Assembly: GCF_011390835.1 (NCBI RefSeq)
Contig: NZ_JAABRQ010000020.1
Span: 1-64,000 of the forward strand
Length of the DNA: 64,000 bases
Direction: 5' to 3'
Origin: Hydrogenophaga sp.
GTDB taxonomy: Bacteria > Pseudomonadota > Gammaproteobacteria > Burkholderiales > Burkholderiaceae_C
Shown: positions 1 to 64,000 of the stretch, piece after piece
Numbering within the stretch: position 1 is the stretch's first letter
Layout: every line of letters starts with the position of its first letter
Notes under the pieces: model-generated
Seen by the model: the letters and a program-made list of their open reading frames with translations, nothing else
What the model was told of the DNA's origin: nothing
The model's database searches: none
Translations under genes and position numbers: made by a program

Positions 1-1691
1 TGAATACCTGCTGGCTCAAACACCTGTGCCATCACCTCGCTGCCCGCCCGCGTCTCGCGCAGCCAGCCGTGCAGTTCACCTTTGAACCAGTCACCCACGG
101 GCACGGTGAACATCTGCTTTTTGCGATGCGCCAAGTCTTCACCGATCAGCGGAGCCGCAGCACGCTTGAACCAGTGCTTTTTGTCGCCCTGGGCGGACAG
201 CTTGGTGATGCCGCGCGAGCGGAAGGCGAACTCCATCAGGCGCCAGTCGAGAAACGGCGTGCGCGCCTCGATGCTCACCGCCATGCCCATGCGGTCGGGC
301 TTGACCAAGTTGTTGCCGCTGAGCAGGAGTTGCATGTCGAGATACAGCGCCTGGTTGATGCGGTCGAAGTGCTGCGACTCGGCGAACCAGGGCTGGGCCG
401 CAGCCAAAAAGCTGTCGATGCCGTTCAAGCGAGTGCGAACTTCTGGGCGGTACAGCGCTACCTTCGCTTGTGGGGAAAACAGGGAGATGCTGTCGAAATA
501 GCCGCGCTCGAAGCTGGCCTTCGGCAGCGTCGCCGATTCGGGCCGATTGAAGAACTGGGCGTATTTGTCGTAGCCGGCAAACAGCTCGTCGCCGCCGTCG
601 CCGGTGAGCACCACCTTGACGTGCTTCGCGGCTAGTTCACTCACCTTCAGCGTGGGCAGGAAGGACGCGTCGCCGTGCGGCTGGTCGAGCTGGTGAAGCA
701 CCTGCGGCCAGCGCGACAGCATGTTGAGTTCAGCCAATTCGCTGGTGTGTTGACATCCGAATCGGTCCGCTGCTGCCTGGGCGAAAGCCGACTCGTCGTA
801 GTGCGGGTCGGCGAAGCCGATACAAAAGGTCTTGACCGGATCCTTCACATGCCGCGCCATCAAGCCGACGATGGTGCTGGAGTCGACGCCACCCGACAGA
901 AAGGCGCCGAACGGTACGTCTGCGCGCAGGCGGATGCGGGTGGCGTCGTCGAGCAAGGCCATGAATTCTTCCGACCAGCGCTCGAACGTGTGGTCTTGCT
1001 CGTGCTGGTTTGCCAGACTCCACCAGCGCTCGGTTCGCACGTGCTGGCCGCGCGTGAACTTCTGCCATGTGCCCGGCATGACATGGCGCACACCCTCGTA
1101 GGCGGTCCAAGGCGCCGGGATGTAGTTGAAGCTCAGGTAGTGGTGGATGGCTTCCAGGTCCATGGCCGGGCGCTGGCCACCCAGCGCAGGCCAGAGCGCC
1201 TTGGGCTCCGAGCCAAACAGCAGGCGCGTGCCGTCGTCCAGCGTGAAGAGCGGCTTGACGCCGATGCGGTCGCGCGCCAGGTAGAGTGCGTCTTCCCGCG
1301 CGTCGTGAATGGCGATGGCGAACATGCCGTTGAGTCGCTTCAGGCAAGCGATGCCTTCGCGCTCATACAGCCGCAGAATGACCTCGGTGTCGGAGTGCGT
1401 GTCCAGCCGAACGCCCTGGGCTCGCAGTTCGGCAGCGAGCTCCACATAGTTGAAGATCTCGCCGTTCTGCACCAGCGCAATCTGCCCATCGTCGCTTACA
1501 AAAGGCTGGTGACCATGACCAAGGTCGATGATGGACAGGCGCCGGTTTCCGATCGCCACACCTTGCGCTGGCTGGTGGTGAATGCCTTCGTCGTCCGGCC
1601 CCCGGTGCACCAGTGCCTTTGCCATGCCGCGCAAGGCATCGCCGTCCAGCGCCCGCTGCCTGCGATCCCAGTAGCCGAAAATGCCGCACAT
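1..1691 (-). CDS. asnB: Asparagine synthetase-like glutamine amidotransferase (C-terminus beyond window)
   Basis: Glutamine-hydrolysing asparagine synthase family, which amidates a carboxylate using ammonia released from glutamine. The start is fixed by the family rule that Met is removed to expose Cys2: the protein begins MCGIFGYWD. The N-terminal glutaminase domain fills about residues 2-185, with RGPDDEG near 30 and a conserved NGEI-type segment near 75. The synthetase domain follows, with the pyrophosphate loop SGGVDSS near residue 265. The frame stays open to base 1, giving 563 codons; the family usually has about 600-640, so only the tail is missing. It is the last visible gene of a minus-strand polysaccharide operon, 85 bp after the sugar transferase stop. 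Such copies often amidate uronic sugars rather than make asparagine; that role is inferred from context. Confidence 0.9.
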   Translation of the reverse strand, partial: MCGIFGYWDRRQRALDGDALRGMAKALVHRGPDDEGIHHQPAQGVAIGNRRLSIIDLGHGHQPFVSDDGQIALVQNGEIFNYVELAAELRAQGVRLDTHSDTEVILRLYEREGIACLKRLNGMFAIAIHDAREDALYLARDRIGVKPLFTLDDGTRLLFGSEPKALWPALGGQRPAMDLEAIHHYLSFNYIPAPWTAYEGVRHVMPGTWQKFTRGQHVRTERWWSLANQHEQDHTFERWSEEFMALLDDATRIRLRADVPFGAFLSGGVDSSTIVGLMARHVKDPVKTFCIGFADPHYDESAFAQAAADRFGCQHTSELAELNMLSRWPQVLHQLDQPHGDASFLPTLKVSELAAKHVKVVLTGDGGDELFAGYDKYAQFFNRPESATLPKASFERGYFDSISLFSPQAKVALYRPEVRTRLNGIDSFLAAAQPWFAESQHFDRINQALYLDMQLLLSGNNLVKPDRMGMAVSIEARTPFLDWRLMEFAFRSRGITKLSAQGDKKHWFKRAAAPLIGEDLAHRKKQMFTVPVGDWFKGELHGWLRETRAGSEVMAQVFEPAGI

Positions 1692-1776
1692 GGTCAGATC
1701 GCCCGCCGGGCCGTCCCAAGGGCGATCGCATCCCCTTGGGGAGCAGCGATTAAGCGAGGTGAATAGCGTGGGGGCA

Positions 1777-2331
1777 TCAATTGGCTCCCCGACCTGTGAG
1801 ACGTTTCACCGTCCACCAGCAGATCTTAAGATCGAGCCAGATCGAGTGCTCGCGGGTGTAGCTCAGGTCGGCAGCCAGCCGTTGTGCTTCGCTGGACTCC
1901 GAGCGGTACAGTGCCTGTGCCAGGCCGGTGATGCCGGGACGCACGCTGCAGCGTTGCGCCCAGTCGGCGTCGGTGTAAAGACTGCGCTGAGCCGGCACAT
2001 CGGGACGAGGGCCAACCAGGCTCATGTCACCTGTGATCACGTTGATCAGCTGCGGCAGCTCATCAATGCTGGTGCGGCGCAGGAAGCGGCCCACGTGCGT
2101 GATGCGCGGATCGTTGGCTGAAGTGAAATAGGGGCCGAGGCTGGCCGCATTCTTCACCATGCTGCGGAACTTGAACATGCCGAATTCGCGGCCTTGCCAG
2201 CCCACGCGGGTCTGGCGAAACAGCACCGGCATGCCCGATTCGACAACAATCGCCACCGCTGCGACCAGCATCACTGGCGCCAGCACCAGCAGCGCGATCA
2301 GTGCAAGCAGCACATCCATCAAACGCTTCAT
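1777..2331 (-). CDS. Undecaprenyl-phosphate sugar-1-phosphate transferase (bacterial sugar transferase family)
   Basis: 184 aa, the length of the short PglC-like catalytic form. It moves a sugar-1-phosphate from a nucleotide sugar to the membrane carrier undecaprenyl phosphate, the first step in building a repeat unit. One hydrophobic segment at residues 8-30 anchors it. Family motifs are visible: KFRSM near 54, DELPQLINV near 93, SLVGPRP near 107 and RPGITGLAQ near 133. Its start overlaps the stop of the HpcH/HpaI gene by 4 bp (ATGA), so the two are translationally coupled. The sugar specificity cannot be read from the sequence. Confidence 0.92.
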
Positions 2332-3146
2332 GCCACGGCCGCAGGGGGCGAGGCCGCCTGCATCGCGATGCGGCCAATGACCTCCGCGATGCGTTGGCGG
2401 TCGGCTTGCACGTGAGCCGGCTCCCGCAGGGCCAGCTGCTGCTCGGCTTCGCGCAACGCGGCCACCTGGTCCTCAAAGCTGCCTGCAGCGGCGCTGCCGT
2501 GAAACGTGCGCGAGAGAATCACCGACTGCGAGCCAAGCCGCAGATGCTCGGCCAGCACATCGCGCCCGGGCAACAGGCCTTCGTCCAGCCGGGCAATGCC
2601 GCCAAAGCCCAGGCGAAGCCCTTGCGCCCGAACCAGGCGCGCGGCGCTGTCGAGCAGACCCAGGGCCAGTGGCTCGAACATGAAGTGAAGACCCAGCGAC
2701 AGGTGCAGGTCGTTCAGCCCCACGAACACCTCATGCAGACCGTGTGCACCTATCCACATCGGCAGTGTCTCGAACGCGCCCGCGGTCTCCAGCAAGGCCA
2801 CCACCGGCGCGCGCCCATCGACGAGGTCGCAGAAACTGCGAATTTCATGCGCCTCGCTGAACATCGGCAGCATCAAAAGGTCTGTGCCTTCGCCCAGCAC
2901 CGCGTCCACCTCGGCTGCGGTGCCTTCGTGCAAGGGGTTGACGCGCACCATCAAGGGCGCTTGCTGCAGCACCGCCTTGACGCGGCCCACATCAGACAGG
3001 GTGTGCGTGCTGATGAAGGTGTTGCGCCCTGCCTGGCGTTCGGCCTTGCCATGCTGCTCCAGATCCACAAACAGCCGCATGCCCGGCAGCGCATCGCAGC
3101 GCCGGGCCATCTCGGGATCGTTGGTGATCTGGATCAGGTCAATCAT
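2328..3146 (-). CDS. HpcH/HpaI aldolase / citrate lyase-type TIM-barrel protein
   Basis: 272 aa. The pattern is that of the HpcH/HpaI aldolase superfamily, Mg-dependent class II aldolases using pyruvate or oxaloacetate-like donors. Acidic metal-ligand candidates lie in LLETAGAFE near residue 120 and in VGLNDL near 141; VRVNP near 66 fits another barrel strand. The gene sits between a MurJ-like flippase (12 bp upstream) and a sugar transferase (4 bp overlap). It is therefore probably part of surface-polysaccharide synthesis, perhaps making or modifying a keto-acid substituent. That substrate is a guess; the fold call is firmer. Confidence 0.8.
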   Translation of the reverse strand: MIDLIQITNDPEMARRCDALPGMRLFVDLEQHGKAERQAGRNTFISTHTLSDVGRVKAVLQQAPLMVRVNPLHEGTAAEVDAVLGEGTDLLMLPMFSEAHEIRSFCDLVDGRAPVVALLETAGAFETLPMWIGAHGLHEVFVGLNDLHLSLGLHFMFEPLALGLLDSAARLVRAQGLRLGFGGIARLDEGLLPGRDVLAEHLRLGSQSVILSRTFHGSAAAGSFEDQVAALREAEQQLALREPAHVQADRQRIAEVIGRIAMQAASPPAAVA

Positions 3147-3158
3147 GTTAGCGGGGAA

Positions 3159-4673
3159 TTATCGACGCAGTGCTTGACGTAGCCCGGGGGAAACCCCCCA
3201 GGCCACGAGCAATACCGACAGCGCCAGCCCCAAGGCCAGCCCCAGACCGGGCAGGCGTTGCGGCGCGGGCAGGCTGCTGGCGAGCGTGGCCAAGATCACC
3301 GCCGCCAGCAGCGCCGGCAACAGATCGCGAAAGACCAGCACACCGCGCAGGAAGTCACGCTCTCGCACCAGGAGTGCCACAGCCGCCGCACTGAGCGCCG
3401 CGTTCAGGGTCCACATCACGCCCGCGCCATCGAGCTGGCCCGCTGCGTAGGACAGACCACCCAACAGCAGCAACAGGCCCAGCGCACCGAGGTAGGCTCC
3501 CACCGCGCCGCGCAGCCGCCCTGTACTTGCCATGAGGGTCAGCAGCACCGCCAGCAGCGCTTGCGGCAACAGCGACCAAGCGCCGATGCGGCCCCAGGCA
3601 GCCACTTGCGCCACGGCCTCGGGTGTCATGCGGCCCCAGCCAAACAGCAGCTGCGACAGCGCCGGTGCCATGCCGGCAATGGCTGCTGCAGCGGCGCAGG
3701 CCAGCACCCAGGCCAGGACCAAGGCGTCACGTAAGGCTTTCACCTGTTGCTCGCGACGGGCAGGGCCGACAGCAGCGTCACCCGCTGCGAAGGCCGCCGC
3801 TATGCCGGGAAAGGCCAGCGCGGCCACGAGCTGAATGGCCAGCACCAGGGGCAGTTCAACCAGCTTCCACGCGTAGTTGAAGGTGGTCAGCGCGCCTTCG
3901 CCGGAGGTGGACGCCAGGCTGCGGCCGAGCAAGGGCAGCAGCAGCGGCAAGCCCGCACTGGCCAAGGCCCAGAGCCAGACCGAGGCGGCGGGGAACCCCA
4001 CGGCCCCGACGCGAGGGGGGACGCTGTCGCGCGCTGGTCGCGCTGGCGGTTCATTCACCCTGCGCTGGCGCCAGCGCAGCCAAACCAGTCGAAAACCCAT
4101 GCCCAGCAACAACCCGCCGCCCACCAGTCCGATGGGCGCTGACACGGAACCACTCAGGGCCACCAGCAGCAAGGCGCCCACGATGCAGGCGTTGACCACC
4201 AGGTTGGCGCCATACATGCCCAAAAAGTCGCGTCCGTGTTGCAGGCGGGTGGTCCAGAGGGCGGCCACCAGGGCCAGCGGCATGGCGGCCGCGCTCCAGA
4301 CCAGCGCGCCGTGGGCGGTGGCGCGGCCGATGTCGGTCAGGCCGGGGGCCAGCACCGCCGTCACCAGCTCGGGCGCCAGCACCAGCACCGCGCCCGACAC
4401 CACGCCCGCCACCAGCAGCCAGCGCAACAGCCGAACCTGGGTCACGGCCTGCTCAGGCGCTTGCTGGCGCGCCCACAGGGGCAGCAGCACATAGCTCAGT
4501 GCACCCGCTGCCAGGATGCCTGTCAACAAGTCGGGCAGGGTGAGCATGAGCACGGCCACGTCGGCCAGGCCCGTGGCGCCCAGGGCAGCGGCCTGCACCG
4601 ACTCGCGCAGCAGCCCCAGCAGGCGGCTGGCCAGCAACAACGCGAGAGACACCAGACCGGCGCGCAAGAACAT
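3159..4673 (-). CDS. MurJ/MviN-like lipid-linked saccharide flippase
   Basis: 504 aa polytopic membrane protein with about 13-14 hydrophobic segments. The N-terminus, with SRLLGLLRE near residue 15 and [20 protein letters not shown] near 43-62, matches the MviN/MurJ pattern. An upstream in-frame codon at 4727 would add 18 residues rich in Arg and Pro; I chose the Met at 4673 because the protein then opens directly into the first membrane helix. MurJ flips lipid II. Leading a four-gene polysaccharide operon, this copy may instead flip a lipid-linked exopolysaccharide or O-unit. The genuine cell-wall murJ is probably elsewhere, but this cannot be tested here. Confidence 0.85.
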
Positions 4674-4825
4674 GGCCCGGATTATCCGGGGCGGCGTGTG
4701 CGGCCGAGCGGGCCGGGGTCGGCCCACTAAAATCAGGGGTTTGGTGCCGAGTCCGCTCGTGTGCCTCGCGCCAGCCGGTTTTGCTGGCGCGTTCCCGCCG
4801 CTCTGGCGCCCACCGGTTCGTTTCC

Positions 4826-6388
4826 ATGTCCCAAGCCCCCAATCCCAGCGCTACCCCGATCGAGGCCCCCGCGCACGACGAAAACCAGCTCATTGCCGAG
4901 CGCCGCGACAAGCTCAATGCCTTGCGTGAGATTCAGCGACAGGGCGGCGCTGTGGCGTTTCCGAACGATTTCAAACCCGCCGACAAAGCCGCCGAGCTGT
5001 TCGCATCGCATGGACAGACCAGCAAGGAAGCGCTGGAAGCGGCGCCCGTGCGCGCCAGTGTGGCCGGTCGCATGATGCTCAAGCGGGTGATGGGCAAAGC
5101 CAGTTTCGCCACCTTGCAGGACGCGTCTTTGGGCGAGAGCGGTGGCCGCATCCAGATTTACCTGAATAACGAGAGCGTGGGCGAGGCGGTGCACGCTTCC
5201 TTCAAGCACTGGGACCTGGGCGACATCGTGGCCGCCGAGGGCGTGGTGTTCCGAACCGGCAAGGGCGAACTGACCATCCACGCGGACAGCATTCGCCTGC
5301 TCACCAAGAGCCTGCGCCCGCTGCCCGACAAATTTCACGGTCTGCACGACCAAGAGGTGAAGTACCGCCAGCGTTATGTGGATCTGATGACGGACGAGGC
5401 CACGCGTCGGCGGTTTGTCGTGCGCAGCCAGGCGCTGTCGTGCATGCGCGAGTTCATGGTCAGCCACGGCTTCCTGGAGGTGGAAACGCCCATGCTGCAC
5501 CCCATTCCCGGGGGCGCCAACGCGCGGCCGTTCAAGACCCACCACAACGCGCTTGACCAGGAGATGTTTCTGCGCATCGCGCCCGAACTGTATCTGAAGC
5601 GCCTGCTGGTCGGCGGCTTCGACCGCGTGTTCGAGATCAACCGCAACTTCCGCAACGAAGGCATCAGCGTCCGTCACAACCCCGAGTTCACCATGATGGA
5701 GTTCTACGCGGCGTACTGGAACTACCAGGACCTGATGGACTTCAACGAGCAGCTGATCCGCCATGTGGTGCGCCAGGTGCACGGTGACACGCCGCTGACC
5801 TACAACGGCCAGCCGGTTGATGTGATGTCGCCTTTCGAGCGCCTGACCATTCGTCAGGCCATCCTGAAATACACCGACGCGGGTGAGCAGGTCGACTCGG
5901 CCGAGTGGCTGATTCCGCAGCTCAAGAAACTCGGTCTGAGCGAAGCCAAGCACCAGCTGAGCCAGCGCAGCCTGGCCAGCCTGCAGGTGTTGTACTTCGA
6001 GGAGCGGGTGGAAGAGAAGCTGTGGAACCCCACCTTCATCATGGACCACCCAACCGAAATTTCGCCGCTGGCCCGCGCCAACGACCAGCACCCCGAGATC
6101 ACCGAGCGATTTGAACTCTACATCACGGGTCGCGAATTTGGCAACGCTTTTTCCGAGCTCAACGACGCCGAAGACCAGGCCGCGCGTTTCCATGCCCAGG
6201 TGGCCAGCAAAGACGACGGTGACGACGAAGCCATGCACTTCGACGCCGACTTCATCCGAGCGCTCGAATACGGCATGCCGCCAGCAGGTGGCTGCGGTAT
6301 CGGTATCGACCGCCTCATGATGCTGCTCACCGACAGCCCCAGCATCCGCGACGTGATCCTGTTCCCCGCCCTGCGCCGCGAGGCCTGA
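4826..6388 (+). CDS. lysS: Class II lysyl-tRNA synthetase
   Basis: 520 aa, the usual LysS length. It charges tRNA-Lys with lysine in the cytoplasm. An N-terminal OB-fold anticodon-binding domain covers about residues 60-165. The class II core has motif 2 (NRNFRNEG, then [11 protein letters not shown], near 275-295) and motif 3 ([12 protein letters not shown] near 495). An alternative start 45 bp upstream would add 15 residues; the ATG at 4826 gives the normal Ser/Ala/Pro-rich leader. It is divergent from the MurJ-like gene and ends 13 bp before the convergent flavocytochrome gene. Confidence 0.97.
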
Positions 6389-6401
6389 GCCCGGCGCCTC
6401 T

Positions 6402-7850
6402 TCAGCGCCAGGCCAGCGCCAGCACCAGGCCCAGCAGGCTTGCTGCTGACAGCCCCCACCAGACGTGGCGCATGCGCTTGGCCAAGGGGGACTGGCCGGA
6501 AAAGTCGTATTTGAAGTGCTCGGAGAAGACGCGCACTGGTGGCACGCCACGCGCCACCAGCGCGGTCTCTATCGCGTCCATCATGGGCTCGGGCCCGCAG
6601 ACCAAGTGGCATGCGGTATCGGCCACCGGTGCCACGGCTGGGTGAGCCAGTGCCTGCGCCAGGCCGTTCGCATCGAGTCGCCCGGTAAGGCCTTCCCATG
6701 CGGCATCCGATTGCTCGACCATGGGCAGCAACTGGAAGTCGGGCAGGGCACTGGCGCCTGAGAGTGCCACCACGTCCACCATCTGGTCGCGATGCTTGTC
6801 GGCGTAAATCAGGCGCAGCGGTCGGCGTTCTTGCCGCGCTACCGCATCGGTCAGCAGACTCACAAAGGGCACCACGCCGATGCCGCCCGCGTGCATCACC
6901 ACGGCCGTGGCGTCGGCGGGTATTTCAAAGCGGCCATGCGGCCCGTCCAGGTAGGCGGACTCGCCCACTGCGTGTTGGGTGAGCCCACGCGTCATGTCGC
7001 CCGCCTCCTTGATCAGGAACTGCACCCGTCCCCCGGCGACAGGCGCGTTGCTGATGGAAAACGGGTTGTCGCGGTGCGGCCAGCGGTGGCCCAGCTTGAG
7101 CCAGGCGAACTGGCCCGCGCGAAAGTGCGCGCCTTCTGGCGAGCGTGGTGCGATCTCCAGCAGCCAGATGCGGTCGGCGCAGCGCTCGAGTTTTTCGATG
7201 CGGTACGGGTGTGCCCCTTGCCACAGCGGCCTCACCAGGTAGACCCGCACCCACGACAGCAGCGCCAGCCCGGCCAGCGCCCACCAGACGGCAGCCACCG
7301 CGCCGAGCTGCGCGTAGCGGCCCGACACCAGCGTGTGGTGCAGACCCAAGCCCAGCACCGCCAGCGCCAGCGCGCTGTGCATCAGCCGCCAGCGCTCGTA
7401 GGGCGTGTCGCTGCGCTGCCGCCAGATCGCGCTGGCCACCAGCACCAGCAAACAACCCAGGGCGAGCACGCCGGTGATCAGGCCCCATGAGCTGCCGTCA
7501 ATGCGCAGCACCTCCGCGGTGGAGGCGCTCACCGGTCCGCGTGGCGCATGCCACAGGCTGTAGAAGAACGGATGCAGCAACAGCAGCAGCACGGCGGTTC
7601 TCGCAAACAGCTGGTGCGTCTGCATCAGCAAGTCGCTGCCCAACCACCCCGACAAGGGCTTGAACCGCCCCAGCAGGAAGAACGACAGCAAGACCAAGGC
7701 AAACCCGATCATGCCCAGCCCGGAGGCCCATTCGTCCAGCCAGGGCCTGCGTTCCAGCCCCGACGCGCGCGCTGCCCACTCGCCGACCAGCATCGGCAAC
7801 AGCATCAACAAAAGGTAGAGGGCTGCCCAGAAGGCTTTTTGGCGGGTCAT
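6402..7850 (-). CDS. Ferric-reductase-like transmembrane flavocytochrome (FAD/NAD(P)H oxidoreductase)
   Basis: 482 aa. The N-terminal half has about six membrane helices with paired histidines in the right places (HQLFART near 83, LLLHPFFYSLWH near 96-107, HSALAL near 163, GLHHTL near 175), as in the heme-binding ferric reductase/NOX domain. The C-terminal half is a ferredoxin-reductase-type module with an FAD motif DNPFSIS near 262, a nucleotide motif GGIGVVPF near 323 and CGPEPMM near 420. It likely passes electrons from NAD(P)H across the inner membrane to ferric iron, oxygen or copper; the acceptor is unknown. A further hydrophobic segment at the extreme C-terminus (WWGLSAASLLGLVLALAW) is unusual for the family. 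Confidence 0.85.
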   Translation of the reverse strand: MTRQKAFWAALYLLLMLLPMLVGEWAARASGLERRPWLDEWASGLGMIGFALVLLSFFLLGRFKPLSGWLGSDLLMQTHQLFARTAVLLLLLHPFFYSLWHAPRGPVSASTAEVLRIDGSSWGLITGVLALGCLLVLVASAIWRQRSDTPYERWRLMHSALALAVLGLGLHHTLVSGRYAQLGAVAAVWWALAGLALLSWVRVYLVRPLWQGAHPYRIEKLERCADRIWLLEIAPRSPEGAHFRAGQFAWLKLGHRWPHRDNPFSISNAPVAGGRVQFLIKEAGDMTRGLTQHAVGESAYLDGPHGRFEIPADATAVVMHAGGIGVVPFVSLLTDAVARQERRPLRLIYADKHRDQMVDVVALSGASALPDFQLLPMVEQSDAAWEGLTGRLDANGLAQALAHPAVAPVADTACHLVCGPEPMMDAIETALVARGVPPVRVFSEHFKYDFSGQSPLAKRMRHVWWGLSAASLLGLVLALAWR

Positions 7851-7963
7851 GGATAGGCCTTCGGACTATGTGTGACCGGCTCGGGATGAACCAGCTTGCG
7901 AATTCATGGTGCAGATCTGGGCTGAGCGCGTCAAGCCGATCTGGCGCCGGCTTGATCTGGCGC

Positions 7964-7997
7964 AAAAAAGCCCGGGCAGACCGAAGTCTGACCGGGC
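7964..7997 (-). terminator. Rho-independent terminator of rpoH
   Basis: On the minus strand a 12-bp stem (one mismatch) closes on a UUCG tetraloop and is followed by six T residues. It begins 19 bases beyond the rpoH stop codon. Confidence 0.9.
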
Positions 7998-8015
7998 GGG
8001 CTGGGTGGCGCGGTG

Positions 8016-8975
8016 TCAGGCGAATTCAATCAGAGCCTTGCGCATCTTCTTCATCGCCGCCACCTCGATCTGGCGCACCCGCTCGGCGCTCACGCCGTAT
8101 TCGGCCGCCAGCTCGTGCAGCGTCATGCCGCCCGACCCGTCGTCGTTCACCTTGAGCCAGCGCTCGGTGACGATGCGGCGCGAGCGGTCGTCCAGCTCGT
8201 TCATGGCGCGCGCCACACCCTCGGTCGCCAGCGCGTCGCGTTCGGCGCTCTCCAGCACCGCAGTGGGCTCGTGGTTCACGTCGGCCAAATAGGCGATCGG
8301 GCCGTAGCTCTCTTCGCCGTCGTTGCCAGGCGACGGGTCCAGCACCACGTCACCGCCCGACAGCCGGGTTTCCATTTCACGCACCTCTTCCGGCTTGACG
8401 CGCAGCTCCTGCGCCATCACGTCAACCTCGCCGTCAGACAGCACCTCGCGGTGGGTGTCGCCGTCCAGCGCTTCGGCGCGGAAATTTTGCTTTCGCGAGC
8501 GCAGGTTGAAAAACAGCTTGCGCTGGGCCTTGGTGGTGGCCACTTTCACCATGCGCCAGTTTTTCAACACATATTCATGAATCTCGGCCTTGATCCAGTG
8601 CATGGCGTAGCTCACCAAGCGCACACCCTGATCGGGGTCGAACCGCTTCACCGCCTTCATCAGGCCCACATTGCCTTCCTGAATCAGGTCCCCGTGGGGC
8701 AGGCCGTAGCCCAGGTACTGGCGGGCGATCGACACCACCAGCCGCAGGTGAGACATCACCAACTGGCCCGCTGCGTCGATGTCGTTGTCATCGCGCAGGC
8801 GGCGCGCGGCGCTCTGCTCTTCTTCCAGCGTCAGCAGCGGCATGCGGTTGACGGCGGAAATGTAGGCGTCGAGGTTGCCGAGCGCTGGCAAGGTCAGCGA
8901 GCGACTCGCCCACGGACTAGCCACCGCTAGGGTAGTGGACGGTGCGGCGTTGAAAGCAAGAGTTGCAGCAGACAT
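8016..8975 (-). CDS. rpoH: RNA polymerase heat-shock sigma factor RpoH (sigma-32)
   Basis: 319 aa. It directs RNA polymerase to heat-shock promoters. The sigma-70 core is clear: region 2.1-2.2 (SHLRLVVSIARQY, then GDLIQEGNVGLMKAVKRFD, about 73-115), region 2.4 and the RpoH-specific box QRKLFFNLR near 153, and the region 4.2 helix-turn-helix ELAAEYGVSAERVRQIE near 285-300. A strong ribosome site (TAGGAGGGA) precedes the ATG. Control is visible: a perfect CIRCE operator lies 37-63 bp upstream of the start codon, so HrcA should repress it; RpoH is also commonly controlled by chaperone-dependent turnover. Confidence 0.96.
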   Translation of the reverse strand: MSAATLAFNAAPSTTLAVASPWASRSLTLPALGNLDAYISAVNRMPLLTLEEEQSAARRLRDDNDIDAAGQLVMSHLRLVVSIARQYLGYGLPHGDLIQEGNVGLMKAVKRFDPDQGVRLVSYAMHWIKAEIHEYVLKNWRMVKVATTKAQRKLFFNLRSRKQNFRAEALDGDTHREVLSDGEVDVMAQELRVKPEEVREMETRLSGGDVVLDPSPGNDGEESYGPIAYLADVNHEPTAVLESAERDALATEGVARAMNELDDRSRRIVTERWLKVNDDGSGGMTLHELAAEYGVSAERVRQIEVAAMKKMRKALIEFA

Positions 8976-9011
8976 GGTGTGTTCCCTCCTAAGGGTAATC
9001 TTCTAGAAATG

Positions 9012-9038
9012 TTAGCACTCTATAGGAGGGAGTGCTAA
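9012..9038. promoter_or_regulatory. CIRCE operator (HrcA-binding inverted repeat) upstream of rpoH
   Basis: Perfect TTAGCACTC-N9-GAGTGCTAA on both strands, identical to the CIRCE consensus. It lies just upstream of the rpoH ribosome site, probably over or close to the promoter. HrcA-CIRCE control of rpoH is known from comparative genomics of betaproteobacteria. Confidence 0.95.
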
Positions 9039-9645
9039 TCCCATTGGTTCCCGGAATGCCGCGGATGGGAGCCTGTTTGTCGCTTCTCAGTGAGTTTTGA
9101 ACTTGAACGCGCCCTCGGGCAACCGTAAGTTGTTGTTATTAATAAAGAAAATGCCGCCGCATACAGTCTTGACCTTCTGGGCCGTATACAAAAGCGTAGA
9201 CTTTGTGCCTGTTTGAGGTTCTTGGCGCCAAAGATCGCTTCGGCGTCGCGGGTCTTTTTAAGACGCAGCGTATGTCGAAAATCACCTGTTTGTCTCGCAT
9301 CGACTGCACGACCAAACCGCCGGAACCAACCCAGATCGGGCGATCTGAGACCTGCTGCGCAGCTCGGTGCAGCGAAACCATGCGAACTTGATTAGTTTTG
9401 CGACTGCATCTGGGCGCTGCCACTTGCCTACTATCGGTTTGTCCCGCATTATTTCAAGTATGTCGCAGCACTTCTCCCTGATGAACGCCAAGTCCACCGT
9501 GCGCATAAGCACCAGGTGGGGTGGGCATCTGCGACCGCGTCAATAGTCGTTTTGCGTTCAGCCCACCTTGTCACTCACCCAGTGAATCAACAAGGAGCCA
9601 GGGCAGAACACACAGCACCGGCCGGGCTCCGTTCAGGAGCCCGAC
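9039..9645. other. Gene-free spacer between rpoH and the accessory block
   Basis: About 600 bases with no convincing gene. Short open frames on both strands lack ribosome sites and recognisable residues patterns. Its base composition is visibly more AT-rich than the flanks around 9120-9500 (for example the TTGTTATTAATAAAG stretch near 9133), which fits a junction with transferred DNA. Its last 23 bases hold a hairpin listed separately. Confidence 0.5.
9623..9643 (+). promoter_or_regulatory. Hairpin covering the ribosome-binding site of the AAA+ gene
   Basis: CGGGCTCC-GTTCA-GGAGCCCG, a perfect 8-bp stem with a 5-base loop. The 3' arm contains the GGAG Shine-Dalgarno, ending 2 bases before the ATG at 9646. 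In RNA the ribosome site would be paired, suggesting translational control; no T run follows, so it is not an intrinsic terminator. Confidence 0.6.
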
Positions 9646-10995
9646 ATGAACAAGTACCGACCCAGCCTCAGGCCAGAGCCAGATGCGCAGTTTCCCGACT
9701 TCGCAGAGCGATCGATCGACTACATCGAGGGCGATACGCCGAGCCGGGTAAAGCTCCTGCTGCCCGCGACGGCAGAAGTCGACGACCTCTTGCAACAGCG
9801 CGCCAGGGCTGCCCGCGAAGACGAGGCAAGGGCGGTCGAAGAGCGCGCCCAGCGGCTGGACGCCCAGGCCGCCGCCAGGAGCCCGAACAAGGCGCCGGAG
9901 GAGCCTGTCTATCTCACCCGGAAGGACAATGAGCGCCTCGCAGCTATCGACGCTCGCGCTCAGATGCAGCTCGACTATGAGCTGGTGCGCGACATGGTTA
10001 AAGCCGACGAAGGGTCAGACCGGCACCAGGTCCAGGTCTACGCCTGGGACGCTCCGCTCAAGCTCATCGAAGACCGCAAGACGACGCCCGACCACGAACT
10101 GAGGCAGCGGGACAAGGAACTGTTTGGGCAACTGCAGAAGCTCGGTGCTTTCCGGCGGGTGTGCACCTGGGAACGTATGTACACCGTGCTCGATGGGCTG
10201 CGCTACTTGCGCGCCTCGCAGCCGCACTTCGCCCGGGTGATCGATCTCATCGAGGCGAGGGTGCGCCTGGCGCAAGAGGTCGATGAGCCCATGTGCATTC
10301 CGCCGATTCTGCTTGCAGGCCCCCCTGGCGTAGGGAAGACCCACTTCACGCTGGAGCTCGCCCGACTGATGGAGCGTCCTGTGCGCCGGCACAGCTTCGA
10401 TGCAGCGCACACGGCCTCTGCGCTCATGGGTTCAGACCGAAACTGGGCAAACACACGCTACGGACTGATCTTTGATGCGGTGTGCCTGGGCGAGCGGGCC
10501 GACCCCGTCATCCTGCTCGACGAGCTGGACAAGGTGGCCGAGCACACCTACGGCGGTAGTCCGCTGGCACCGCTGCATAGCCTGCTCGAACCGGTGACTT
10601 CAGCGAACGTGACGGACATCTCAGCCGGCCTGCAGTTCGATGCCAGCCACGTGCTCTTCGTCGCCACGGCCAACGACCTGCGCCTCGTTCCACCGCCCAT
10701 CCAGTCGCGGTTTCAGGTGTTTCACATCGAGCAGCCCACGGCGGAGCAGTCCATTGACCTGGCCCAGTCGGTCGCGGGATCGGTGCACCTTCGATACAGC
10801 GGCTTTGCGGAGCCACCCCGGCGCCTGGTCACGCTGCTGGCCCATCTCACGCCGCGCCAGCAGATCCAGGCGCTGGACCATGCCTACGCGACAGCGCTGG
10901 TCAACGGGCGCAGGCACCTGATGCGCCAGGACCTGCCAGCCGAGGTGCTGCAGGACGATGGCAGCGAGCCGGCTGATGGACGCGTTCTGCATTGA
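9646..10995 (+). CDS. AAA+ family ATPase, Lon-type ATPase module without protease domain
   Basis: 449 aa. Walker A is GPPGVGKT near residue 225 and Walker B VILLDELDK near 286-294, with sensor-1-like FVATAND near 335. This arrangement resembles the ATPase core of Lon, but there is no C-terminal Ser-Lys protease domain. The first 120 residues are charged and probably helical (Arg/Glu/Ala-rich about 50-80). It leads a run of plus-strand genes and has a hairpin over its ribosome site. Its partner or substrate is unknown; conversion of nucleic acid or protein complexes would suit the fold. Confidence 0.8.
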   Translation: MNKYRPSLRPEPDAQFPDFAERSIDYIEGDTPSRVKLLLPATAEVDDLLQQRARAAREDEARAVEERAQRLDAQAAARSPNKAPEEPVYLTRKDNERLAAIDARAQMQLDYELVRDMVKADEGSDRHQVQVYAWDAPLKLIEDRKTTPDHELRQRDKELFGQLQKLGAFRRVCTWERMYTVLDGLRYLRASQPHFARVIDLIEARVRLAQEVDEPMCIPPILLAGPPGVGKTHFTLELARLMERPVRRHSFDAAHTASALMGSDRNWANTRYGLIFDAVCLGERADPVILLDELDKVAEHTYGGSPLAPLHSLLEPVTSANVTDISAGLQFDASHVLFVATANDLRLVPPPIQSRFQVFHIEQPTAEQSIDLAQSVAGSVHLRYSGFAEPPRRLVTLLAHLTPRQQIQALDHAYATALVNGRRHLMRQDLPAEVLQDDGSEPADGRVLH

Positions 10996-11016
10996 CTGGA
11001 ACCAGAGGATTCTGCG

Positions 11017-11502
11017 ATGAGCATCGACAAGACGCTGCAGCAAGGCCGCCGCCTTGCACCCATTGTTTTCCTCGACTTTGACGGCGTGACCCATCCCGAG
11101 CTCTGCACCACGGACCAGCTGTTCACCTGCCTGCCGCTGATTGAGGACGTATTGCGCCTCCACGAGCACGCAGAGATCGTGATCAGCAGCTCCTGGCGCG
11201 AGCACCACCCCTTGAGCGAGCTGCGCGAGTTCTTTGCTGAGGACATCGCACCGCGGGTCGTGGGCTGCACCCCGGTGGCGCCAGAAGAGTGCGCCAGGCC
11301 CGGACCTGCCGGCGTTCGCTACATCGAGTGCCTGACCTGGCTCACGTTCCACCGCCCGGATCACCCGTGGATAGCGATCGATGACGTGCCCTGGCTGTTC
11401 AAGCCTGGGTGCCCGAATCTGCTGCTGACCCACCACCGCACCGGCTTCACGCCGGCCAACGCAGCCCACCTTCAATCCGTACTGAGGAGACTTTCAACAT
11501 GA
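11017..11502 (+). CDS. HAD-superfamily hydrolase (HAD_SAK-like)
   Basis: 161 aa. The HAD signature FLDFDGVTHP (residues 18-27, nucleophile in DFDG) opens the fold, followed by ISSSWRE near 67 and a terminal acidic pair AIDDVPW near 125. The overall pattern matches the small HAD group named for Swiss-army-knife RNA-repair proteins, many of which are phosphatases in phage and plasmid gene sets. The next gene starts inside its stop codon (ATGA overlap), so they are co-translated. The substrate cannot be inferred. Confidence 0.75.
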   Translation: MSIDKTLQQGRRLAPIVFLDFDGVTHPELCTTDQLFTCLPLIEDVLRLHEHAEIVISSSWREHHPLSELREFFAEDIAPRVVGCTPVAPEECARPGPAGVRYIECLTWLTFHRPDHPWIAIDDVPWLFKPGCPNLLLTHHRTGFTPANAAHLQSVLRRLST

Positions 11503-11921
11503 ACAACCCCAAAGAACTCAAAGCTCGCTTCCCGTACCAGTTCGAAGGCGAGGCCATCAGCATGAGCTACTCGCGCGGCTGGTTCCACCTCTTCTCGCGT
11601 CTGTGCGCCGACATCGACGAGACGCTGGGTAAAGACAAACGCGGCTTTCAGTGGGTCCAGGTCAAGGAGAAGTTTGGCGCGGCGCGCGTGTACTTCCGCC
11701 TGGCAGAAGGCGTGCGGGACCAGGAGCCGGACCTGGCGCAGCGGCTAACGGAGAAGAAGTTCGCTGCCGAGGCGGCCAGTGCGACCACGTGCGCAGCCTG
11801 CGGCCGTCCTGGCTGGATTGACCAGCGCTCAGGCTGGATGCTGGCGCTGTGCGAGAAGCATCACCAGGCGCGTCTGGACGACACGCTGGGCTCGATCTGG
11901 TTCGAGGAGGATGAGCTGTGA
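11499..11921 (+). CDS. Conserved hypothetical protein with a possible zinc site
   Basis: 140 aa, family not recognised. The ATG at 11499 overlaps the preceding stop and is preceded by GAGGAGA. A C-x2-C (CAAC near 93-96) and a C-x2-H (CEKH near 115-118) could make one zinc site in the C-terminal half. The N-terminal half is aromatic (SYSRGWFHLFSRL near 24-36, KEKFGAARVYFRL near 53-65). It is coupled both to the HAD gene and, by a GTGA overlap, to the phosphoesterase that follows, so the three probably act together. Confidence 0.65.
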   Translation: MNNPKELKARFPYQFEGEAISMSYSRGWFHLFSRLCADIDETLGKDKRGFQWVQVKEKFGAARVYFRLAEGVRDQEPDLAQRLTEKKFAAEAASATTCAACGRPGWIDQRSGWMLALCEKHHQARLDDTLGSIWFEEDEL

Positions 11922-12730
11922 ACAGACCGGCAAACTACGGCAAGGCCGCTCCGCTGCGGGACATGGCTGCCTTTGATCAGGAGAACGCATCTGCCATGCG
12001 CAAGCTCTGGTTCCTAGGGGATGTCCACGGTGAGTTCCGACACATCGGTGTGGCGCTGAGGCAAGCCGAGCAGGCTGGCAACCTGCCCAGCTGGTTGATC
12101 TCTCTTGGGGATGTGGAGCTTGACACGATCTTACGGGAGATCCTGGCGCCCTTGCGACTGGAGTTTCCAGGCGTGAAGGTTGCCTTTATCCACGGCAACC
12201 ACGACGCCGACACGCACGAGAACTGGGCGTGCCTGCACGACTGCGCTGACGCGGTGGCACTTCATGGCCAGGTGGTGGAGCTGGTTGGCATTCGGGTGGC
12301 CGGCCTAGGCGGCAACTTCATGGGACGTGTCTGGGCCCCGCCTTCAGGACCAACTTTTGCGAGCAAGGCGCAGGCTATGAAGCGCGGGCCTTACGCCTGG
12401 CGTGATGGGCAGCAGCCCAGCCCGAAGCTGCACGGCGCGATCTACCGAGACGATGTGGCCGCGCTGGCCAAGCAGCGTGCGGATATCCTGGTCACGCACG
12501 AGGCGCCGTCTTGTCATCCCTACGGCTGGGAGACCCTGGACCAGCTGGCCCGCGACATGCGGGTCGTGAGGACCTTCCATGGTCACACGCACGATGATTT
12601 GAGCGAGCAGTACGCCATGCAGCGCGATCAGCTTGGATTCGACGCGCGTGCGGTGAACTTCTGCTGCATCAAGAACGGGCTGGGGGAGTTCATCTCTGGA
12701 CCTCCGCCGGAGAAAGCGAGCTGGTCATGA
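11918..12730 (+). CDS. Calcineurin-like metallophosphoesterase (first of two)
   Basis: 270 aa from a GTG that overlaps the previous stop; an ATG at 11996, right before MRKLWFLGDVHGEF, is an alternative and may be the real start. Metal-site motifs of the calcineurin-like fold are all present: GDVHGE, LGDVELD, GNHD near 91, THEAPS near 190 and GHTHDD near 220. Such enzymes cleave phosphomonoesters or diesters in nucleotides, nucleic acids or proteins. It overlaps the next phosphoesterase gene by 4 bp. Confidence 0.8.
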   Translation: MNRPANYGKAAPLRDMAAFDQENASAMRKLWFLGDVHGEFRHIGVALRQAEQAGNLPSWLISLGDVELDTILREILAPLRLEFPGVKVAFIHGNHDADTHENWACLHDCADAVALHGQVVELVGIRVAGLGGNFMGRVWAPPSGPTFASKAQAMKRGPYAWRDGQQPSPKLHGAIYRDDVAALAKQRADILVTHEAPSCHPYGWETLDQLARDMRVVRTFHGHTHDDLSEQYAMQRDQLGFDARAVNFCCIKNGLGEFISGPPPEKASWS

Positions 12731-13530
12731 GGATGCTTGTTCTATCCGACCTGCACCTAGAGTTTGCCAGGTTCTCGCCAGTCTGGAACGACCAGCGCAT
12801 CGACGACGGCGTGGATGTGGTGCTGCTGGCGGGCGACATCGCTGAGGGCACGCAGGGCATCCGCTGGGCGCGGGAGACGTTCGTCACCAAGGAGATCGTC
12901 TACGTGCTCGGCAACCACGAGTTCTACAGCGGGCACATCCAGTTCCTGACGAAACACGCCCGCGATGTGGCCAATCGCATGGGTGTGCACCTCTTGGAGC
13001 ATGATGCCATTGGGCTAGGTGGCGTGCGGTTTCTTGGCACGACGCTCTGGACAGACTTCAACTTCTTCGGAGCGCAGCATCGCCAGGGCGCCGTGGGCGC
13101 GGCCGAGATGTACTTGAACGACTACCAGTGCATCAAGACATTTGTAGCGAGTCCCGGTGATGCGATGAACCGCCAGGCACGGCTGCTGCGTGCGGAGGAC
13201 ACGGCTGGGATGCACAAAGAGAGCTCAGCCTGGCTTGCGGGTGAACTTTCCCGCGGCGACCCAGCAAAAACCGTGGTGGTTACGCACCACGCACCTCACC
13301 GGCTATCGGTGCATCCTCGGTATGAGCGCGACATGGTGAGCGCAGCCTACGTTTCGGATCTGTCGCATTTGATGGGTCAAGCTGCGATTTGGGTGCACGG
13401 CCACATGCACGATTCCGCGGACTATCGAGTCAATGGCACCCGCGTAGTTTGCAACCCGAGGGGGTACGGCCGGCGGGACGGGAGTAATGAAAACGAACGG
13501 TTTAAGCCTGGCCTTCTGATCGAGATCTAG
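12727..13530 (+). CDS. Calcineurin-like metallophosphoesterase (second of two)
   Basis: 267 aa. Motifs in order: SDLHLEF at 7-13, AGDIAEG near 35, GNHEFY near 62, THHAPH near 187 and HGHMHDS near 219. All five metal-ligand blocks of the fold are intact. It differs clearly from its neighbour (shared motifs only), so the pair is not a recent duplication. Coupled by an ATGA overlap to the upstream phosphoesterase and 10 bp from the following small gene. Confidence 0.82.
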   Translation: MRMLVLSDLHLEFARFSPVWNDQRIDDGVDVVLLAGDIAEGTQGIRWARETFVTKEIVYVLGNHEFYSGHIQFLTKHARDVANRMGVHLLEHDAIGLGGVRFLGTTLWTDFNFFGAQHRQGAVGAAEMYLNDYQCIKTFVASPGDAMNRQARLLRAEDTAGMHKESSAWLAGELSRGDPAKTVVVTHHAPHRLSVHPRYERDMVSAAYVSDLSHLMGQAAIWVHGHMHDSADYRVNGTRVVCNPRGYGRRDGSNENERFKPGLLIEI

Positions 13531-13540
13531 GGGAAGCACT

Positions 13541-13750
13541 ATGACGATGCCAGATGAAAGAGCGCGGGCGCTGCGCTTTGCGGGGGAGGTGTTGCGGGAG
13601 ATGCTCGTCCGAGAGGATGTTCCTGATGACCTGAAGCAACAGGCCAGGGCAACCCTGAGGCACTACCCCACAGAGCAGCAGCTCAAGTGGATGATCGACG
13701 ACGTGTCGCGAGCAGAAGGGGCCAGCCAGTTATGGCTGGCTGCGGAGTGA
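13541..13750 (+). CDS. Small BPSL0761-like protein
   Basis: 69 aa, MTMPDERARALRF at the start and LRHYPT in the middle, the pattern of the short Burkholderiales family usually labelled BPSL0761. The function is unknown. It is soluble, charged and probably helical. A GGGGAAG ribosome site precedes it. Last gene of the phosphoesterase run. Confidence 0.7.
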   Translation: MTMPDERARALRFAGEVLREMLVREDVPDDLKQQARATLRHYPTEQQLKWMIDDVSRAEGASQLWLAAE

Positions 13751-14385
13751 CCATCAATCTGGGCCGCTTGCGTAAAAAACGGGCATCTTCCTAGAGCCCA
13801 ACGTTGGCCAGCCCTAGCGGCCGATCGCCGGAAGATATCCACAGCCTAGACCACAGAATCAGTGGGTATCCATCGCGCTCAATGTGCCAGTTCAACCGGT
13901 TGAACGGCCTGCTTCTGCAACAGGCACGTATCCTTTTCGCCAGCGGGCAGCCCGGGGGAATCCTGGCCAAGAGCTTGTGGCAGTGGTTCGTCGAGCTGAC
14001 CGGGTCAACCTTGAACCCGCCGCGAGCCGATGAGGCCGCTCCCCAGATCTGGACAATCTCAAGAGCACCAAAGAGGTTCGCCTGCACGATCAATGCCGGC
14101 ATTCGGACAACAGTTTCGCTGCAGCTCCTCGGGCGGGACGGCCGTCCGCTCTTGCCAGACCTCTGCGACTCCAAGCTCTCGGGCTGCTCCAGCCATAGCA
14201 TGTTCTTCGTCGGCATGGAGTGCGTGGACCAGGCGTGGGTCGCCCAGGAATGGACATGCGAGTGGGTGGGCGATGAGGATGTGGCGGGATTTGAATAGAG
14301 AGAATGCGCGCCCGAATATGCATATTTTTGGTTTTGTTGCCATAATATTTCTGGGGAAACCAAGTTTCCCTTCAGGAGAAAGCAA
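13751..14385. other. Spacer before the toxin-antitoxin pair; no supported gene
   Basis: About 635 bases. Overlapping open frames exist on both strands (plus 13804-14298, minus 14059-14394) but neither has a ribosome site or a residue pattern I recognise, so I leave them out. The last 80 bases are AT-rich (TATTTTTGGTTTTGTTGCC then ATAATATTT near 14325-14350) and are the likely promoter of the Xre-RES pair, followed by TTCAGGAGAAAG as ribosome site. Confidence 0.45.
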
Positions 14386-14757
14386 ATGGAACAAGCCGTT
14401 GCCAAGCTCGATGCAAGCATGGTGCTGGCCAAGGCCACTACCCGCGCAAGCAAGATGCTGGGTCTCTCAGGCGCAGCCCTGGCTCGCACTATCGGATTGA
14501 GCGAGCCAACGATCTCTCGCCTTTTGCACGGCGACAAGATGCTCGATCCAAACAGCAAGGAAGGCGAACTGGCGCTTTTGCTCGTGCGCGTGTTTCGCTC
14601 GCTGGACGCCCTCGTAGGTACCGATGATCAGAAGCGTCTGCTTTGGATGACCACGCACAACAAAGCCTTGGGTGGAGTGCCTCAGCAACTCGTGCAGAGT
14701 GCGGCCGGGTTGGTGGCAACCCTCAACTACCTCGATGGCATGCGCGCGCCAGCATGA
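14386..14757 (+). CDS. Xre/MbcA/ParS-type antitoxin
   Basis: 123 aa. A helix-turn-helix near residues 25-45 (LSGAALARTIGLSEPTISR) is followed by a C-terminal segment with the LVRVFRSLDALVG and GGVPQQLVQSAAGL pattern of the MbcA/ParS toxin-binding domain. It should neutralise the RES toxin encoded immediately downstream and repress their shared promoter. A ribosome site AGGAGAAAG lies 8 bases upstream. The stop overlaps the toxin start (ATGA). Confidence 0.88.
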   Translation: MEQAVAKLDASMVLAKATTRASKMLGLSGAALARTIGLSEPTISRLLHGDKMLDPNSKEGELALLLVRVFRSLDALVGTDDQKRLLWMTTHNKALGGVPQQLVQSAAGLVATLNYLDGMRAPA

Positions 14758-15452
14758 GCTGGGAAGTTACCTGGTTTGAGGGCTCGATCCAAAACCGCAA
14801 CTTGGTGGCTTGGCGCGGTGTGGAGGCTCAGCATGTGATCTCGACGATGCGCCTGGTTGACACACCAGATGAGCAGGAGCTGATCGAACGCCTCCTCGAA
14901 GGCAGCAAGCCAGCCATGCCAACGACCCAACACCCCAAGCACTATCTGCTCGCGACGCCCTTCAGGTACATTCCTGCACACGCCAGCCGCTTCAGACCCG
15001 CCCATGCAAAAGGGCAATGGTACGGAGCGCAGAAAATTGGCACGTCCTGTGCCGAGGTAGCGTACTGGCGCCACCGGTTCATTCTGGACAGCGCGGGCCT
15101 GACCAACGAAACATTGCTGACCGAGCACACCTTCTTCCAGGGCGCCATCGCAGGGCGCTCTATCGACCTGATGGCAACGCCATGGAGCGCTTCGCGCGAA
15201 ATTTGGACTAGCGGCGCTGACTACGCCGCCACTCATGCTGTTGCTGCCGAAGCTCAACGCCAAGGCGTCCATTGGCTGACGTACGAGTCGGTGCGCGCAG
15301 CTGGCCAGCAATGCGCTGTCGTATTTGATCCCAACAGCCTGTCAGAGCCGCCCGCTGGCCTGGAGGCCACCAAACAGACCTGGCACTGCAAGGCGACCCG
15401 TACAAGCGTCATGTTCACGCGAGGATCGCAACGCCTGAGCTGGGATTTCTGA
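14754..15452 (+). CDS. RES-domain toxin
   Basis: 232 aa. RES toxins degrade NAD+ and stop growth. The three family landmarks are visible: an Arg in the N-terminal WRG (near 21), RFRPAHAKGQWYGA near 80-93 with conserved Arg and Tyr, and a Ser late in the protein. Translationally coupled to the antitoxin, the normal order for this type II system. Nothing suggests inactivation. Confidence 0.88.
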   Translation: MSWEVTWFEGSIQNRNLVAWRGVEAQHVISTMRLVDTPDEQELIERLLEGSKPAMPTTQHPKHYLLATPFRYIPAHASRFRPAHAKGQWYGAQKIGTSCAEVAYWRHRFILDSAGLTNETLLTEHTFFQGAIAGRSIDLMATPWSASREIWTSGADYAATHAVAAEAQRQGVHWLTYESVRAAGQQCAVVFDPNSLSEPPAGLEATKQTWHCKATRTSVMFTRGSQRLSWDF

Positions 15453-15536
15453 TTCAGCCCAGAGCAACGCACCGATCTGTAAAGAGACCCGCGAGGTCCA
15501 TGCAATAGGCGATCATGATGGCGCTGCCCTAGCAAT

Positions 15537-16025
15537 CTACCGCTCCCCCCTTCTCCAGTTCCAAGGCGCCACCGGCGCCGGCTCCCGCCACAAGCCCGCC
15601 CGAACAGCGCGCGCATCCTCCTCCGCACTCGCGTACAGAAGTCGGTCCGCCGAGGACTGCTCCGCCTGGTAACTTTTGTAGTGCCAGGCCAGGCCTGCAG
15701 TGACCATCGCCAGGTTGGCATCGCGCCCGTCGATCAGCACCTTGCCAATCTGACGCCCGTACCGGTCGATCTTCTCGGTTTCGACGTGGACAGTCTTGCC
15801 AAACACCAGATGTGAAAGCTGCTCTTTGGCCCGCTGGCCAAACGGCTGCTTTCTCTCGGGGGCATCGATGCCCGCCAGGCGGATCTTGTGCTGAACCTTT
15901 GAACCATCGAGGACGGTGATCGTGTCGCCATCGGCCAGGGCAACCACCTTACCGACCAGGACCTCTGCCCAGGCCGGCGACAGGACCAGCGCAAGAAGCA
16001 GCGCGCCGAATGATCGATAAATCAT
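15537..16025 (-). CDS. Secreted thermonuclease-family protein (SNase fold)
   Basis: 162 aa from the ATG at 16025, giving a signal peptide (MIYRSFGALLLALVLSPAWA) cut near residue 20; an upstream start would spoil it. The nuclease core shows DGDTITV near 33, IRLAGIDAPE near 48 (Arg and Glu of the active site) and DRYGRQIG near 86 (second Arg). It should cut DNA or RNA outside the cytoplasm with Ca2+. Convergent with the RES toxin. It follows the allophanate hydrolase terminator, so it is probably transcribed separately. Confidence 0.88.
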   Translation of the reverse strand: MIYRSFGALLLALVLSPAWAEVLVGKVVALADGDTITVLDGSKVQHKIRLAGIDAPERKQPFGQRAKEQLSHLVFGKTVHVETEKIDRYGRQIGKVLIDGRDANLAMVTAGLAWHYKSYQAEQSSADRLLYASAEEDARAVRAGLWREPAPVAPWNWRRGER

Positions 16026-16042
16026 CTCTGCTGAAACTCCCA

Positions 16043-16068
16043 AACAGAAGCCCGGCGCGGGGCCGGGC
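16043..16068 (-). terminator. Probable terminator of the guanidine operon
   Basis: On the minus strand GCCCGGC-CCCGC-GCCGGGC followed by a T-rich TTCTGTTTG. The 7-bp stem is strong but the T run is interrupted. It lies 51 bases after the allophanate hydrolase stop. Confidence 0.5.
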
Positions 16069-16118
16069 AAGTTGAACTCGGTGTTCAGATTTCAACGCGA
16101 CTCGGCAGTGGTCGTCAA

Positions 16119-17951
16119 TCAGGCGGTCGAACTGGCGTGCGTCAGCCAGGCCCGCCAGTTGCCTAGGTGGGTGATATCGGTTCCGTCCTCGGCACCGACG
16201 GCCTCGCAGACAAATCCGCTGACCCAAGTTCCGTCCGCCAGTTTGACCTTGCCGATGCCCAGCGGTGTGGGAATGCCGTCGACGAAGCTGCCGAAATGTT
16301 CAGTTGGCATTTCCCAGACCTCCATGTCGATCGCTCCTCCGCCCTCGGCCACCCGAACCATGCCAGGTCGCTGCACGGGCCCACCGGCAAGCGCGTAGAA
16401 CTTGTATTCCGGCGCGGACGACACCGCTCCCAGGAGACGCGCGCCCCGCTGCGTCAGTTGCCAGTTCAGTGGCAGGCCCGACAGGTGCGCGCCGCATACC
16501 GCGACTTTCACCGTGCCGGCGGTGTTCGACCCCTTGGGAGGCTCCCCGATGGCGGGCGTGGTGGTCAGCGATGTGGAGGTGGCGCCCAGCCTCAACGGCT
16601 GTGACCGGTGGAAGCGGTCGGCCAGACGCAGCAACGGTACGTCTTTGAAAGCCGGCGCGGCGAGTGTCACCCCCCATGGCAGACCCTTCGCATCTCCGTC
16701 AGCCTGAAAACCCGCTGGCACCGCAACGGCCGCGTAGTCCAGCAAATTCATGAAGTTGGTGTAATAGCCCAAGTTGGAGTTGAGGCGGATCGGATCGATC
16801 TGCATGTCGGCGATGCGGTAAATGGTGCCGGCGGTGGGCGTGAGCAGGCAGTCGATCTCCTTCCACACGGCGTCGCACACGCGCCTGAGTGCCTTGAGGC
16901 GGTAGCTCGCGGCGAAAGCATCGGCTGCGGTCTTGTCACGCCCGCCTTCGATGATGGTACGAACCGGAGGGAAGACGGCATCGGGCTGCGCGTCGATGAA
17001 GTCCTTGATCGCGACGTAACGCTCGGCCACCCAGGGCCCTTCGTAGAGCAGGCGAGCGGCTTCGAGGAAGGGCGTGAGGTCGACTTCCACCGGTGCGCCG
17101 CCCACTGCCTTCAGGCGATCGACCGACTGCGAGAAGAGCGCGGCTGCGGCCTCGTTGCCGAAAAAGGCGAGGTCTTGCGGGCGCGGCACACCAAAGCGGA
17201 ACGGGCCGACCGAGAAATCCACACCGAAAGGTTCGGCCGCGCGGCTGAAAGCATCGGCCTCGTCCGGCACCGCGGCCACGGCCAGGACGGCCTGCGCGTC
17301 CGCTGCGGTGAACGCAAACACCGACACCGTGTCCACCGACCGGCAGGCCGGCACCACGCCGGTGGCCGAGAGCAGGCCGATGGTGGGCTTGAGACCGATC
17401 AGGTTGTTAAAGCTCGCAGGCACGCGGCCTGAGCCGGCGGTATCGGTGCCGAGTGAGAACGACACCCAGCCCCGGGCGGCCGAGACCGCCGAGCCCGAAC
17501 TGGAGCCGCCAGAAATAAAGTCGGGGTTGATCGCATTGCGACAGGCACCGTAGGGCGAGCGCGTGCCGTTCAGGCCGGTCGCGAACTGGTCGAGGTTGGT
17601 CTTGCCCAGCGGTACCGCGCCAGCCGCGATGAGTTGTTGCACAAGAAACGCGCTCTCGCTGGGGGTGTAGGCAAATTCGGGGCAGCCGGCGGTGGTGGGG
17701 ATGTGGGCCAGATCGATGTTGTCCTTGAGCGCGAACGGCACCCCGTACAGCGGCCGGCTGGCTGGATCGACACCATCTAGGAGGGCCAGGTACGGCTCGA
17801 TTTCGGCTTCGGTGAGGCGGTGGATGAAGGCGTTGTTCGTGTCGCTGGCGCAGCGGCGTATGGCCTCGGCGATGACGGCGCGCACCGGGGTTCCCGTGGC
17901 GTAGGCGGTGCGCAGGCTGGCGAGGTCGAAGGAGAGGTCGTTCAGGTTCAT
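16119..17951 (-). CDS. atzF: Allophanate hydrolase
   Basis: 610 aa, the full two-domain length. It hydrolyses allophanate (carboxyurea) to carbon dioxide and ammonia, the last step of the guanidine and urea carboxylase pathways. The amidase-signature triad is visible: Lys76 in FALKDNID, cis-Ser in GGSSSGSA (about 150-151) and nucleophile Ser174 in GTDTAGSGR. After about residue 450 comes a second domain of gamma-glutamylcyclotransferase-like fold (LFVCGAHL-type start AVCGAHLSGLPLNWQL), which in AtzF completes the decarboxylation. It starts 22 bp after the carboxylase stop and is the last gene of the riboswitch-led operon. Confidence 0.95.
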   Translation of the reverse strand: MNLNDLSFDLASLRTAYATGTPVRAVIAEAIRRCASDTNNAFIHRLTEAEIEPYLALLDGVDPASRPLYGVPFALKDNIDLAHIPTTAGCPEFAYTPSESAFLVQQLIAAGAVPLGKTNLDQFATGLNGTRSPYGACRNAINPDFISGGSSSGSAVSAARGWVSFSLGTDTAGSGRVPASFNNLIGLKPTIGLLSATGVVPACRSVDTVSVFAFTAADAQAVLAVAAVPDEADAFSRAAEPFGVDFSVGPFRFGVPRPQDLAFFGNEAAAALFSQSVDRLKAVGGAPVEVDLTPFLEAARLLYEGPWVAERYVAIKDFIDAQPDAVFPPVRTIIEGGRDKTAADAFAASYRLKALRRVCDAVWKEIDCLLTPTAGTIYRIADMQIDPIRLNSNLGYYTNFMNLLDYAAVAVPAGFQADGDAKGLPWGVTLAAPAFKDVPLLRLADRFHRSQPLRLGATSTSLTTTPAIGEPPKGSNTAGTVKVAVCGAHLSGLPLNWQLTQRGARLLGAVSSAPEYKFYALAGGPVQRPGMVRVAEGGGAIDMEVWEMPTEHFGSFVDGIPTPLGIGKVKLADGTWVSGFVCEAVGAEDGTDITHLGNWRAWLTHASSTA

Positions 17952-17973
17952 GGCAGATCAGGGAGAGTTGGAT

Positions 17974-20900
17974 TTAATCGGTGACCAGGACCAGCACGTC
18001 CTGGCCGGCGGCCACGGGCGCGCCTTCGCGGCACATGAGGCGGTGCACTGTGGCGTCCTGCGGAGCGAGCACGCTGAACTCCATCTTCATGGACTCGACG
18101 ACCAGCAACACGTCGCCGGCCGCCACACGCTGCCCTTCGCTGACTAGCACCTTCCACACGCTGCCGGGCACGCTGCTGGCCAGTGATCGACCACCGGGTG
18201 GCAGATCCAGCTCGACCGTGGCATCGGCTGCAGCGACATCAGCGTCACCCGCGTAACTCAGCTGGCCGCTGGCAGCCCAGCGCTCGCGCTCGGCGTCGAA
18301 AGCGGCCTGCTGCTGTGCCTTGAAGGCGCCGATGCTGGTGGCGTTGTCGGCTAGGAAGCGGCGGTAGTCGCGCAGGCTAAAAGTGGTCTCTTCGATCTGC
18401 AGCGAATAACCGCCGTGCGGGAAGGCGGCGCGGATGCGCAGCAGGTCGTCCTGGTCCACCGGCACGAAGCGGATCCGGTCGAAGAAGCGCAGCAGCCAGG
18501 GCTGCTCGAACACCGACCCCGCCTCACCGTGCCGCCAGCGGTTCCACATCTGCAGGGTGCGGCCGACGAACTGGTAGCCGCCGGGGCCTTCCATGCCATA
18601 GACGCAGAGGTAGGCCCCGCCGATGCCCACCGCGTTCTCGGGCGTCCAGGTACGTGCCGGGTTGTACTTGGTGGTGACGAGGCGGTGCCGCGGATCGATC
18701 GGCGTAGCCACTGGTGCGCCCAGGTAAACGTCACCCAGGCCGAGCACGAGATAGCTCGCATCGAACACCACCTTGAACACGTCGTCGATGCTGTCAAGGC
18801 CGTTGATGCGGCGGATGAACTCGATGTTGCTTGGGCACCAGGGTGCGTCGGGTCGAACCGACTGCATGTACTTCTCGATCGCGAGTCTGGTCTGCGGGTC
18901 GTCCCACGACAGGGGCAGGTACACGGTGCGGCTGGGCACGACCATGTCGTCCACGGCGGGCAGAGCGGCCTCCTCTTCGACCAGCCGCCGGAGCAGCGAT
19001 TCGCGCGAGATCTGCACCGGGTCGTAGTGCAGTTGCAGCGAGCGGATGCCCGGTGTCATGTCGATGATGCCGGGTAGCGACCCGGCGTCGATGCGCGCCT
19101 GCAGGGCTTGCATGAGCACGTGCACCCGCAGGCGCAGCTCGATGTCCAGCACCAGGGGACCGAACTCGACCAGCAGATAGCGGTCACCGGCCTGGCGCAC
19201 CACCATGGCGGGCACGGATACGTCCACACGCGCCGGGTCGTCGAGGATCACCGGCGTGGGGTGCGCGCTCGCATCGTCGGCCGGCGCGGCGGGCAGGGCC
19301 TGCCTCAGAGTCGCCAGCGCCGCCTCGATGGTGGTGCTGCGGTCCAGCGCTTCATCGAGCGAGAGGCGGTGGAAGCGGACCGTGTCGCCAGGCCTCAGCT
19401 GGCCGAGTTTCCACAGTTCGGCGTCCACCACCACGGCCGGACAGACGAAGCCGCCCAGGCTGGGGCCGTCGGGGCCGAGGATGACCGGCATGTCGCCGGT
19501 GAAGTCGATGGCACCGATGGCGTAGGCGTTGTCGTGGATGTTCGACGGGTGCAGGCCGGCCTCGCCGCCGTCGGGCCGCGCCCACTGCGGCTTGGGGCCG
19601 ATCAGGCGTACACCGGTGCGGCTGGAGTTGTAGTGCACCTCCCAGCCGGTGGCGAAGAAGGTGGCGATGTCGTCGGGCGTGAAGAAGTCGGGCGCGCCGT
19701 GCGGGCCGTAGAGCACGCCTACGTCCCAGTGCCGACCGAAGTCCGGAACGGCCGTCTTCGTCACCGTCACGCCCGCGGTGCCGGTGCCGGGCGCTGCCAG
19801 GTGCAGCACGTCGCCAGTGCGCAGGTGGCGCCCGGCGTGGCCGCCGAACTGACCCAGTGTGAAGGTGCTGCGGCTGCCCAAGTAGAGCGGCACCTCGAAG
19901 CCGCCGCCGACGGCCAGACACAGGCGCGCACCGGTCTCGGCGCGGCCGATGGCCAGTACGGCCCCGGCGCTCACCCGGTGACTCTGCCAAAGCGCGAGCG
20001 GCTCGCCGTCCAGCGTGAGCGGCGCGGGGGCCCCGGTGACCGCGATCACCGCGTCGGCGTTGAAACGCAGCGTGGGGCCCGAGAGCGTGATCTCCAGCGC
20101 CGCCGCGTTGGAGGCGTTACCCACCAAGCGGTTGGCCATGCGGTGGGCGTAGGCGTCCATCGGCCCAGACGGCGGCACACCCACGTCCCAGTGACCCAGT
20201 CGTCCGGGCCAGTCCTGCACGCTGGTCTGCACGCCGGGCTCGATCACATCAACTGTCGCGGGTAAATAGTGAAAGCCGTTGAGGAAGCGGGTGACCTGCC
20301 GGCCCTCGCGGAACACCGGATCGCGCACCACTTGGCGCAGGTAATCGAGATTGGTCTCGATGCCGGCCAGGCGCGTGGCGGCCAGCGCCGCGTCGAGTTT
20401 TGCCAGCGCCTGCGCCCTGTCGGGTGCTGTGACGATCAGCTTAGCCAGCATGGGGTCGTACCAGGCCGGCACATCGGTACCGCGCTCGACCCAACTATCC
20501 ACGCGTGCATCGGTAGGGAAGACCACCTCGGTCAGCAGGCCGGCGCTGGGCTGGAAGTTCTTAGCGGGGTCCTCGGCGTAGAGCCGCACCTGAATCGACG
20601 CGCCCTGTGCGACAGCTGCGATCGAGGCCAGCGGCGGCAATTCGCCAGCGGCCAAGCGCACCATCCACCCGACCAGATCGACACCGGTGACCTGCTCAGT
20701 CACGCCGTGTTCGACCTGCAGGCGTGTGTTGACTTCGAGGAAATAGAACTGGCCGGTGGCCGCGTCGTACACGAATTCCACCGTGCCGGCCGAGCGGTAG
20801 TTGACTGCCTGCGCCAGGCGCACTGCGGTGGCGTGGAGCTCGACGCGCTGCGTGTCTGTAAGGCCGGGCGCTGGCGTTTCCTCGATCACCTTCTGGTTGC

Positions 20901-21597
20901 GCCGTTGCACCGAGCAATCGCGCTCGCCCAGCGCCAGCACCGTGCCCGTACCGTCGCCAAAGACTTGCACCTCGATGTGACGGGCCTGCTCGACGTACTT
21001 CTCCAGAAACAGACCGGCGTCCTTGAAATTGGCTGAGGCCAGGCGCTGCACCGAGCCGAAGGCGTCGCTGAGCTCGTCTTCGCTCCAGACCAGCCGCATG
21101 CCAATGCCGCCACCGCCCGCCGTGCTCTTGAGCATGACCGGGTAGCCAATGCGCAGCGCCTCGGCGCGCGCCTGTTGCGCGTCGGCCAGCAGGCCCGAGC
21201 CAGGCAGCAGCGGCACGCCGCGCTGCTCGGCCAGGTCACGCGCCGTGTGCTTGAGGCCAAAAGCGCGCATCTGGTCTGCGGTGGGACCAATGAAGGCAAT
21301 GTTTGCAGCCTCGCAGGCGTCGGCAAAGGCCGGGTTTTCTGACAGAAAGCCGTAGCCCGGATGAATGGCCTGGACGCCGCATTGCTTGGCAATTTCCAGA
21401 ATGCGCTCGGCGCGCAGGTAGCTTTGCGCCGCAGGCGCCGGGCCGATCAGGTAGGCTTCGTCGGCCTCGCGCACATGGCGCGCTTGGGCATCGGCCTCGG
21501 AGTACACCGCCACGCTCTTCACGCCAAGGCTTTTGAGCGTGCGGATGATGCGGCAGGCGATGGCGCCGCGATTGGCTATCAGGACCTTGCTGAACAT
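17974..21597 (-). CDS. Biotin-dependent urea/guanidine carboxylase
   Basis: 1207 aa. Annotated urea carboxylases behind guanidine-I riboswitches prefer guanidine, making carboxyguanidine with ATP and bicarbonate. The biotin carboxylase domain is N-terminal ([23 protein letters not shown]-grasp AGGGGIGMR near 160, [14 protein letters not shown] near 290). The middle, about 470-1050, is the KipA/KipI-like carboxyltransferase pair. The biotinyl domain is C-terminal with ESMKME; Lys1171 carries biotin. No fused allophanate hydrolase, which is separate downstream as usual in bacteria. Guanidine over urea is inferred from the riboswitch and the two DUF1989 genes next to it; the specificity residue in the carboxyltransferase domain needs an alignment. 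Confidence 0.95.
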
Positions 21598-21690
21598 GAA
21601 TGGTCAACCTTGGAAATCAAAGTCGGCAGGCCGTCCTGCCGGGATGTCTCATGGCCAAAGGTCGTCCAGAGGCGCTTTCTCGTTCGGGGG

Positions 21691-22401
21691 CTACATCGGA
21701 TCCCAGATCAGCAATTGCGTGGGAGTCGGGTTGTACGCGTTACACGGATTGTTGAGCTGTGGGCAGTTGCTGATCAGGACCCAGAGGTTCATCTCGGCGC
21801 GCATCTCCACGTACTTGCCGGGCCCGGACACGCCGTCATCGAACTTCAGATCGCCGCCTGCGGTCACAGGCACATTCATGAAAAAGTTGATGTTGGGGAC
21901 CAGGTCGCGCTTGGTCAGGCCAATATCGGCGTGTTGCAGAGCGATGAGGTAGTTGTCACGGCAGCTGTGCATGTACTTTTTCTGCAATGCGTAGCGCACC
22001 GTGTTGCTTTCGGCCGCGCAATGCCCCCCCAGGGTGTCGTGTCGGCCGCAGGTGTCGGCCACGATGGTGAGCATGGCTCTCGCGTCGTTGCTGCGCAGCA
22101 CCGATCCGGTTGTGAGGTAGATCCCACCTTGGCGCTGGATGGTGTCGGTGGCGCTGTAGTGTTCGGCCGGATCATCGCGGTTGTAGAAGATCACGTCGGC
22201 AGCCTGGTTACCCTCCAGGTCGACGATGCGCAGCGTCTGGCCCTTGTCGAGCTGGAAGAGGATGGGCTCGCCCGCGGCGTGGCGCTGGTCGCTCACGGCC
22301 CTGGCCGGATCGAGTTGGCTTTCCTGGATGCGGATGGCCGCCGGGCCACTGGCGGCAGCCCCTGCGGTAACGCGATCCGGTGTGAGGGTGGCGGTGTTCA
22401 T
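21691..22401 (-). CDS. Urea-carboxylase-associated protein 2 (DUF1989; carboxyguanidine deiminase subunit)
   Basis: 236 aa from the ATG at 22401, preceded by GAGGA; a GTG at 22416 overlapping the previous stop is an alternative. The DUF1989 pattern is clear: VDLEGNQAADVIFYN near 65-79, GRHDTLGGHCAAESNTVRY near 120, and NINFFMNVPV near 175, with Cys and His residues suited to a metal site. With its partner it forms the two-subunit carboxyguanidine deiminase (CgdAB) that turns carboxyguanidine into allophanate plus ammonia. The 93 bp gap to the carboxylase start shows no terminator. Confidence 0.9.
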   Translation of the reverse strand: MNTATLTPDRVTAGAAASGPAAIRIQESQLDPARAVSDQRHAAGEPILFQLDKGQTLRIVDLEGNQAADVIFYNRDDPAEHYSATDTIQRQGGIYLTTGSVLRSNDARAMLTIVADTCGRHDTLGGHCAAESNTVRYALQKKYMHSCRDNYLIALQHADIGLTKRDLVPNINFFMNVPVTAGGDLKFDDGVSGPGKYVEMRAEMNLWVLISNCPQLNNPCNAYNPTPTQLLIWDPM

Positions 22402-22412
22402 TGGGGTGGTCC

Positions 22413-23306
22413 TCACAGGTACAGCATGTCCGTGTTGTGCAGGGCGCGCGCATTCTCGGGGCGGAAGGCGCGGCAGGCGTCGTTGGCCGGCGCAGCGCCG
22501 CAGCGCCAGGCCAGCAGGCCAACTTTTTTCGGCGCGTAGGCCGGACTGGGGTCTAGTGCGTGCGGTGCGCTGGAAACAGCCAGGATCACGTCCATGTCGA
22601 AGCGCAGCTCGACAAAGTCACCGGCCTGGCTGTGGTTGGCAGCAAAGGCGAAGCGGCCCTGCTCGTCCACGCTCACTTTGCTGAACAGGTTCACCGGTGC
22701 GACGAGGTCGCGCCGGGTAAGGCCGTATTTGCCGATCTCGATCAGCAGGCCGTCCTTGCCCGAGCGGTGCATGGCATTGCGTGCTTCGCCGTAGCGCTTC
22801 TCACCGTATTTTTCGGTCATCAGCTCGTTATCAAGCAGCGAACCCAGCGGGTCGTGCCAGCCAAGGTTGTCGGCGGTGAAGCTCGCCATGCTGCGGCCCA
22901 TGTCGCTCATCAGCACATGGCCCTTCGAGTAGTGAGCCGTGTGCTGCGCCTTGAGCGAGTCGGGCATGTTGTAGCGCTCTAACTTCTCCAACGCCGAGTA
23001 CATCACCAGGCTTAGGTTGGCGCCAGCGTCCAGCCCCACAAAGCGGATGGCACTGCCGCGTGGCATGCGCCAGCTCCAGTGGCTTCCACCCGGCAGGACT
23101 TCGCTCCACAGGGTGCGGGCGGTGTCCACGCCCGACAGCGCAGCCTGTGGAAAGCGTTGCCAGAAGACTGGAGCGTCGACGGGCGCTGCTTCTGGCGGAT
23201 TGGGCAGGACAGTGGTCAGGGGGTCGGGCAGGTCGTTGACGGTCATGGCGCGCGAAGTGGTCATTTGCTGTTCTTCGAAGGGATCAGACGGCTTCAAGAT
23301 GCTCAT
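22413..23306 (-). CDS. Urea-carboxylase-associated protein 1 (DUF1989; carboxyguanidine deiminase subunit)
   Basis: 297 aa from the ATG at 23306 (MSILKPSDPFEEQQ), overlapping the ATPase gene by 23 bp; an ATG at 23264 with a closer ribosome site is also possible. Family features: LPGGSHWSWRMPRGSAIRFV near 75-95, a conserved His-Cys/Asp set in SDMGRSMASFTADNLGWHDPL near 135-155, and a second DUF1989 half. It is the larger of the two deiminase subunits in the guanidine pathway. The stop is separated from the DUF1989 partner's ATG by 11 bp. Confidence 0.9.
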   Translation of the reverse strand: MSILKPSDPFEEQQMTTSRAMTVNDLPDPLTTVLPNPPEAAPVDAPVFWQRFPQAALSGVDTARTLWSEVLPGGSHWSWRMPRGSAIRFVGLDAGANLSLVMYSALEKLERYNMPDSLKAQHTAHYSKGHVLMSDMGRSMASFTADNLGWHDPLGSLLDNELMTEKYGEKRYGEARNAMHRSGKDGLLIEIGKYGLTRRDLVAPVNLFSKVSVDEQGRFAFAANHSQAGDFVELRFDMDVILAVSSAPHALDPSPAYAPKKVGLLAWRCGAAPANDACRAFRPENARALHNTDMLYL

Positions 23307-24144
23307 CGGTGGTGCCCTGCGCACCCGAGAGACGCTGCAGTTGCTCAAGGTCGGTCTTCATGCCCGATGTTTCTCGGATGCGGTCGAGAATCTCGCGCTT
23401 CAAACGAACGAACTCAGGTGCATGCTTGAGGTCCTGGGTACGCTGATCGCCGAAAGGCACCTCGTAGATCGTGTCGATGCGGCCGGGCCTTGGTGCCATC
23501 AGCACCACGCGATCGCCCAGGTAAATCGCTTCTTCGACGTCGTGCGTGACGAAGACGATGGTGGCCTTTTCCAGTTTGTGCACGTACCGGATGAGGTCGT
23601 GCATCACCTCGCGCGTCTGCGCGTCCAGCGCGCCAAATGGCTCGTCCATGAGCACGATGTCCGGCTTGCCCATGAGGGCGCGCGCGATCGCCACGCGCTG
23701 CTGCATGCCGCCAGAGAGCTGATTGGGCCAGGCACTACCCACGGCGGACAGGCCCATGAGGCGCAGCAGGGCGTCGGCACGGCCCGAAGCCGCTTCCACG
23801 TCGCTGGACGTGCGGTCCCTGGTGTGAGCGGCGAGTTGGCGGCAAAACTTGATGTTCTCGCTCACCGTCATCCACGGGTAGAGGCTGTAGTGCTGGAATA
23901 CCATGGCGCGGTCGATGCCGGGGCCAGTCACCGCGCGGTCGTCCACGATGAGCTCGCCCGCGCTTTGAACCTCCAGGCCGCCGATGGTTCGCAGCAGCGT
24001 GGACTTGCCACAGCCCGAGGCACCGACGAACGTGACGAACTCGTTGGCGGGGATGTCCAGGTCGATGTGCTCCAGGGCATTCACGGCGGCGCCGTCGAAG
24101 TTCTTGGTCAGGCCACGGATGCTGATCTTGGTCGGGGTGGTCAT
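23284..24144 (-). CDS. ABC transporter ATP-binding protein (NitT/TauT/Ssu type)
   Basis: 286 aa. Walker A GASGCGKST near 42, signature LSGGMQQR near 141, Walker B IVLMDEPFGALD near 159-170 and the H-loop THDVEEA near 197 are all intact. It powers import through the adjacent permease. Four bases separate it from the permease stop. Subunits of this nitrate/taurine-like group behind guanidine-I riboswitches are taken to import guanidine or a guanidino compound; that is family knowledge, not shown here. Confidence 0.95.
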   Translation of the reverse strand: MTTPTKISIRGLTKNFDGAAVNALEHIDLDIPANEFVTFVGASGCGKSTLLRTIGGLEVQSAGELIVDDRAVTGPGIDRAMVFQHYSLYPWMTVSENIKFCRQLAAHTRDRTSSDVEAASGRADALLRLMGLSAVGSAWPNQLSGGMQQRVAIARALMGKPDIVLMDEPFGALDAQTREVMHDLIRYVHKLEKATIVFVTHDVEEAIYLGDRVVLMAPRPGRIDTIYEVPFGDQRTQDLKHAPEFVRLKREILDRIRETSGMKTDLEQLQRLSGAQGTTDEHLEAV

Positions 24145-24148
24145 GGTG

Positions 24149-25072
24149 TCAGCCTTTCAGGTAAAGCCAGGGGAAGGCGCGCCGGTGGCCCCAGCGGAAG
24201 AGCTGGTCGGTGATCAGTCCGATCAGGCCAATGATGATGATGCCGGCGAAGATGGTGTCGGTCTGCAGGAAGCGCTGCGCACGCAAGATGGCGTACCCCA
24301 GACCCGAATTGGCCGCGACCAGTTCGGCCACGACCAGATAGGTCCAGGCCCAGCCCATGGTGATTCGCAGCGTGTCCAGCAGCGCTGGCTTAGCGCTCGG
24401 AAAGATCACCTTCTCGATCAGCTCGCGGCGATTCGCGCCCATGGTCTGTGCGGCTTCTACCTGGGCCGCCGGCACCCGACGCACGTCTTCGGCCACCATC
24501 AGCACCATCTGGAAGAATGTGCCGATGAAGATGATGGCGATCTTGGCGCTTTCGTCGATGCCGACCCAGATCATCACCAGGGGAATGAACGCCACCGCCG
24601 GCATGTAGCGGATGAAGTCGGTGAGTGGCTCCAGCAGGGCCTGAACCGAGCGGTAGGAGCCGATCAGCAGGCCCAGCGGCAGCGCGATCACGGCCGACAG
24701 CAGAAAGCCCGTCACCACCCGGTAGATGCTGATGCCTGCATCGCCCAGGAGGTCGTTCTCGGTAGCCCAGAACCATGCCTTTTGCAGAACCTGCAGGGGC
24801 GCCGGCAGGAACGTGGAGTCCATGCCGCCCCAAGCTGAGAGCATGGCCCACAGCACGAGGGGCGTGATCAAGCCGGTGAGTGCGAGCACCCAGTAGGTGC
24901 GCCGGCTAATGGCTGCCCTGACCGTCCACAGGCGAGAGGGACGCTGGACGGATTTCAACAACTTACTCGCGGGTGCCTTGCCGGGTGCTCTGGTCCCCGA
25001 CGCACGATTCGGCGCAGGAGCACGACCATCAGATGATGGGAGGGCAGCGGTGGGCACAAGAGGTTGTGTCAT
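24149..25072 (-). CDS. ABC transporter permease (NitT/TauT/Ssu type)
   Basis: 307 aa. The open frame extends upstream through the riboswitch to 25234, but the ATG at 25072 is the first after the leader's terminator and is the only plausible start. About six membrane helices follow a 60-residue cytosolic tail rich in Pro and Ala. The EAA loop that docks to the ATPase is EAAQTMGANRRELIEKVIFPSAKP (read in two parts, about 210-233). First gene of the downstream guanidine operon. No substrate-binding protein is encoded with it. Confidence 0.94.
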   Translation of the reverse strand: MTQPLVPTAALPSSDGRAPAPNRASGTRAPGKAPASKLLKSVQRPSRLWTVRAAISRRTYWVLALTGLITPLVLWAMLSAWGGMDSTFLPAPLQVLQKAWFWATENDLLGDAGISIYRVVTGFLLSAVIALPLGLLIGSYRSVQALLEPLTDFIRYMPAVAFIPLVMIWVGIDESAKIAIIFIGTFFQMVLMVAEDVRRVPAAQVEAAQTMGANRRELIEKVIFPSAKPALLDTLRITMGWAWTYLVVAELVAANSGLGYAILRAQRFLQTDTIFAGIIIIGLIGLITDQLFRWGHRRAFPWLYLKG

Positions 25073-25090
25073 GCGAGTTCCAAAACAGAG

Positions 25091-25130
25091 AAAAAAAGCA
25101 AGGAGAGGCAGGTGCATACCTGGCATCTCC
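25091..25130 (-). terminator. Riboswitch-controlled terminator
   Basis: On the minus strand GGAGA pairs with TCTCC and an inner AGGT pairs with ACCT around an ATGC loop, followed by seven T residues. The 5' arm uses the conserved GGGAGA end of the aptamer, so aptamer folding and terminator are mutually exclusive, as expected for a switch that turns expression on when guanidine binds. Confidence 0.85.
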
Positions 25131-25224
25131 CGGGCTTTTGTCCCTCCGTGGAACCGCGCGATCGCGGCCGACTGCTCTCGGACCAGACGGTCTTGACGCT
25201 GATGGTCAAGACCCGGAACCCTAG
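25126..25224 (-). promoter_or_regulatory. Guanidine-I riboswitch (ykkC/yxkD subtype 1), copy 1
   Basis: Minus-strand leader with all conserved blocks of the guanidine-I aptamer in order: CTAGGGTTCCG, CTGGTCCGAGAG, then ACGGAGGGACAAAAGCCC followed by GGGAGA. The variable stems pair well (GTCTTGAC with GTCAAGAC; GCCGCGATCGCGCGG region). It precedes the permease gene by 54 bp with a terminator between. Bound guanidine should allow transcription of the transporter and degradation genes. Confidence 0.96.
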
Positions 25225-25403
25225 CGGTCTTCAAGTCCAGCGCGGCAAATGTTCACAGCGCCTCTCTCTGGTACCTTGCTCAGCAAAATCAGTGCCAGTC
25301 CTGCTGGAGGGGGGGCACATCTTTCGCGCCCCGAAATGGGGCGATTCGATTCAATGTGCACCGAAAAGATGCGGTCGCGCCGGTTGGCAAAGGACTGCAG
25401 TGG

Positions 25404-25820
25404 TCACTTGCGCACATGCAGGCGGGTGAAGGCCCAAGTTGTCGACAACCAGCTGTCCAGCGCTTCACCCAGGTGATTTTTCAGTCCGCTGGCCGGGTCG
25501 TCGGTGCGGACCCAGAAAATCAGATCGGCCTCGTGCTCGGGCTGGCTGGTGGGAAACAGGTAGAGGCACACCAGTACCTGGTTATCAGTCCAGGCTGACC
25601 ACGGTGTAGGTGTACCAGCTGCAGGTCTGGAATCCCTTCTGGTGCCAGGCAACGTCGATCAGGTGCTGCTTAAGGATGGGGTCCTCGCGCGGCCAGTCGC
25701 TACCGGGAAAAGGCCGAGCAGGTCGGTGCGGCTACTCATGACGGCGTCGTAGTCTTTCACCAGATCGTGGATGGTGAGCGGACGCACGCGCAGGCGCTGT
25801 GTCTCGAATCCGGCCGGGGT
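25404..25820 (-). pseudogene. Broken GNAT acetyltransferase gene
   Basis: Three frames joined end to end give a continuous GNAT-like protein: an N-terminal FETQRLRVRPLTIHDL, then GSDWPREDP and LIDVAWHQKGF one frame over, then DNQVLVCLYLFPTSQPEHEAD and a C-terminal tail ending HVRK. Frameshifts lie near 25708 and 25591, the second followed at once by a stop. No start codon remains: a TAA sits just before the first block. It lies between the two riboswitch operons in the same orientation and could be a decayed last gene of the upstream one. Confidence 0.8.
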
Positions 25821-25848
25821 CGGACCTTAACTGGTTTCTAGGCATGCT

Positions 25849-26619
25849 TCATGGCTCGATCCCGCTCTGAGAGGCCACCCGCCATGGGGTGGGCATTTCC
25901 TCGCCAAACGCAACGACGGCTTCCCCCTGAACCCCCAATTCGAAGTGGAAAGGAAACACCTGATGTTCCAGCAGCGGCAGGGATGAGCACTCAATGGTCC
26001 AGATGCTATCTTTCAATCGCCCAAAGCTGATTTCCATCGCGAGCAGTGGGCCGGTCAGGAGCGGATGGCGGGCGAGCACTGTCGCGAGATCTTCGTCAGG
26101 AAGGGTGTCTTCGGGCCATGCGGTGCGCCGGGGACGTACGCGCACAAGGTGGCTGCCGGAGATCAGGATACGCTCGTTTGTCAGTTCCCCCGCCGCATCC
26201 AGGCCCAGCAGCACCAGTTGTCGCCCCACTGAGTCGGGCAACCGTTCCCAGACTTCGAGATACCGACCATGAATCCCGGTTTCGATGACCCGGTGCGATC
26301 CCTCGAACACCATGTGGCCGGCGTCCGGTGTGGAGCGAGCAGGCTGCAAGTCGACTTGCCGATGCCAGGTGCAGATCTCGGGCTGGTCGCCAAGGGCGGG
26401 CGTGATTTCGGTGACCCCGCAGAAGCCTTGCTGTTGTGCCAGACCGGTGGCTTCGGCCCTGTCGAGGTTGACGGGCACGCGAAGGTCGGCATGCCATTGG
26501 CTGGTTTGAAGCCATCGCACCCAGGTGGTGGTGTCCCGCCCTTCGGGCGTTTCCAGCAAGGTACGGGTCCACACGCCGTGGTAGCGGTCTGGGACCGGGT
26601 CAAACGCAGGTGTGCTCAT
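25849..26619 (-). CDS. Uncharacterised beta-rich protein (HRI1/lipocalin-like pattern)
   Basis: 256 aa. The start at 26619 overlaps the lactonase stop (ATGA). The start YHGVWTRTLLETPEGRDTTTW (in parts, residues 12-32), alternating hydrophobic strands and many Trp and Arg residues suggest a calycin-like beta barrel, as in proteins grouped with yeast HRI1; I hold this loosely. No catalytic motif is visible. Last intact gene of the upstream riboswitch operon, so it may bind or process a small molecule of the pathway. Confidence 0.6.
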   Translation of the reverse strand: MSTPAFDPVPDRYHGVWTRTLLETPEGRDTTTWVRWLQTSQWHADLRVPVNLDRAEATGLAQQQGFCGVTEITPALGDQPEICTWHRQVDLQPARSTPDAGHMVFEGSHRVIETGIHGRYLEVWERLPDSVGRQLVLLGLDAAGELTNERILISGSHLVRVRPRRTAWPEDTLPDEDLATVLARHPLLTGPLLAMEISFGRLKDSIWTIECSSLPLLEHQVFPFHFELGVQGEAVVAFGEEMPTPWRVASQSGIEP

Positions 26620-27422
26620 GTGATCGGGATCGGAAACACTGGAAGGTTTCTGTAGAACGCCATGTCGTGGTTGGGCCAGAGCCAAGCGTCGGTGTCACGC
26701 GCCAGCGCCTTGAGCTTGCGTATGCTCTCCACCGCGAGCTGTTCCTGGTTCTGCCAGAGGCCGCCCGGTGCGATCTCGTCGTCGATGTTCTCCTGCAGGT
26801 CGGCCGCGTCGCCGGCCAGCAAGATCGGTCGTCCCTGCGGCAGCTCTACCCACAAGGACATGTGCCCGGCGGTGTGGCCGGGTGTGGTCACCGCCTGGAC
26901 TCCGGGTGCGACCGCATATTCGCCGCGTTGCAGACGGAACTGCAGGGGGGTGCCGTCTTCGTCCAGCAGTTCATCCGCGAACACCACCGGGTCGTCGCCA
27001 GCCTTGGCCGCGGCCAGTTCGTCGTGTTGCAGATGGATCTCGGCACCGCATCCGCAGCGGCGCAGATCGCGCAGGCCACCAGCGTGATCGAAATGCAGAT
27101 GACCGATGAAGATCAGGTCCACATCCTGGGGCGTGAGGCCCAGGCGGGCCAGATGGTACGGGATGCGCTGGTCCTCGCTCATCTCCGGCGCACCAAAAAT
27201 GAAGGTCTCTGGGTCGTAGTGCCTGGCGCGCAAGATCGGGTCGGCAATCTTGCGGTGGTCGCAACCGACGTCGTAGAGAATTCGGCCGTTGCGGGTCTCG
27301 ATCAGGTAGGCCAGGATGGGCGCGTCGATCATCTGTCCCTCGCCGCGGTGGCGTGTCGAGATCGACTTGTCGTAGCGGTGGGTGGCGGTCAGCAGCGGCC
27401 ACAGTCGGGTTGCCGAAGTCAT
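26616..27422 (-). CDS. Metallo-beta-lactamase-fold hydrolase (N-acyl-homoserine-lactonase-like)
   Basis: 268 aa from the ATG at 27422 with AAGGAG nine bases upstream. The dinuclear metal site is complete: HLHFDHAGG near 110-118 (HxHxDH), the His of TPGHTAGH near 180, the Asp of LAGDAADL near 200 and the His of PNHDM near 251. Sequence spacing fits the AHL-lactonase branch, which opens lactone rings. In this operon a lactone, or a cyclic amide or ester from a guanidino compound, is a more likely substrate than a quorum signal; that is inference. Confidence 0.85.
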   Translation of the reverse strand: MTSATRLWPLLTATHRYDKSISTRHRGEGQMIDAPILAYLIETRNGRILYDVGCDHRKIADPILRARHYDPETFIFGAPEMSEDQRIPYHLARLGLTPQDVDLIFIGHLHFDHAGGLRDLRRCGCGAEIHLQHDELAAAKAGDDPVVFADELLDEDGTPLQFRLQRGEYAVAPGVQAVTTPGHTAGHMSLWVELPQGRPILLAGDAADLQENIDDEIAPGGLWQNQEQLAVESIRKLKALARDTDAWLWPNHDMAFYRNLPVFPIPIT

Positions 27423-27438
27423 GGTCCGGTGAGGCTCC

Positions 27439-28107
27439 TTAGGGTGCGACCGGCTGCTGGACTTCCATCGCACTCACGCAGCGATGGGTGTCCCAGACCT
27501 GCCCGAAGATGCCGCCCTCCACGGCGATCATCGCCAGCGCGGGCGCCTGCAGCTCAGCCTGGCTGGCCGCCGTGGCATCGCCGATGGTGATGCATTCGAA
27601 GCCCCGGTCTACCGCCTCGCGCAGGGTCGAGTGCACACAGACTTCGGTGGTCACGCCGCAGAGCACGAGCCTACGGATGCCGAAGGCGTTGAGCAAGGGG
27701 GCGAGCGCGGTCATATGGAAGGCGCTGTAGCCCGGTTTGTCGATCACGTGTTCACCGGCTAACGGGCGCAGCGCGGGTACGAAGTCGTGGCCTTGTTCGC
27801 CGCGCACCAGCAGACGGCCCAGTGGCCCGGCACTGCCAATGGGTGCTCCCGCACTCACGCTGCGGGCCATCTTGACCGGCGGACAGTCCGACAGGTCGGG
27901 CAGGTGGCCTTCCCGCGTGTGAATCACCAGCAGGCCTGCTGCGCGGGCGGCACCCAGCAACCGCTGGACCTGACCCACCACGACCTGCATTCGCGCGATG
28001 TCCAGGCCAGCCTGGTGCGCGTAGCCGCCGGGGCTGCAGAAGTCTCGCTGCATGTCGATGACGACGAGCGCGGTGGTCGCGGGTTCGAGCTGAAGCGGAT
28101 CGCTCAT
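27439..28107 (-). CDS. Isochorismatase-like cysteine hydrolase, biuret/guanylurea-hydrolase-like
   Basis: 222 aa. The triad of the fold is visible: Asp18 in VVIDMQRDF, Lys122 or near in VIDKPGYSAF, and the Cys of GVTTEVCVHST near 155. The stretch HTREGHLPDLSD, the GRLLVRGE loop and IDKPG are shared with biuret hydrolase (BiuH), triuret hydrolase and, by report, guanylurea hydrolase, which act on urea- or guanidine-derived amides. A BiuH-type reaction would yield allophanate for the allophanate hydrolase encoded 10 kb away; a guanylurea reaction would yield guanidine for the carboxylase. Start overlaps the creatininase stop by 4 bp. Confidence 0.88.
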   Translation of the reverse strand: MSDPLQLEPATTALVVIDMQRDFCSPGGYAHQAGLDIARMQVVVGQVQRLLGAARAAGLLVIHTREGHLPDLSDCPPVKMARSVSAGAPIGSAGPLGRLLVRGEQGHDFVPALRPLAGEHVIDKPGYSAFHMTALAPLLNAFGIRRLVLCGVTTEVCVHSTLREAVDRGFECITIGDATAASQAELQAPALAMIAVEGGIFGQVWDTHRCVSAMEVQQPVAP

Positions 28108-28898
28108 GGCGCGGGGCGGTTGAACCCGGTGCTGATGGCCTCTGCCATGCGGCGTGCGACTTCATTCGCTAGCAGTTTCCCCTTGGTGGCGTCTGCGCCA
28201 CGCGCCGACGACAGCACACCCGAGGGAGGTACCCAGTCGGTGCGTGGCGGGTACATGTCGTAGGGCGGGAACTCGGCCGGACCATCGCCCGGCAGCAGAT
28301 CCATGCGCACCAGACTGGGGTGGTGATGCAGCATCATCGAGGTCTCGAGTACCGCCGCGTGCTCGAGCGCGAAGCCGGGAAAGCCATCGGGGAACACGTC
28401 ACCCAGCGTCTCGGGCGTCATGAAGTCCCAGTACTCCAGGCGCATCACCTGCAGCACACAGGCGGCATCGGCTGCGCGGGCGTCGCGCAGGCCGAGGTCG
28501 ATGCCTTCGATCAGGAACCACTGGTTTTCGTAGTGGCCGTTGACCACGACGAGCTTGTCCACCCCATGGCGTGCAAACTCGCGGACCGCGTCTCGCACCT
28601 GCCCGATCAGCGTGGCCGCGTCGACACTGGTGGTACCGCAAAAGTGCTGCCCTCCGCCGCACTTGGGTTGCGACTTGTAGCCGTAGCTCAGGGTCGGCGC
28701 GACCAGCCCGCGGACCTGGGCCGCGGTGTCGGCGGCCACGGCGCTGGCCAGTAGGCCGTCGGTGCCCAGGGGCAGGTGTGGACCGTGCTGCTCCAGCGCA
28801 CCGACCGGCAGCAACACCGGCGGCTGCTCGGTCCGGATTCGGTGCTGGTAGTCGATCCAGGACAGCTGGTTCATCCAGAGGGTGGGGGTGGTGCTCAT
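28104..28898 (-). CDS. Creatininase-family amidohydrolase, close to true creatininase
   Basis: 264 aa, the normal length. Metal and active-site motifs: PVGALEQHGPHLPLGTDG near 28-45 (Glu, His, Asp ligands), NGHYEN near 120 and EHAAVLETS near 180. Beyond these, long stretches such as YGYKSQPKCGGGQHF, GTTSVDAATL and the EGIDL that follows NGHYEN match authentic creatinine amidohydrolases rather than the wider family. Creatininase opens the cyclic guanidine creatinine to creatine. No creatinase or sarcosine oxidase gene lies in this operon, so the ring substrate may be a different cyclic guanidine. Starts inside the EamA stop codon. Confidence 0.9.
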   Translation of the reverse strand: MSTTPTLWMNQLSWIDYQHRIRTEQPPVLLPVGALEQHGPHLPLGTDGLLASAVAADTAAQVRGLVAPTLSYGYKSQPKCGGGQHFCGTTSVDAATLIGQVRDAVREFARHGVDKLVVVNGHYENQWFLIEGIDLGLRDARAADAACVLQVMRLEYWDFMTPETLGDVFPDGFPGFALEHAAVLETSMMLHHHPSLVRMDLLPGDGPAEFPPYDMYPPRTDWVPPSGVLSSARGADATKGKLLANEVARRMAEAISTGFNRPAP

Positions 28899-29842
28899 GG
28901 CGTGCGGGTTCCGGTGGCGGCAATGGGGGGGGGAACGGGTTCGTTGGCTGGGGGGAGCAGGGCCTCGGCCAGTGCGGCCACGGCGATCAGCGCGCCGCCG
29001 GCCCAACCGAGGGGCGTGAGGCGCTCACCACCAAAGGCGATGGCGCTTCCCACCGCGACGACGAGTTCGGCCAGAAGGATCACGCCGGCGCGGCTGCTCT
29101 CCAAGTGGCTCACGCCATATTGCCAGGTCACGGTGGCGAGCAGCATCCAGCCAAAGCCGTAAGCCAGAAGAGCCAGCCACAGCAGCGGACCGATGCTGGC
29201 CAGGACATCCGGGAGCGCACGGCCGGTGAGCCCTGTCGCAATTGCCGAGAGCAGTCCGCAGCCGATGAAGACAGCGAAGGTCTTGGTGCGCAGCGGCACG
29301 CGGTGGGCCGCGCGCGCAATGACGTTGTTGGCGGCAAACGCGAAGCCGGCCGATAGCGAGAGTGCATCGACCCAGGTGAAGGCCAGCACCTCAGCGCCGC
29401 CGATTCCCGGTCCGCCCAGCACCAGCCACAGACCCACGATGGCGCCAGCCACCGCCACCCAGCGCGCGGGTGGGATCCGCTCCTTCAGGAACAACCAGCC
29501 ACCGAGCACCGACCACACCGGCGAGAGGTAGAACAGGAACATCACCCGCGCCACGTCGCCCAGCATGATGGCGTTGACGAAGGACGTATTGGCCCAGCCG
29601 CCCACCACGACGAGCGTCAGCACCAGACCCCACTGGGCGCGCCATGCGGCACGATCTCGCCAGAGCAGTGCTGTCGCGAGCACGCCCACCGAACCGTATG
29701 TCAGCAAGGACACTTGGGGACCGCTAAGACCCTGGGCGATGAAGCCCTTCAGCGGTATCCAGGTCAGGCCCCAGAGAGTGGCGGAGAACAGCAGAACGCC
29801 AGTTGCCAAGCGGTCGGTGGGGCTGTCTGGCAGCAGGTTCAT
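28895..29842 (-). CDS. EamA/DMT-family transporter
   Basis: 315 aa with about ten membrane helices in two EamA repeats (first ATLWGLTWIPLKGF near 20-33; second starting near 165). Start set at 29842, eleven bases after the SDR stop; the longer frame begins inside the SDR gene. DMT members move small metabolites, and the related SMR branch exports guanidinium. It may import a substrate or export an intermediate of the pathway. Overlaps the creatininase gene by 4 bp. Confidence 0.88.
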   Translation of the reverse strand: MNLLPDSPTDRLATGVLLFSATLWGLTWIPLKGFIAQGLSGPQVSLLTYGSVGVLATALLWRDRAAWRAQWGLVLTLVVVGGWANTSFVNAIMLGDVARVMFLFYLSPVWSVLGGWLFLKERIPPARWVAVAGAIVGLWLVLGGPGIGGAEVLAFTWVDALSLSAGFAFAANNVIARAAHRVPLRTKTFAVFIGCGLLSAIATGLTGRALPDVLASIGPLLWLALLAYGFGWMLLATVTWQYGVSHLESSRAGVILLAELVVAVGSAIAFGGERLTPLGWAGGALIAVAALAEALLPPANEPVPPPIAATGTRTP

Positions 29843-29852
29843 GGGCTGTTCT

Positions 29853-30611
29853 TCAGGGCATGACCGAGCCGCCGTTCGGGCCCAGCACCTGCCCACAGTA
29901 AAAGCGCGAGAGGTCCGATGCCAGGAACAGCGCCGTGGCAGCGATCTCCTGGGCCTCGCCCAGCCGGTGCAGCGGGATGTCCAGCTCTTTCTCCATCCAC
30001 TCAGGACTCATCTGCTCCAACGACACCATGGCCGTGGCTACGGCGCCGGGTGCAATGGCATTGACGCGAATGGTGGGCGCGAACTCCTGCGCCAGCGATT
30101 TGGTCAGGCCGATCACGCCGGCCTTGGCGGTGCAGTAGGGCGCGAACTGCGCGCGCCCGGTGATGCCGAGATCGGATGCGATGTTGACGATCACCCCGCT
30201 GCCCTGCGCCACCATACCTGGCAGCACGGCGCGGCACATGAGAAACACCGAGCCGAGGTCGGTGGCTATCATGCGCTGCCAGTCGGCGTCGGTTGTGTCG
30301 AGGAAGGGCTTCTCTTGCAGGATGCCGGCGTTGTTGACCAGCACATGGATGTGGCCCACGCTCTGCAGCGCTTCCATAACCAGCCGTTTCGCGTCAACCG
30401 GATCGCTCACGTCGGCGCTGATGGCCAGCGCCTGGCCGCCTAGGGCTTCGATGGCATGCACCACCGCGGCAGCATCTTCAGGCTGGTTCCAGTGGTTGAC
30501 CACCACGCGCGCACCCGCCTGCGCAAACAGCAGGGCTGTGGCCCGACCGATGCCGGTGGCCGCTCCGGTGATCAGCGCGGTCTGGCCCGCCAGTGACAGG
30601 GAAACGCTCAT
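29853..30611 (-). CDS. SDR-family oxidoreductase (first catabolic SDR)
   Basis: 252 aa. Rossmann glycine motif TGAATGIG near 15, NNAG near 92 (LVNNAGIL), catalytic Ser near 143 and YCTAKAG near 157-163 with Tyr and Lys. An NAD(P)-dependent alcohol or carbonyl oxidoreductase. It starts inside the stop codon of the previous SDR (ATGA). The two SDRs share only family motifs, so they probably catalyse successive or different steps. Confidence 0.88.
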   Translation of the reverse strand: MSVSLSLAGQTALITGAATGIGRATALLFAQAGARVVVNHWNQPEDAAAVVHAIEALGGQALAISADVSDPVDAKRLVMEALQSVGHIHVLVNNAGILQEKPFLDTTDADWQRMIATDLGSVFLMCRAVLPGMVAQGSGVIVNIASDLGITGRAQFAPYCTAKAGVIGLTKSLAQEFAPTIRVNAIAPGAVATAMVSLEQMSPEWMEKELDIPLHRLGEAQEIAATALFLASDLSRFYCGQVLGPNGGSVMP

Positions 30612-31387
30612 GCCATCACCTCGCCATGGCTCGCCACGATGCATTGGCCTGTCAGCGATCGGGCACCGCTGCTGGCGAGAAAAAGGAAAACGCCAGCAAT
30701 GTCAGCGGGGGAGAGCATGCCGGGCAGAGCCTGGCGCGAAAGGATCTCTCGCTCGACTTCGGCCTCGCTGCGGCCTTGCTCCTGCGCCATGGCGGCGAGC
30801 GAGCGCAGCGCGGCCTCGGTGCGGACCCAGCCGGGGCAGACCGCGTTCACGCGGATGCCGCGTGGACCCAGCTCCAGGGCCAGCGAACGCGTGAGGCCCA
30901 CCACCGCGTGCTTGCTGGCGACATAGGCCGAAAAGCCGGACACGCCGATGCGGCCCCAGATGGAAGACTGGTTGATGACGCTGGCGCCACTGGGCAGCAG
31001 CGGCAACAGCGCTTGCGTGAGCCGAACCATGGAGGTGACGTTGTTGTCGAGCAAGCTAGCCCAGCGGTCCATGGCATCGGGCGCGGCGTCCATCAGCGGC
31101 GTGGGGTACTCCGTGCCGGCGTTGTTCACCAGCACGTCGAGCGTGCCCCATTGGTCGCGCACCTGCGTGGCCACGGTGGCCACCTGTGCGGCGTTGCCGA
31201 GGTCGCACTCGGCCGCCTTGGCGCCGAGTTCGCTGGCCAGTGCCTGCAGGGCGCTCCCGGTGCGGTCGAGCAGCATCAGCCGGGCGCCCTGTGCGGCAAA
31301 GGCTCGCGCCAGGCCATCACCAATTCCACCCGCCGCGCCCGTGATGAGCACGGTCTTGTCTTGCAGGCCGTAGCTTACGGAGGACAT
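30608..31387 (-). CDS. SDR-family oxidoreductase (second catabolic SDR)
   Basis: 259 aa from the ATG at 31387, one base beyond the hydroxylase stop; an upstream frame to 31492 is only overlap with that gene. Motifs: TGAAGGIGDG near 14-23, LVNNAGTEY near 86, Ser of QSSIWG near 140 and YVASKHA near 153-159. NAD(P)-dependent dehydrogenase or reductase. Tight packing behind the membrane hydroxylase suggests it oxidises the hydroxylated product. Confidence 0.88.
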   Translation of the reverse strand: MSSVSYGLQDKTVLITGAAGGIGDGLARAFAAQGARLMLLDRTGSALQALASELGAKAAECDLGNAAQVATVATQVRDQWGTLDVLVNNAGTEYPTPLMDAAPDAMDRWASLLDNNVTSMVRLTQALLPLLPSGASVINQSSIWGRIGVSGFSAYVASKHAVVGLTRSLALELGPRGIRVNAVCPGWVRTEAALRSLAAMAQEQGRSEAEVEREILSRQALPGMLSPADIAGVFLFLASSGARSLTGQCIVASHGEVMA

Positions 31388-31388
31388 G

Positions 31389-32399
31389 TCAGACGGCGGT
31401 GAGGAACGACACGCCGACAGCACCCAGAAAACCATCGGCGCGATGAGGTGTGCCGGGTGGCTGCACCTCGCCGTAATTGCTGGCCAGCACACGTTTGACG
31501 CGGTTGATGTGGAAGCTGCGCAGCAGTTCGCCCACAGTGATCACCTGCGCGTAGTTGTCGGGGTAGAGCTCGCGGTGGAACGCGGGCAGGCGGTACCACG
31601 GCGCGGTGGGCCGCTCGTGGTGGGCGTTGTGGAAGCCGAAGTTGAGCCACACCATGTTGAACCACTTCGCGTCCAGGCTCACCACGTCGCTGTAGGTATT
31701 GGCCTGCTCGTAGGCGCGGTCACGCACTTTGTCCTTGGGGATGGGCGTTTCGTCCAGGATGGGGTAGGCGTCGTAGGTGTGCTGGAAGCAGTCGGCAAAG
31801 CGCAGTACGGTGATGAAGACAAGGAAGGCCACGCCATACAGCACAAGCGCCTTGAGCGACCACCAGCCGAGCAAGGCGAGGGCAGCGATGCGCAACACGG
31901 CGGTACCCACGACGCGCAAGCGTGCTGACTTCTTCTGCTCGCTTATGAAGGGCATGGCCATCACGTAGCCGCGCATGACGAACTCCACCGCAGGGATGTA
32001 GGCCCATTCCAGCGCGAGCACCACACGGCGCACGAGAGGGTGGGCGCGCAGGAAAGCCTGAGAATCGAAGGTGATGACGTCGGCTCGTTCGACATGGTGG
32101 CGCATGTGTTTGCGGCGCATGTCGGCAAAGCTGGCGTAGCAGCTGCCGTTGATCCAGCTCATGAGGGTGCCCCAGCGCTCGTTGGCCTGGGGCGTGCGGA
32201 AGATGGCGTTGTGCGCGAATTCGTGGATAAAGTAGGCCGACCACACCAGCGTTTGTGCCACCAGCAGCACACCCAGTGCGTTTAGGAGCCAGCTCGTCTG
32301 CCCCAGCAGGGCAATGCCCGCAGGCCAACCTAGCACGGTGAGGCTGATGGCGGCGATATTCGGCCACACGCCGTCCTCGTATCGGAAAACCGGTTTCAT
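31389..32399 (-). CDS. Membrane di-iron fatty-acid-desaturase-family hydroxylase
   Basis: 336 aa from the ATG at 32399, preceded by AGAAGG. The three histidine boxes of the family are intact: HEFAH near 57-61, HMRHH near 98-102 and HNAHH near 257-261, with extra His in CFQHTYD. Four or more membrane helices surround them. Members use a di-iron centre and oxygen to desaturate or hydroxylate hydrophobic chains. In an operon under a guanidine switch, the best guess is oxidation of an alkyl or acyl guanidine; fatty-acid desaturation for the membrane is the alternative. Separated from the binding-protein gene by a strong hairpin. Confidence 0.85.
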   Translation of the reverse strand: MKPVFRYEDGVWPNIAAISLTVLGWPAGIALLGQTSWLLNALGVLLVAQTLVWSAYFIHEFAHNAIFRTPQANERWGTLMSWINGSCYASFADMRRKHMRHHVERADVITFDSQAFLRAHPLVRRVVLALEWAYIPAVEFVMRGYVMAMPFISEQKKSARLRVVGTAVLRIAALALLGWWSLKALVLYGVAFLVFITVLRFADCFQHTYDAYPILDETPIPKDKVRDRAYEQANTYSDVVSLDAKWFNMVWLNFGFHNAHHERPTAPWYRLPAFHRELYPDNYAQVITVGELLRSFHINRVKRVLASNYGEVQPPGTPHRADGFLGAVGVSFLTAV

Positions 32400-32453
32400 G
32401 AAAATGCCTTCTGTAGTGATCGCTGTCGATGCCGGTTTCGGCAAACCGCATCA

Positions 32454-32485
32454 GCGCACCAGCGCCCGCGCGGGCACCGGTGCGC
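32454..32485 (-). other. Strong intercistronic hairpin after the binding-protein gene
   Basis: On the minus strand GCGCACC and GCCCGC pair with GCGGGC and GGTGCGC around a two- to three-base bulge. There is no T run. Hairpins placed after a substrate-binding-protein gene commonly stabilise its mRNA so that it outproduces the genes downstream. Confidence 0.6.
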
Positions 32486-32497
32486 CTGTCTCAAGGA

Positions 32498-33526
32498 TTA
32501 CTTGAGTGCCTTGACCAGGCTGGCGTCGAAGGTCGCCTCGGTCGCCGGGATTGTGGTGATCTGACCCTTGGCCTTGAGCAGTTGCGCAATGATCTCGCCG
32601 CTGGCGTAGTAGGAGGTGGTCTCCTTGGCGGGCAGGAAAGCCTTTGGCATCTCGGCCTTGGGGATGTTGTAGACGCCGGAGAGCTGTTCCTTCACTTCGA
32701 CGGCCGACACACCCATGAACTTGCCGATGATCTTGTTGGCCTCGTCGGGCTTGGCCTTCATGTAGGCAAGACCATCCAGATAGGCCTTCATGATGCCGGT
32801 GATTTCCGCTGGCTTGGCCTTGATGACCTTGTCGTCGAACACCAGCACATCGGCAATCAGCCCCGGCGCATCCTTGGAGGAAAACACCACCTTGAATTTC
32901 TTACCGCCACCCTGGCTGAGGATCTGCGACAAGCTCGGCTCGTAGGTCACGCCAATAGGCAGCTGGCCCGATGCCATGGCGGCGGGAACAGCCTCTGGCG
33001 TCATGCTGACAGGACTGATGTCTTTCTCGCCCAGTCCATTGATCTTGAGCGCATAAGAGAGCAAAAAGTCGCTGGGTGACAGCGGGTTGTAGCCCACCTT
33101 TTTGCCCTTGAAGTCGGTGACCTTGCTGATGCTGGCGTCGGCCACGATGGCGTCACCGCCATTGGAGTAGTCGATTGGCATGACCACTTTCATGTTGCGA
33201 CCAGCCGCGACCTGACCTACCACTTGGTCGTACGTCAGCATGCCGCCATCCACGGCGCCCGACGAGATGGCTGCTGGGATCAGCGCTGGGTCGTTGAAGA
33301 CCTGCAGCGAGACTTTGAGGTTGTATTTCTTATAGAGGTCGAGTGCTTCGGCAACGTAGAAAGGACCGTACCCGATCCACACCACGGTGGCGATTTTGAG
33401 CTGCGCGGGTGTTTGCGCAATGGCGGGTGCCAGCGCCAATGAGAGTGCCAGGCCCAGAGCCGGCTTGAGGAAGTGGTTGCGCCGCGAAGAAGGGCTGACG
33501 CAGGTGGGGGGACAAGCTTTTTTCAT
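32498..33526 (-). CDS. ABC transporter substrate-binding protein (NitT/TauT type)
   Basis: 342 aa. A signal peptide ends near residue 38 (ALSLALAPAIAQ); RRNHFLK just before the hydrophobic part hints at export by Tat, though the spacing is not classical. The mature part shows the NMT1/SsuA-like pattern (LKIATVVWIGYGPFYVAEALDL in parts, SSGAVDGGMLTYD, KVGYNPLSPSDFLL). It should capture the ligand in the periplasm. Its only visible partner permease and ATPase are 7.4 kb away in the next riboswitch operon. Shine-Dalgarno GGAG lies six bases before the ATG. Confidence 0.92.
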   Translation of the reverse strand: MKKACPPTCVSPSSRRNHFLKPALGLALSLALAPAIAQTPAQLKIATVVWIGYGPFYVAEALDLYKKYNLKVSLQVFNDPALIPAAISSGAVDGGMLTYDQVVGQVAAGRNMKVVMPIDYSNGGDAIVADASISKVTDFKGKKVGYNPLSPSDFLLSYALKINGLGEKDISPVSMTPEAVPAAMASGQLPIGVTYEPSLSQILSQGGGKKFKVVFSSKDAPGLIADVLVFDDKVIKAKPAEITGIMKAYLDGLAYMKAKPDEANKIIGKFMGVSAVEVKEQLSGVYNIPKAEMPKAFLPAKETTSYYASGEIIAQLLKAKGQITTIPATEATFDASLVKALK

Positions 33527-33576
33527 GGGGGCTCCGAGGTTGGTGAGGACATGCAGGAAGATCGATCAGCGATCGT

Positions 33577-33666
33577 TCTCCCGGGCTTTTGTCCCTCCGT
33601 GGAGCCTGCGATGAGGCCGGCACACTCTCGGACCAGACACTGCCGTGCAGACAGTCGGAACCCTAG
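33577..33666 (-). promoter_or_regulatory. Guanidine-I riboswitch (ykkC/yxkD subtype 1), copy 2
   Basis: Conserved blocks CTAGGGTTCCG, CTGGTCCGAGAG and ACGGAGGGACAAAAGCCC plus GGGAGA in the correct order on the minus strand, 51 bp before the binding-protein start. The variable stems differ completely from copy 1 (ACTG...CAGT instead of GTCTTGAC...). After the aptamer GGGAGA can pair with TCTTCC via CGATC/GATCG, but no T run follows, so the output may differ from copy 1. Confidence 0.95.
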
Positions 33667-34504
33667 TGCACCTGTGCGGTTGAGGAAACCGTGCGAATCA
33701 CGGATCTCTCTTCTTGCCCCAATGATGTGAGCAGAAAGCGTGCCAGGCTGATCTTCCAACCTTTTGCGGTCCCCGCGGCTGAATCGCACCAAAATGCGAC
33801 ATCTTGTCCAACCATCAACCGCTCAAGCCGTGCCATCTGCGCGTTATTGGTGCGTCTGTGCCGCTTTGATCGAGACCCGACGGCCGCTTCTTTGGGCTGT
33901 GCAACGCGAGCCAGTGACATCCTGGTTTTCGCTCGGGATCCGGCAGGTGGTTGTTCTGCCTTGAGCATTGAGGGCTCAGTGAGATGAACCTTTAGAAGTC
34001 CGGAGACTGCAGGGTCAAGCGTTGATAAACGACTCGCGCTCAGCGTGCTGATAGAAGTGCAGATGGCATTCAACATTCATTTAGCTCGACGGTGGATGGT
34101 GCGATCAGCGATATTTGAAGTCGACTCTTCAAGCGTGTACTTGGGCCGTAACAGGTTGATCGTCCGCTTTAGGCAGGTTGTGCGCGTGTCGGCTTAGTGT
34201 CGGCACCGCAAGTTCAGGTGGAAAAGAAGCAGTCGGCGGTGTCGCGCGGTCTGCCTAGCCCCCTCCTGTGCTGCAATGCCTTTTACAACTGCCGTTCGGA
34301 CCGTCGCCTGTCGCTGGGCACAGCTGCCGCTTGGTGCCAGTTAGAGTGAGTGCATTCGCCGCTGGCGACAGGCTCCAACCGCTGCATTTCGGCCACTCAG
34401 ATCACATCAGACATCGACTGCTGAGCGTCGAATCGGTCTGCTGCACGGAGTCTGCTTGCCAGAAGCGAGATGGTTGGTAGATCGGGGCGCCACCACCCTT
34501 CCGA

Positions 34505-34552
34505 AAATTCAGAACTCAGTGAGGCGAGTTCGGAGAAATTCAGGACTCAGTG
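34505..34552. repeat. Two 17-base direct repeats, 31 bases apart
   Basis: AAATTCAG-A-ACTCAGTG and AAATTCAG-G-ACTCAGTG, 16 of 17 identical. The 31-base period is about three helical turns, so both would face the same side of the DNA, as for a regulator site. Confidence 0.7.
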
Positions 34553-34632
34553 CGACTCGATAGTTGAAATTTCAATGGGAAGATGTTATGTAAGCCATTG
34601 ATTTTATTGATTAAATAGCAAATTTAGTCTAT

Positions 34633-34646
34633 GAACATCGATGTTC
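34633..34646. promoter_or_regulatory. Palindrome upstream of dadA
   Basis: GAACATCGATGTTC, a perfect 14-bp palindrome 108 bp before the dadA start, just after an AT-rich stretch. It could be an operator for the D-amino-acid catabolic gene; no regulator gene is adjacent. Confidence 0.45.
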
Positions 34647-34754
34647 GGTCCGCAGACCGGGTGCCGGGCCAAGAAGCTCGAGGCCCGGCCAGCGCTTGCC
34701 TTCGAGACACCCGCCCATTTCAGCAGCCAGCCACCCAAGGCCTATAGTGCATTC

Positions 34755-36029
34755 ATGAAAGTTACCATTCTGGGCAGCGGCGTCATTGGTACGACAGCCG
34801 CTTACTACCTGGCCAAGGCTGGGCACGAGGTCACGGTGCTGGAGCGGCAGGCTGGGCCGGCGCTGGAGACCAGTTTTGCGAACGCCGGCGAGGTCTCGCC
34901 GGGCTATTCGGCGCCCTGGGCGGGCCCGGGGGTCCCGATCAAGGCGGTCAAGTGGCTGCTGATGCACCACAGCCCGCTGGTCATTAAGCCCATGCTGGAC
35001 TGGGCCATGTGGCGCTGGGGCCTGGGCATGCTACGCAACTGCACCGAGGGGCGCTACCGGGTGAACAAGTCGCGCATGGTGCGGCTGGCCGAGTACAGCC
35101 GTGACTGCATGGTGCAGTTGCGCGCAGACACCGGCATCGCCTACGACGAGCGAATGCAAGGCACGCTGCAACTCTTTCGCACCCAGAAGCAGCTCGACGG
35201 CACAGCCAAGGATGTAGAGATCTTGCAGCAGTACGGCGTGCCTTACCAGTTGCTGGACCGCGCCGGGTACCTGCAGTACGAGCCGGCACTGGCCGACGTG
35301 AAAGAAAAGTTCGTCGGTGCGCTGCGCCTACCAGGCGATGAAACTGGCGACTGTTTCCTGTTCACCAACCGCCTGGCCGAAATGGCCAAGACGTTGGGCG
35401 TGCAGTTTCGTTTTGGGGTCAACATCCGCGGCTTGCGTTCCGACGGCGCCGACATCACCGGTGTGGAAACCGACGCCGGGCTGGTCATGGCCGACCGCTA
35501 CCTGCTGGCGCTGGGTAGCTACTCTGCCCAGATGCTGGCACCGGTGGGTTTGAACGTGCCGATCTACCCCGTCAAAGGCTTTTCGATCACGGTGCCGATC
35601 ACCGACGCCACCAAATCCCCCGAGTCCACCATCATGGACGAGACGCACAAGGTGGCCGTGACCCGGCTGGGCGACCGCATCCGGGTCGGCGGCACTGCGC
35701 AGCTCTCGGGTTTCGACTTGCGGCTGGACGCCAGCCGCCGCAAGACGCTGGAGCATGTGTGCACCGACCTGTTCCCGCGCGGTGGCGATGTCTCGCGCGC
35801 CGAGTTCTGGACCGGCCTGCGCCCCATGACGCCAGACGGCACCCCCATCGTCGGTCCCACCCGCCTGCCCGGTCTGTGGCTGGCCACAGGCCACGGCACG
35901 CTGGGCTGGACCATGGCCGCTGGTACCGGCCGCCTGCTGGCCGACTGGATGGGCGGAGGCCAGCCCGAGATCGACACCGAGGGCCTGACCATCGCGCGCT
36001 ACGGCGCATCGCTACGGGCGGCGGCCTGA
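34755..36029 (+). CDS. dadA: D-amino acid dehydrogenase small subunit
   Basis: 424 aa, close to the usual 416-434. It oxidatively deaminates D-amino acids, passing electrons to the respiratory chain. The FAD-binding [17 protein letters not shown] lies at residues 6-22, [16 protein letters not shown] near 32-47 and the C-terminal [14 protein letters not shown] and [12 protein letters not shown] blocks are intact, as in DadA. The frame extends 38 codons upstream but only the ATG at 34755 puts the dinucleotide motif at the N-terminus. No alanine racemase is adjacent. Overlaps the tail of a convergent hypothetical gene by 31 bp. Confidence 0.95.
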
Positions 36030-36484
36030 TCCAGGGGATTGCCCGGGTCGGCATCGTTTGCAAATTGGGATCGCGACCGCTGCACCAGCACGGTCACCAG
36101 CAGGGCCGCCGCCGCTGACGAGGCCATCACCGGAGAAGCCGCCACGATGTGAGCCAGCCCATAGACGGCGTCTGTGCTGACTTGCTGCAAGCGCTCAACC
36201 AGAGCGCTCACATCGTTGCCCCGCACCCGCCCGACGTCTTCCAGCCCCACGCAGATGCGCGGCGATTCGTTGCGAAAAAGAATGTGGGCAAACAGACCGT
36301 TTGCCACCACGGCCAGCGACAACACGCCCACTCGGGGCAACATGTATTCCAGCAAGCGGCGCCGGTCCACGGCGGGTGCACCCTCGTACACCTGCCCGAT
36401 CAGCGTGGCGACCCGCGCTTCGGACGCCACCGGCGCAACGCTGTGCTCGGCAAGATTCACATTGGGCAACGCATGGGATTTCAT
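35999..36484 (-). CDS. Hypothetical membrane protein
   Basis: 161 aa, family not recognised. A good ribosome site (AAGGAGG, seven bases before the ATG) supports expression. Two hydrophobic segments (about 52-70, [16 protein letters not shown] region; and about 114-131, [18 protein letters not shown]) are separated by a polar loop, and it ends in a charged tail. Its 3' end overlaps the dadA 3' end. Confidence 0.6.
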
Positions 36485-36627
36485 TGGCTGGCCTCCTTGA
36501 CCTGTAGAGACTCACCATAGCCCTGGCGCGGCGGACAGGTGCATGCAAGCGTGACCAGATGTTCATCACCGCAACAGGGCCGCACACCCAGGGTGTGCGT
36601 CGGGTCAGGGAGCAAGCCCTGGCGCCC

Positions 36628-36656
36628 AAAAAAAAACGGGCCAGTTGGCCCGTTTT
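36628..36656 (-). terminator. Rho-independent terminator after the small secreted protein gene
   Basis: On the minus strand AAAACGGGCCA-ACT-GGCCCGTTTT followed by further T residues (nine in a row). Confidence 0.92.
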
Positions 36657-36676
36657 GAAGGACATCGGAAAACCGA

Positions 36677-36862
36677 TTACTTCTTTTCCATCATCTTCTT
36701 ACACTCGGCCTTCATCTTGTCGTCGGCCTTGGATTCGTCCATCTTCTTGCAGGCTTCCATTTTCTGGGCATCCGTCATGGCGCCGCCATGGGAAGCTGCC
36801 AGGGCGCCGAACGAGGCGAAGGCAAAAGTCGAAGCGATCAGGGCAGAAATCAGGTTGCGCAT
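36677..36862 (-). CDS. Small secreted Lys/Met-rich protein
   Basis: 61 aa from the ATG at 36862, which follows GGAGA. Residues 1-22 form a signal peptide (cut after ASFGALAA), leaving a mature chain of about 39 residues with repeated Met, Lys and two Cys (MEACKKMD, MKAECKKMMEKK). It resembles the small pentapeptide-like or psiF-type secreted proteins of comamonads; the function is unknown, but Met, Cys and Lys richness could allow metal binding. Own terminator downstream. Confidence 0.7.
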   Translation of the reverse strand: MRNLISALIASTFAFASFGALAASHGGAMTDAQKMEACKKMDESKADDKMKAECKKMMEKK

Positions 36863-36937
36863 AGGGGGTCTCCAGTGACTCATTAAATGACTGACACCGA
36901 AATGGGTGCCCGCGCAATGTACTGCATATAGGGGCTA

Positions 36938-38134
36938 TTGTTGTTACCAAATTTTTTGTCCTTTCGCGGTGGATTTCTGGCCGCGACGGGCCTGCTGCTG
37001 GCGCTGGGTGCACAGGCCGCTCCGCGCACGCCCACCAACGATGCCGAAGTGCTGGAAAAACTGCCCACCCGGGCGGGCGACAGCACGGCGCGCGAACTGA
37101 GCCGCCTGCGGGCGGCCCTGGTTCAGGCGCCGACCGACGAGGCCGCCGCCACCCAGCTGGCCTGGCGCTACTTCGATCTGGCGATGGCCCAGGGGGATCC
37201 CCGTTACATCGGTTACGCCGATGCTGTGGTGAGCCGTTTCCCGGCCACGAACAGCGCAGCGCTGCTGACCCTGCGCGGCATGCTGCGCCAGTACCGGCAC
37301 GATTTCGCCGGCGCATTAAGCGACCTCGACCAAGCGTTGAAACAAGACCCGGGCTACGCCAGCGCCCAGGCCTGGCGCGGCGCCATCTTTCTCGTGAAAG
37401 CCGACTACGCGGCAGCAGGGCAGGCCTGTGATGCGCTGCAACGCCTGGGGCGTGATGTGCTGGCGGGCGGCTGCCTGGGGCTGGTTCAGGCCTATGGCGG
37501 CCAGCTCGATGCGGGCTATCAGACGCTACAAAAAAGCCTGGGCCTGGCCGGTTTTCCCGAAGACAAGCTCTGGCTGCAGACCCGCCTGGGTGAGGTGGCG
37601 GCCTGGCGCGGCCAGCCGGCGCAGGCTGAGGCCCATTACCGCGCGGCACTGGCCCTGGGGCGGGACGACGTGTACCTGTTGGCCGCCTGGACCGACTTTT
37701 TGCTCGACGCCGGACGGCCCGCCGAGGTGGTGCAGTGGCTGCAGGCTTGGGAGGCGTCCGACAGCCTGCTGCTGCGCCTGGCCGAAGCGGGGACCGCGCT
37801 GCAACTGCCCGACGCCGCGCGCTACCGCCAGACGATGGCCGACCGCTTTGCCGCCGCCCGGGCCCGAGGCGACACCACACACCGCGCAGAGGAGGCGCGC
37901 TTCGAGCTGCGCTTGCGCCAGGACGCGAAAAGGGCGGTGGGTCTTGCGCGCGACAACTACGCTGTCCAGCGCGAGCCGCGCGATGCCCGCATCCTGCTGG
38001 AGGCCGCGATTGCCGCGCAAGACAGCGCCAGCGCCCAGCCGGCGCGCGACTGGTTGCGCAGCAGCGGCTTTGAAGACGCCCGCCTGCGCCGCCTCGGCCA
38101 GGCCTCAGGCACCGATACTGGGGCCACACGATGA
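36938..38134 (+). CDS. Exported TPR-repeat protein
   Basis: 398 aa from a TTG; no better start is visible. Residues 1-28 look like a signal peptide (LAATGLLLALGAQAA). The rest is helix-pair repeats of TPR type, clearest at AGALSDLDQALKQDPGYASAQAWRG (in parts, near 124-148) and GQPAQAEAHYRAALALGRDD near 225. It probably acts as a periplasmic or membrane scaffold. It overlaps the following HupE/UreJ-like gene by 4 bp, which ties the two together. Confidence 0.75.
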   Translation: MLLPNFLSFRGGFLAATGLLLALGAQAAPRTPTNDAEVLEKLPTRAGDSTARELSRLRAALVQAPTDEAAATQLAWRYFDLAMAQGDPRYIGYADAVVSRFPATNSAALLTLRGMLRQYRHDFAGALSDLDQALKQDPGYASAQAWRGAIFLVKADYAAAGQACDALQRLGRDVLAGGCLGLVQAYGGQLDAGYQTLQKSLGLAGFPEDKLWLQTRLGEVAAWRGQPAQAEAHYRAALALGRDDVYLLAAWTDFLLDAGRPAEVVQWLQAWEASDSLLLRLAEAGTALQLPDAARYRQTMADRFAAARARGDTTHRAEEARFELRLRQDAKRAVGLARDNYAVQREPRDARILLEAAIAAQDSASAQPARDWLRSSGFEDARLRRLGQASGTDTGATR

Positions 38135-39255
38135 ACTGGCGCCGCTTTTTGATCTGCTGCTGGCTGCTGCTCTGCGGCCCGGTGCTGGCCCACAAGGCCA
38201 GTGACAGCTATTTGAGACTCGATGTGCAGGGCGCGCAGGTGAGCGGGCAGTGGGACATTGCCTTGCGCGACATCGACTTTGCGCTCGGACTGGATGCCGA
38301 CGGCAACGGCGAGATCACCTGGGGCGAACTGCGCGCCCGACACGACGCGGTGGCGGCCTGGGCCTTCAGCGCCCTGACGCTGGAGCGCGGCGGCGCCTGC
38401 CCGTTGCAGGTCACGCAGCACCAGGTCGACGAGCACACCGATGGCACCTACGCGGTGCTGACGTTCGCCGGCACCTGCCCGGCCGAGACGGGCGATCTGG
38501 CACTGGACTACCGCCTGCTGTTCGATCTGGACGGTTTGCACCGGGGCCTGCTGCGGCTGGACCTGGATGGTCTGACGCATTCGACCGTGATCGCGCCCGA
38601 TAGCCGTCGCCAGACCTTTTCGGGTGAAAGCGTGTCCCGGCTGGTGCAATTTGGCCGGTTTCTGGTGCAAGGTGTTTGGCACATCTGGATCGGGTTCGAC
38701 CACATCCTGTTTTTGCTGTCGCTGTTGCTGCCGGTGGTGATGGTGCGCGTGAACGGCGGCTGGCGCGGTGTGGACCGCCTCGGCGAGTCGGTGCGAGAGG
38801 TGCTGTGGGTGGTCACCTCGTTCACCGTGGCGCATTCCATCACCTTGTCGCTCGCCGCCCTGGGCTTCATCTCGCTGCCGTCGCGGCTGGTCGAGTCGGC
38901 GATTGCCCTGTCGGTGGTGCTAGCGGCGTTCAATAACATCGTGCCGCTGTTCAACCGGCGGCGCTGGCTGGTGGCGTTTGTGTTTGGCCTGATCCATGGC
39001 TTCGGTTTTGCCAGCGTGCTGGCCGAGCTCGGCCTGCCGCAGGACACCCTGGTGCTGAGCCTGGTGGCTTTCAACCTGGGTGTGGAAGCCGGCCAGCTCA
39101 CCATCGTGGTGGCCTTGTTGCCGGTGATTTTCTGGCTGCGCCACACGGCCTTTTACCGCTGGGGCGTGCTGGTGGGTGGCTCGCTGCTGATCATGCTGCT
39201 GGCCCTGGTGTGGCTGGCCGAGCGGGTGCTGGACCTGAAGCTGATCAGCGCCTGA
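38131..39255 (+). CDS. HupE/UreJ-family membrane protein
   Basis: 374 aa. A signal peptide ends at AHKASDSYL; the first 170 residues form an extracytoplasmic domain, including DADGNGEITW, an EF-hand-like loop that could bind calcium. The second half has about seven helices with the family's GVWHIWIGFDHILFLLSLLLP (in parts, near 183-203), HSITLSLAA near 232 and LIHGFGFASVLAE near 287, whose His residues suit nickel or cobalt transport. Metal transport is the family assumption; no hydrogenase or urease genes are in the window. Confidence 0.82.
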   Translation: MNWRRFLICCWLLLCGPVLAHKASDSYLRLDVQGAQVSGQWDIALRDIDFALGLDADGNGEITWGELRARHDAVAAWAFSALTLERGGACPLQVTQHQVDEHTDGTYAVLTFAGTCPAETGDLALDYRLLFDLDGLHRGLLRLDLDGLTHSTVIAPDSRRQTFSGESVSRLVQFGRFLVQGVWHIWIGFDHILFLLSLLLPVVMVRVNGGWRGVDRLGESVREVLWVVTSFTVAHSITLSLAALGFISLPSRLVESAIALSVVLAAFNNIVPLFNRRRWLVAFVFGLIHGFGFASVLAELGLPQDTLVLSLVAFNLGVEAGQLTIVVALLPVIFWLRHTAFYRWGVLVGGSLLIMLLALVWLAERVLDLKLISA

Positions 39256-39276
39256 GCCGGCTTCACAGGCCTCGCA

Positions 39277-39783
39277 TCAGCGCGGTGCGTAGATGGACAA
39301 CTCCATCGCGTGGCGCGCGGTATCGGGGTCGGCCACCGTGGGCAGGCTGGCGATCGATGCGATGTAGCGGTGTGGGAGCCGCCATGCCTTGGCGCCGATC
39401 AGCACGTGTTGCAGGTACCAGCTGTAGGGCAACAAGCCAGGCCGCTTGTCGGTGGCCACATAGGTCCATGCGGTCACGGCGCCGCGTTCGGTCTTCAAGG
39501 CCACCTCGCAGGCGTCGTAACCCTGGCCCAGGCCTTCTGCGCGGTCCATCGCCGGGCGGTCCACCGCATGAATGCGAAAAAGACCACCGTGCACCACCTG
39601 GTCGGGCGCGTCCGTGCGTTCGCAATCGGCCTTGGCAGAGCCATCGCGCCCCCACTTGTCAAACACCAGCCGAAAGCCCCGCAGCTCAGCCGTCCCTATG
39701 GGTTCTGCAGACGGTGTTCTCGTCCGCAGGCGCGGAGCGCTCATGTTGGAGCCGTAAGCGAAGTAGAGAAACGTGGTGGTCAT
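39277..39783 (-). CDS. Gamma-glutamylcyclotransferase-fold protein
   Basis: 168 aa from the ATG at 39783. FAYGSNMS at 8-15 is the substrate-binding loop of the fold, and the acidic residue of DRAEGLGQGYD near 80 fits the catalytic Glu. Members cyclise gamma-glutamyl groups to 5-oxoproline, though many bacterial relatives are uncharacterised. Convergent with hupE-like gene and divergent from imuA. Confidence 0.82.
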   Translation of the reverse strand: MTTTFLYFAYGSNMSAPRLRTRTPSAEPIGTAELRGFRLVFDKWGRDGSAKADCERTDAPDQVVHGGLFRIHAVDRPAMDRAEGLGQGYDACEVALKTERGAVTAWTYVATDKRPGLLPYSWYLQHVLIGAKAWRLPHRYIASIASLPTVADPDTARHAMELSIYAPR

Positions 39784-39896
39784 GTCCCTTGGGTGAGGGC
39801 GCCGTGAAGCGGCGGCTGCCCTACTCGGCGATTTTGCCTGCCAGGCCTTGCCGGTCGGGTTTGCAAGTTTCTCTGGACAGGCCGAAGCATCTTTGA

Positions 39897-39916
39897 TACT
39901 GTACAAAAAAACAGTA
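39897..39916 (+). promoter_or_regulatory. LexA box (SOS operator) for imuA-imuB-dnaE2
   Basis: TACTGTACAAAAAAACAGTA, a CTGT-N8-ACAG site with TA on both ends, close to the ideal LexA site. It lies 58 bp before the imuA start, placing the cassette under the DNA-damage response. Confidence 0.95.
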
Positions 39917-39973
39917 TGTATCGACTTTCTGGCTCTTCCAGCCGCTGTCTGCCTTTGCCCTTGTTACCCCTCC

Positions 39974-40855
39974 ATGCCTCCCTCCACCGCCTTGCTGGCC
40001 GACACGCCGTCGGCCGGACCTTCTGTCCCCTGCGCCAGCCGCCCGGTCTTTGCGGCGGGCGCTTTGCCGGCTGCGGTGTCGGCGGCGCTGTGGCGCGGCG
40101 ACCAGCTCGGTGCACCGGTGACCACTGTGCATCCCAGTGGTTTCCATGCGCTTGACGCTGAACTGCCCGGCGGCGGTTGGCCGGGCCACAGCCTCACCGA
40201 GATCCTGAGTCCGCAGAGCGCCACGCTGGAGTGGCGGCTGCTTGGCCCTGCGCTGCAGCGCTTGTGTGCCACCGGGCACTCGGTGGTGGTGGTGGGCCCG
40301 CCGCGCTCGCCGCACCTGCCGGGTCTGCGGCTGGCCGGGCTGAACGAGCGGCTTTTGATCTGGGTGCAGGCCGAGACACCGGCCGAGCGCCTGTGGTCGG
40401 CCGAACAGCTGGTCAAGGCCAACGCGGGCGGTGCCCTGCTGGTCTGGCTGCCGCAGGTGCGCCCCGAGCAGGTGCGCCGCCTGCAGGTGCTGGCCGCCGG
40501 CCACGAGGGGCCGGTATTTCTATGCCGGCCCAGCACGGCGGCGCAAGAGTCTTCTGCGGCGCCGCTGCGCGTGCTCGCCCGCGTGGGGCCTGACTGGGCG
40601 CTGCAGCTCGATGTGCTCAAGCGCAAAGGGCCGCCGCTGGCCGCCACCTTGCACCTGCCCTCGGTGCCGGCCGGACTGCTGGCCATCCTCACGCCGCGCT
40701 TGCAACAACCCAGCGCCTGGCTGCCGCGCCAGCCGGAGCAGGTCACCGCGCCAGCCGCCGCCCAGGCGGCGGTCCCCCGATCTTCCGCCGACACCCGCCA
40801 TGCGCTGGTCCGCGCTGCTGCTGCCCCGCCCCGACGACGCGTCCCCCTCCATTGA
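39974..40855 (+). CDS. imuA: Translesion synthesis accessory protein ImuA
   Basis: 293 aa from the ATG at 39974; the upstream part of the frame crosses the LexA box and cannot be coding. RecA/SulA-like core with LPGGGWPGHSLTEIL near 62-76 and a degenerate Walker-type region (VVVVGPPRSPHLPGL near 100), plus the late LHLPSVPAG segment. It works with ImuB and DnaE2 in damage-induced mutagenesis. First gene of the SOS cassette. Confidence 0.92.
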   Translation: MPPSTALLADTPSAGPSVPCASRPVFAAGALPAAVSAALWRGDQLGAPVTTVHPSGFHALDAELPGGGWPGHSLTEILSPQSATLEWRLLGPALQRLCATGHSVVVVGPPRSPHLPGLRLAGLNERLLIWVQAETPAERLWSAEQLVKANAGGALLVWLPQVRPEQVRRLQVLAAGHEGPVFLCRPSTAAQESSAAPLRVLARVGPDWALQLDVLKRKGPPLAATLHLPSVPAGLLAILTPRLQQPSAWLPRQPEQVTAPAAAQAAVPRSSADTRHALVRAAAAPPRRRVPLH

Positions 40856-42131
40856 TGCGGCGCTGCAGGCGCTGGCGGTCTGGGCGCTGCAGTTCACGCC
40901 CCGGGTCGCCGTCGCCGACGAAGCCGTGGTCATGGAGGTGGCGGGCAGCGTGCGCCTGTGGGGTGGCTGGCGCGCGCTCACCGAGCGTGTGTGGACCGAA
41001 GGCCAGGAGCTCGGCGTGCGCCAGCTCGCCTGGGCGCCCAACAGCCTGGCCGCGCTGGCGCTGGCGCGTGCCGGGGTTCAAAACGGCTTGCCCCACAGCC
41101 CAACCCAGCCACTGGCCAGCCTGCTCGATGCCTTGCCCCTGCACACCCTGAGCGCTGCACGCCCGCACGCCGTCACCCTGGCCCACATCGGCTGCCTCAC
41201 ACTGGGCGACCTGCGCACCTTGCCGCGCGGCGGCGTGGCCAGGCGCTTCGACAAACAGCTGCTGCACGCGCTCGATCAGGCCTATGGTCTGGCGCCCGAG
41301 ATCCACCAGTGGATCGAATTGCCCGAGACGTTTGACGCGCGGCTGGAGCTGATGCACCGCGTGGAAGACGCCAGCGCCCTGCTGTTCGGCGCGCGGCGTT
41401 TATTGCTGCAGCTGTGCGGCTGGCTGAGCGCGCGCCACAGTGGCGTGACTGCTTTCACCCTGCACTGGGCGCACGACGCCATGCGTTCACGGTCGGTGGG
41501 CGAGGGCGATCGCTGGACCGTGCGAACCGCCCAGCCCATGCGCGATGTGGAGCACCTGAGCCGCCTGCTGGCCGAACACCTGGCCCGTGTCGAGCTCGCC
41601 GCGCCCGTGGGTGACCTGCGGCTCACCGCCGACGAGGTGCACAAGCTCCAGCCCACCAGCCACTCGCTGCTGCCCGACAGCGTGCGCCAGGGCGAAACCC
41701 TGCACCTGGTGCTCGAGCGCCTGGCGGCGCGCCTGGGGCCGGAGCGCGTGCTGCGCCCGCTGCTGGCGGAAGACCACCGGCCCGAGTGGATGTGCCGATG
41801 GCAGGCTGCGCCCCTGGCCCTGCCGCGCAAATCGATACCCGGTCCCGAAGGCCCGCAACCCACCTTCGTATTGCCTCAGCCGCTCAAGCTCGCCATGCGT
41901 GGCAACCGGCCGCTCTACCAGGGCGAGCTGCTATTGCTCGCCGGGCCGCAGCGCATCGAAGGCGGCTGGTGGGACCGCATCGAAACCGCCGATGCGGAGC
42001 AACCCGGCCACACGCGCAACGTGACGCGCGACTACTGGGTGGCGCTGTCGGAACACGCCGGCGTGCTGTGGGTGTTCCAGACGAGGCTGGACGAAGCGCC
42101 CGCCTGGTACTTGCACGGGCATTTCGCCTGA
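40800..42131 (+). CDS. imuB: Y-family polymerase-like protein ImuB (catalytically inactive type)
   Basis: 443 aa from the ATG at 40800, overlapping imuA by 56 bp. The Y-family palm and little-finger pattern is present (EVAGSVRLWGG near 43, LGDLRTLPRGGVARRFD near 135-150), but the acidic catalytic residues of active Pol IV/V are not in place, as usual for ImuB. It is thought to link DnaE2 to the sliding clamp. The protein ends in a region with QPLKLAMRGN and WWDRI, matching the family tail. Confidence 0.92.
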   Translation: MRWSALLLPRPDDASPSIDAALQALAVWALQFTPRVAVADEAVVMEVAGSVRLWGGWRALTERVWTEGQELGVRQLAWAPNSLAALALARAGVQNGLPHSPTQPLASLLDALPLHTLSAARPHAVTLAHIGCLTLGDLRTLPRGGVARRFDKQLLHALDQAYGLAPEIHQWIELPETFDARLELMHRVEDASALLFGARRLLLQLCGWLSARHSGVTAFTLHWAHDAMRSRSVGEGDRWTVRTAQPMRDVEHLSRLLAEHLARVELAAPVGDLRLTADEVHKLQPTSHSLLPDSVRQGETLHLVLERLAARLGPERVLRPLLAEDHRPEWMCRWQAAPLALPRKSIPGPEGPQPTFVLPQPLKLAMRGNRPLYQGELLLLAGPQRIEGGWWDRIETADAEQPGHTRNVTRDYWVALSEHAGVLWVFQTRLDEAPAWYLHGHFA

Positions 42132-42157
42132 ACCCGATCTGTGCACGCGTCACCACC

Positions 42158-45100
42158 ATGGCACCCCCTTCATCCCACTCGGCATCAGCGGCAGCGGCCC
42201 ACCCCATCCCGCCCTACGCCGAGCTGCGCTGCCTCTCGAACTTCAGTTTTCTGCGCGGCGCGAGCCGCCCGGAGGAGCTGGTCGAGCGCGCCAAAGCGCT
42301 CGATTACGCCGCGCTGGCACTGACCGACGAGTGTTCGCTGGCTGGCATCGTGCGCGCCCATGTGGCGGCGAAAGAGCAGGGGCTCAAGTTGCTGGTGGGC
42401 AGCCAGTTCAAGGTGGACTGCGGTCACCCGTTCACGCTGGTGGTGATGGCTTGCAACCTGAACGGTTACGGCAACCTGTGTGAGTTCATCACGCGACTGC
42501 GCAGAGCATCGCCCAAGGGCACCTACCACCTCGGCCTGAGCGACATCAGCGCGCAGCAACTGGCCGACAACGTGGTCATCGCCGTGCCCGAGCGCGACAA
42601 CACCCAGGCGCAGATGGACGACACCGCCCGCTGGTTGCTGGCCCACTTTCTTGGCCGCTGCTGGCTGGGCGTGGAGCAGCTGCGCCGCATCGATGACGAG
42701 ATGCTGCTGCACCGCTTGCGCCAGAGCAGCGCGCTCACGGCGGTGCCGCTGGTGGCGCTGGGCGATGTGCACATGCACCTGCGCTCGCGCAAGCCGCTGC
42801 ACGACGTGCTCACCGCCACGCGCGTTGGCCTGCCGCTCACGCAATGCGGTTACGCGCTCGCGCCCAACGCCGAGCAGCGCCTGCGCTCGCGCCTGGCGCT
42901 GGCGAGGCTGTATCCGGAAGACCTCATGCGGGAAACCTTGCGCGTGGTCGAGCGCTGTGTGTTTTCACTCGACGAGCTGCGCTACCAGTACCCCGACGAG
43001 GTGGTGCCCGCCGGCGAAACACCGGCTAGCTATTTGCGTCGCCTGGCCTGGGAGGGCGCGGGGCGGCGCTGGCCGCAGGGCGTGCCGGCGTCTGTGCACC
43101 ACCAGATCGAGCACGAGCTCGCGCTGATCGGCGAGCTCCAGTACGAGCACTATTTTTTGACGGTGTACGACATCGTGGCCTTCGCGCGCGCCCAGGGCAT
43201 CTTGTGCCAGGGACGCGGCTCGGCGGCCAACAGCGCGGTCTGCTACTGCCTGGGCGTGACCGAGGTGGACCCGGCACGCACGGCGGTGCTGTTTGAGCGT
43301 TTCATTTCCAAGGAGCGCAACGAGCCACCCGACATCGACGTGGACTTTGAACACGAGCGGCGCGAAGAAGTCATTCAGTACCTGTACGCCAAATACGGGC
43401 GCGACCGAGCCGCGCTCACCGCCGCCGTCATCAGCTATCGGCCGCGCAGCGCTATCCGCGACGTGGGCAAGGCGCTCGGCTTTGACGAAGCCCTGTTGAG
43501 CCGCCTTGCCAAAGGCCATTACTGGTGGGACAGCAGCGGCATCACACCCGAGCGCCTGGCCGAGGTGGGGCTGGACCCGAGCAGCCTGGCCGTACGCCAG
43601 CTCGTTCGCCTCACCGCGCAGCTCATGGGCTTTCCACGCCATTTGTCGCAACACACCGGCGGCTTTGTGCTCACGCGCGGGCCGCTCTCGCGCCTGGTGC
43701 CGATCGAAAACGCGAGCATGGCCGAGCGCACCGTGATTCAGTGGGACAAGGACGATCTCGACGCCATGGGCCTCTTGAAGGTGGACGTGCTCGCGCTCGG
43801 CATGTTGACGGCCATCCGCAAGTCGCTCGACCTCATCGGCGCGCGCCAGGGCCAGGTGTTCCAGATGCAGGACATCCCGGCAGAAGACGCCAGCACCTAC
43901 GACATGATCTGCGCCGCCGACACCGTGGGTGTGTTCCAGATCGAAAGCCGCGCGCAGATGAGCATGTTGCCGCGCCTGCGCCCGCGCTGTTTTTACGACC
44001 TGGTGATCGAGGTGGCGCTGGTGCGCCCCGGGCCGATCCAGGGCGGCGCGGTCCACCCCTATCTGGAGCGGCGGCAAGGCAAGGTGCCGGTGAGCTACCC
44101 CAGCGCGGCGCTGGAGCAGGCTCTGGGCCGCACCCTGGGTGTGCCGGTGTTCCAGGAGCAGTGCATGCAGATCGCCATTTTGGCCGCCGGCTTCACCCCC
44201 GGCGAGGCCGATGGTCTGCGCCGCGCCATGGCTGCGTGGAAACGCAAAGGCGGTCTGGGGAAATACGAGCGCCGCCTGATCGATGGCATGGCCGAGCGCG
44301 GCTACACACCCGAGTTTGCGCAAAGCGTCTTTGAGCAAGTCAAAGGCTTTTCCAGCTACGGTTTCCCCGAAAGCCACGCCGCCAGCTTTGCGCTGCTGGT
44401 CTACGCCAGCTGCTGGATCAAGCACCACCACCCCGCCGAATTCCTCGCCGCCATGCTCAACAGCCAGCCGCTGGGCTTTTACACGCCCAGCCAGCTGGTG
44501 CAAGACGCCACGCGCCATGGCGTGGAGGTGAGGGCGGTAGACGTGATGGTGAGCGAGTGGGATTGCACGCTGGAGGAAACGGCTGGCGAGCAGCCGGCCG
44601 TGCGTCTGGGGCTACGTCTGGTTGGCGGCTTGTCGAAAGAAGCGGGTAACCGAATCGTGGCTGTGCGCACCGATTCGCTTTTCGACAGCGCAGACGATGC
44701 GGCGCGCCGTGCAGGATTGGGCCAACAAGATATGCGCCAACTCGCGGCAGCCGATGCACTGCAATCCCTGAGTGGTCACCGCCGGCAACAAGTGTGGGAC
44801 GCCGCCGCGCTCAAACCGGCACCCGTTCTGCTCAGCCACGCACCGGTGGAGGAAGACGTGCTCAAGCTGCCCGAAGCGCCCGAAGGCGAAGCCATCGTGT
44901 GGGACTACGCCTCGCTCGGTCTCACCCTGCGCCGCCACCCGCTGGCGCTGCTGCGCCCGCTGTTGCAAAAGCGCCGTCTGCAGACCGCCGAAGAACTCAA
45001 GGATGCGCCCAACGGCCGGCTGGTGCGCCACTGCGGCATCGTCACCCTGCGCCAGCAGCCTGAGACCGCCCATGGCGTGGTCTTCGTCAGCCTGGAAGAC

Positions 45101-45301
45101 GAAACCGGCGTGGTCCAGGTCATCGTCTGGAAAGCCCTGCGCGAACGCCAGCGCGCAGCCCTCACCCGATCACGCCTGCTCGCGGTCTACGGCACCTGGC
45201 AGCGAGAAGGCGAGGTGCGCAACCTGATCGCCGGCCACCTGGAAGACCTGACGCCGCTGCTGGGCCGGCTGGCGGCGGGACGCAGCCGGGATTTTCATTG
45301 A
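42158..45301 (+). CDS. dnaE2: Error-prone DNA polymerase DnaE2 (ImuC)
   Basis: 1047 aa from the ATG at 42158, the normal DnaE2 length. The PHP domain is N-terminal (AELRCLSNFSFLRGAS, ALTDECSLAGIVRA), the catalytic C-family centre has PPDIDVDFEHERREEV near 390 and GRGSAANSAVCYCLG near 350, and an OB domain is C-terminal. It copies across DNA lesions and causes damage-induced mutation with ImuA and ImuB. Transcribed from the LexA-controlled promoter, 26 bp after imuB. Confidence 0.96.
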   Translation: MAPPSSHSASAAAAHPIPPYAELRCLSNFSFLRGASRPEELVERAKALDYAALALTDECSLAGIVRAHVAAKEQGLKLLVGSQFKVDCGHPFTLVVMACNLNGYGNLCEFITRLRRASPKGTYHLGLSDISAQQLADNVVIAVPERDNTQAQMDDTARWLLAHFLGRCWLGVEQLRRIDDEMLLHRLRQSSALTAVPLVALGDVHMHLRSRKPLHDVLTATRVGLPLTQCGYALAPNAEQRLRSRLALARLYPEDLMRETLRVVERCVFSLDELRYQYPDEVVPAGETPASYLRRLAWEGAGRRWPQGVPASVHHQIEHELALIGELQYEHYFLTVYDIVAFARAQGILCQGRGSAANSAVCYCLGVTEVDPARTAVLFERFISKERNEPPDIDVDFEHERREEVIQYLYAKYGRDRAALTAAVISYRPRSAIRDVGKALGFDEALLSRLAKGHYWWDSSGITPERLAEVGLDPSSLAVRQLVRLTAQLMGFPRHLSQHTGGFVLTRGPLSRLVPIENASMAERTVIQWDKDDLDAMGLLKVDVLALGMLTAIRKSLDLIGARQGQVFQMQDIPAEDASTYDMICAADTVGVFQIESRAQMSMLPRLRPRCFYDLVIEVALVRPGPIQGGAVHPYLERRQGKVPVSYPSAALEQALGRTLGVPVFQEQCMQIAILAAGFTPGEADGLRRAMAAWKRKGGLGKYERRLIDGMAERGYTPEFAQSVFEQVKGFSSYGFPESHAASFALLVYASCWIKHHHPAEFLAAMLNSQPLGFYTPSQLVQDATRHGVEVRAVDVMVSEWDCTLEETAGEQPAVRLGLRLVGGLSKEAGNRIVAVRTDSLFDSADDAARRAGLGQQDMRQLAAADALQSLSGHRRQQVWDAAALKPAPVLLSHAPVEEDVLKLPEAPEGEAIVWDYASLGLTLRRHPLALLRPLLQKRRLQTAEELKDAPNGRLVRHCGIVTLRQQPETAHGVVFVSLEDETGVVQVIVWKALRERQRAALTRSRLLAVYGTWQREGEVRNLIAGHLEDLTPLLGRLAAGRSRDFH

Positions 45302-45481
45302 GGGTGGGGCGTCAGCCATCGACCGACTCCGGTCAACCTGACGCGTGGCGCTCGCTCGGTGTCATCGAGTCAAGGCGTCGCGTGGCGCCAGCTGTCCCGC
45401 CAGGCGTTGGCGGACCATATCTTTATCGTGCATGGATCTCAAAGGGTGAGATCATCCGGCTATGCACCGCACGCTCAGCCC

Positions 45482-46114
45482 ATGATTCGAATCGCCATCG
45501 TCGACGACCACGCCATGGTTCGCGCCGGGCTACGCCAGTTCTTTTCCGACCAGGTCGACTTCAGTGTGGTCGCCGAGGCTGCCAACGGTCGCGAGGCGCT
45601 GGACATCGTGCGCCAGGGCGATGTCGACGTGATCGTGCTGGACATCGGCATGCCGGAGCAAGGCGGCGTTGACGTCCTCGCCGGCATCAAGGCCCGCGCT
45701 CCAGAGTTGCCAGTGTTGATCCTGAGCGGCTTTGCCGAGGAGCACTACGCCACCGCGCTGCTGCGCCAGGGGGCCAGTGGTTACCTGAACAAGGATTGCG
45801 ACCCGGAAGAAATCGTCAAGGCCATCCGCACCGTGGTGCGCGGACGCAAGTACATCACCGCCGGTGTGGCCGAGCGGCTGGCCGAGGGTCTGGGCGCGGG
45901 TCGCGACCAGCCGCTGCACGAGCAGTTGTCCGAGCGCGAGCTGCAGGTCTTCCTGCGCCTGGCCAAGGGCGAGACGGTGGGCCACATGGCCGAGAGCATG
46001 TCGCTCAGCGTCAAGACGGTCAGCACCTACCGCACGCGGGTGATGGAAAAGATGCTGTTGGCCTCCAACAGTGACCTGACCTATTACGCATTGAAAAACG
46101 GATTGATTCAGTAG
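45482..46114 (+). CDS. NarL/FixJ-type response regulator
   Basis: 210 aa. Receiver domain with acidic pair Asp8/Asp9, phospho-acceptor Asp54 (VLDIGMPE) and Lys104; a LuxR-type helix-turn-helix at about 145-205 (LSERELQVFLRLAKGE, LSVKTVSTYRTRVMEKM). The start follows the upstream frame's ATG at 45482, as the receiver begins MIRIAIVDDH. No kinase is adjacent; the CHASE3 kinase at 56 kb is a HisKA_3 type, the usual partner class. It may control the stress cluster that follows. Confidence 0.93.
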   Translation: MIRIAIVDDHAMVRAGLRQFFSDQVDFSVVAEAANGREALDIVRQGDVDVIVLDIGMPEQGGVDVLAGIKARAPELPVLILSGFAEEHYATALLRQGASGYLNKDCDPEEIVKAIRTVVRGRKYITAGVAERLAEGLGAGRDQPLHEQLSERELQVFLRLAKGETVGHMAESMSLSVKTVSTYRTRVMEKMLLASNSDLTYYALKNGLIQ

Positions 46115-46208
46115 CACCCGTCCAGGGAAGCACTGGCGCCGGTTGCGCTCGGCCCTCGGTCAGCTGTGCCTGCGACGAGTTGAAGAGGCTCGCGCACAGA
46201 TGGACCGC

Positions 46209-46224
46209 GTAGGACAGCGGCTAC
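46209..46224. promoter_or_regulatory. Inverted repeat GTAGG-N6-GCTAC upstream of the crystallin-like gene
   Basis: GTAGG-acagcg-GCTAC, one mismatch from perfect, 120 bp before the gene start. Same architecture as sites at 50385 and 55415; candidate binding site of the NarL-type regulator encoded next door. Confidence 0.5.
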
Positions 46225-46344
46225 GCTGCGCCGAGACGACGTCCGATGGACCGCCTGCGAGACGACTTGCACACTGGTGCGATGGCAAGCATCCCGGGGG
46301 CCATGTCGATCCCCGGCACTGTCTGCTCCTCAACGGGGAATCGC

Positions 46345-47784
46345 ATGCGAAGAATCTCAAGGCTTTGGCTGGCCGTGCTCGGGTTCACTATGGCCGGTCA
46401 AGCAGCGGCCCAGGTCACCTTGTACGAGCGAGACGGATTTCAGGGCCGCTCCGTCACAACCAGCGAGCCCATCAGCAACCTGGGCCGCTCGGGTTTCAAG
46501 GGCAGCGTGTCGTCGGTCACTGTCCAGGGCGATCGGTCGGATCGCTGGGAGGTCTGTGAGGACCAACGCTATCGCGGCCGCTGCGCCATTTTGCGACCCG
46601 GCGACTACCCTTCGCTGGCAGCCATGGGTTTGAACGATCGGGTCTCGTCGGTGCGCGCCGTCGCGCGCGATGCCCGGTATAACGACGACCGCTACGCGCC
46701 AGCGCCACCGCCATCGCCAGCACAGGCGAATCAGATCGTGTTTTACGAACACGAGGGTTTCAAAGGCCGCAGCCTCACGGTCGACGCAGCGCTGGACGAC
46801 TTCCGCCGCAGCGGCTTCAATGACAGCGCCTCGTCGGTCGTGGTCATCGGCGAGCGCTGGGAGGTTTGCCAGGATATTCGCTACGCTGGCCGCTGCTTCG
46901 TGCTGCGCCCGGGCCAGTATGCGTCGCTGGCCGCGATGGGTCTGGGCGACCGCGTCTCTTCGGTGCGCATGGTGAGCGAATCGGCTCGTGTCGATGACAG
47001 GCGCTATGCCCCGATGCAGCAGGTCGAGCCGGTCAGCCAGGTGGTCTTCTATGAACACGAGGGCTTCGAGGGTCGCAGTTTCACGGCCGACGCAGCCGTT
47101 GGCGATTTCCGCCGCAGTGGCTTCAATGACCGGGCGTCATCGGCGGTGGTTCGCGGCGAACGCTGGGAGGTGTGCGACCAGGCGGGCTACGTGGGCCGCT
47201 GCACCGTGCTGCGCCCGGGACAATACGCCTCGCTGACCGCCATGGGTCTGAACGACCGCGTCTCGTCGGTGCGTGCGGCGAGTGGGTCGGTACGCATCGA
47301 AGACGGTCGTTACGCGCCGGCACCAGTGGCGGTGGGCGACTACGGCAGACGCCAGTACGAACAGACATACGAAGCCAGCATCACCTCGGTTCGTGCCGTG
47401 GTCGAAGACGCCGGCGAGCGCTGCTGGGTTGAACAACAACAGGTGGCGCAAGAGGGCCGCAGCAGCAACGTTCCCGGGGCCTTGATCGGGGCCGTGATCG
47501 GTGGAGTCCTCGGCCATCAGGTCGGCGGCGGCAGTGGCAAAGATCTGGCCACTGGCGTGGGTGCCGTCGCCGGGGCGGTCATCGGTGCCAACAGCGGCAG
47601 CTTGGGTGGCGGCCAGCAAACCGCGACACAGGATGTGCGGCGCTGCGTGTCGGCGCCTGGCCAGGGTCGTCCCGCGTACTGGGACGTGACCTACAACTTC
47701 CGCGGCGTCGAGCATCGGATGCAGATGACGAAGCCACCTGGCGCCACGGTGACGGTCAACGAACGGGGCGAACCGCGCGTTTGA
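46345..47784 (+). CDS. Exported triple beta/gamma-crystallin protein with glycine-zipper tail
   Basis: 479 aa. Signal peptide 1-22 (cut after AGQAAA). Three beta/gamma-crystallin-like modules at about 23-106, 130-210 and 233-312, each with the FYEHEGF/GRS start, a conserved RWEVC-x8-GRC pair of Cys and an MGL-DRVSSVR end. Modules 2 and 3 are nearly identical, so the gene grew by internal duplication. A glycine-zipper 2TM segment follows at about 377-425 (GALIGAVIGGVLGHQVGGGSG in parts). It probably sits in the outer membrane or periplasm; calcium binding or envelope protection is inferred from the modules. Confidence 0.88.
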   Translation: MRRISRLWLAVLGFTMAGQAAAQVTLYERDGFQGRSVTTSEPISNLGRSGFKGSVSSVTVQGDRSDRWEVCEDQRYRGRCAILRPGDYPSLAAMGLNDRVSSVRAVARDARYNDDRYAPAPPPSPAQANQIVFYEHEGFKGRSLTVDAALDDFRRSGFNDSASSVVVIGERWEVCQDIRYAGRCFVLRPGQYASLAAMGLGDRVSSVRMVSESARVDDRRYAPMQQVEPVSQVVFYEHEGFEGRSFTADAAVGDFRRSGFNDRASSAVVRGERWEVCDQAGYVGRCTVLRPGQYASLTAMGLNDRVSSVRAASGSVRIEDGRYAPAPVAVGDYGRRQYEQTYEASITSVRAVVEDAGERCWVEQQQVAQEGRSSNVPGALIGAVIGGVLGHQVGGGSGKDLATGVGAVAGAVIGANSGSLGGGQQTATQDVRRCVSAPGQGRPAYWDVTYNFRGVEHRMQMTKPPGATVTVNERGEPRV

Positions 47785-47807
47785 GGCAGGCTACCTTGCT
47801 ATGCATT

Positions 47808-47832
47808 GCGGCCCTTCGGGGCCGTTTTTTTT
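47808..47832 (+). terminator. Rho-independent terminator of the crystallin-like gene
   Basis: CGGCCC-TTCG-GGGCCG, then eight T residues, 24 bases after the stop. Confidence 0.92.
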
Positions 47833-47836
47833 CTTG

Positions 47837-48173
47837 ATAGACCCACGTTGGGCCGACGAGGCTCCGGTGGATCAAATGACGTTCGAGCGGCAAATTGCAG
47901 CGTGAAAGGAGCATTCAGGCATACGGGCCATGGCGCACCCGAACCAGGCGCCACGCCTGGAGCGCCCCTGCGATCAAATCTCTTGTCGTCCTACGCCGAT
48001 ATCAGGCATATCTGACAGACCACTCGAGCCGCCTGTTCCAAACTGAGACTGTCCACCGCACAACGCTAAGTCGATCACCGCGGACCTGGGCACCAGGCAG
48101 TTTCCATCCCTGGTCACGAGCGCTTCACGGCCTGCGCGGTCGGTGGTTCATCACTTTTCAAGGAGCCCTTTTC
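47837..48173. other. Spacer before the collagen-like lipoprotein gene
   Basis: No gene seen in about 340 bases. It carries a GTCCTAC half site at 47988-47994 (see the recurring inverted repeat) and ends in the AAGGAG ribosome site of the next gene. Confidence 0.5.
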
Positions 48174-48443
48174 ATGAAACATTCCATCGCGCTCACAGCC
48201 CTGCTGGCCACCCTTTTCCTTGTAGCCTGCGATCGACCTGCGGTGGTCGCTGTGCCTGTGCCTGTCCCCGGACCAGCTGGTCCGCAAGGCGCCACGGGCG
48301 AGACGGGCAGCACCGGAAACACGGGCTACACCGGCAGTCAGGGCAACACAGGCGAAACCGGCGGCACCGGCGCCACAGGAAAAACCGGTGGCGACATGAC
48401 CGTGATCGTTGTCGAGCCCGCAACCTCGACACCGACGAACTGA
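48174..48443 (+). CDS. Small lipoprotein with collagen-like Gly-X-Y repeats
   Basis: 89 aa. Signal peptide with lipobox LVAC; lipid attached to Cys19. Residues 33-72 are thirteen Gly-X-Y triplets, X-Y mostly Pro-Ala, Glu-Thr, Asn-Thr or Gly-Thr, followed by a short acidic/Thr tail. It should form a lipid-anchored triple helix on the outer membrane. AAGGAG lies 8 bases before the ATG; the frame is open upstream but has no other start in context. First of three short stress-type genes. Confidence 0.85.
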   Translation: MKHSIALTALLATLFLVACDRPAVVAVPVPVPGPAGPQGATGETGSTGNTGYTGSQGNTGETGGTGATGKTGGDMTVIVVEPATSTPTN

Positions 48444-48474
48444 TCTTTACAACCACAACTCCAAGGAGAACGCC

Positions 48475-48633
48475 ATGGGCCTGGGTACGATTCTGTTGAT
48501 AGTCCTGATCTTGATGCTGGTGGGTGCCATTCCGACCTGGGGCCACAGCAAAAGCTGGGGCTACTGGCCCAGTGGGGGCCTAGGCCTGTTGGTCATCATC
48601 GTCCTGATCTTGTTGCTCACAGGGCGGTTGTGA
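48475..48633 (+). CDS. DUF3309-family membrane protein
   Basis: 52 aa: two short membrane helices around the family core GAIPTWGHSKSWGYWPSGG (near 18-36). AAGGAGA precedes the ATG. Function unknown; such proteins accompany CsbD, BON and similar stress genes. A decayed copy lies at 54179-54319. Confidence 0.85.
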   Translation: MGLGTILLIVLILMLVGAIPTWGHSKSWGYWPSGGLGLLVIIVLILLLTGRL

Positions 48634-48716
48634 AGCGCGCACCCCGCGCCGATGGGGCGCGCCCTGCCCGCCACCGATACCCGAAATCCCTCCCTTCAAC
48701 CCATTGAGGTCACAGC

Positions 48717-49172
48717 ATGATGTCACGCACACTTTCCCTTGTCGGTTCGCTATCTGCGCTGGCGCTGATCGCGGCCTGCTCGGCCAACCCGCCGCGCAAC
48801 GAGGCAGTGGTCAACCCCCCGGCCGTCACAAGCCAAGGCATCACCTTCGGCAACGTCAGCAACATCGAGATCGTCCAGGTGGCCAATCGCACCTCGGGTG
48901 GAGGCGCCATCTTGGGTGCCGTGATCGGTGGCGTGCTTGGCAACCAGGTCGGCGGGGGCAGTGGACGTACGGCGGCCACCGCCGTGGGGGTGGTCGGCGG
49001 GGCGGTGATCGGCAACCAGGTCGAGCAGCGCAAGAAGCGCGACGGAGAGATTTACCGCGTCAGCGTGCGCCTGGACACCGGCAGCATTGCTCAGTTTGAC
49101 TTCCAGCAGATCAACGACCTGCGTGTCGGTGACCGCATCAAGGTGCAGGATGGCCAGCTGTACCGCATCTGA
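48717..49172 (+). CDS. Glycine-zipper outer-membrane lipoprotein
   Basis: 151 aa. Signal peptide with lipobox LIAAC (Cys20). A glycine-zipper 2TM domain spans about 60-105 (AILGAVIGGVLGNQVGGGSG in parts, then GVVGGAVIGNQVE), and the C-terminal 45 residues form a small beta domain, as in SlyB/PcpE-like proteins. Probably an envelope-integrity protein. The ATG at 48720 (MSRTL) may be the real start. Confidence 0.85.
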   Translation: MMSRTLSLVGSLSALALIAACSANPPRNEAVVNPPAVTSQGITFGNVSNIEIVQVANRTSGGGAILGAVIGGVLGNQVGGGSGRTAATAVGVVGGAVIGNQVEQRKKRDGEIYRVSVRLDTGSIAQFDFQQINDLRVGDRIKVQDGQLYRI

Positions 49173-49384
49173 ACGCTGCTCCGAGCGAAAAGCCTTTGCA
49201 ACGCCGTCAACGGCGCCCGGTTTCAGGGAGCCGTTTCGGTGTTCGGCAGCGCGTTTGGGCTTTGCGACTGCGCCGGCGATGGGTGACCTTGCCGACCAGC
49301 CCTCAGGGGAATGCTGAGCCGATGTCCACGATTGAAAATGATGGGTAGCGAACCACGCACTTGGCCACTGACCGACCACATGGA

Positions 49385-49831
49385 CTACTTTGCGGTGGGC
49401 GGTGCTGTGCTGGCTGCCGACGACGCGATTGGCGCAGCTGGTTTGGGCGTGACCAGCTCGCGCAAGACGCCACCGCCGGCGACGCTGCCGCTCGTGCTGC
49501 CATTGCCGTGGATATGTGCCACGCATTCGCTGCGCTCGGGCTCGGGCAGGGGTTCGCAACGCTTCAGTGCGTTGCGCACCAAGCGCTCGGGGTCGGGGTC
49601 GACACGGCTGACGCCCTTGCTGTCTCGTACCGCACCCGCTTCGCGAAGGCAAGCGGCTGGGTCGGCTCCCTGGGCAACTGTCCTGCAGGCTGCGACATCG
49701 CGCTGGTAGCGTGCCTCCGAGCCACTTGACGCCTCCTTGTCCGCGCCCAGCACAGGCACGGCACCCAGTGCGGCACACGCCGCAAGGAGCATCCAGCGCA
49801 AACGTTTTGGTGATGATGGGCAGCTGGTCAT
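49385..49831 (-). CDS. Secreted Cys-containing hypothetical protein
   Basis: 148 aa from the ATG at 49831; the upstream frame crosses another gene and lacks a start. Signal peptide to about residue 29 (LLAACAALGAVPVLG). The mature part carries paired Cys (CRTVAQGADPAACLREAG, RCEPLPEPERSECVAHIHG), giving likely disulphides, and a Ser/Ala-rich tail. Known only as hypothetical proteins in comamonads, often near stress genes. Confidence 0.6.
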   Translation of the reverse strand: MTSCPSSPKRLRWMLLAACAALGAVPVLGADKEASSGSEARYQRDVAACRTVAQGADPAACLREAGAVRDSKGVSRVDPDPERLVRNALKRCEPLPEPERSECVAHIHGNGSTSGSVAGGGVLRELVTPKPAAPIASSAASTAPPTAK

Positions 49832-49908
49832 TCGGACTTTCTTGGGGTTCGTGTGGCGGTTGGTCAAAAGCTGATGGAGCGAGCCCGAAGGCCGGGCCAG
49901 TACCGGAA

Positions 49909-50286
49909 TCAACGCTGAAACAGGAGCCCGACGCCCGGTTCGACGCCACCCGTCGTGCTCAGCGCAGCGACATACCGGCGAGAGGGGTTGAGCTGTTCGA
50001 GGCAATGCGCCCGCTGCACCGCTCCGAGAGTGGGGTGACATCTCAGGGCCGCGTGGGCATGATCGGCGGCGGCCTGGGTCCTGACCTCGGCCTGTTGAAC
50101 GCTCGCTTGCACCACCTGGTGAAATGACCACAGCAGCGCGCCGGCGCAGATCGTGGCCACCACCGCAGGCCAGACCGACGCGCGCGGCGACACGGCGTAC
50201 GGGTAACGGGACGGCCGATGCAGGCGGTTTTCCAGCATCGCTTGTGCTGTTGCGATTGCCGTTCCTTGGGTGGTTGAGCTGTGCAT
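49909..50286 (-). CDS. Hypothetical single-pass membrane protein
   Basis: 125 aa. One hydrophobic segment near 39-57 (SVWPAVVATICAGALLWSF) and a short periplasmic domain with two Cys (LRCHPTLGAVQRAHCLEQL). A perfect GTAGG-N6-CCTAC repeat lies 99 bp upstream of its start. Function unknown; the pairing with its left neighbour (77 bp) suggests co-expression. Confidence 0.55.
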   Translation of the reverse strand: MHSSTTQGTAIATAQAMLENRLHRPSRYPYAVSPRASVWPAVVATICAGALLWSFHQVVQASVQQAEVRTQAAADHAHAALRCHPTLGAVQRAHCLEQLNPSRRYVAALSTTGGVEPGVGLLFQR

Positions 50287-50384
50287 GACGGGCTTTCAAG
50301 TCGGCCGGCGGATTGCGGGCGCTGAGTCAAGCCATGGTGGTCCCGCAAGGCGGATCGCACCATCGGACCAGCAGCGAGATGGCT

Positions 50385-50400
50385 GTAGGACGCGCCCTAC
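50385..50400. promoter_or_regulatory. Perfect inverted repeat GTAGG-N6-CCTAC
   Basis: GTAGG-acgcgc-CCTAC, extended by T and A outside to TGTAGG...CCTACA. It lies 99 bp upstream of the minus-strand gene at 49909-50286. Same architecture as the sites at 46209 and 55415. Confidence 0.6.
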
Positions 50401-50487
50401 AGTCTGCACCGCATCGGCAAACGCGCATGCGCGGTCCAGGCGCTTTCAGCGCTTCGTCACATGAAGAAGTTCGATAACCAAGAAGAC

Positions 50488-50513
50488 GAAAAAAAGCGCG
50501 CCCCTAGCGCGCC
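50488..50513 (-). terminator. Terminator of the small glycine-zipper lipoprotein gene
   Basis: On the minus strand GCGCGC-TAGGG-GCGCGC followed by seven T residues, 22 bases after the stop. Confidence 0.88.
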
Positions 50514-50533
50514 TGGCTTCAAGTGCCTGGCGA

Positions 50534-50740
50534 TTACTTCTTGCCGACCTCGTTGCCGACCACGCCACCGACGACTGCGCCGCCCACGGTGGCAATGGGA
50601 CCCCCCACCGCTGCGCCGGCGACGGCGCCGACGGCCGCCCCGGTCACGGTGCTGACCTCCTGGCGTGACATGCCTGCACACCCACCGAGCATGAAGGCGG
50701 CGGTGATGACGAGGAGAGAGAGTGCGCGTTGGATTTTCAT
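50534..50740 (-). CDS. Small glycine-zipper lipoprotein (OsmB-like)
   Basis: 68 aa. Lipobox LGGCAG (Cys21), then a glycine-zipper segment to the end (AAVGAVAGAAVGGPIATVGG in parts). Start at 50740 chosen because it gives the signal peptide; the frame is open further upstream only by overlap with the next region. Own terminator. Resembles OsmB/YMGG stress lipoproteins. Confidence 0.83.
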   Translation of the reverse strand: MKIQRALSLLVITAAFMLGGCAGMSRQEVSTVTGAAVGAVAGAAVGGPIATVGGAVVGGVVGNEVGKK

Positions 50741-50804
50741 GGTGATTCCATCGGTGGTTGAGGTGACTGTCGCTGGCGGGTTGCCAAGATCGATCGGAGC
50801 GTTG

Positions 50805-51215
50805 TCAATGGCCGCGTCCCTTTTTGTGATCGTCCCGTTCTTTGTTCTTGAACTTCTTGCGGCCATTGCGGTTGTCGTGTTCACGGCGGTACTCGTCCTG
50901 CACCCAGGCTTCCTGCACGAAATACACCGGCTGCCCGCAGGCACGGTAGCTGCGGCAGTAGCGGCCCCAGTCGGCTTGGTGGCGTTGTGGCACATAGAGG
51001 TAGATCGGTCTCTGGTGCATGGAAACCGGTGAAGGTGCATGGACGATCGGTTGCGCGTACACGAGCCTTGGCTGCGGGTAGTTGTTGATGTCGATGCGGC
51101 CGTATTGGCCCGGCGCATGGATGCCGATGGAGATGCCGATGTTGGTCACGGCATGGGCCGGTGTGAGGACAGCGCCAGCAAGGACCAGGAGAGCCAGTGT
51201 TTTCATGAAGTTCAT
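50805..51215 (-). CDS. Periplasmic hypothetical protein with basic tail
   Basis: 136 aa from the ATG at 51215 (or 51206). Signal peptide ends near residue 23 (TPAHA). The mature part is rich in Tyr, Pro and His, with a Cys pair CRSYRACG, and ends in a highly charged Arg/Lys/His/Asp tail (KKFKNKERDDHKKGRGH). The pattern is common in Burkholderiales but uncharacterised. Divergent from the AI-2E-family gene with a GTAGGAC half site between them. Confidence 0.65.
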   Translation of the reverse strand: MNFMKTLALLVLAGAVLTPAHAVTNIGISIGIHAPGQYGRIDINNYPQPRLVYAQPIVHAPSPVSMHQRPIYLYVPQRHQADWGRYCRSYRACGQPVYFVQEAWVQDEYRREHDNRNGRKKFKNKERDDHKKGRGH

Positions 51216-51435
51216 TCGTGGTTGTGTACCGCAGGACCTGCGCTGTTTGCATTGCGCAGGCCTGTCTTGAGCACGACTGTGACCGGTCGTGCCGGACCCG
51301 GCCATCAGCGGGAGCAGCAAGTCGAGGTAGGACAACAGGCCGTGACGGCAGAACCGAGCCGCTCGGACGCAGCCTGCGCGCCGCTCTTTTCATTCATGCA
51401 ATCACTTCTCACAGCACGGGTCGCGTGCCTTACGC

Positions 51436-52635
51436 TTGCACATGACCGACACGCCGCCCACCACCCCTTTTGAAGCTATCACCCCAACCGGCGTTCAGCC
51501 GACAGGTGATCTCGCGCCGTCTGCACAAGTGCCACTTCTTTTGCACCGATCGGATGGCCATCGAGGTGTGTCGCTGGCGCTGCTCGCAACACTGGGCTCG
51601 ATCTTCATGCTGCACTGGGCCAGCCCGGTATTCATCCCGTTGCTGCTGGGTGTGATGTTTAGCTACGCCCTGTCGCCGGCTGTGACCCGACTGCAGCGAT
51701 GGCGCATCCCACGCGCTATTGGTGCTGCGCTGCTGATGATGATGGTGATCGGTGGCACCGGATGGGTCGTCTACACCTTGAGCGATGACGCGACCCAGTT
51801 CGTTGAATCCCTGCCCGACGCAGCCCTGAAGATTCGGCAGGCGGCGCGCGCCACTCGCCACCAACCCGCGACCACGATCGACAAGGTGCAGATCGCGGCC
51901 ACGCAGCTCGAAGAGGCCGCCAAGGAGGGAGCGGCGCCCGCTACCGCGGCGAAGGGCGTGACGCGGGTGCAAATCGAACGGGCGCAGTTCAACCTGAAAG
52001 ACTACCTCTGGACCAGCATGCCCACCATGGCGGCATCGATCGGACAAGCCACGGTGGTGATCTTTCTGACCTTTTTTCTGCTGGCTTCGGGCAACACCTT
52101 TCGCCGCAAGGTGGTCAAGCTCGCCGGTCCGACCTTGGCGCGCAGAAGGGTCACGGTGCAAGCCCTGGACGAAATCACGCATCAGATACAACGGTACCTA
52201 ATCGTGCAGGTCCAGGTCAGCGCGATCACTGGCTTGGTGACCTGGCTCGTCTATTGGGCCATCGGTCTGGAACACCCGGCTGTGTGGGGACTGCTGGCTT
52301 TTGTGCTCAACTTCGTTCCCTATATGGGCCCATTGGTGTTGGTGGGCGGTTCGGCGCTGGTCGGTTTCGTCCAGTTCGGCAGTGTCGAGATGGCGCTGCT
52401 GGTGGCCGGCGTTTCCACGCTGGTCCAGATCATCCTGGGCAACTTGCTCATGCCCTGGATGACAGGCCGCGCCAGCCGCCTGAGCGCGGTGGCCGTGTTC
52501 ATCGCTGTGCTCGCCTTTGGCTGGCTGTGGGGGGTGTGGGGCCTGGTGCTCGGCGTTCCGATCCTGCTGATGATCAAGGCCGTGTGCGACCGGGTCGATG
52601 ACCTCAAGCCGGTTGGCGAGATGCTCGAGGCCTGA
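51436..52635 (+). CDS. AI-2E-family (PerM/TqsA-like) transporter
   Basis: 399 aa with eight helices; the family block FLTFFLLASGNTFRRKVV near 206-223 and LNFVPYMGPLVL near 294-305 are clear. The loop between helices 3 and 4 (about 120-180) is long and Ala-rich. Proteins of this group export small molecules or ions; an autoinducer role is not implied. Convergent with the phospholipase-D gene. Confidence 0.9.
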   Translation: MHMTDTPPTTPFEAITPTGVQPTGDLAPSAQVPLLLHRSDGHRGVSLALLATLGSIFMLHWASPVFIPLLLGVMFSYALSPAVTRLQRWRIPRAIGAALLMMMVIGGTGWVVYTLSDDATQFVESLPDAALKIRQAARATRHQPATTIDKVQIAATQLEEAAKEGAAPATAAKGVTRVQIERAQFNLKDYLWTSMPTMAASIGQATVVIFLTFFLLASGNTFRRKVVKLAGPTLARRRVTVQALDEITHQIQRYLIVQVQVSAITGLVTWLVYWAIGLEHPAVWGLLAFVLNFVPYMGPLVLVGGSALVGFVQFGSVEMALLVAGVSTLVQIILGNLLMPWMTGRASRLSAVAVFIAVLAFGWLWGVWGLVLGVPILLMIKAVCDRVDDLKPVGEMLEA

Positions 52636-52705
52636 CCAGCCCCCTGCGGGTTGTGGCGCGCTGTTCGTGGACCGCGTAGCCCCCTTCAGACCAACGCGTT
52701 GGCGA

Positions 52706-54109
52706 TCAAAGCCAGTATTCCCAGGCCCCGGCGAACAGCTCCTTGACCCGCAAGTCCAGGCCACGGCGCTGCCAGGCTTCGAGCGTGATGGCATCCGACG
52801 CAGCAAGGTCGCGGTCGAACATGGCCTGCAGCTGTTGGCCGAACTCCGCGCCAAGCACCACGGCGTTGAGCTCGTGGTTGTGCAGGAAGCTGCGCCAGTC
52901 GAGATTCGTCGAACCGACCGTGGCCCATACGCCGTCGATCAAGGCGGTCTTCGAATGCAGGATCACGCCCTGGCGCTCGAAAATTTTCACGCCGGCGCGC
53001 AGCAGTCGCGCGTAGGAGCGGCGCCCGGCATGAAAGACCAGCCATGAATCGGTCTGGCTGGGCAGGATCAGACTGACATCGACACCGCGCCGCGCCGCAT
53101 CCTCAAGCGCGGCCAGCAACTGCAGGTCGGGCACGAAATAGGCATTGGTGATGCACACACTGTTCTCGGCGCTGCCAATCGCCGACAGCAGCGTGGCGTA
53201 GATTTGGCTGTAAGGTTCCTCGGGCGAGCTTCCGATGGCGCGCACCACATGCGGGCCCACGCTTTGCAGTGGCGGGAAGTAGTTCTTCTCGTCCAGCGCG
53301 GCGCCCTTTTGCTGGGCCCAGGTGTTGATGAATAGTTCTTGCAAATCGGCCACCACGGGGCCGCGCAACCGCAGGTCGGTGTCGCGCCAGGCCGGGCCCA
53401 GTTCCTGGGCCCCTGGCGCGTCAACTTTGGGCTGAGCGCGCGACCCGCGCTTGAACGAGCCACCCGAATAGACGCTGCTGATGTTGATACCGCCAAGAAA
53501 GGCGGTGTGGCCATCGACGATCAGCAGCTTGCGATGGTCGCGCTGGTTTAACGACCAGGCCTTGCGCGCGGCCAGGGGATTGATCGGGTTGAACTCGAGC
53601 ACGCGGATGCCGCTTGCCGTCAAACGCTCCCAGAACGCCGCCGGCGTGCCGACGGTGCCCACGCTGTCGCGGATGAGGTTGACCTGCACGCCCTGCGCCT
53701 GCTTGGCAATCAGGGCCTCAGCGAATCGCTGGCCGACCTCGTCGTCGTCGAGGATGTAGGTCTCCATGTTGATATGGTCCTTGGCCGCTTCGATTGCGGC
53801 GACCATTGCCCGGTAGGTGGCCGGACCGTCCTGCAGCAGGCGCACTTCGTTGCCGGTGGTCAGCGGGCTGCCGGCAATGGTTTCCGCCACTGCCAGGTGG
53901 CGGTCGAAGAGGCCGGTCACGTTGCCGCTCTTCTTCAGACGGTCGATCACGGCCTTGCTTTGTGCGGCCGACAGGGGGCCTCGTGCACCCTCGAGCTGTA
54001 CGGGCGGGCGGGTCCGACCCTCCAGATCCGGATTGATTCTCGGCAGGCTGCTGCACGCACCCAGGGCCAGTGCCAGACTGGCCCACCAGAGCGTGTGCAG
54101 TTTCATCAC
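52706..54109 (-). CDS. Phospholipase-D-family lipoprotein (cardiolipin-synthase-like)
   Basis: 467 aa. Lipobox LGAC (Cys19) after a short signal peptide. Two HKD motifs: HRKLLIVDG near 205 and HSKTALIDG near 392, each with His, Lys and Asp in place. Such enzymes transfer or cleave phosphatidyl groups; most cardiolipin synthases have membrane helices instead of a lipid anchor, so an envelope-phospholipid remodelling role is more likely. Cell-surface anchoring is inferred. Confidence 0.87.
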   Translation of the reverse strand: MMKLHTLWWASLALALGACSSLPRINPDLEGRTRPPVQLEGARGPLSAAQSKAVIDRLKKSGNVTGLFDRHLAVAETIAGSPLTTGNEVRLLQDGPATYRAMVAAIEAAKDHINMETYILDDDEVGQRFAEALIAKQAQGVQVNLIRDSVGTVGTPAAFWERLTASGIRVLEFNPINPLAARKAWSLNQRDHRKLLIVDGHTAFLGGINISSVYSGGSFKRGSRAQPKVDAPGAQELGPAWRDTDLRLRGPVVADLQELFINTWAQQKGAALDEKNYFPPLQSVGPHVVRAIGSSPEEPYSQIYATLLSAIGSAENSVCITNAYFVPDLQLLAALEDAARRGVDVSLILPSQTDSWLVFHAGRRSYARLLRAGVKIFERQGVILHSKTALIDGVWATVGSTNLDWRSFLHNHELNAVVLGAEFGQQLQAMFDRDLAASDAITLEAWQRRGLDLRVKELFAGAWEYWL

Positions 54110-54136
54110 CGTGTGCTCAGGCTTCAGACTGCGTGC

Positions 54137-54170
54137 CCCACACCGGCGACCATCTGGTCGCCGGTGTGGG
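54137..54170. other. Perfect 16-bp inverted repeat
   Basis: CCCACACCGGCGACCA-TC-TGGTCGCCGGTGTGGG. Very stable but without a T run on either strand. It lies between the decayed DUF3309 copy and the phospholipase-D gene; it may stop transcription through pairing with a factor or be a mobile-element end. Confidence 0.8.
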
Positions 54171-54178
54171 ACGCGTGA

Positions 54179-54319
54179 TCACAAGTGCCCCGTGAGCAGC
54201 AAAGCGACCTGGATGTCGGCCACTAGGCCGCGCCCACTGATCGTCCCGTGGCTCCAGCTCTTGCCGTGGCCCCAGGTCGGGACGGCACCGACAATCAACA
54301 GCAGCGTACCGAGGCTCGT
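54179..54319 (-). pseudogene. Decayed DUF3309 gene copy
   Basis: Aligns base by base with the intact gene at 48475-48633: the ATG is now ACG (preceded by AAAACGCC like the intact AGAACGCC), about 18-21 bases of the first helix are lost, and the core GAVPTWGHGKSWSHGT and final LLLTGHL are kept. The DNA similarity shows a duplication within the cluster followed by loss. Confidence 0.8.
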
Positions 54320-54748
54320 GGCGTTTTCTTCCAATATGCAGTTGTGGGCAGCTGTTTGCCGGCGCCAGTGCAAATGCCTCCGAACGGCACCAGGCGTCGA
54401 ACTGCGTGCTTTCGCTGGCAGCAGCAGGCAGACTCAGCTGCCGGGCTCCGCTGTGCGCCATCGGTGCACTGTAGGAGCCCTGAATGCGATGGAGGCGACG
54501 GTCGACACCGGGCTTGGCATTTATCGTGGCCTGGACATCGATTGCTGCGAAGACGCCAAGCCCCTCCACCTTGGGGACCTGGGTCACCGTGGTGACGGCC
54601 TGAGTAAAGTCCAGCTTCGGCGGTGCAACGTGTAAGCCGTGGCTCGCTATCGTGACAACAAAAAAGTTCGTCATAGCATCTCCGGTTGAATGCGGTGACC
54701 TGAGCGTGTCTTATCGCTGTGCTCGCCATTGACTGGCTGTGGCCGCAG
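54320..54748. other. Spacer between the decayed DUF3309 copy and the DUF3185 gene
   Basis: A minus-strand open frame (54674 to 54117) runs through but has no family pattern and crosses the pseudogene out of frame, so I do not call it. A TGTAGGA half site lies at 54470-54476. Confidence 0.45.
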
Positions 54749-54970
54749 CTAGCTTCGCTTGCCGCCGAAAATCAGCAGCGCTCCGCCGACCAGCATCGCG
54801 CCGACGCCTGCCCAGACCGGTACGTTGACGGTCTGCTTTTCCTCGACCGATAGTGTGAGTGGACCCACCTGGGCTTCGTGGGTTTGTTTCGTAAAGCTGA
54901 AACTGCCGTAGGCCAGGCCGATGGCGCCGGCCACGAGCAGCGCAATGCCTACCATCTTGAGGGAATTCAT
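54749..54970 (-). CDS. DUF3185-family membrane protein
   Basis: 73 aa with two helices (about 6-25 and 52-70) around a polar loop containing VNVPVWAG. The family is small, uncharacterised and typical of stress clusters. AGGAGAC precedes the ATG. Confidence 0.85.
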   Translation of the reverse strand: MNSLKMVGIALLVAGAIGLAYGSFSFTKQTHEAQVGPLTLSVEEKQTVNVPVWAGVGAMLVGGALLIFGGKRS

Positions 54971-55037
54971 GGTTGAGTCTCCTGTTGTCGGGTCTCGGTC
55001 GCGGTGCGATCGTGCCCCGGGGTGGTGAAAGTGGTCG

Positions 55038-55184
55038 TCACAGGCGCCGGCCTTGGATCACGCGAAGCAGGATCAGGACTACCGCGATGATCAGCAGAAT
55101 GTGGATGAAGCCACCCATGGTGTAGGCGCTGACCACCCCGGCCAGCCAGAGCACGATGAGGACGACCGCGATGGTTTCCAGCAT
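55038..55184 (-). CDS. Small membrane protein of the Lmo0937 family
   Basis: 48 aa from the ATG at 55184, preceded by CAGGAGATATCTC. Two helices: LETIAVVLIVLWLAGVV and FIHILLIIAVVLILLRVI. Pattern of the Lmo0937/YqaE-like small family. Function unknown. Confidence 0.83.
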   Translation of the reverse strand: MLETIAVVLIVLWLAGVVSAYTMGGFIHILLIIAVVLILLRVIQGRRL

Positions 55185-55552
55185 GAGATATCTCCTGAGG
55201 CAACAGTATGACCAAAATTGCGCCCGGTGGCGGGGCGGCCTCCGGAAAGATGCCCGAGCGGGCAATGCGAGGGGGAGGCCGTGCTCATGGGCTGAACAGA
55301 GACTACGACCGACGCAACGGCACGACCAGCAGACGTTGCCGCCTCACGGAGTAATCGAAGTCCTACAGGTGCGCTTTGCGGTGTGCGGTGAACACGGACT
55401 GCAGCGGGTGGCGAGTAGGTGAGGTCCTACAAAAGGTCGTGGAGTCGAGAGACAGCTTGACCGACTTGGCGAGGGTATCCTCCCCTCACGTGTCCGTGGA
55501 CGTGCGTTGGCACGGCCCGACATCGCCTTGTCAATGAATCCCATCGTTTCAC
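55185..55552. other. Divergent spacer with regulatory repeats
   Basis: About 370 bases without a gene. Holds a perfect GTAGG-N6-CCTAC repeat (55415-55430) and a second GTCCTAC at 55360-55366 whose left half has decayed to GTAAT at the same spacing. Promoters for the minus-strand small genes and the plus-strand receiver gene must lie here. Confidence 0.6.
55415..55430. promoter_or_regulatory. Perfect inverted repeat GTAGG-N6-CCTAC
   Basis: GTAGG-tgaggt-CCTAC, 122 bp before the receiver-domain gene. Same architecture as 46209 and 50385. Confidence 0.6.
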
Positions 55553-56008
55553 ATGGGCCATGGTTTGGGTTGCAGGCTGCAACCAGGCCACGCGCTTTTC
55601 CACTTGCTCAATATTTACCTCGTCGAAGATAGCCCGGTGATCCGCGAGAACCTGATCGCCACGCTGGAAGAACTGGTGCCGGCCGAGGTCGTGGGCACCG
55701 CTGTGGACGAAGCGACCGCCGTGCGCTGGCTCGGAGACCCACTTCATCCGGTGGACCTGGTGATCGTCGACATCTTTCTTCAGGGGGGCTCCGGCCTGGG
55801 GGTGCTCAGGGCGGCGCAAGCGCTGCCGCAGCGCTACAGACTGGTGGTCCTGAGCAACTACGCCACACCCGTCATGCGCCAGAAGTGTCTCGCGCTGGGC
55901 GCAGACAGGGTGTTCGACAAGTCCAACGAGATCGAGGGACTGATGGCCTATTGCGCCACACTCGCTGCCGGCGATGGCCAAGGCAGCAGCGCTGTCGCCT
56001 CACCCTGA
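55553..56008 (+). CDS. Single-domain response regulator
   Basis: 151 aa from the ATG, or about 134 aa from a TTG at 55604, which would fit the receiver start LNIYLVEDSP better. Phospho-acceptor Asp73 in VIVDIFLQ, Lys123 in FDKSNE. No output domain, so it passes phosphoryl groups or acts by protein contact. It ends 167 bp before the CHASE3 kinase gene, its likely partner. Confidence 0.85.
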   Translation: MGHGLGCRLQPGHALFHLLNIYLVEDSPVIRENLIATLEELVPAEVVGTAVDEATAVRWLGDPLHPVDLVIVDIFLQGGSGLGVLRAAQALPQRYRLVVLSNYATPVMRQKCLALGADRVFDKSNEIEGLMAYCATLAAGDGQGSSAVASP

Positions 56009-56174
56009 TGGTCCCGTTTGGCGCCGCTTGTCGCGTCACACCCCTGCTGCGCTGGCGAAGGTCCGCCTCCAGCCGGCATTCGCCTGAGCTCTGTGGTCCA
56101 CTGGGTCCTTCCGGCCCGGGCTTCGGCGCTTGGCATTGCGCACCCGGTTCGCCGGTGTCTCAGGGGAACTGAGC

Positions 56175-57533
56175 ATGAACGTGATCAAGGGTCTCAGACA
56201 CAGTCGCATTGTGCTGACGCTGGCTGTGGCTGCGGCGGTGGGGATGGTGGTCCTCAGCGAAGGGGCGTACTGGCAGTCGGCACGGGCGCTGAACGACCTT
56301 GCTGCGATCGGGGACGCCCGCAGCGACATCCTGCGTCTTCAGCAAAGCGTGCTGGCTGCCGAGGCGGGGCAACGAGGCTACCTGCTGACCGCCCGCAGGG
56401 AATACCTGGCGCCCTATGACCAGGCGCTCAGAGACATCGATGAATCGTTCAGTCGCCTTGATCGGTACTACGCATCCAGCGCGACCAGCGTCGAGAGACT
56501 CGACAACTTGCGTGCCCTGACCGATACCAAGCTGACGGAGCTGGCGGTGGCCATCCGCCTGTACGACGAGGGCAAGAGCGCTGCCAGCACCGACATCGTG
56601 CTCAGCGCACTCAACAAGCAGCAGATGGAGGCCATCCGCGCGCTCGGAACCGAGCTGCTGGATTCGCAGGCACTGCAAGCCGACGCCGGCCGTGAAACGC
56701 TTGATAGGACGCTGAAAGGCCGGCGCATCGGCATGGCGCTTCTGACCGCCATCAGTCTGTTGGCGCTGTACCTGTTTCTGCGCAGAACCGACGAGCTCAA
56801 GCAGCAGCAGAAGCGACTCAAAGATCTGGTGCAGGCTGAGCGAGACCGGCTGGAAATCGAGGTTGCCCAGCGAACGGAGCAGCTCACCAAACTGGCACGC
56901 CACCTTCAGACGGCACGCGAAGACGAGCGCAACCGCCTGGCGCGCAACCTGCACGATGAACTCGGCTCGTTACTGACGTCGGCCAAGCTGGATGCGGCAC
57001 GCATCAAGTCGCGGCTGGCTGGCACCTCTCCCGAGGCGCTCGAACGGCTGGCCCATCTGGTGCAGACGCTGAACCAGAGCATTGCGCTGGGCCGCAGCAT
57101 CATCGAAGACCTGCGGCCCTCGACGCTGGGCAACCTGGGTCTGGTGCCGACCTTGGAGATTCTGACGCGTGAATTCGCTGATCAGACCGGGATCGCTGTC
57201 GACTGCGCGCTGTCGCCGGTCAAGCTCAGCGCCAACGCCGAGCTGATGGTCTACCGACTGGTGCAGGAAGCCATCACCAACATCAGCAAGTACGCGCGCG
57301 CGCGTCGCGTCTGGGTGAACATGCTCGCGCGCAACGGCCAGGTCGAGGTGTCGGTTTGCGACGACGGAGTTGGTTTTGACACGTCAGCGCCAGCGAAGTC
57401 CACCTTCGGCTTGCTGGGCATGCGCTTTCGCGTCGAGGCCGAGGGCGGCAAGCTGACCCTGGTGTCCAGCCCCGGACGAGGCACCCAGATTGTGGTGACG
57501 CTGCCGGAATCCCGCACAACGTCGCCAGCCTGA
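56175..57533 (+). CDS. CHASE3-domain sensor histidine kinase (NarX-type HisKA_3)
   Basis: 452 aa from the ATG at 56175 after AGGGGAACTGAGC. One helix near 12-28, a CHASE3 periplasmic sensor about 35-175, a second helix near 184-203, a coiled coil 205-240, then HisKA_3 with phospho-His260 in RNLHDELGSLL and a HATPase domain (N box EAITNISKYARA near 378, G1 DDGVGFD near 400). This class partners NarL-type regulators; candidates are the receiver gene just upstream and the regulator at 45.5 kb. Confidence 0.93.
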   Translation: MNVIKGLRHSRIVLTLAVAAAVGMVVLSEGAYWQSARALNDLAAIGDARSDILRLQQSVLAAEAGQRGYLLTARREYLAPYDQALRDIDESFSRLDRYYASSATSVERLDNLRALTDTKLTELAVAIRLYDEGKSAASTDIVLSALNKQQMEAIRALGTELLDSQALQADAGRETLDRTLKGRRIGMALLTAISLLALYLFLRRTDELKQQQKRLKDLVQAERDRLEIEVAQRTEQLTKLARHLQTAREDERNRLARNLHDELGSLLTSAKLDAARIKSRLAGTSPEALERLAHLVQTLNQSIALGRSIIEDLRPSTLGNLGLVPTLEILTREFADQTGIAVDCALSPVKLSANAELMVYRLVQEAITNISKYARARRVWVNMLARNGQVEVSVCDDGVGFDTSAPAKSTFGLLGMRFRVEAEGGKLTLVSSPGRGTQIVVTLPESRTTSPA

Positions 57534-57778
57534 CCGCTCGGTCGGTCGACCCGAGCCGTTGACGACAAGGTGCCGTCCTACACGCAGGAGGGGCCGGGGC
57601 CGATGGCCCTCACCGGTTGGTGTTCCTACAGTCTGTTCATCGGCATGAGGGCTCCGCACAACGGAGCTTCTGCCGAGTTGAGATCTTCCGCAGGGAAGCC
57701 CCCGACCGGATGTCGAGGACGGACCACCCGCCCCGCTGGCATTCACAAACCCACCCTCAACCTGACTGGACCCACACC

Positions 57779-58093
57779 ATGATCACTCGCAACCTACTCG
57801 CCGCCATCGTCACCGCGGTTGCCCTGCTTTCCGCCACCGGCTGCGCCGTCACGCGTGGACAGGAAACCGTCGGATCCTATGTAGACGATACAGCGATCAC
57901 CACCGCGGTGAAGGCACGCTTCATCGAAAGCAAGGAAGTCGACGCTGCGTCGATCAGTGTCGAAACCCTGAACGGCACGGTGATGCTCACGGGCTTTGCC
58001 AAGAACGTCGCAGAGCAGTTGGTCGCCACCAACCTGACCTGGAAGGTCAAGGGTGTGCGGGCGGTCAAGAATGAGATCGTTGTCCGCCCTTGA
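57779..58093 (+). CDS. BON-domain lipoprotein
   Basis: 104 aa. Lipobox SATGC (Cys22). One BON domain at about 35-104 with ITTAVKARFIE and VMLTGFAKN, ending in VKNEIVVRP. BON proteins bind membranes and protect against osmotic or envelope stress. Followed after 55 bp by a CsbD gene; GTCCTAC and TTCCTACA half sites lie 150-200 bp upstream. Confidence 0.9.
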   Translation: MITRNLLAAIVTAVALLSATGCAVTRGQETVGSYVDDTAITTAVKARFIESKEVDAASISVETLNGTVMLTGFAKNVAEQLVATNLTWKVKGVRAVKNEIVVRP

Positions 58094-58148
58094 TCCCGTG
58101 CGGCGGGTCAATCCGCCGAGCTCAAATATCAGCTCTTAGGAGAAACGC

Positions 58149-58370
58149 ATGAATTGGGAACGCATTCAAGGCAGCTGGAAACAGGTGACTGGCCGGGCCA
58201 AAGAACAATGGGGCAAGCTGACCGATGACGACCTGGATGTCGTTGCTGGTCGCCGTGACCAGTTGGCTGGCAAGATCCAGGAGCGCTACGGCGTAGCCAA
58301 GGACGACGCTGAAAAGCAGATCGGTGAGTGGGAGCGCAAGGCCACCGATTCGTGGTTCGACAAGAAATAG
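58149..58370 (+). CDS. CsbD-family stress protein
   Basis: 73 aa, MNWERIQGSWKQVTGRAKEQWG followed by GRRDQLAGKIQERYG and KQIGEWE, the CsbD pattern. Small, hydrophilic and highly expressed under general stress. Ribosome site TTAGGAGAAA. Ends in a strong hairpin. Confidence 0.93.
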   Translation: MNWERIQGSWKQVTGRAKEQWGKLTDDDLDVVAGRRDQLAGKIQERYGVAKDDAEKQIGEWERKATDSWFDKK

Positions 58371-58380
58371 TCAAGCATCG

Positions 58381-58401
58381 GACGCGCGTCCAACGCGCGT
58401 C
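58381..58401. terminator. Hairpin between convergent csbD-like and EVE genes
   Basis: GACGCGCGT-CCA-ACGCGCGTC, perfect 9-bp stem between converging genes. No clear T run, so it may work as a weak two-way terminator. Confidence 0.5.
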
Positions 58402-58409
58402 TGGTGATG

Positions 58410-58883
<474 letters not shown>

Positions 58884-58941
58884 GGCGGCAGTGTATCGGG
58901 CCAGCGGTGGCGCGCGGCTGCGTGTTGCGGGCTTGTGAGCC

Positions 58942-59748
58942 TCAGCGCCGCGCCGGTGCCGCTTGCGCTTTTTCCATCACCAGGTCAACCCGGCGATTGG
59001 CTTTTCGGTCCACCGGGTTGTCTTTGCCGCCGATGGGCCGGGTGTCTGCGAAGCCAGAGGCCTGGAGGCGCTGGGGTGCCACGCCGTGCTCGGCCAGGTA
59101 GCGGGCCACGGCGGCGGCGCGGCTGGTGGATAGCTCCCAGTTGGACGGGAAGCGCGCGCTTTGGATCGGCGTGTTGTCGGTGTGGCCTTCGATCACCAGG
59201 CGCAGCGTGGGGTCGGCGTTGAGCACCGGAATCAGCTCGTCGAGCACCGGGTAGCCTGCCTGCGTGAGTTCGGCGCCGCCCGGGCCAAACAGAAACTCGC
59301 TGCTGAGCCGAAAGCGCACGGCGTTCGCGTCTTCGGTCACGTCCACTTCCTGGCTCAGGCCCTGCTGCGGCAGGCCTTGCGCCGGGCTTTCCTGGCGCGA
59401 TGACGTCTCGGGCGTGAGCACGGGCAGGGGAATCACGGCGGGCTCATCGGAGGCGGCGCTGGGCGCGGCTGTTGCCGCTGCTGTAGAAGCGGCCTGTGCC
59501 GTCGGCGCCGGTGTCGGCGCGTTGTCGGGCGGACCGGCGAGCGACAGCATCACCACCATCATCACCAACATCAGCGTGATCACGTCCAGGTAGGTCAGCA
59601 GCCAGCCCTCTTCTTCGGTGGGGGCCGGGGTGTCCAGGTGCCAGCGGCGAAAGCGCCGGCCTGCGGCCTTGGCGCGGGGCTGCGCGACCGCGGGGGCCAC
59701 GGGTGTGGCGGGCGGCGGGGTGCCGGCGGCACTCAGCGTGGCCGACAT
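58942..59748 (-). CDS. MotB/OmpA-like peptidoglycan-binding stator protein
   Basis: 268 aa from the ATG at 59748. One helix near 50-70 (TYLDVITLMLVMMVVMLSLAG in parts; the Asp suits proton conduction), an Ala/Pro/Thr-rich linker, and an OmpA-like domain from about 155 with VIEGHTDNTP near 187 and LSTSRAAAV near 207. Partner of the MotA-like gene 1 bp upstream. No flagellar genes are near, so it may power gliding, transport or act as a second stator. Confidence 0.88.
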   Translation of the reverse strand: MSATLSAAGTPPPATPVAPAVAQPRAKAAGRRFRRWHLDTPAPTEEEGWLLTYLDVITLMLVMMVVMLSLAGPPDNAPTPAPTAQAASTAAATAAPSAASDEPAVIPLPVLTPETSSRQESPAQGLPQQGLSQEVDVTEDANAVRFRLSSEFLFGPGGAELTQAGYPVLDELIPVLNADPTLRLVIEGHTDNTPIQSARFPSNWELSTSRAAAVARYLAEHGVAPQRLQASGFADTRPIGGKDNPVDRKANRRVDLVMEKAQAAPARR

Positions 59749-59749
59749 G

Positions 59750-60598
59750 TCAGGCTGCCTTGCGGCTCTTGGCGCCGGGGTGGCCGCCGTCGAACATCTC
59801 ATCGTCGAACTGAGCGACAAAGGCTTTCAGGGTCTCGCGCATCATGGACGGACTGCGCCCAGCGCACATCATGGAAATGCCTTCGAGCACCATGTTCATG
59901 ATGACCAGCCGCTCTTCGGTGCGCCGCTCCAGCTTGACCGCGATCGGCTTGAACACCAGATTGGCCAGCAGCACGCCGTAGAAGGTGGTCATCAGCGCCA
60001 CCGCCAGCTGGCGGCCGATGGCGCCGAGATCGCCAGCGCCCACCAGGTCCATCAGGTTGATCAGGCCAAGCAGCGTGCCCACCATGCCAAAGGCTGGCGC
60101 ATAGCTGGCCATAGTGCGGAAGATCGCCGCTTCGGCCATTTCGCGCGAGCGCAGATGGGCGACGCGCCACTGCAGCAGGTCCACGATCTCATCTTCGGGC
60201 GTGCGGTCGATGATGAGCTGCACGCCGGTGCGCAGAAACGGGTTGCTCACCGACGGCAGGGCTCTCTCCACGGCCTTGAGGTCGCCCGCAATCCACAAGC
60301 GCGACATGCGCACCAGCTCTTCGATCTCGCGCACGCTGTCCAGCCGCTCCTGGCGCATGACCTGGACTACCAGGGGCAACACCCGCTTGATTTCGCGCAG
60401 CGGGTAGCTGAGGAAGGTGGCCGCCAGGGTGCCGCCGAACACGATGGCCAGGCTCGGCAGATCGACGAACTTGCCTGGGTCGTCGGCAGCAAACAGCAGG
60501 ATCACGGCCATGAACAGCGCGCTGGCGATCATGCCGATGAGGGTGGACGGATTCAATCGAGAGCCTTGGGGGGAGAAATAGGTCTGACGGCTTCTCAT
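59750..60598 (-). CDS. MotA/TolQ/ExbB-family proton channel
   Basis: 282 aa from the ATG at 60598; the open frame upstream has no initiation site. Four helices; the family block APAFGMVGTLLGLINLM near 180-196 and TTFYGVLLANLVFKPIAVKL near 215-235 are clear. With the MotB-like partner it forms a proton-driven stator. The pair is complete and tightly coupled. Confidence 0.88.
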   Translation of the reverse strand: MRSRQTYFSPQGSRLNPSTLIGMIASALFMAVILLFAADDPGKFVDLPSLAIVFGGTLAATFLSYPLREIKRVLPLVVQVMRQERLDSVREIEELVRMSRLWIAGDLKAVERALPSVSNPFLRTGVQLIIDRTPEDEIVDLLQWRVAHLRSREMAEAAIFRTMASYAPAFGMVGTLLGLINLMDLVGAGDLGAIGRQLAVALMTTFYGVLLANLVFKPIAVKLERRTEERLVIMNMVLEGISMMCAGRSPSMMRETLKAFVAQFDDEMFDGGHPGAKSRKAA

Positions 60599-60630
60599 TG
60601 TTGGGTGCCCGGCGCGCCACCAAAGACCAT

Positions 60631-60651
60631 AAAAGCGGGCCGCTTGCCCGC
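60631..60651 (-). terminator. Terminator-like hairpin upstream of the MotA-like gene
   Basis: On the minus strand GCGGGC-AAGCG-GCCCGC followed by TTTTA. It points toward the MotA-like gene, whose start is 33 bases further on, so it could stop leader transcription (attenuation) or end a transcript antisense to the divergent Bcr/CflA gene. Confidence 0.4.
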
Positions 60652-60820
60652 CATTTCTGGTCTGACCCTGCTCGCGGGCAGATTTGGGGCTGGATGGCGT
60701 TCCATCGAGCGGCGGCCAGGCGTTGTCCCGCCGACGGGCCAGGCACCGGCGCGCGATTGCGGTTAGCCTCAAGCGCCATGCCGACCGGGCGCATCCGCCC
60801 GGTACGATCAACGCCTCCTC

Positions 60821-62026
60821 ATGTCACCTCCCCAGTCCCCACCCGCCGCCGATGGTCGGCTGATCGCCAACCTGCTCGCGCAGCTGGCCTTCGGCCTGCT
60901 GACCATGACCATCTGCCTGCCGTCCATGCAGGAGTGGGGTCGTATCTTCGACAGCAGCCAGGCGGCGGTGCAGCTGACCTTCAGCAGCTACGTGGTGGCG
61001 CTGGGCTTGCTGCAACTGGTGTACGGCCCGGTGTCAGACCGCCGGGGCCGCAAACGGGTGCTGCTGTTCGGCCTGGGGCTCACGTTTCTCGCTTCGGTGA
61101 TGGCGGCCCTGGCGACCGATCTCGGCACGCTGATCCTGGCGCGGGTGCTGCAAGGCGCGGGTGCCGCCGCGGGCATGGTGGTGGGCCGGGCGCTGGTGCA
61201 GGACCTGTTTGAAGGGCCGCAGCGCACCCGGGTGATGGCCTACGTGGGCATGGCCATGGGCTTGTGCCCGCCGCTGGCCACGGTGGTCGGCGGTCAGCTG
61301 CATGTGCAGCTGGGATGGCAGGCCAACTTCGTGTTGATCGCCATCCTGGCGGTGGCGTTATTCGTGGCCGCCTGGCGTGGCCTGCCCGATCATCAGAAGT
61401 CCACCACGGTGCAGCCGCACTGGCTGCGAGCCATGCTGTCGGCCTATGCGCGGCTGGCGCGCGAGCCGGTCTTCATTTGCTACGTGGTCATCCTGTCGGC
61501 GACCACCGCCACGTTCTACGCCTTCCTGGCGGGGGCGCCCGTGGTGCTGGGCAGCTATGGCGTGGGGCCGGGCGGCGTGGGCTTCTACATCATGGTCGGT
61601 CCGCTGTCCTACATCGTCGGCAATTTCGTCACCACCCACCTGGTGCACCGGCTGCATGAGCGCACCATCATGCGGCTGGGCCAGTCGCTTACCGTGGGCG
61701 GTATCGTTCTCATGGTGGTGCTGGCGTTGGCTGGCCTGAACAACCCGCTGGCGTTTGCCCTGCCCATGATTTTCCTGGGACTGGGAAATGGCCTGCTGGT
61801 GCCGCCGGCGCTGGCCGGTACCGTAGGCCTGCTGCCAGCCCTGGCCGGGGCAGCCGCCGCAGTGGCCGGGCTGATGCAGCAGCTCACCGGTGCGGTGGGC
61901 GGTTTTGCGGTTGGCCTGTTCAGCCACGAAAACGCGGTCAATCTCGGGCTGTTGATGTTGATGCTGGCGCTCTGTGGCGTGGCGGGGCAGGTGCTCCTGC
62001 ACCGCTTGCAGGCCCGCCGGCGCTGA
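60821..62026 (+). CDS. Bcr/CflA-family drug-efflux MFS transporter
   Basis: 401 aa, twelve helices. MFS motif A in GPVSDRRGRKRVLLFG near 69-84, and the family's RVLQGAGAAAGMVVGRALVQD (in parts, near 108-128). Exports chloramphenicol-, bicyclomycin- or similar compounds, or natural metabolites. Divergent from the stator pair. Convergent with the di-heme gene, 6 bp apart. Confidence 0.9.
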   Translation: MSPPQSPPAADGRLIANLLAQLAFGLLTMTICLPSMQEWGRIFDSSQAAVQLTFSSYVVALGLLQLVYGPVSDRRGRKRVLLFGLGLTFLASVMAALATDLGTLILARVLQGAGAAAGMVVGRALVQDLFEGPQRTRVMAYVGMAMGLCPPLATVVGGQLHVQLGWQANFVLIAILAVALFVAAWRGLPDHQKSTTVQPHWLRAMLSAYARLAREPVFICYVVILSATTATFYAFLAGAPVVLGSYGVGPGGVGFYIMVGPLSYIVGNFVTTHLVHRLHERTIMRLGQSLTVGGIVLMVVLALAGLNNPLAFALPMIFLGLGNGLLVPPALAGTVGLLPALAGAAAAVAGLMQQLTGAVGGFAVGLFSHENAVNLGLLMLMLALCGVAGQVLLHRLQARRR

Positions 62027-62032
62027 GCGTGT

Positions 62033-63214
62033 TCAGTCGCTCAGGCTGCGCAAAAAGGCGGCGAGGTCGGCAGACTGCTCGTCGCTGAGGTTCAACCGGC
62101 GCAAGATGCGCTCGCCATCGGCGTGCAGTCGGTCTTCGTTGAGCTGCGAATAGTGCTGTACCACGGTCTCGATGCTGGGCAGGCTGCCGTTGTGCATGTA
62201 AGGCGCGGTGTGCACGAGCTGGCGCAGGCTGGGCACGCGGAATTCGCCGAAGTGGCGCGGCTCCAGGATGACATGGCGCGTGCCCACCGCGCCCGGGTCG
62301 GTGGCGCCGGCATCGTTGAACGCGCCCAGGCGGTTGTAGGGGCTGGCCAGCAGCTGCTGCAGCCCCCGATAGCGGCCGGGGTCAACACCGTCCGGCACAA
62401 AAAACGGCACGCCGATGTCGCCAAACTCGCCATTGCTGAAGTTGGGTCCGGCGTGGCAGACGGTGCACCGGCCTTCGCCAAGGAAGAGGCGCAGGCCGCG
62501 CTGGGCTGCCGGCGAGTAGTGCGCGGCGCTTGCGGAATCACCGCGCGCCAGTGCGTCGCGAAAGGCGTCGAAAGAGGTGCGCGGCGAGATCAGCGTGGCC
62601 TGGTAGGCTGCGAGCGCCTTGGCCAGGTCGACCACCAGCGCGGTGTCCTCGGTGGGCGGTGCCTGACCAAACGCTTCGCGGTAGCCGGCTGCGAGCTCCG
62701 GCGTGTTGCGCACCCGCTCGGCCAGGCCGGGCACGGTCTGCTGCATTTCGCCATCGGACAGCAGCGGCGTGAGGCTGGCCGACCACAGCGAGTCGTGTGT
62801 GCCTCCCCAGCCCAGCCAGCGCCACTGCGCCACATCGAGCAGGCCGGGTGTGTTGCGCTGGCCCGCGGTGCGGCCGATGGCGGTGGTCAGGCCGTCCTGA
62901 AACGCGCGGTTGGGCTGGTGGCAGCTGGCGCATGAGAGCCGCTGGTTGGCCGAGAGCCGGGTGTCGAAGAACAGTGAAGCGCCCCAGGCCTGCGCAGCGG
63001 TTTGGCCCAGCACGCGGTTGGACCCATCGGCCCGAGGCTTGGGTGGCCAGGGGCCATGAGCCACGATTTGCGCGCGCTCGGCCGCGCTGAAATCCAGCAG
63101 CGATGGGGGTTCTGCGGTTGTACCCGCGGCCAGGGCCGCCCAGCTCAGAGCCGCCGCGCCTGCCGCTGCCCATGCGCGCCAGCGTGGGGGCATCCAGCTC
63201 GGGTGCGGATTCAT
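62033..63214 (-). CDS. Exported di-heme cytochrome c peroxidase/MauG-family protein
   Basis: 393 aa from the ATG at 63214, which overlaps the previous stop (ATGA). Signal peptide to about residue 31 (AALSWAALAAG). Two c-type heme sites: CASCH at 95-99 and CTVCH at 250-254; conserved TPGLLDVAQ near 122, RVPSLRQLVHTAPYMHNG (in parts, near 330-347). It reduces peroxide or, like MauG and MbnH, oxidises a protein partner. The FixH-like protein encoded just before it could be that partner. Confidence 0.92.
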   Translation of the reverse strand: MNPHPSWMPPRWRAWAAAGAAALSWAALAAGTTAEPPSLLDFSAAERAQIVAHGPWPPKPRADGSNRVLGQTAAQAWGASLFFDTRLSANQRLSCASCHQPNRAFQDGLTTAIGRTAGQRNTPGLLDVAQWRWLGWGGTHDSLWSASLTPLLSDGEMQQTVPGLAERVRNTPELAAGYREAFGQAPPTEDTALVVDLAKALAAYQATLISPRTSFDAFRDALARGDSASAAHYSPAAQRGLRLFLGEGRCTVCHAGPNFSNGEFGDIGVPFFVPDGVDPGRYRGLQQLLASPYNRLGAFNDAGATDPGAVGTRHVILEPRHFGEFRVPSLRQLVHTAPYMHNGSLPSIETVVQHYSQLNEDRLHADGERILRRLNLSDEQSADLAAFLRSLSD

Positions 63215-63612
63215 TGCAAGGTCAGAGACTGCGTGAGGGTGTGCGGCTGGCCGGCCAGCGCCGTGTCGAGCTGGAGTTTCCAGCGCCCGGCCATGTGCCA
63301 CACCAGACCTTCCACCCGCCATTGGCCCGGGCCGATAGCCTGGATGCTGGGTCGGTAGTTCATGCCGTGGCGGTGCTCCGGCATGGAGGCATCCACCCGA
63401 AGCAGTTGCGCATTCGCCGGGCACAGCGACACGAGCAAGGCAAACGGCTCACCGACCTGCACCGGCTGGGGCTCGGTGGTCCAGCGCGCCTGCACCGCGT
63501 CGGTGGTCATCTGGGCCGGTATGTCCGCCGGGAAGGGGCAGGCCGCGTACACCGAAGCGCTGGCAATGCTGGTCACTAGGGCGATGGCGGTGAGCGCAAA
63601 GAACCGTTGCAT
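63211..63612 (-). CDS. Small exported FixH/YtkA-like protein
   Basis: 133 aa. Signal peptide to residue 23 (ASASVYA). The remainder is a small beta sandwich of FixH/YtkA type: EPQPVQVGEPFALLVSLCP near 47-65, DASMPEHRHGMNYRP near 74-88 (His and Met residues suited to copper) and WHMAGRWKLQLD near 104-115. Starts 8 bp after the amidohydrolase stop and overlaps the di-heme gene by 4 bp. Confidence 0.75.
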   Translation of the reverse strand: MQRFFALTAIALVTSIASASVYAACPFPADIPAQMTTDAVQARWTTEPQPVQVGEPFALLVSLCPANAQLLRVDASMPEHRHGMNYRPSIQAIGPGQWRVEGLVWHMAGRWKLQLDTALAGQPHTLTQSLTLQ

Positions 63613-63620
63613 GGCGCGCC

Positions 63621-64000
63621 TCAGCGGGTCAGTGGCATTGAGGCAAACAGGGCTTCGCCGTTGCGGTAGCCGATGCGTTCGGCCACGTCGCGTGGCAGAT
63701 CGGCGAGCCAGGCGCGCGTCCAGTTGGCGTGTTCGCCCACGTAGTACCAGCGCTCGGGGGTGAAGGTATCGGTGCCGACCACGAAGCGGTCGGGAAACGC
63801 CAGAAAGGTGTCGCGCCAGCCGCTGCTCACCTTGCCCATGGTGGCGTGGTCGCTACGGTAGGCGAGATCGCACCACAGGTTCTTGTGGCGGCCCAGCATG
63901 CCACCCACCTTGTCGGGCGCGTCAAAGCCCGAATGCGCCCAAAGGATTTTGGCGTCGGGGTCCTGGCTGAACTGACGCTCAATGGCTTCGGCATCGGAGT
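63621..64000 (-). CDS. Amidohydrolase_2-family protein (N-terminus beyond window)
   Basis: The last 126 residues of a TIM-barrel amidohydrolase: ILWAHSGF near the window edge (metal-binding His), NLWCDLAYRSDHA and FVVGTDTFTPERW, whose Asp completes the metal site. The start and first metal ligands lie past base 64000. First gene of an operon with the FixH-like and di-heme proteins; the substrate is unknown. Confidence 0.82.
   Translation of the reverse strand, partial: SDAEAIERQFSQDPDAKILWAHSGFDAPDKVGGMLGRHKNLWCDLAYRSDHATMGKVSSGWRDTFLAFPDRFVVGTDTFTPERWYYVGEHANWTRAWLADLPRDVAERIGYRNGEALFASMPLTR

What the first reader, a model, noticed from the sequence alone, without database searches (positions are those of the whole stretch)
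25849..33666. Riboswitch-controlled cassette for an unknown guanidino compound
A guanidine-I aptamer leads an operon with a membrane di-iron hydroxylase, two SDR dehydrogenases, an EamA transporter, a near-authentic creatininase, a BiuH/GuuH-like cysteine hydrolase, a lactonase-fold enzyme and a beta-barrel-like protein, nearly all with 4-bp overlaps. Seen: gene order, motifs, aptamer. Known: guanidine-I switches respond to free guanidine; creatininases act on cyclic guanidines; BiuH and guanylurea hydrolase act on urea or guanidine amides. Inferred: oxidation, ring or amide opening and hydrolysis of a larger guanidine compound, ending in guanidine, biuret or allophanate handled by the next operon. 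I know of no described pathway with this gene set.
Basis: partly seen in the sequence, partly recalled or inferred. Interest (0 to 1): 0.92.

Follow-up and report, generated by a model that had tools for sequence, protein, structure and literature searches.

The report
Riboswitch-controlled alkylguanidine breakdown gene cassette
A set of genes switched by guanidine probably strips the alkyl group (most likely a methyl group) from substituted guanidines with a membrane iron oxygenase, so that the freed guanidine can serve as nitrogen source; this would be a second, unrelated enzyme solution to a reaction first described in 2025.

Summary
Four of the seven junctions among those eight overlap by 4 bp, not nearly all. 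A second aptamer heads a guanidine carboxylase operon without its own binding protein.

The key part is the last gene, A9. It is homologous to proteins that elsewhere sit directly behind a 2-oxoglutarate dioxygenase in guanidine carboxylase operons, the place of MgdL, the N-(hydroxymethyl)guanidine lyase published in 2025. The residues matching MgdL's catalytic D49 and R51 are kept. Here a desaturase-type di-iron protein stands in for the dioxygenase.

Of 80 fetched relatives of the hydroxylase, 71 have the aptamer within 1.7 kb upstream; A9 is present in 55 of 57 with at least 6 kb downstream. SDR and creatininase-like genes come and go together (46 both, 17 neither, 1 exception, of 64).

Best reading: oxidative dealkylation of N-alkylguanidines, methylguanidine foremost, to guanidine. 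SDR plus creatininase probably form a second branch that makes and hydrolyses an acylguanidine. Substrate and reactions are inferred; nothing was assayed.

The parts
33576..33677 (-). Guanidine-I riboswitch aptamer heading the cassette
   Evidence: Rfam RF00442, 82.7 bits, gathering 63
32498..33526 (-). A1: periplasmic binding protein, NMT1/SsuA type (342 aa), probably for guanidine or alkylguanidine and probably shared with the ABC permease and ATPase of the next operon
   Evidence: Pfam NMT1 86.6 bits; in L098/L099 an A1-type protein is the binding protein encoded with perm and ATP in one operon
31389..32399 (-). A2: membrane di-iron hydroxylase of the fatty-acid-desaturase fold (336 aa); proposed N-alkylguanidine hydroxylase
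   Evidence: FA_desaturase 120.3 bits; three histidine boxes in 80 of 80 relatives and in the window protein
30608..31387 (-). A3: short-chain dehydrogenase 1 (259 aa)
   Evidence: adh_short_C2 196.3 bits; TGxxxGxG and YxxxK read
29853..30611 (-). A4: short-chain dehydrogenase 2 (252 aa); proposed hemiaminal (carbinolamine) oxidase
   Evidence: adh_short_C2 205.5 bits; TGxxxGxG and YxxxK read
28895..29842 (-). A5: EamA transporter (315 aa)
   Evidence: EamA 74.5 bits
28104..28898 (-). A6: creatininase-family hydrolase (264 aa); proposed acylguanidine hydrolase
   Evidence: TIGR04448 351.6 bits, cut-off 235; 1j2t match E 5e-71 with W replaced by F in the GF.G[WF]..EH stretch
27439..28107 (-). 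A7: isochorismatase-family (BiuH-like) cysteine hydrolase (222 aa)
   Evidence: BiuH model 249.6 bits, cut-off 370; PDB biuret hydrolase 6xjm E 6e-64
26616..27422 (-). A8: metallo-beta-lactamase-fold hydrolase (268 aa), lactonase-like, role unknown
   Evidence: Lactamase_B 64.2 bits; PDB AHL lactonases E 5e-30, 4-pyridoxolactonase 5e-24
25849..26619 (-). A9: homologue of MgdL, N-(hydroxymethyl)guanidine lyase (256 aa); D45 and R47 match MgdL D49 and R51
25125..25235 (-). Second Guanidine-I aptamer, heading the guanidine carboxylase operon
   Evidence: RF00442, 88.0 bits
16119..25072 (-). Neighbouring operon: permease (25072-24149), ATPase (24144-23284), UAAP1 and UAAP2 (the CgdA/CgdB families), urea/guanidine carboxylase (21570-17974), allophanate hydrolase (17900-16119)
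   Evidence: NCBIfam, several over cut-off: TIGR03425 321.9, TIGR03424 329.1, TIGR02712 1860.8, TIGR02713 787.8

Best explanation
The cassette takes up an N-alkylguanidine (methylguanidine or a close relative is most likely) and removes the alkyl group oxidatively. A1 and the ABC proteins of the next operon import it. A2, a membrane di-iron hydroxylase, hydroxylates the carbon attached to nitrogen and gives a hemiaminal such as N-(hydroxymethyl)guanidine. A9, a homologue of MgdL, splits the hemiaminal into guanidine and an aldehyde. In cassettes that also carry SDR and creatininase-like genes, including this one, part of the hemiaminal is instead oxidised to an N-acylguanidine (N-formylguanidine from methylguanidine), whose acyl-guanidine bond is then hydrolysed by A6 and possibly A7. 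Free guanidine is the signal for both riboswitches and the substrate of the guanidine carboxylase operon. Shown by computation: gene content, the aptamers, homology of A9 to the MgdL-position proteins, conserved residues, co-occurrence. Inferred: every substrate and every reaction.
For: (1) A profile of 26 A9 proteins finds, at E about 1e-48, proteins directly behind a 2OG-Fe(II) dioxygenase behind the carboxylase gene in L112 and L110, with a Guanidine-II aptamer just before that gene: the layout published for mgdH-mgdL (PMC12508155, sections 6 and 8 read). In the genus of G562, 14 of 61 genomes match, giving 17 loci; all 17 have a dioxygenase relative within 1.5 kb. In 12 of the 14 main-type loci the motif is D49-x-R51 counted from a Met start, MgdL's own numbering. 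(2) A profile of those proteins alone hits 65 of 11,939 ORFs of the cassette loci, every one an A9. D-x-R is present in 62 of 62 A9 ORFs. (3) The two oxygenases replace each other: the desaturase type is in 0 of 15 MgdH-type genomes; no close MgdH relative (67% or more) is in 7 cassette genomes plus G438, though G121 has two at 36-39%. (4) In L098 and L099 the order is aptamer, SBP, hydroxylase, A9, permease, ATPase, then the carboxylase genes, with no SDR, creatininase, BiuH or MBL; in L094 and L096 hydroxylase, MBL and A9 follow the allophanate hydrolase. So hydroxylase plus A9 is the smallest unit. (5) A9 in 55 of 57 loci with at least 6 kb downstream. (6) SDR and creatininase: 46 both, 17 neither, 1 creatininase only, 0 SDR only, of 64 loci; at least 6 changes on the hydroxylase tree, 4 forced by well-supported branches. 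(7) L166 is an isolated hydroxylase-SDR-creatininase trio. (8) Two near-complete genomes with SDR and creatininase have no A9 match at all: G151 and G846.
Against: No assay. The hydroxylase matches no characterised family above a cut-off (CrtW 36.7 bits of 350, DesA 31.9 of 500, GntB 28.9 of 380) and no PDB chain at E 0.1 or below. A simple demethylation needs only two enzymes, so the extra six genes are not explained by it; A5, A7 and A8 have no firm role. Some Hydrogenophaga cassettes are followed by a further ABC transporter (an amino-acid-type one where I annotated it, L023), and L161-L164 carry two hydroxylases: both hint at a larger substrate. With kinship taken into account the SDR-creatininase link is 4 of 4 independent pairs, sign test 0.125, not significant. 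9 of 80 loci lack the aptamer within 1.7 kb: 4 have too little upstream sequence, L070 has it 3.0 kb upstream before perm-ATP-SBP, L059 lies in a fused operon, and L095-L097 have none before the hydroxylase. L166 has no Guanidine-I aptamer. G846, used as an A9-less case, has its BiuH gene in two pieces.
Confidence: 0.62

Rival explanations
1. The full nine-gene cassette is for a larger or cyclic guanidino compound (creatinine, glycocyamidine, a guanidino acid, an alkaloid). Hydroxylase and A9 remove an N-alkyl group or side chain; the creatininase-like enzyme opens a cyclic acylguanidine; BiuH-like and MBL hydrolases finish the fragments. Small cassettes without SDR and creatininase then serve simpler substrates.
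For: TIGR04448 over cut-off; two hydroxylases and three binding proteins in L161 and L162; a further ABC transporter behind the cassette in six Hydrogenophaga-type loci (ATPase matches of 129-135 bits in L020, L021, L023, L024, L026, L029; annotated as SBP_bac_3, permease and ATPase in L023); six extra genes beyond hydroxylase and A9.
Against: The residue that is W in creatininase 1j2t is F or Y in 60 of 61 cassette creatininases (the other not read; 1j2t alignment) and in 18 of 18 close homologues in the order, whereas the stand-alone relative L158 keeps W: creatinine itself looks unlikely. MgdL is reported to be narrow for N-(hydroxymethyl)guanidine (PMC12508155, section 8).
Confidence: 0.25
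2. Formaldehyde handling: A2 and A9 demethylate methylguanidine, and SDRs, MBL and hydrolases only detoxify or assimilate the aldehyde, without acting on the guanidine part.
For: V. boliviensis raises a formaldehyde detoxification pair on methylguanidine (PMC12508155, section 9 passage); MBL is the gene between hydroxylase and A9 in Methylotenera L094 and L096.
Against: The SDRs match no formaldehyde-dehydrogenase model among the best 25 listed; a creatininase-type hydrolase has no evident part in it; SDR and creatininase vary together.
Confidence: 0.08
3. The eight genes are an unrelated oxidation pathway (lipid or quorum signal) that happens to lie behind a guanidine riboswitch.
For: A2 is of the fatty-acid-desaturase fold and A8 is nearest to AHL lactonases in the PDB.
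Against: Aptamer within 1.7 kb upstream in 71 of 80 relatives; hydroxylase genomes all among Guanidine-I genomes, 7 of 7; A9 homologues next to the mgdH-type gene.
Confidence: 0.05

Closest known systems
MgdH-MgdL methylguanidine demethylation, Vreelandella boliviensis (PMC12508155, Nat Commun 2025)
   Same: Guanidine-I control, link to guanidine carboxylase genes, hydroxylase plus lyase order, MgdL-family protein with the D-x-R pair that mutation showed to be needed in MgdL
   Different: The oxygenase is an unrelated membrane di-iron protein, not a 2-OG dioxygenase; a dedicated binding protein, two SDRs, EamA, creatininase-like, BiuH-like and MBL proteins are added; two separate Guanidine-I aptamers in this window
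Creatininase (TIGR04448; PDB 1j2t)
   Same: E 5e-71, EQHGPH and NGHYEN stretches kept
   Different: W in the GF.GW..EH stretch is F or Y in the cassette family; gene context without creatinase or sarcosine oxidase in the operon
Biuret hydrolase BiuH (PDB 6xjm, NF050097)
   Same: Nearest solved relative, E 6e-64
   Different: 249.6 bits against a cut-off of 370
GntB, guanitoxin-pathway L-arginine hydroxylase (NF041365)
   Same: Same membrane di-iron superfamily, a guanidino substrate
   Different: 28.9 bits against a cut-off of 380; CrtW scores slightly higher; not a member
Guanidine carboxylase pathway (Gca, CgdA/B, AtzF)
   Same: Complete in the neighbouring operon
   Different: No binding protein in that operon; A1 of the cassette probably serves it

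Membership tests
Guanidine-I riboswitch (RF00442) | Covariance-model score over the gathering score | tested here: met
   82.7 and 88.0 bits, gathering 63
Guanidine-I riboswitch (RF00442) | Binds guanidine and switches expression | not testable with these tools
   needs in-line probing and a reporter
MgdH-MgdL methylguanidine demethylation | MgdL-family protein with D49 and R51 | tested here: met
   A9 homologous to MgdL-position proteins; D-x-R in 62 of 62 A9 ORFs. The V. boliviensis sequence itself was not compared
MgdH-MgdL methylguanidine demethylation | 2-OG/Fe(II) dioxygenase MgdH | tested here: not met
   no match at E 1e-10 in the window's genome; a desaturase-type protein takes its place
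MgdH-MgdL methylguanidine demethylation | Guanidine riboswitch and guanidine carboxylase genes | tested here: met
MgdH-MgdL methylguanidine demethylation | Converts methylguanidine to guanidine | not testable with these tools
   needs assays
Fatty-acid-desaturase-type membrane di-iron proteins | PF00487 over gathering score and three histidine boxes | tested here: met
   120.3 bits, cut-off 29.7; boxes in 80 of 80 relatives and in P0001
GntB arginine hydroxylase | NF041365 cut-off | tested here: not met
   28.9 bits of 380
Creatininase (TIGR04448) | NCBIfam cut-off | tested here: met
   351.6 bits, cut-off 235
Creatininase (TIGR04448) | Active-site tryptophan of the solved enzyme (W174, number recalled) | tested here: not met
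   F in the window; F or Y in 60 of 61 cassette copies
Biuret hydrolase BiuH | NF050097 cut-off | tested here: not met
   249.6 bits of 370
Quorum-quenching AHL lactonase AiiA | NF045699 cut-off | tested here: not met
   135.8 bits of 375
Guanidine carboxylase operon | carboxylase, UAAP1/UAAP2 (CgdA/B) and AtzF over cut-off | tested here: met

The most novel reading that the evidence does not exclude
Hydroxylase, SDR and creatininase-like protein form a three-step oxidative and hydrolytic route that cuts the carbon-nitrogen bond of N-alkylguanidines by way of an N-acylguanidine (N-formylguanidine from methylguanidine), yielding guanidine plus an acid rather than an aldehyde. It would be an alternative to the MgdL-type lyase, and cassettes that carry both would run both. 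The creatininase fold would have been turned from a cyclic to an open-chain acylguanidine, matching the W to F/Y change. Support: strict co-occurrence of SDR and creatininase, the isolated trio L166, and two genomes with SDR and creatininase but no A9.
Probability: 0.35. Interest if true: 0.85.

Novelty: new variant of a known kind. Interest (0 to 1): 0.72.

Why it matters
Guanidine riboswitches are widespread, but where free guanidine comes from is still largely open. If right, this cassette adds a common, mainly betaproteobacterial source: N-alkylguanidines, opened by a membrane di-iron oxygenase that replaces an unrelated soluble dioxygenase in front of the same lyase family. It would give a function to an uncharacterised desaturase clade, make A9/MgdL the marker by which alkylguanidine pathways can be found, and offer a testable new chemistry (acylguanidine formation and hydrolysis) for a creatininase-family enzyme.

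Tried and rejected
Creatinine as substrate: considered because A6 passes the creatininase cut-off, but the W to F/Y change and the lack of creatinase or sarcosine oxidase in the operon speak against it. GntB kinship as a guide to the substrate: scores far under the cut-off and below CrtW. PDB search for A2 and A9 profiles: no chain at E 0.1 (A2) or E 1 (A9). The minimal-core idea noted (SBP, hydroxylase, SDR2, creatininase) was dropped when L094-L099 showed hydroxylase plus A9 without SDR or creatininase. The idea that L168/G671 lacks A9 was dropped: A9 lies elsewhere in that genome. Apparent SDR-less creatininase loci L145, L146, L148, L151, L152 and L154 had short flanks; longer pieces showed SDR genes in L161-L165, while L160 is cut by its contig end. 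L092 stays as an exception.

Rows dropped before counts: 7 of 87 confirmed relatives were not kept by the tool; 16 of 80 loci were left out of the co-occurrence table as incomplete. 'Complete' there meant A9 present or at least 6 kb downstream, which favours A9; the unbiased count is 55 of 57. Of those 55, the A9 of L095 is weak (38 bits) and that of L097 a short fragment.

Literature: PMC12508155, abstract, sections 6, 8, 10 and search passages seen; PMC12186494, search passages only; other papers in listings only. Absence from print rests in the open-licence library; subscription journals were not searched.

Full report
What is there. The minus strand from 33677 to 25849 holds a Guanidine-I aptamer (82.7 bits, gathering score 63) and nine genes: binding protein A1, desaturase-type hydroxylase A2, SDRs A3 and A4, EamA transporter A5, creatininase-like A6, BiuH-like A7, metallo-beta-lactamase-fold A8 and A9. 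Four of the seven junctions A2-A9 overlap by 4 bp. A second aptamer at 25235 (88.0 bits) heads permease, ATPase, two urea-amidolyase-associated proteins (the CgdA/CgdB families), urea/guanidine carboxylase and allophanate hydrolase, with no binding protein. The whole-genome search found these two Guanidine-I copies only.

How widespread it is. The hydroxylase matches 7 of 200 genomes of the family at E 1e-20 or below, with 60-90% identity in the six relatives. A search of the family for Guanidine-I found it in 16 of 200, including all seven; chance for that is 5e-9 (the two draws carry the same handles where listed). One scan of 84,980 species genomes confirmed 87 relatives, of which 80 were kept: mostly Hydrogenophaga, Rhodoferax, Polaromonas, Aquabacterium and Oxalobacteraceae, also Thiomonas, Acidithiobacillus, Sulfuriferula, Methylotenera, Sphaerotilus, Leptothrix and Acidocella. 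The aptamer lies within 1.7 kb upstream of the hydroxylase in 71 of 80 (median distance 1270 bases). Of the nine others, L028, L052, L093 and L094 have less than 1.7 kb upstream sequence; L070 has it 3.0 kb upstream before perm-ATP-SBP; L059 (Tepidimonas) lies in a fused carboxylase operon whose aptamer is about 11 kb upstream; L095, L096 and L097 have none before the hydroxylase. Near-copies such as L077 and L078 are counted singly.

The key to function: A9. A profile of 26 A9 proteins has invariant residues including W17, W36, D45, R47, E113, E122 and W124. Searched over 369 genomes of the class it matches 7, with 8 places. In G562 and G369 the match (E 2e-48 and 2e-52) lies directly behind a 2OG-Fe(II) dioxygenase (DIOX_N and 2OG-FeII_Oxy over their cut-offs) behind the carboxylase gene, with a Guanidine-II aptamer at the start of that gene. 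This is the layout described for V. [quoted passage not shown] In the genus of G562, 14 of 61 genomes match, giving 17 loci; all 17 have a dioxygenase relative within 1.5 kb (181-822 bits). In 12 of the 14 main-type loci, counted from a Met, the motif falls on D49 and R51; the other two are longer before the motif, and three further loci are a second paralogue with D42. A profile of 13 such proteins alone returns 65 of 11,939 ORFs of the cassette loci, all A9, and the window's A9 at 88.9 bits. That test is not fully independent, since those proteins were first found with the A9 profile. The V. boliviensis sequence itself was not available to me.

The remaining class matches: window and G114 (cassettes), G438 (aptamer, hydroxylase, MBL, A9, EamA), a second place in G562 beside another dioxygenase (L113), G283 (A9 beside EamA, binding protein and permease, a CgdB match 7 kb on, no desaturase-type hydroxylase) and G411 (A9 beside a zinc alcohol dehydrogenase, hydroxylase on another contig). 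So two or more oxygenases pair with one lyase family. The desaturase type is in 0 of the 15 MgdH-type genomes searched, and no MgdH relative of 67% or more is in the seven cassette genomes or G438, while G121 has two at 36-39%.

Modules. With family profiles, 64 of 80 loci were complete enough to compare. Hydroxylase plus A9 is the smallest unit (L098, L099); hydroxylase, MBL and A9 follow the allophanate hydrolase in Methylotenera L094 and L096. A9 is in 55 of 57 loci with at least 6 kb downstream. SDR and creatininase: 46 both, 17 neither, one creatininase only (L092), none SDR only. The Fisher value of 1e-14 ignores kinship; on the hydroxylase tree creatininase needs at least 6 changes, 4 forced by well-supported branches, and SDR goes the same way in 4 of 4 independent pairs in most random pairings, too few for significance (0.125). 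BiuH, MBL and EamA vary more freely. In 300 genomes of the order, 20 have a creatininase relative at E 1e-30, with 21 places; the 18 of 66% identity or more all lie beside other cassette genes. G782 has, besides a full cassette, an isolated hydroxylase-SDR-creatininase trio without a Guanidine-I aptamer (L166). L161-L164 carry two hydroxylases. Tepidimonas G151 and G846 have SDR and creatininase but no A9 match anywhere; G846 has its BiuH gene in two pieces.

Interpretation. Hydroxylase plus MgdL-type lyase gives oxidative dealkylation with release of guanidine, the ligand of both riboswitches; the class I switch of V. boliviensis is reported to bind guanidine but not methylguanidine (PMC12508155, section 6), so the pathway would be induced by its product. 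The linked SDR and creatininase suggest oxidation of the hemiaminal to an N-acylguanidine and hydrolysis of the acyl-guanidine bond. That is the kind of bond creatininase cuts in creatinine (recalled chemistry), and the hemiaminal is long-lived enough (half-life over 1 h, section 8) to be an enzyme substrate. The change of the creatininase tryptophan to F or Y in 60 of 61 cassette copies fits a changed substrate. A1 probably feeds the ABC permease and ATPase of the next operon: in L098 and L099 A1-type protein, permease and ATPase are encoded in one operon.

What remains open: the true alkyl group, the roles of A5, A7 and A8, and whether the full cassette is for a larger compound, as the extra transporter behind some Hydrogenophaga cassettes (L023) and the doubled hydroxylases could mean. 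No paper with this gene set was found in the open library.

Noticed in passing
A9 family (window 25849-26619 and relatives): 7 of 27 aligned members match Pfam HRI1, a yeast protein family, at E 0.01 or below (best 2.5e-6); the window's own match is under the curated cut-off. HRI1 could be a remote relative of a guanidine lyase family.
   Followed up: partly
L113 (G562:C1:4002000-4021999), 8805-10384: A second, diverged A9 paralogue directly behind a shorter 2OG-Fe(II) dioxygenase (268 aa) followed by ABC transporter genes; it may act on another N-alkyl compound.
   Followed up: partly
L166, 6836-9417: Isolated hydroxylase-SDR-creatininase trio between a transcription-repair coupling factor and proteins without family, with no Guanidine-I aptamer in 18 kb.
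   Followed up: partly
L161-L164: Cassettes with two different desaturase-type hydroxylases and up to three binding proteins.
   Followed up: partly
L090, 7220-7316 (-) and 8676-8772 (+): Two divergent Guanidine-I aptamers back to back in Acidithiobacillus, one for the carboxylase operon and one for the cassette.
   Followed up: no
window 25400-25848: The stretch between A9 and the second aptamer looks by eye like a decayed coding region without a long open frame.
   Followed up: no
window 46213-47784: 523-aa protein with three beta/gamma-crystallin matches and a glycine zipper.
   Followed up: no
window 38131-39255: HupE/UreJ-type membrane protein behind a protein of no known family.
   Followed up: no
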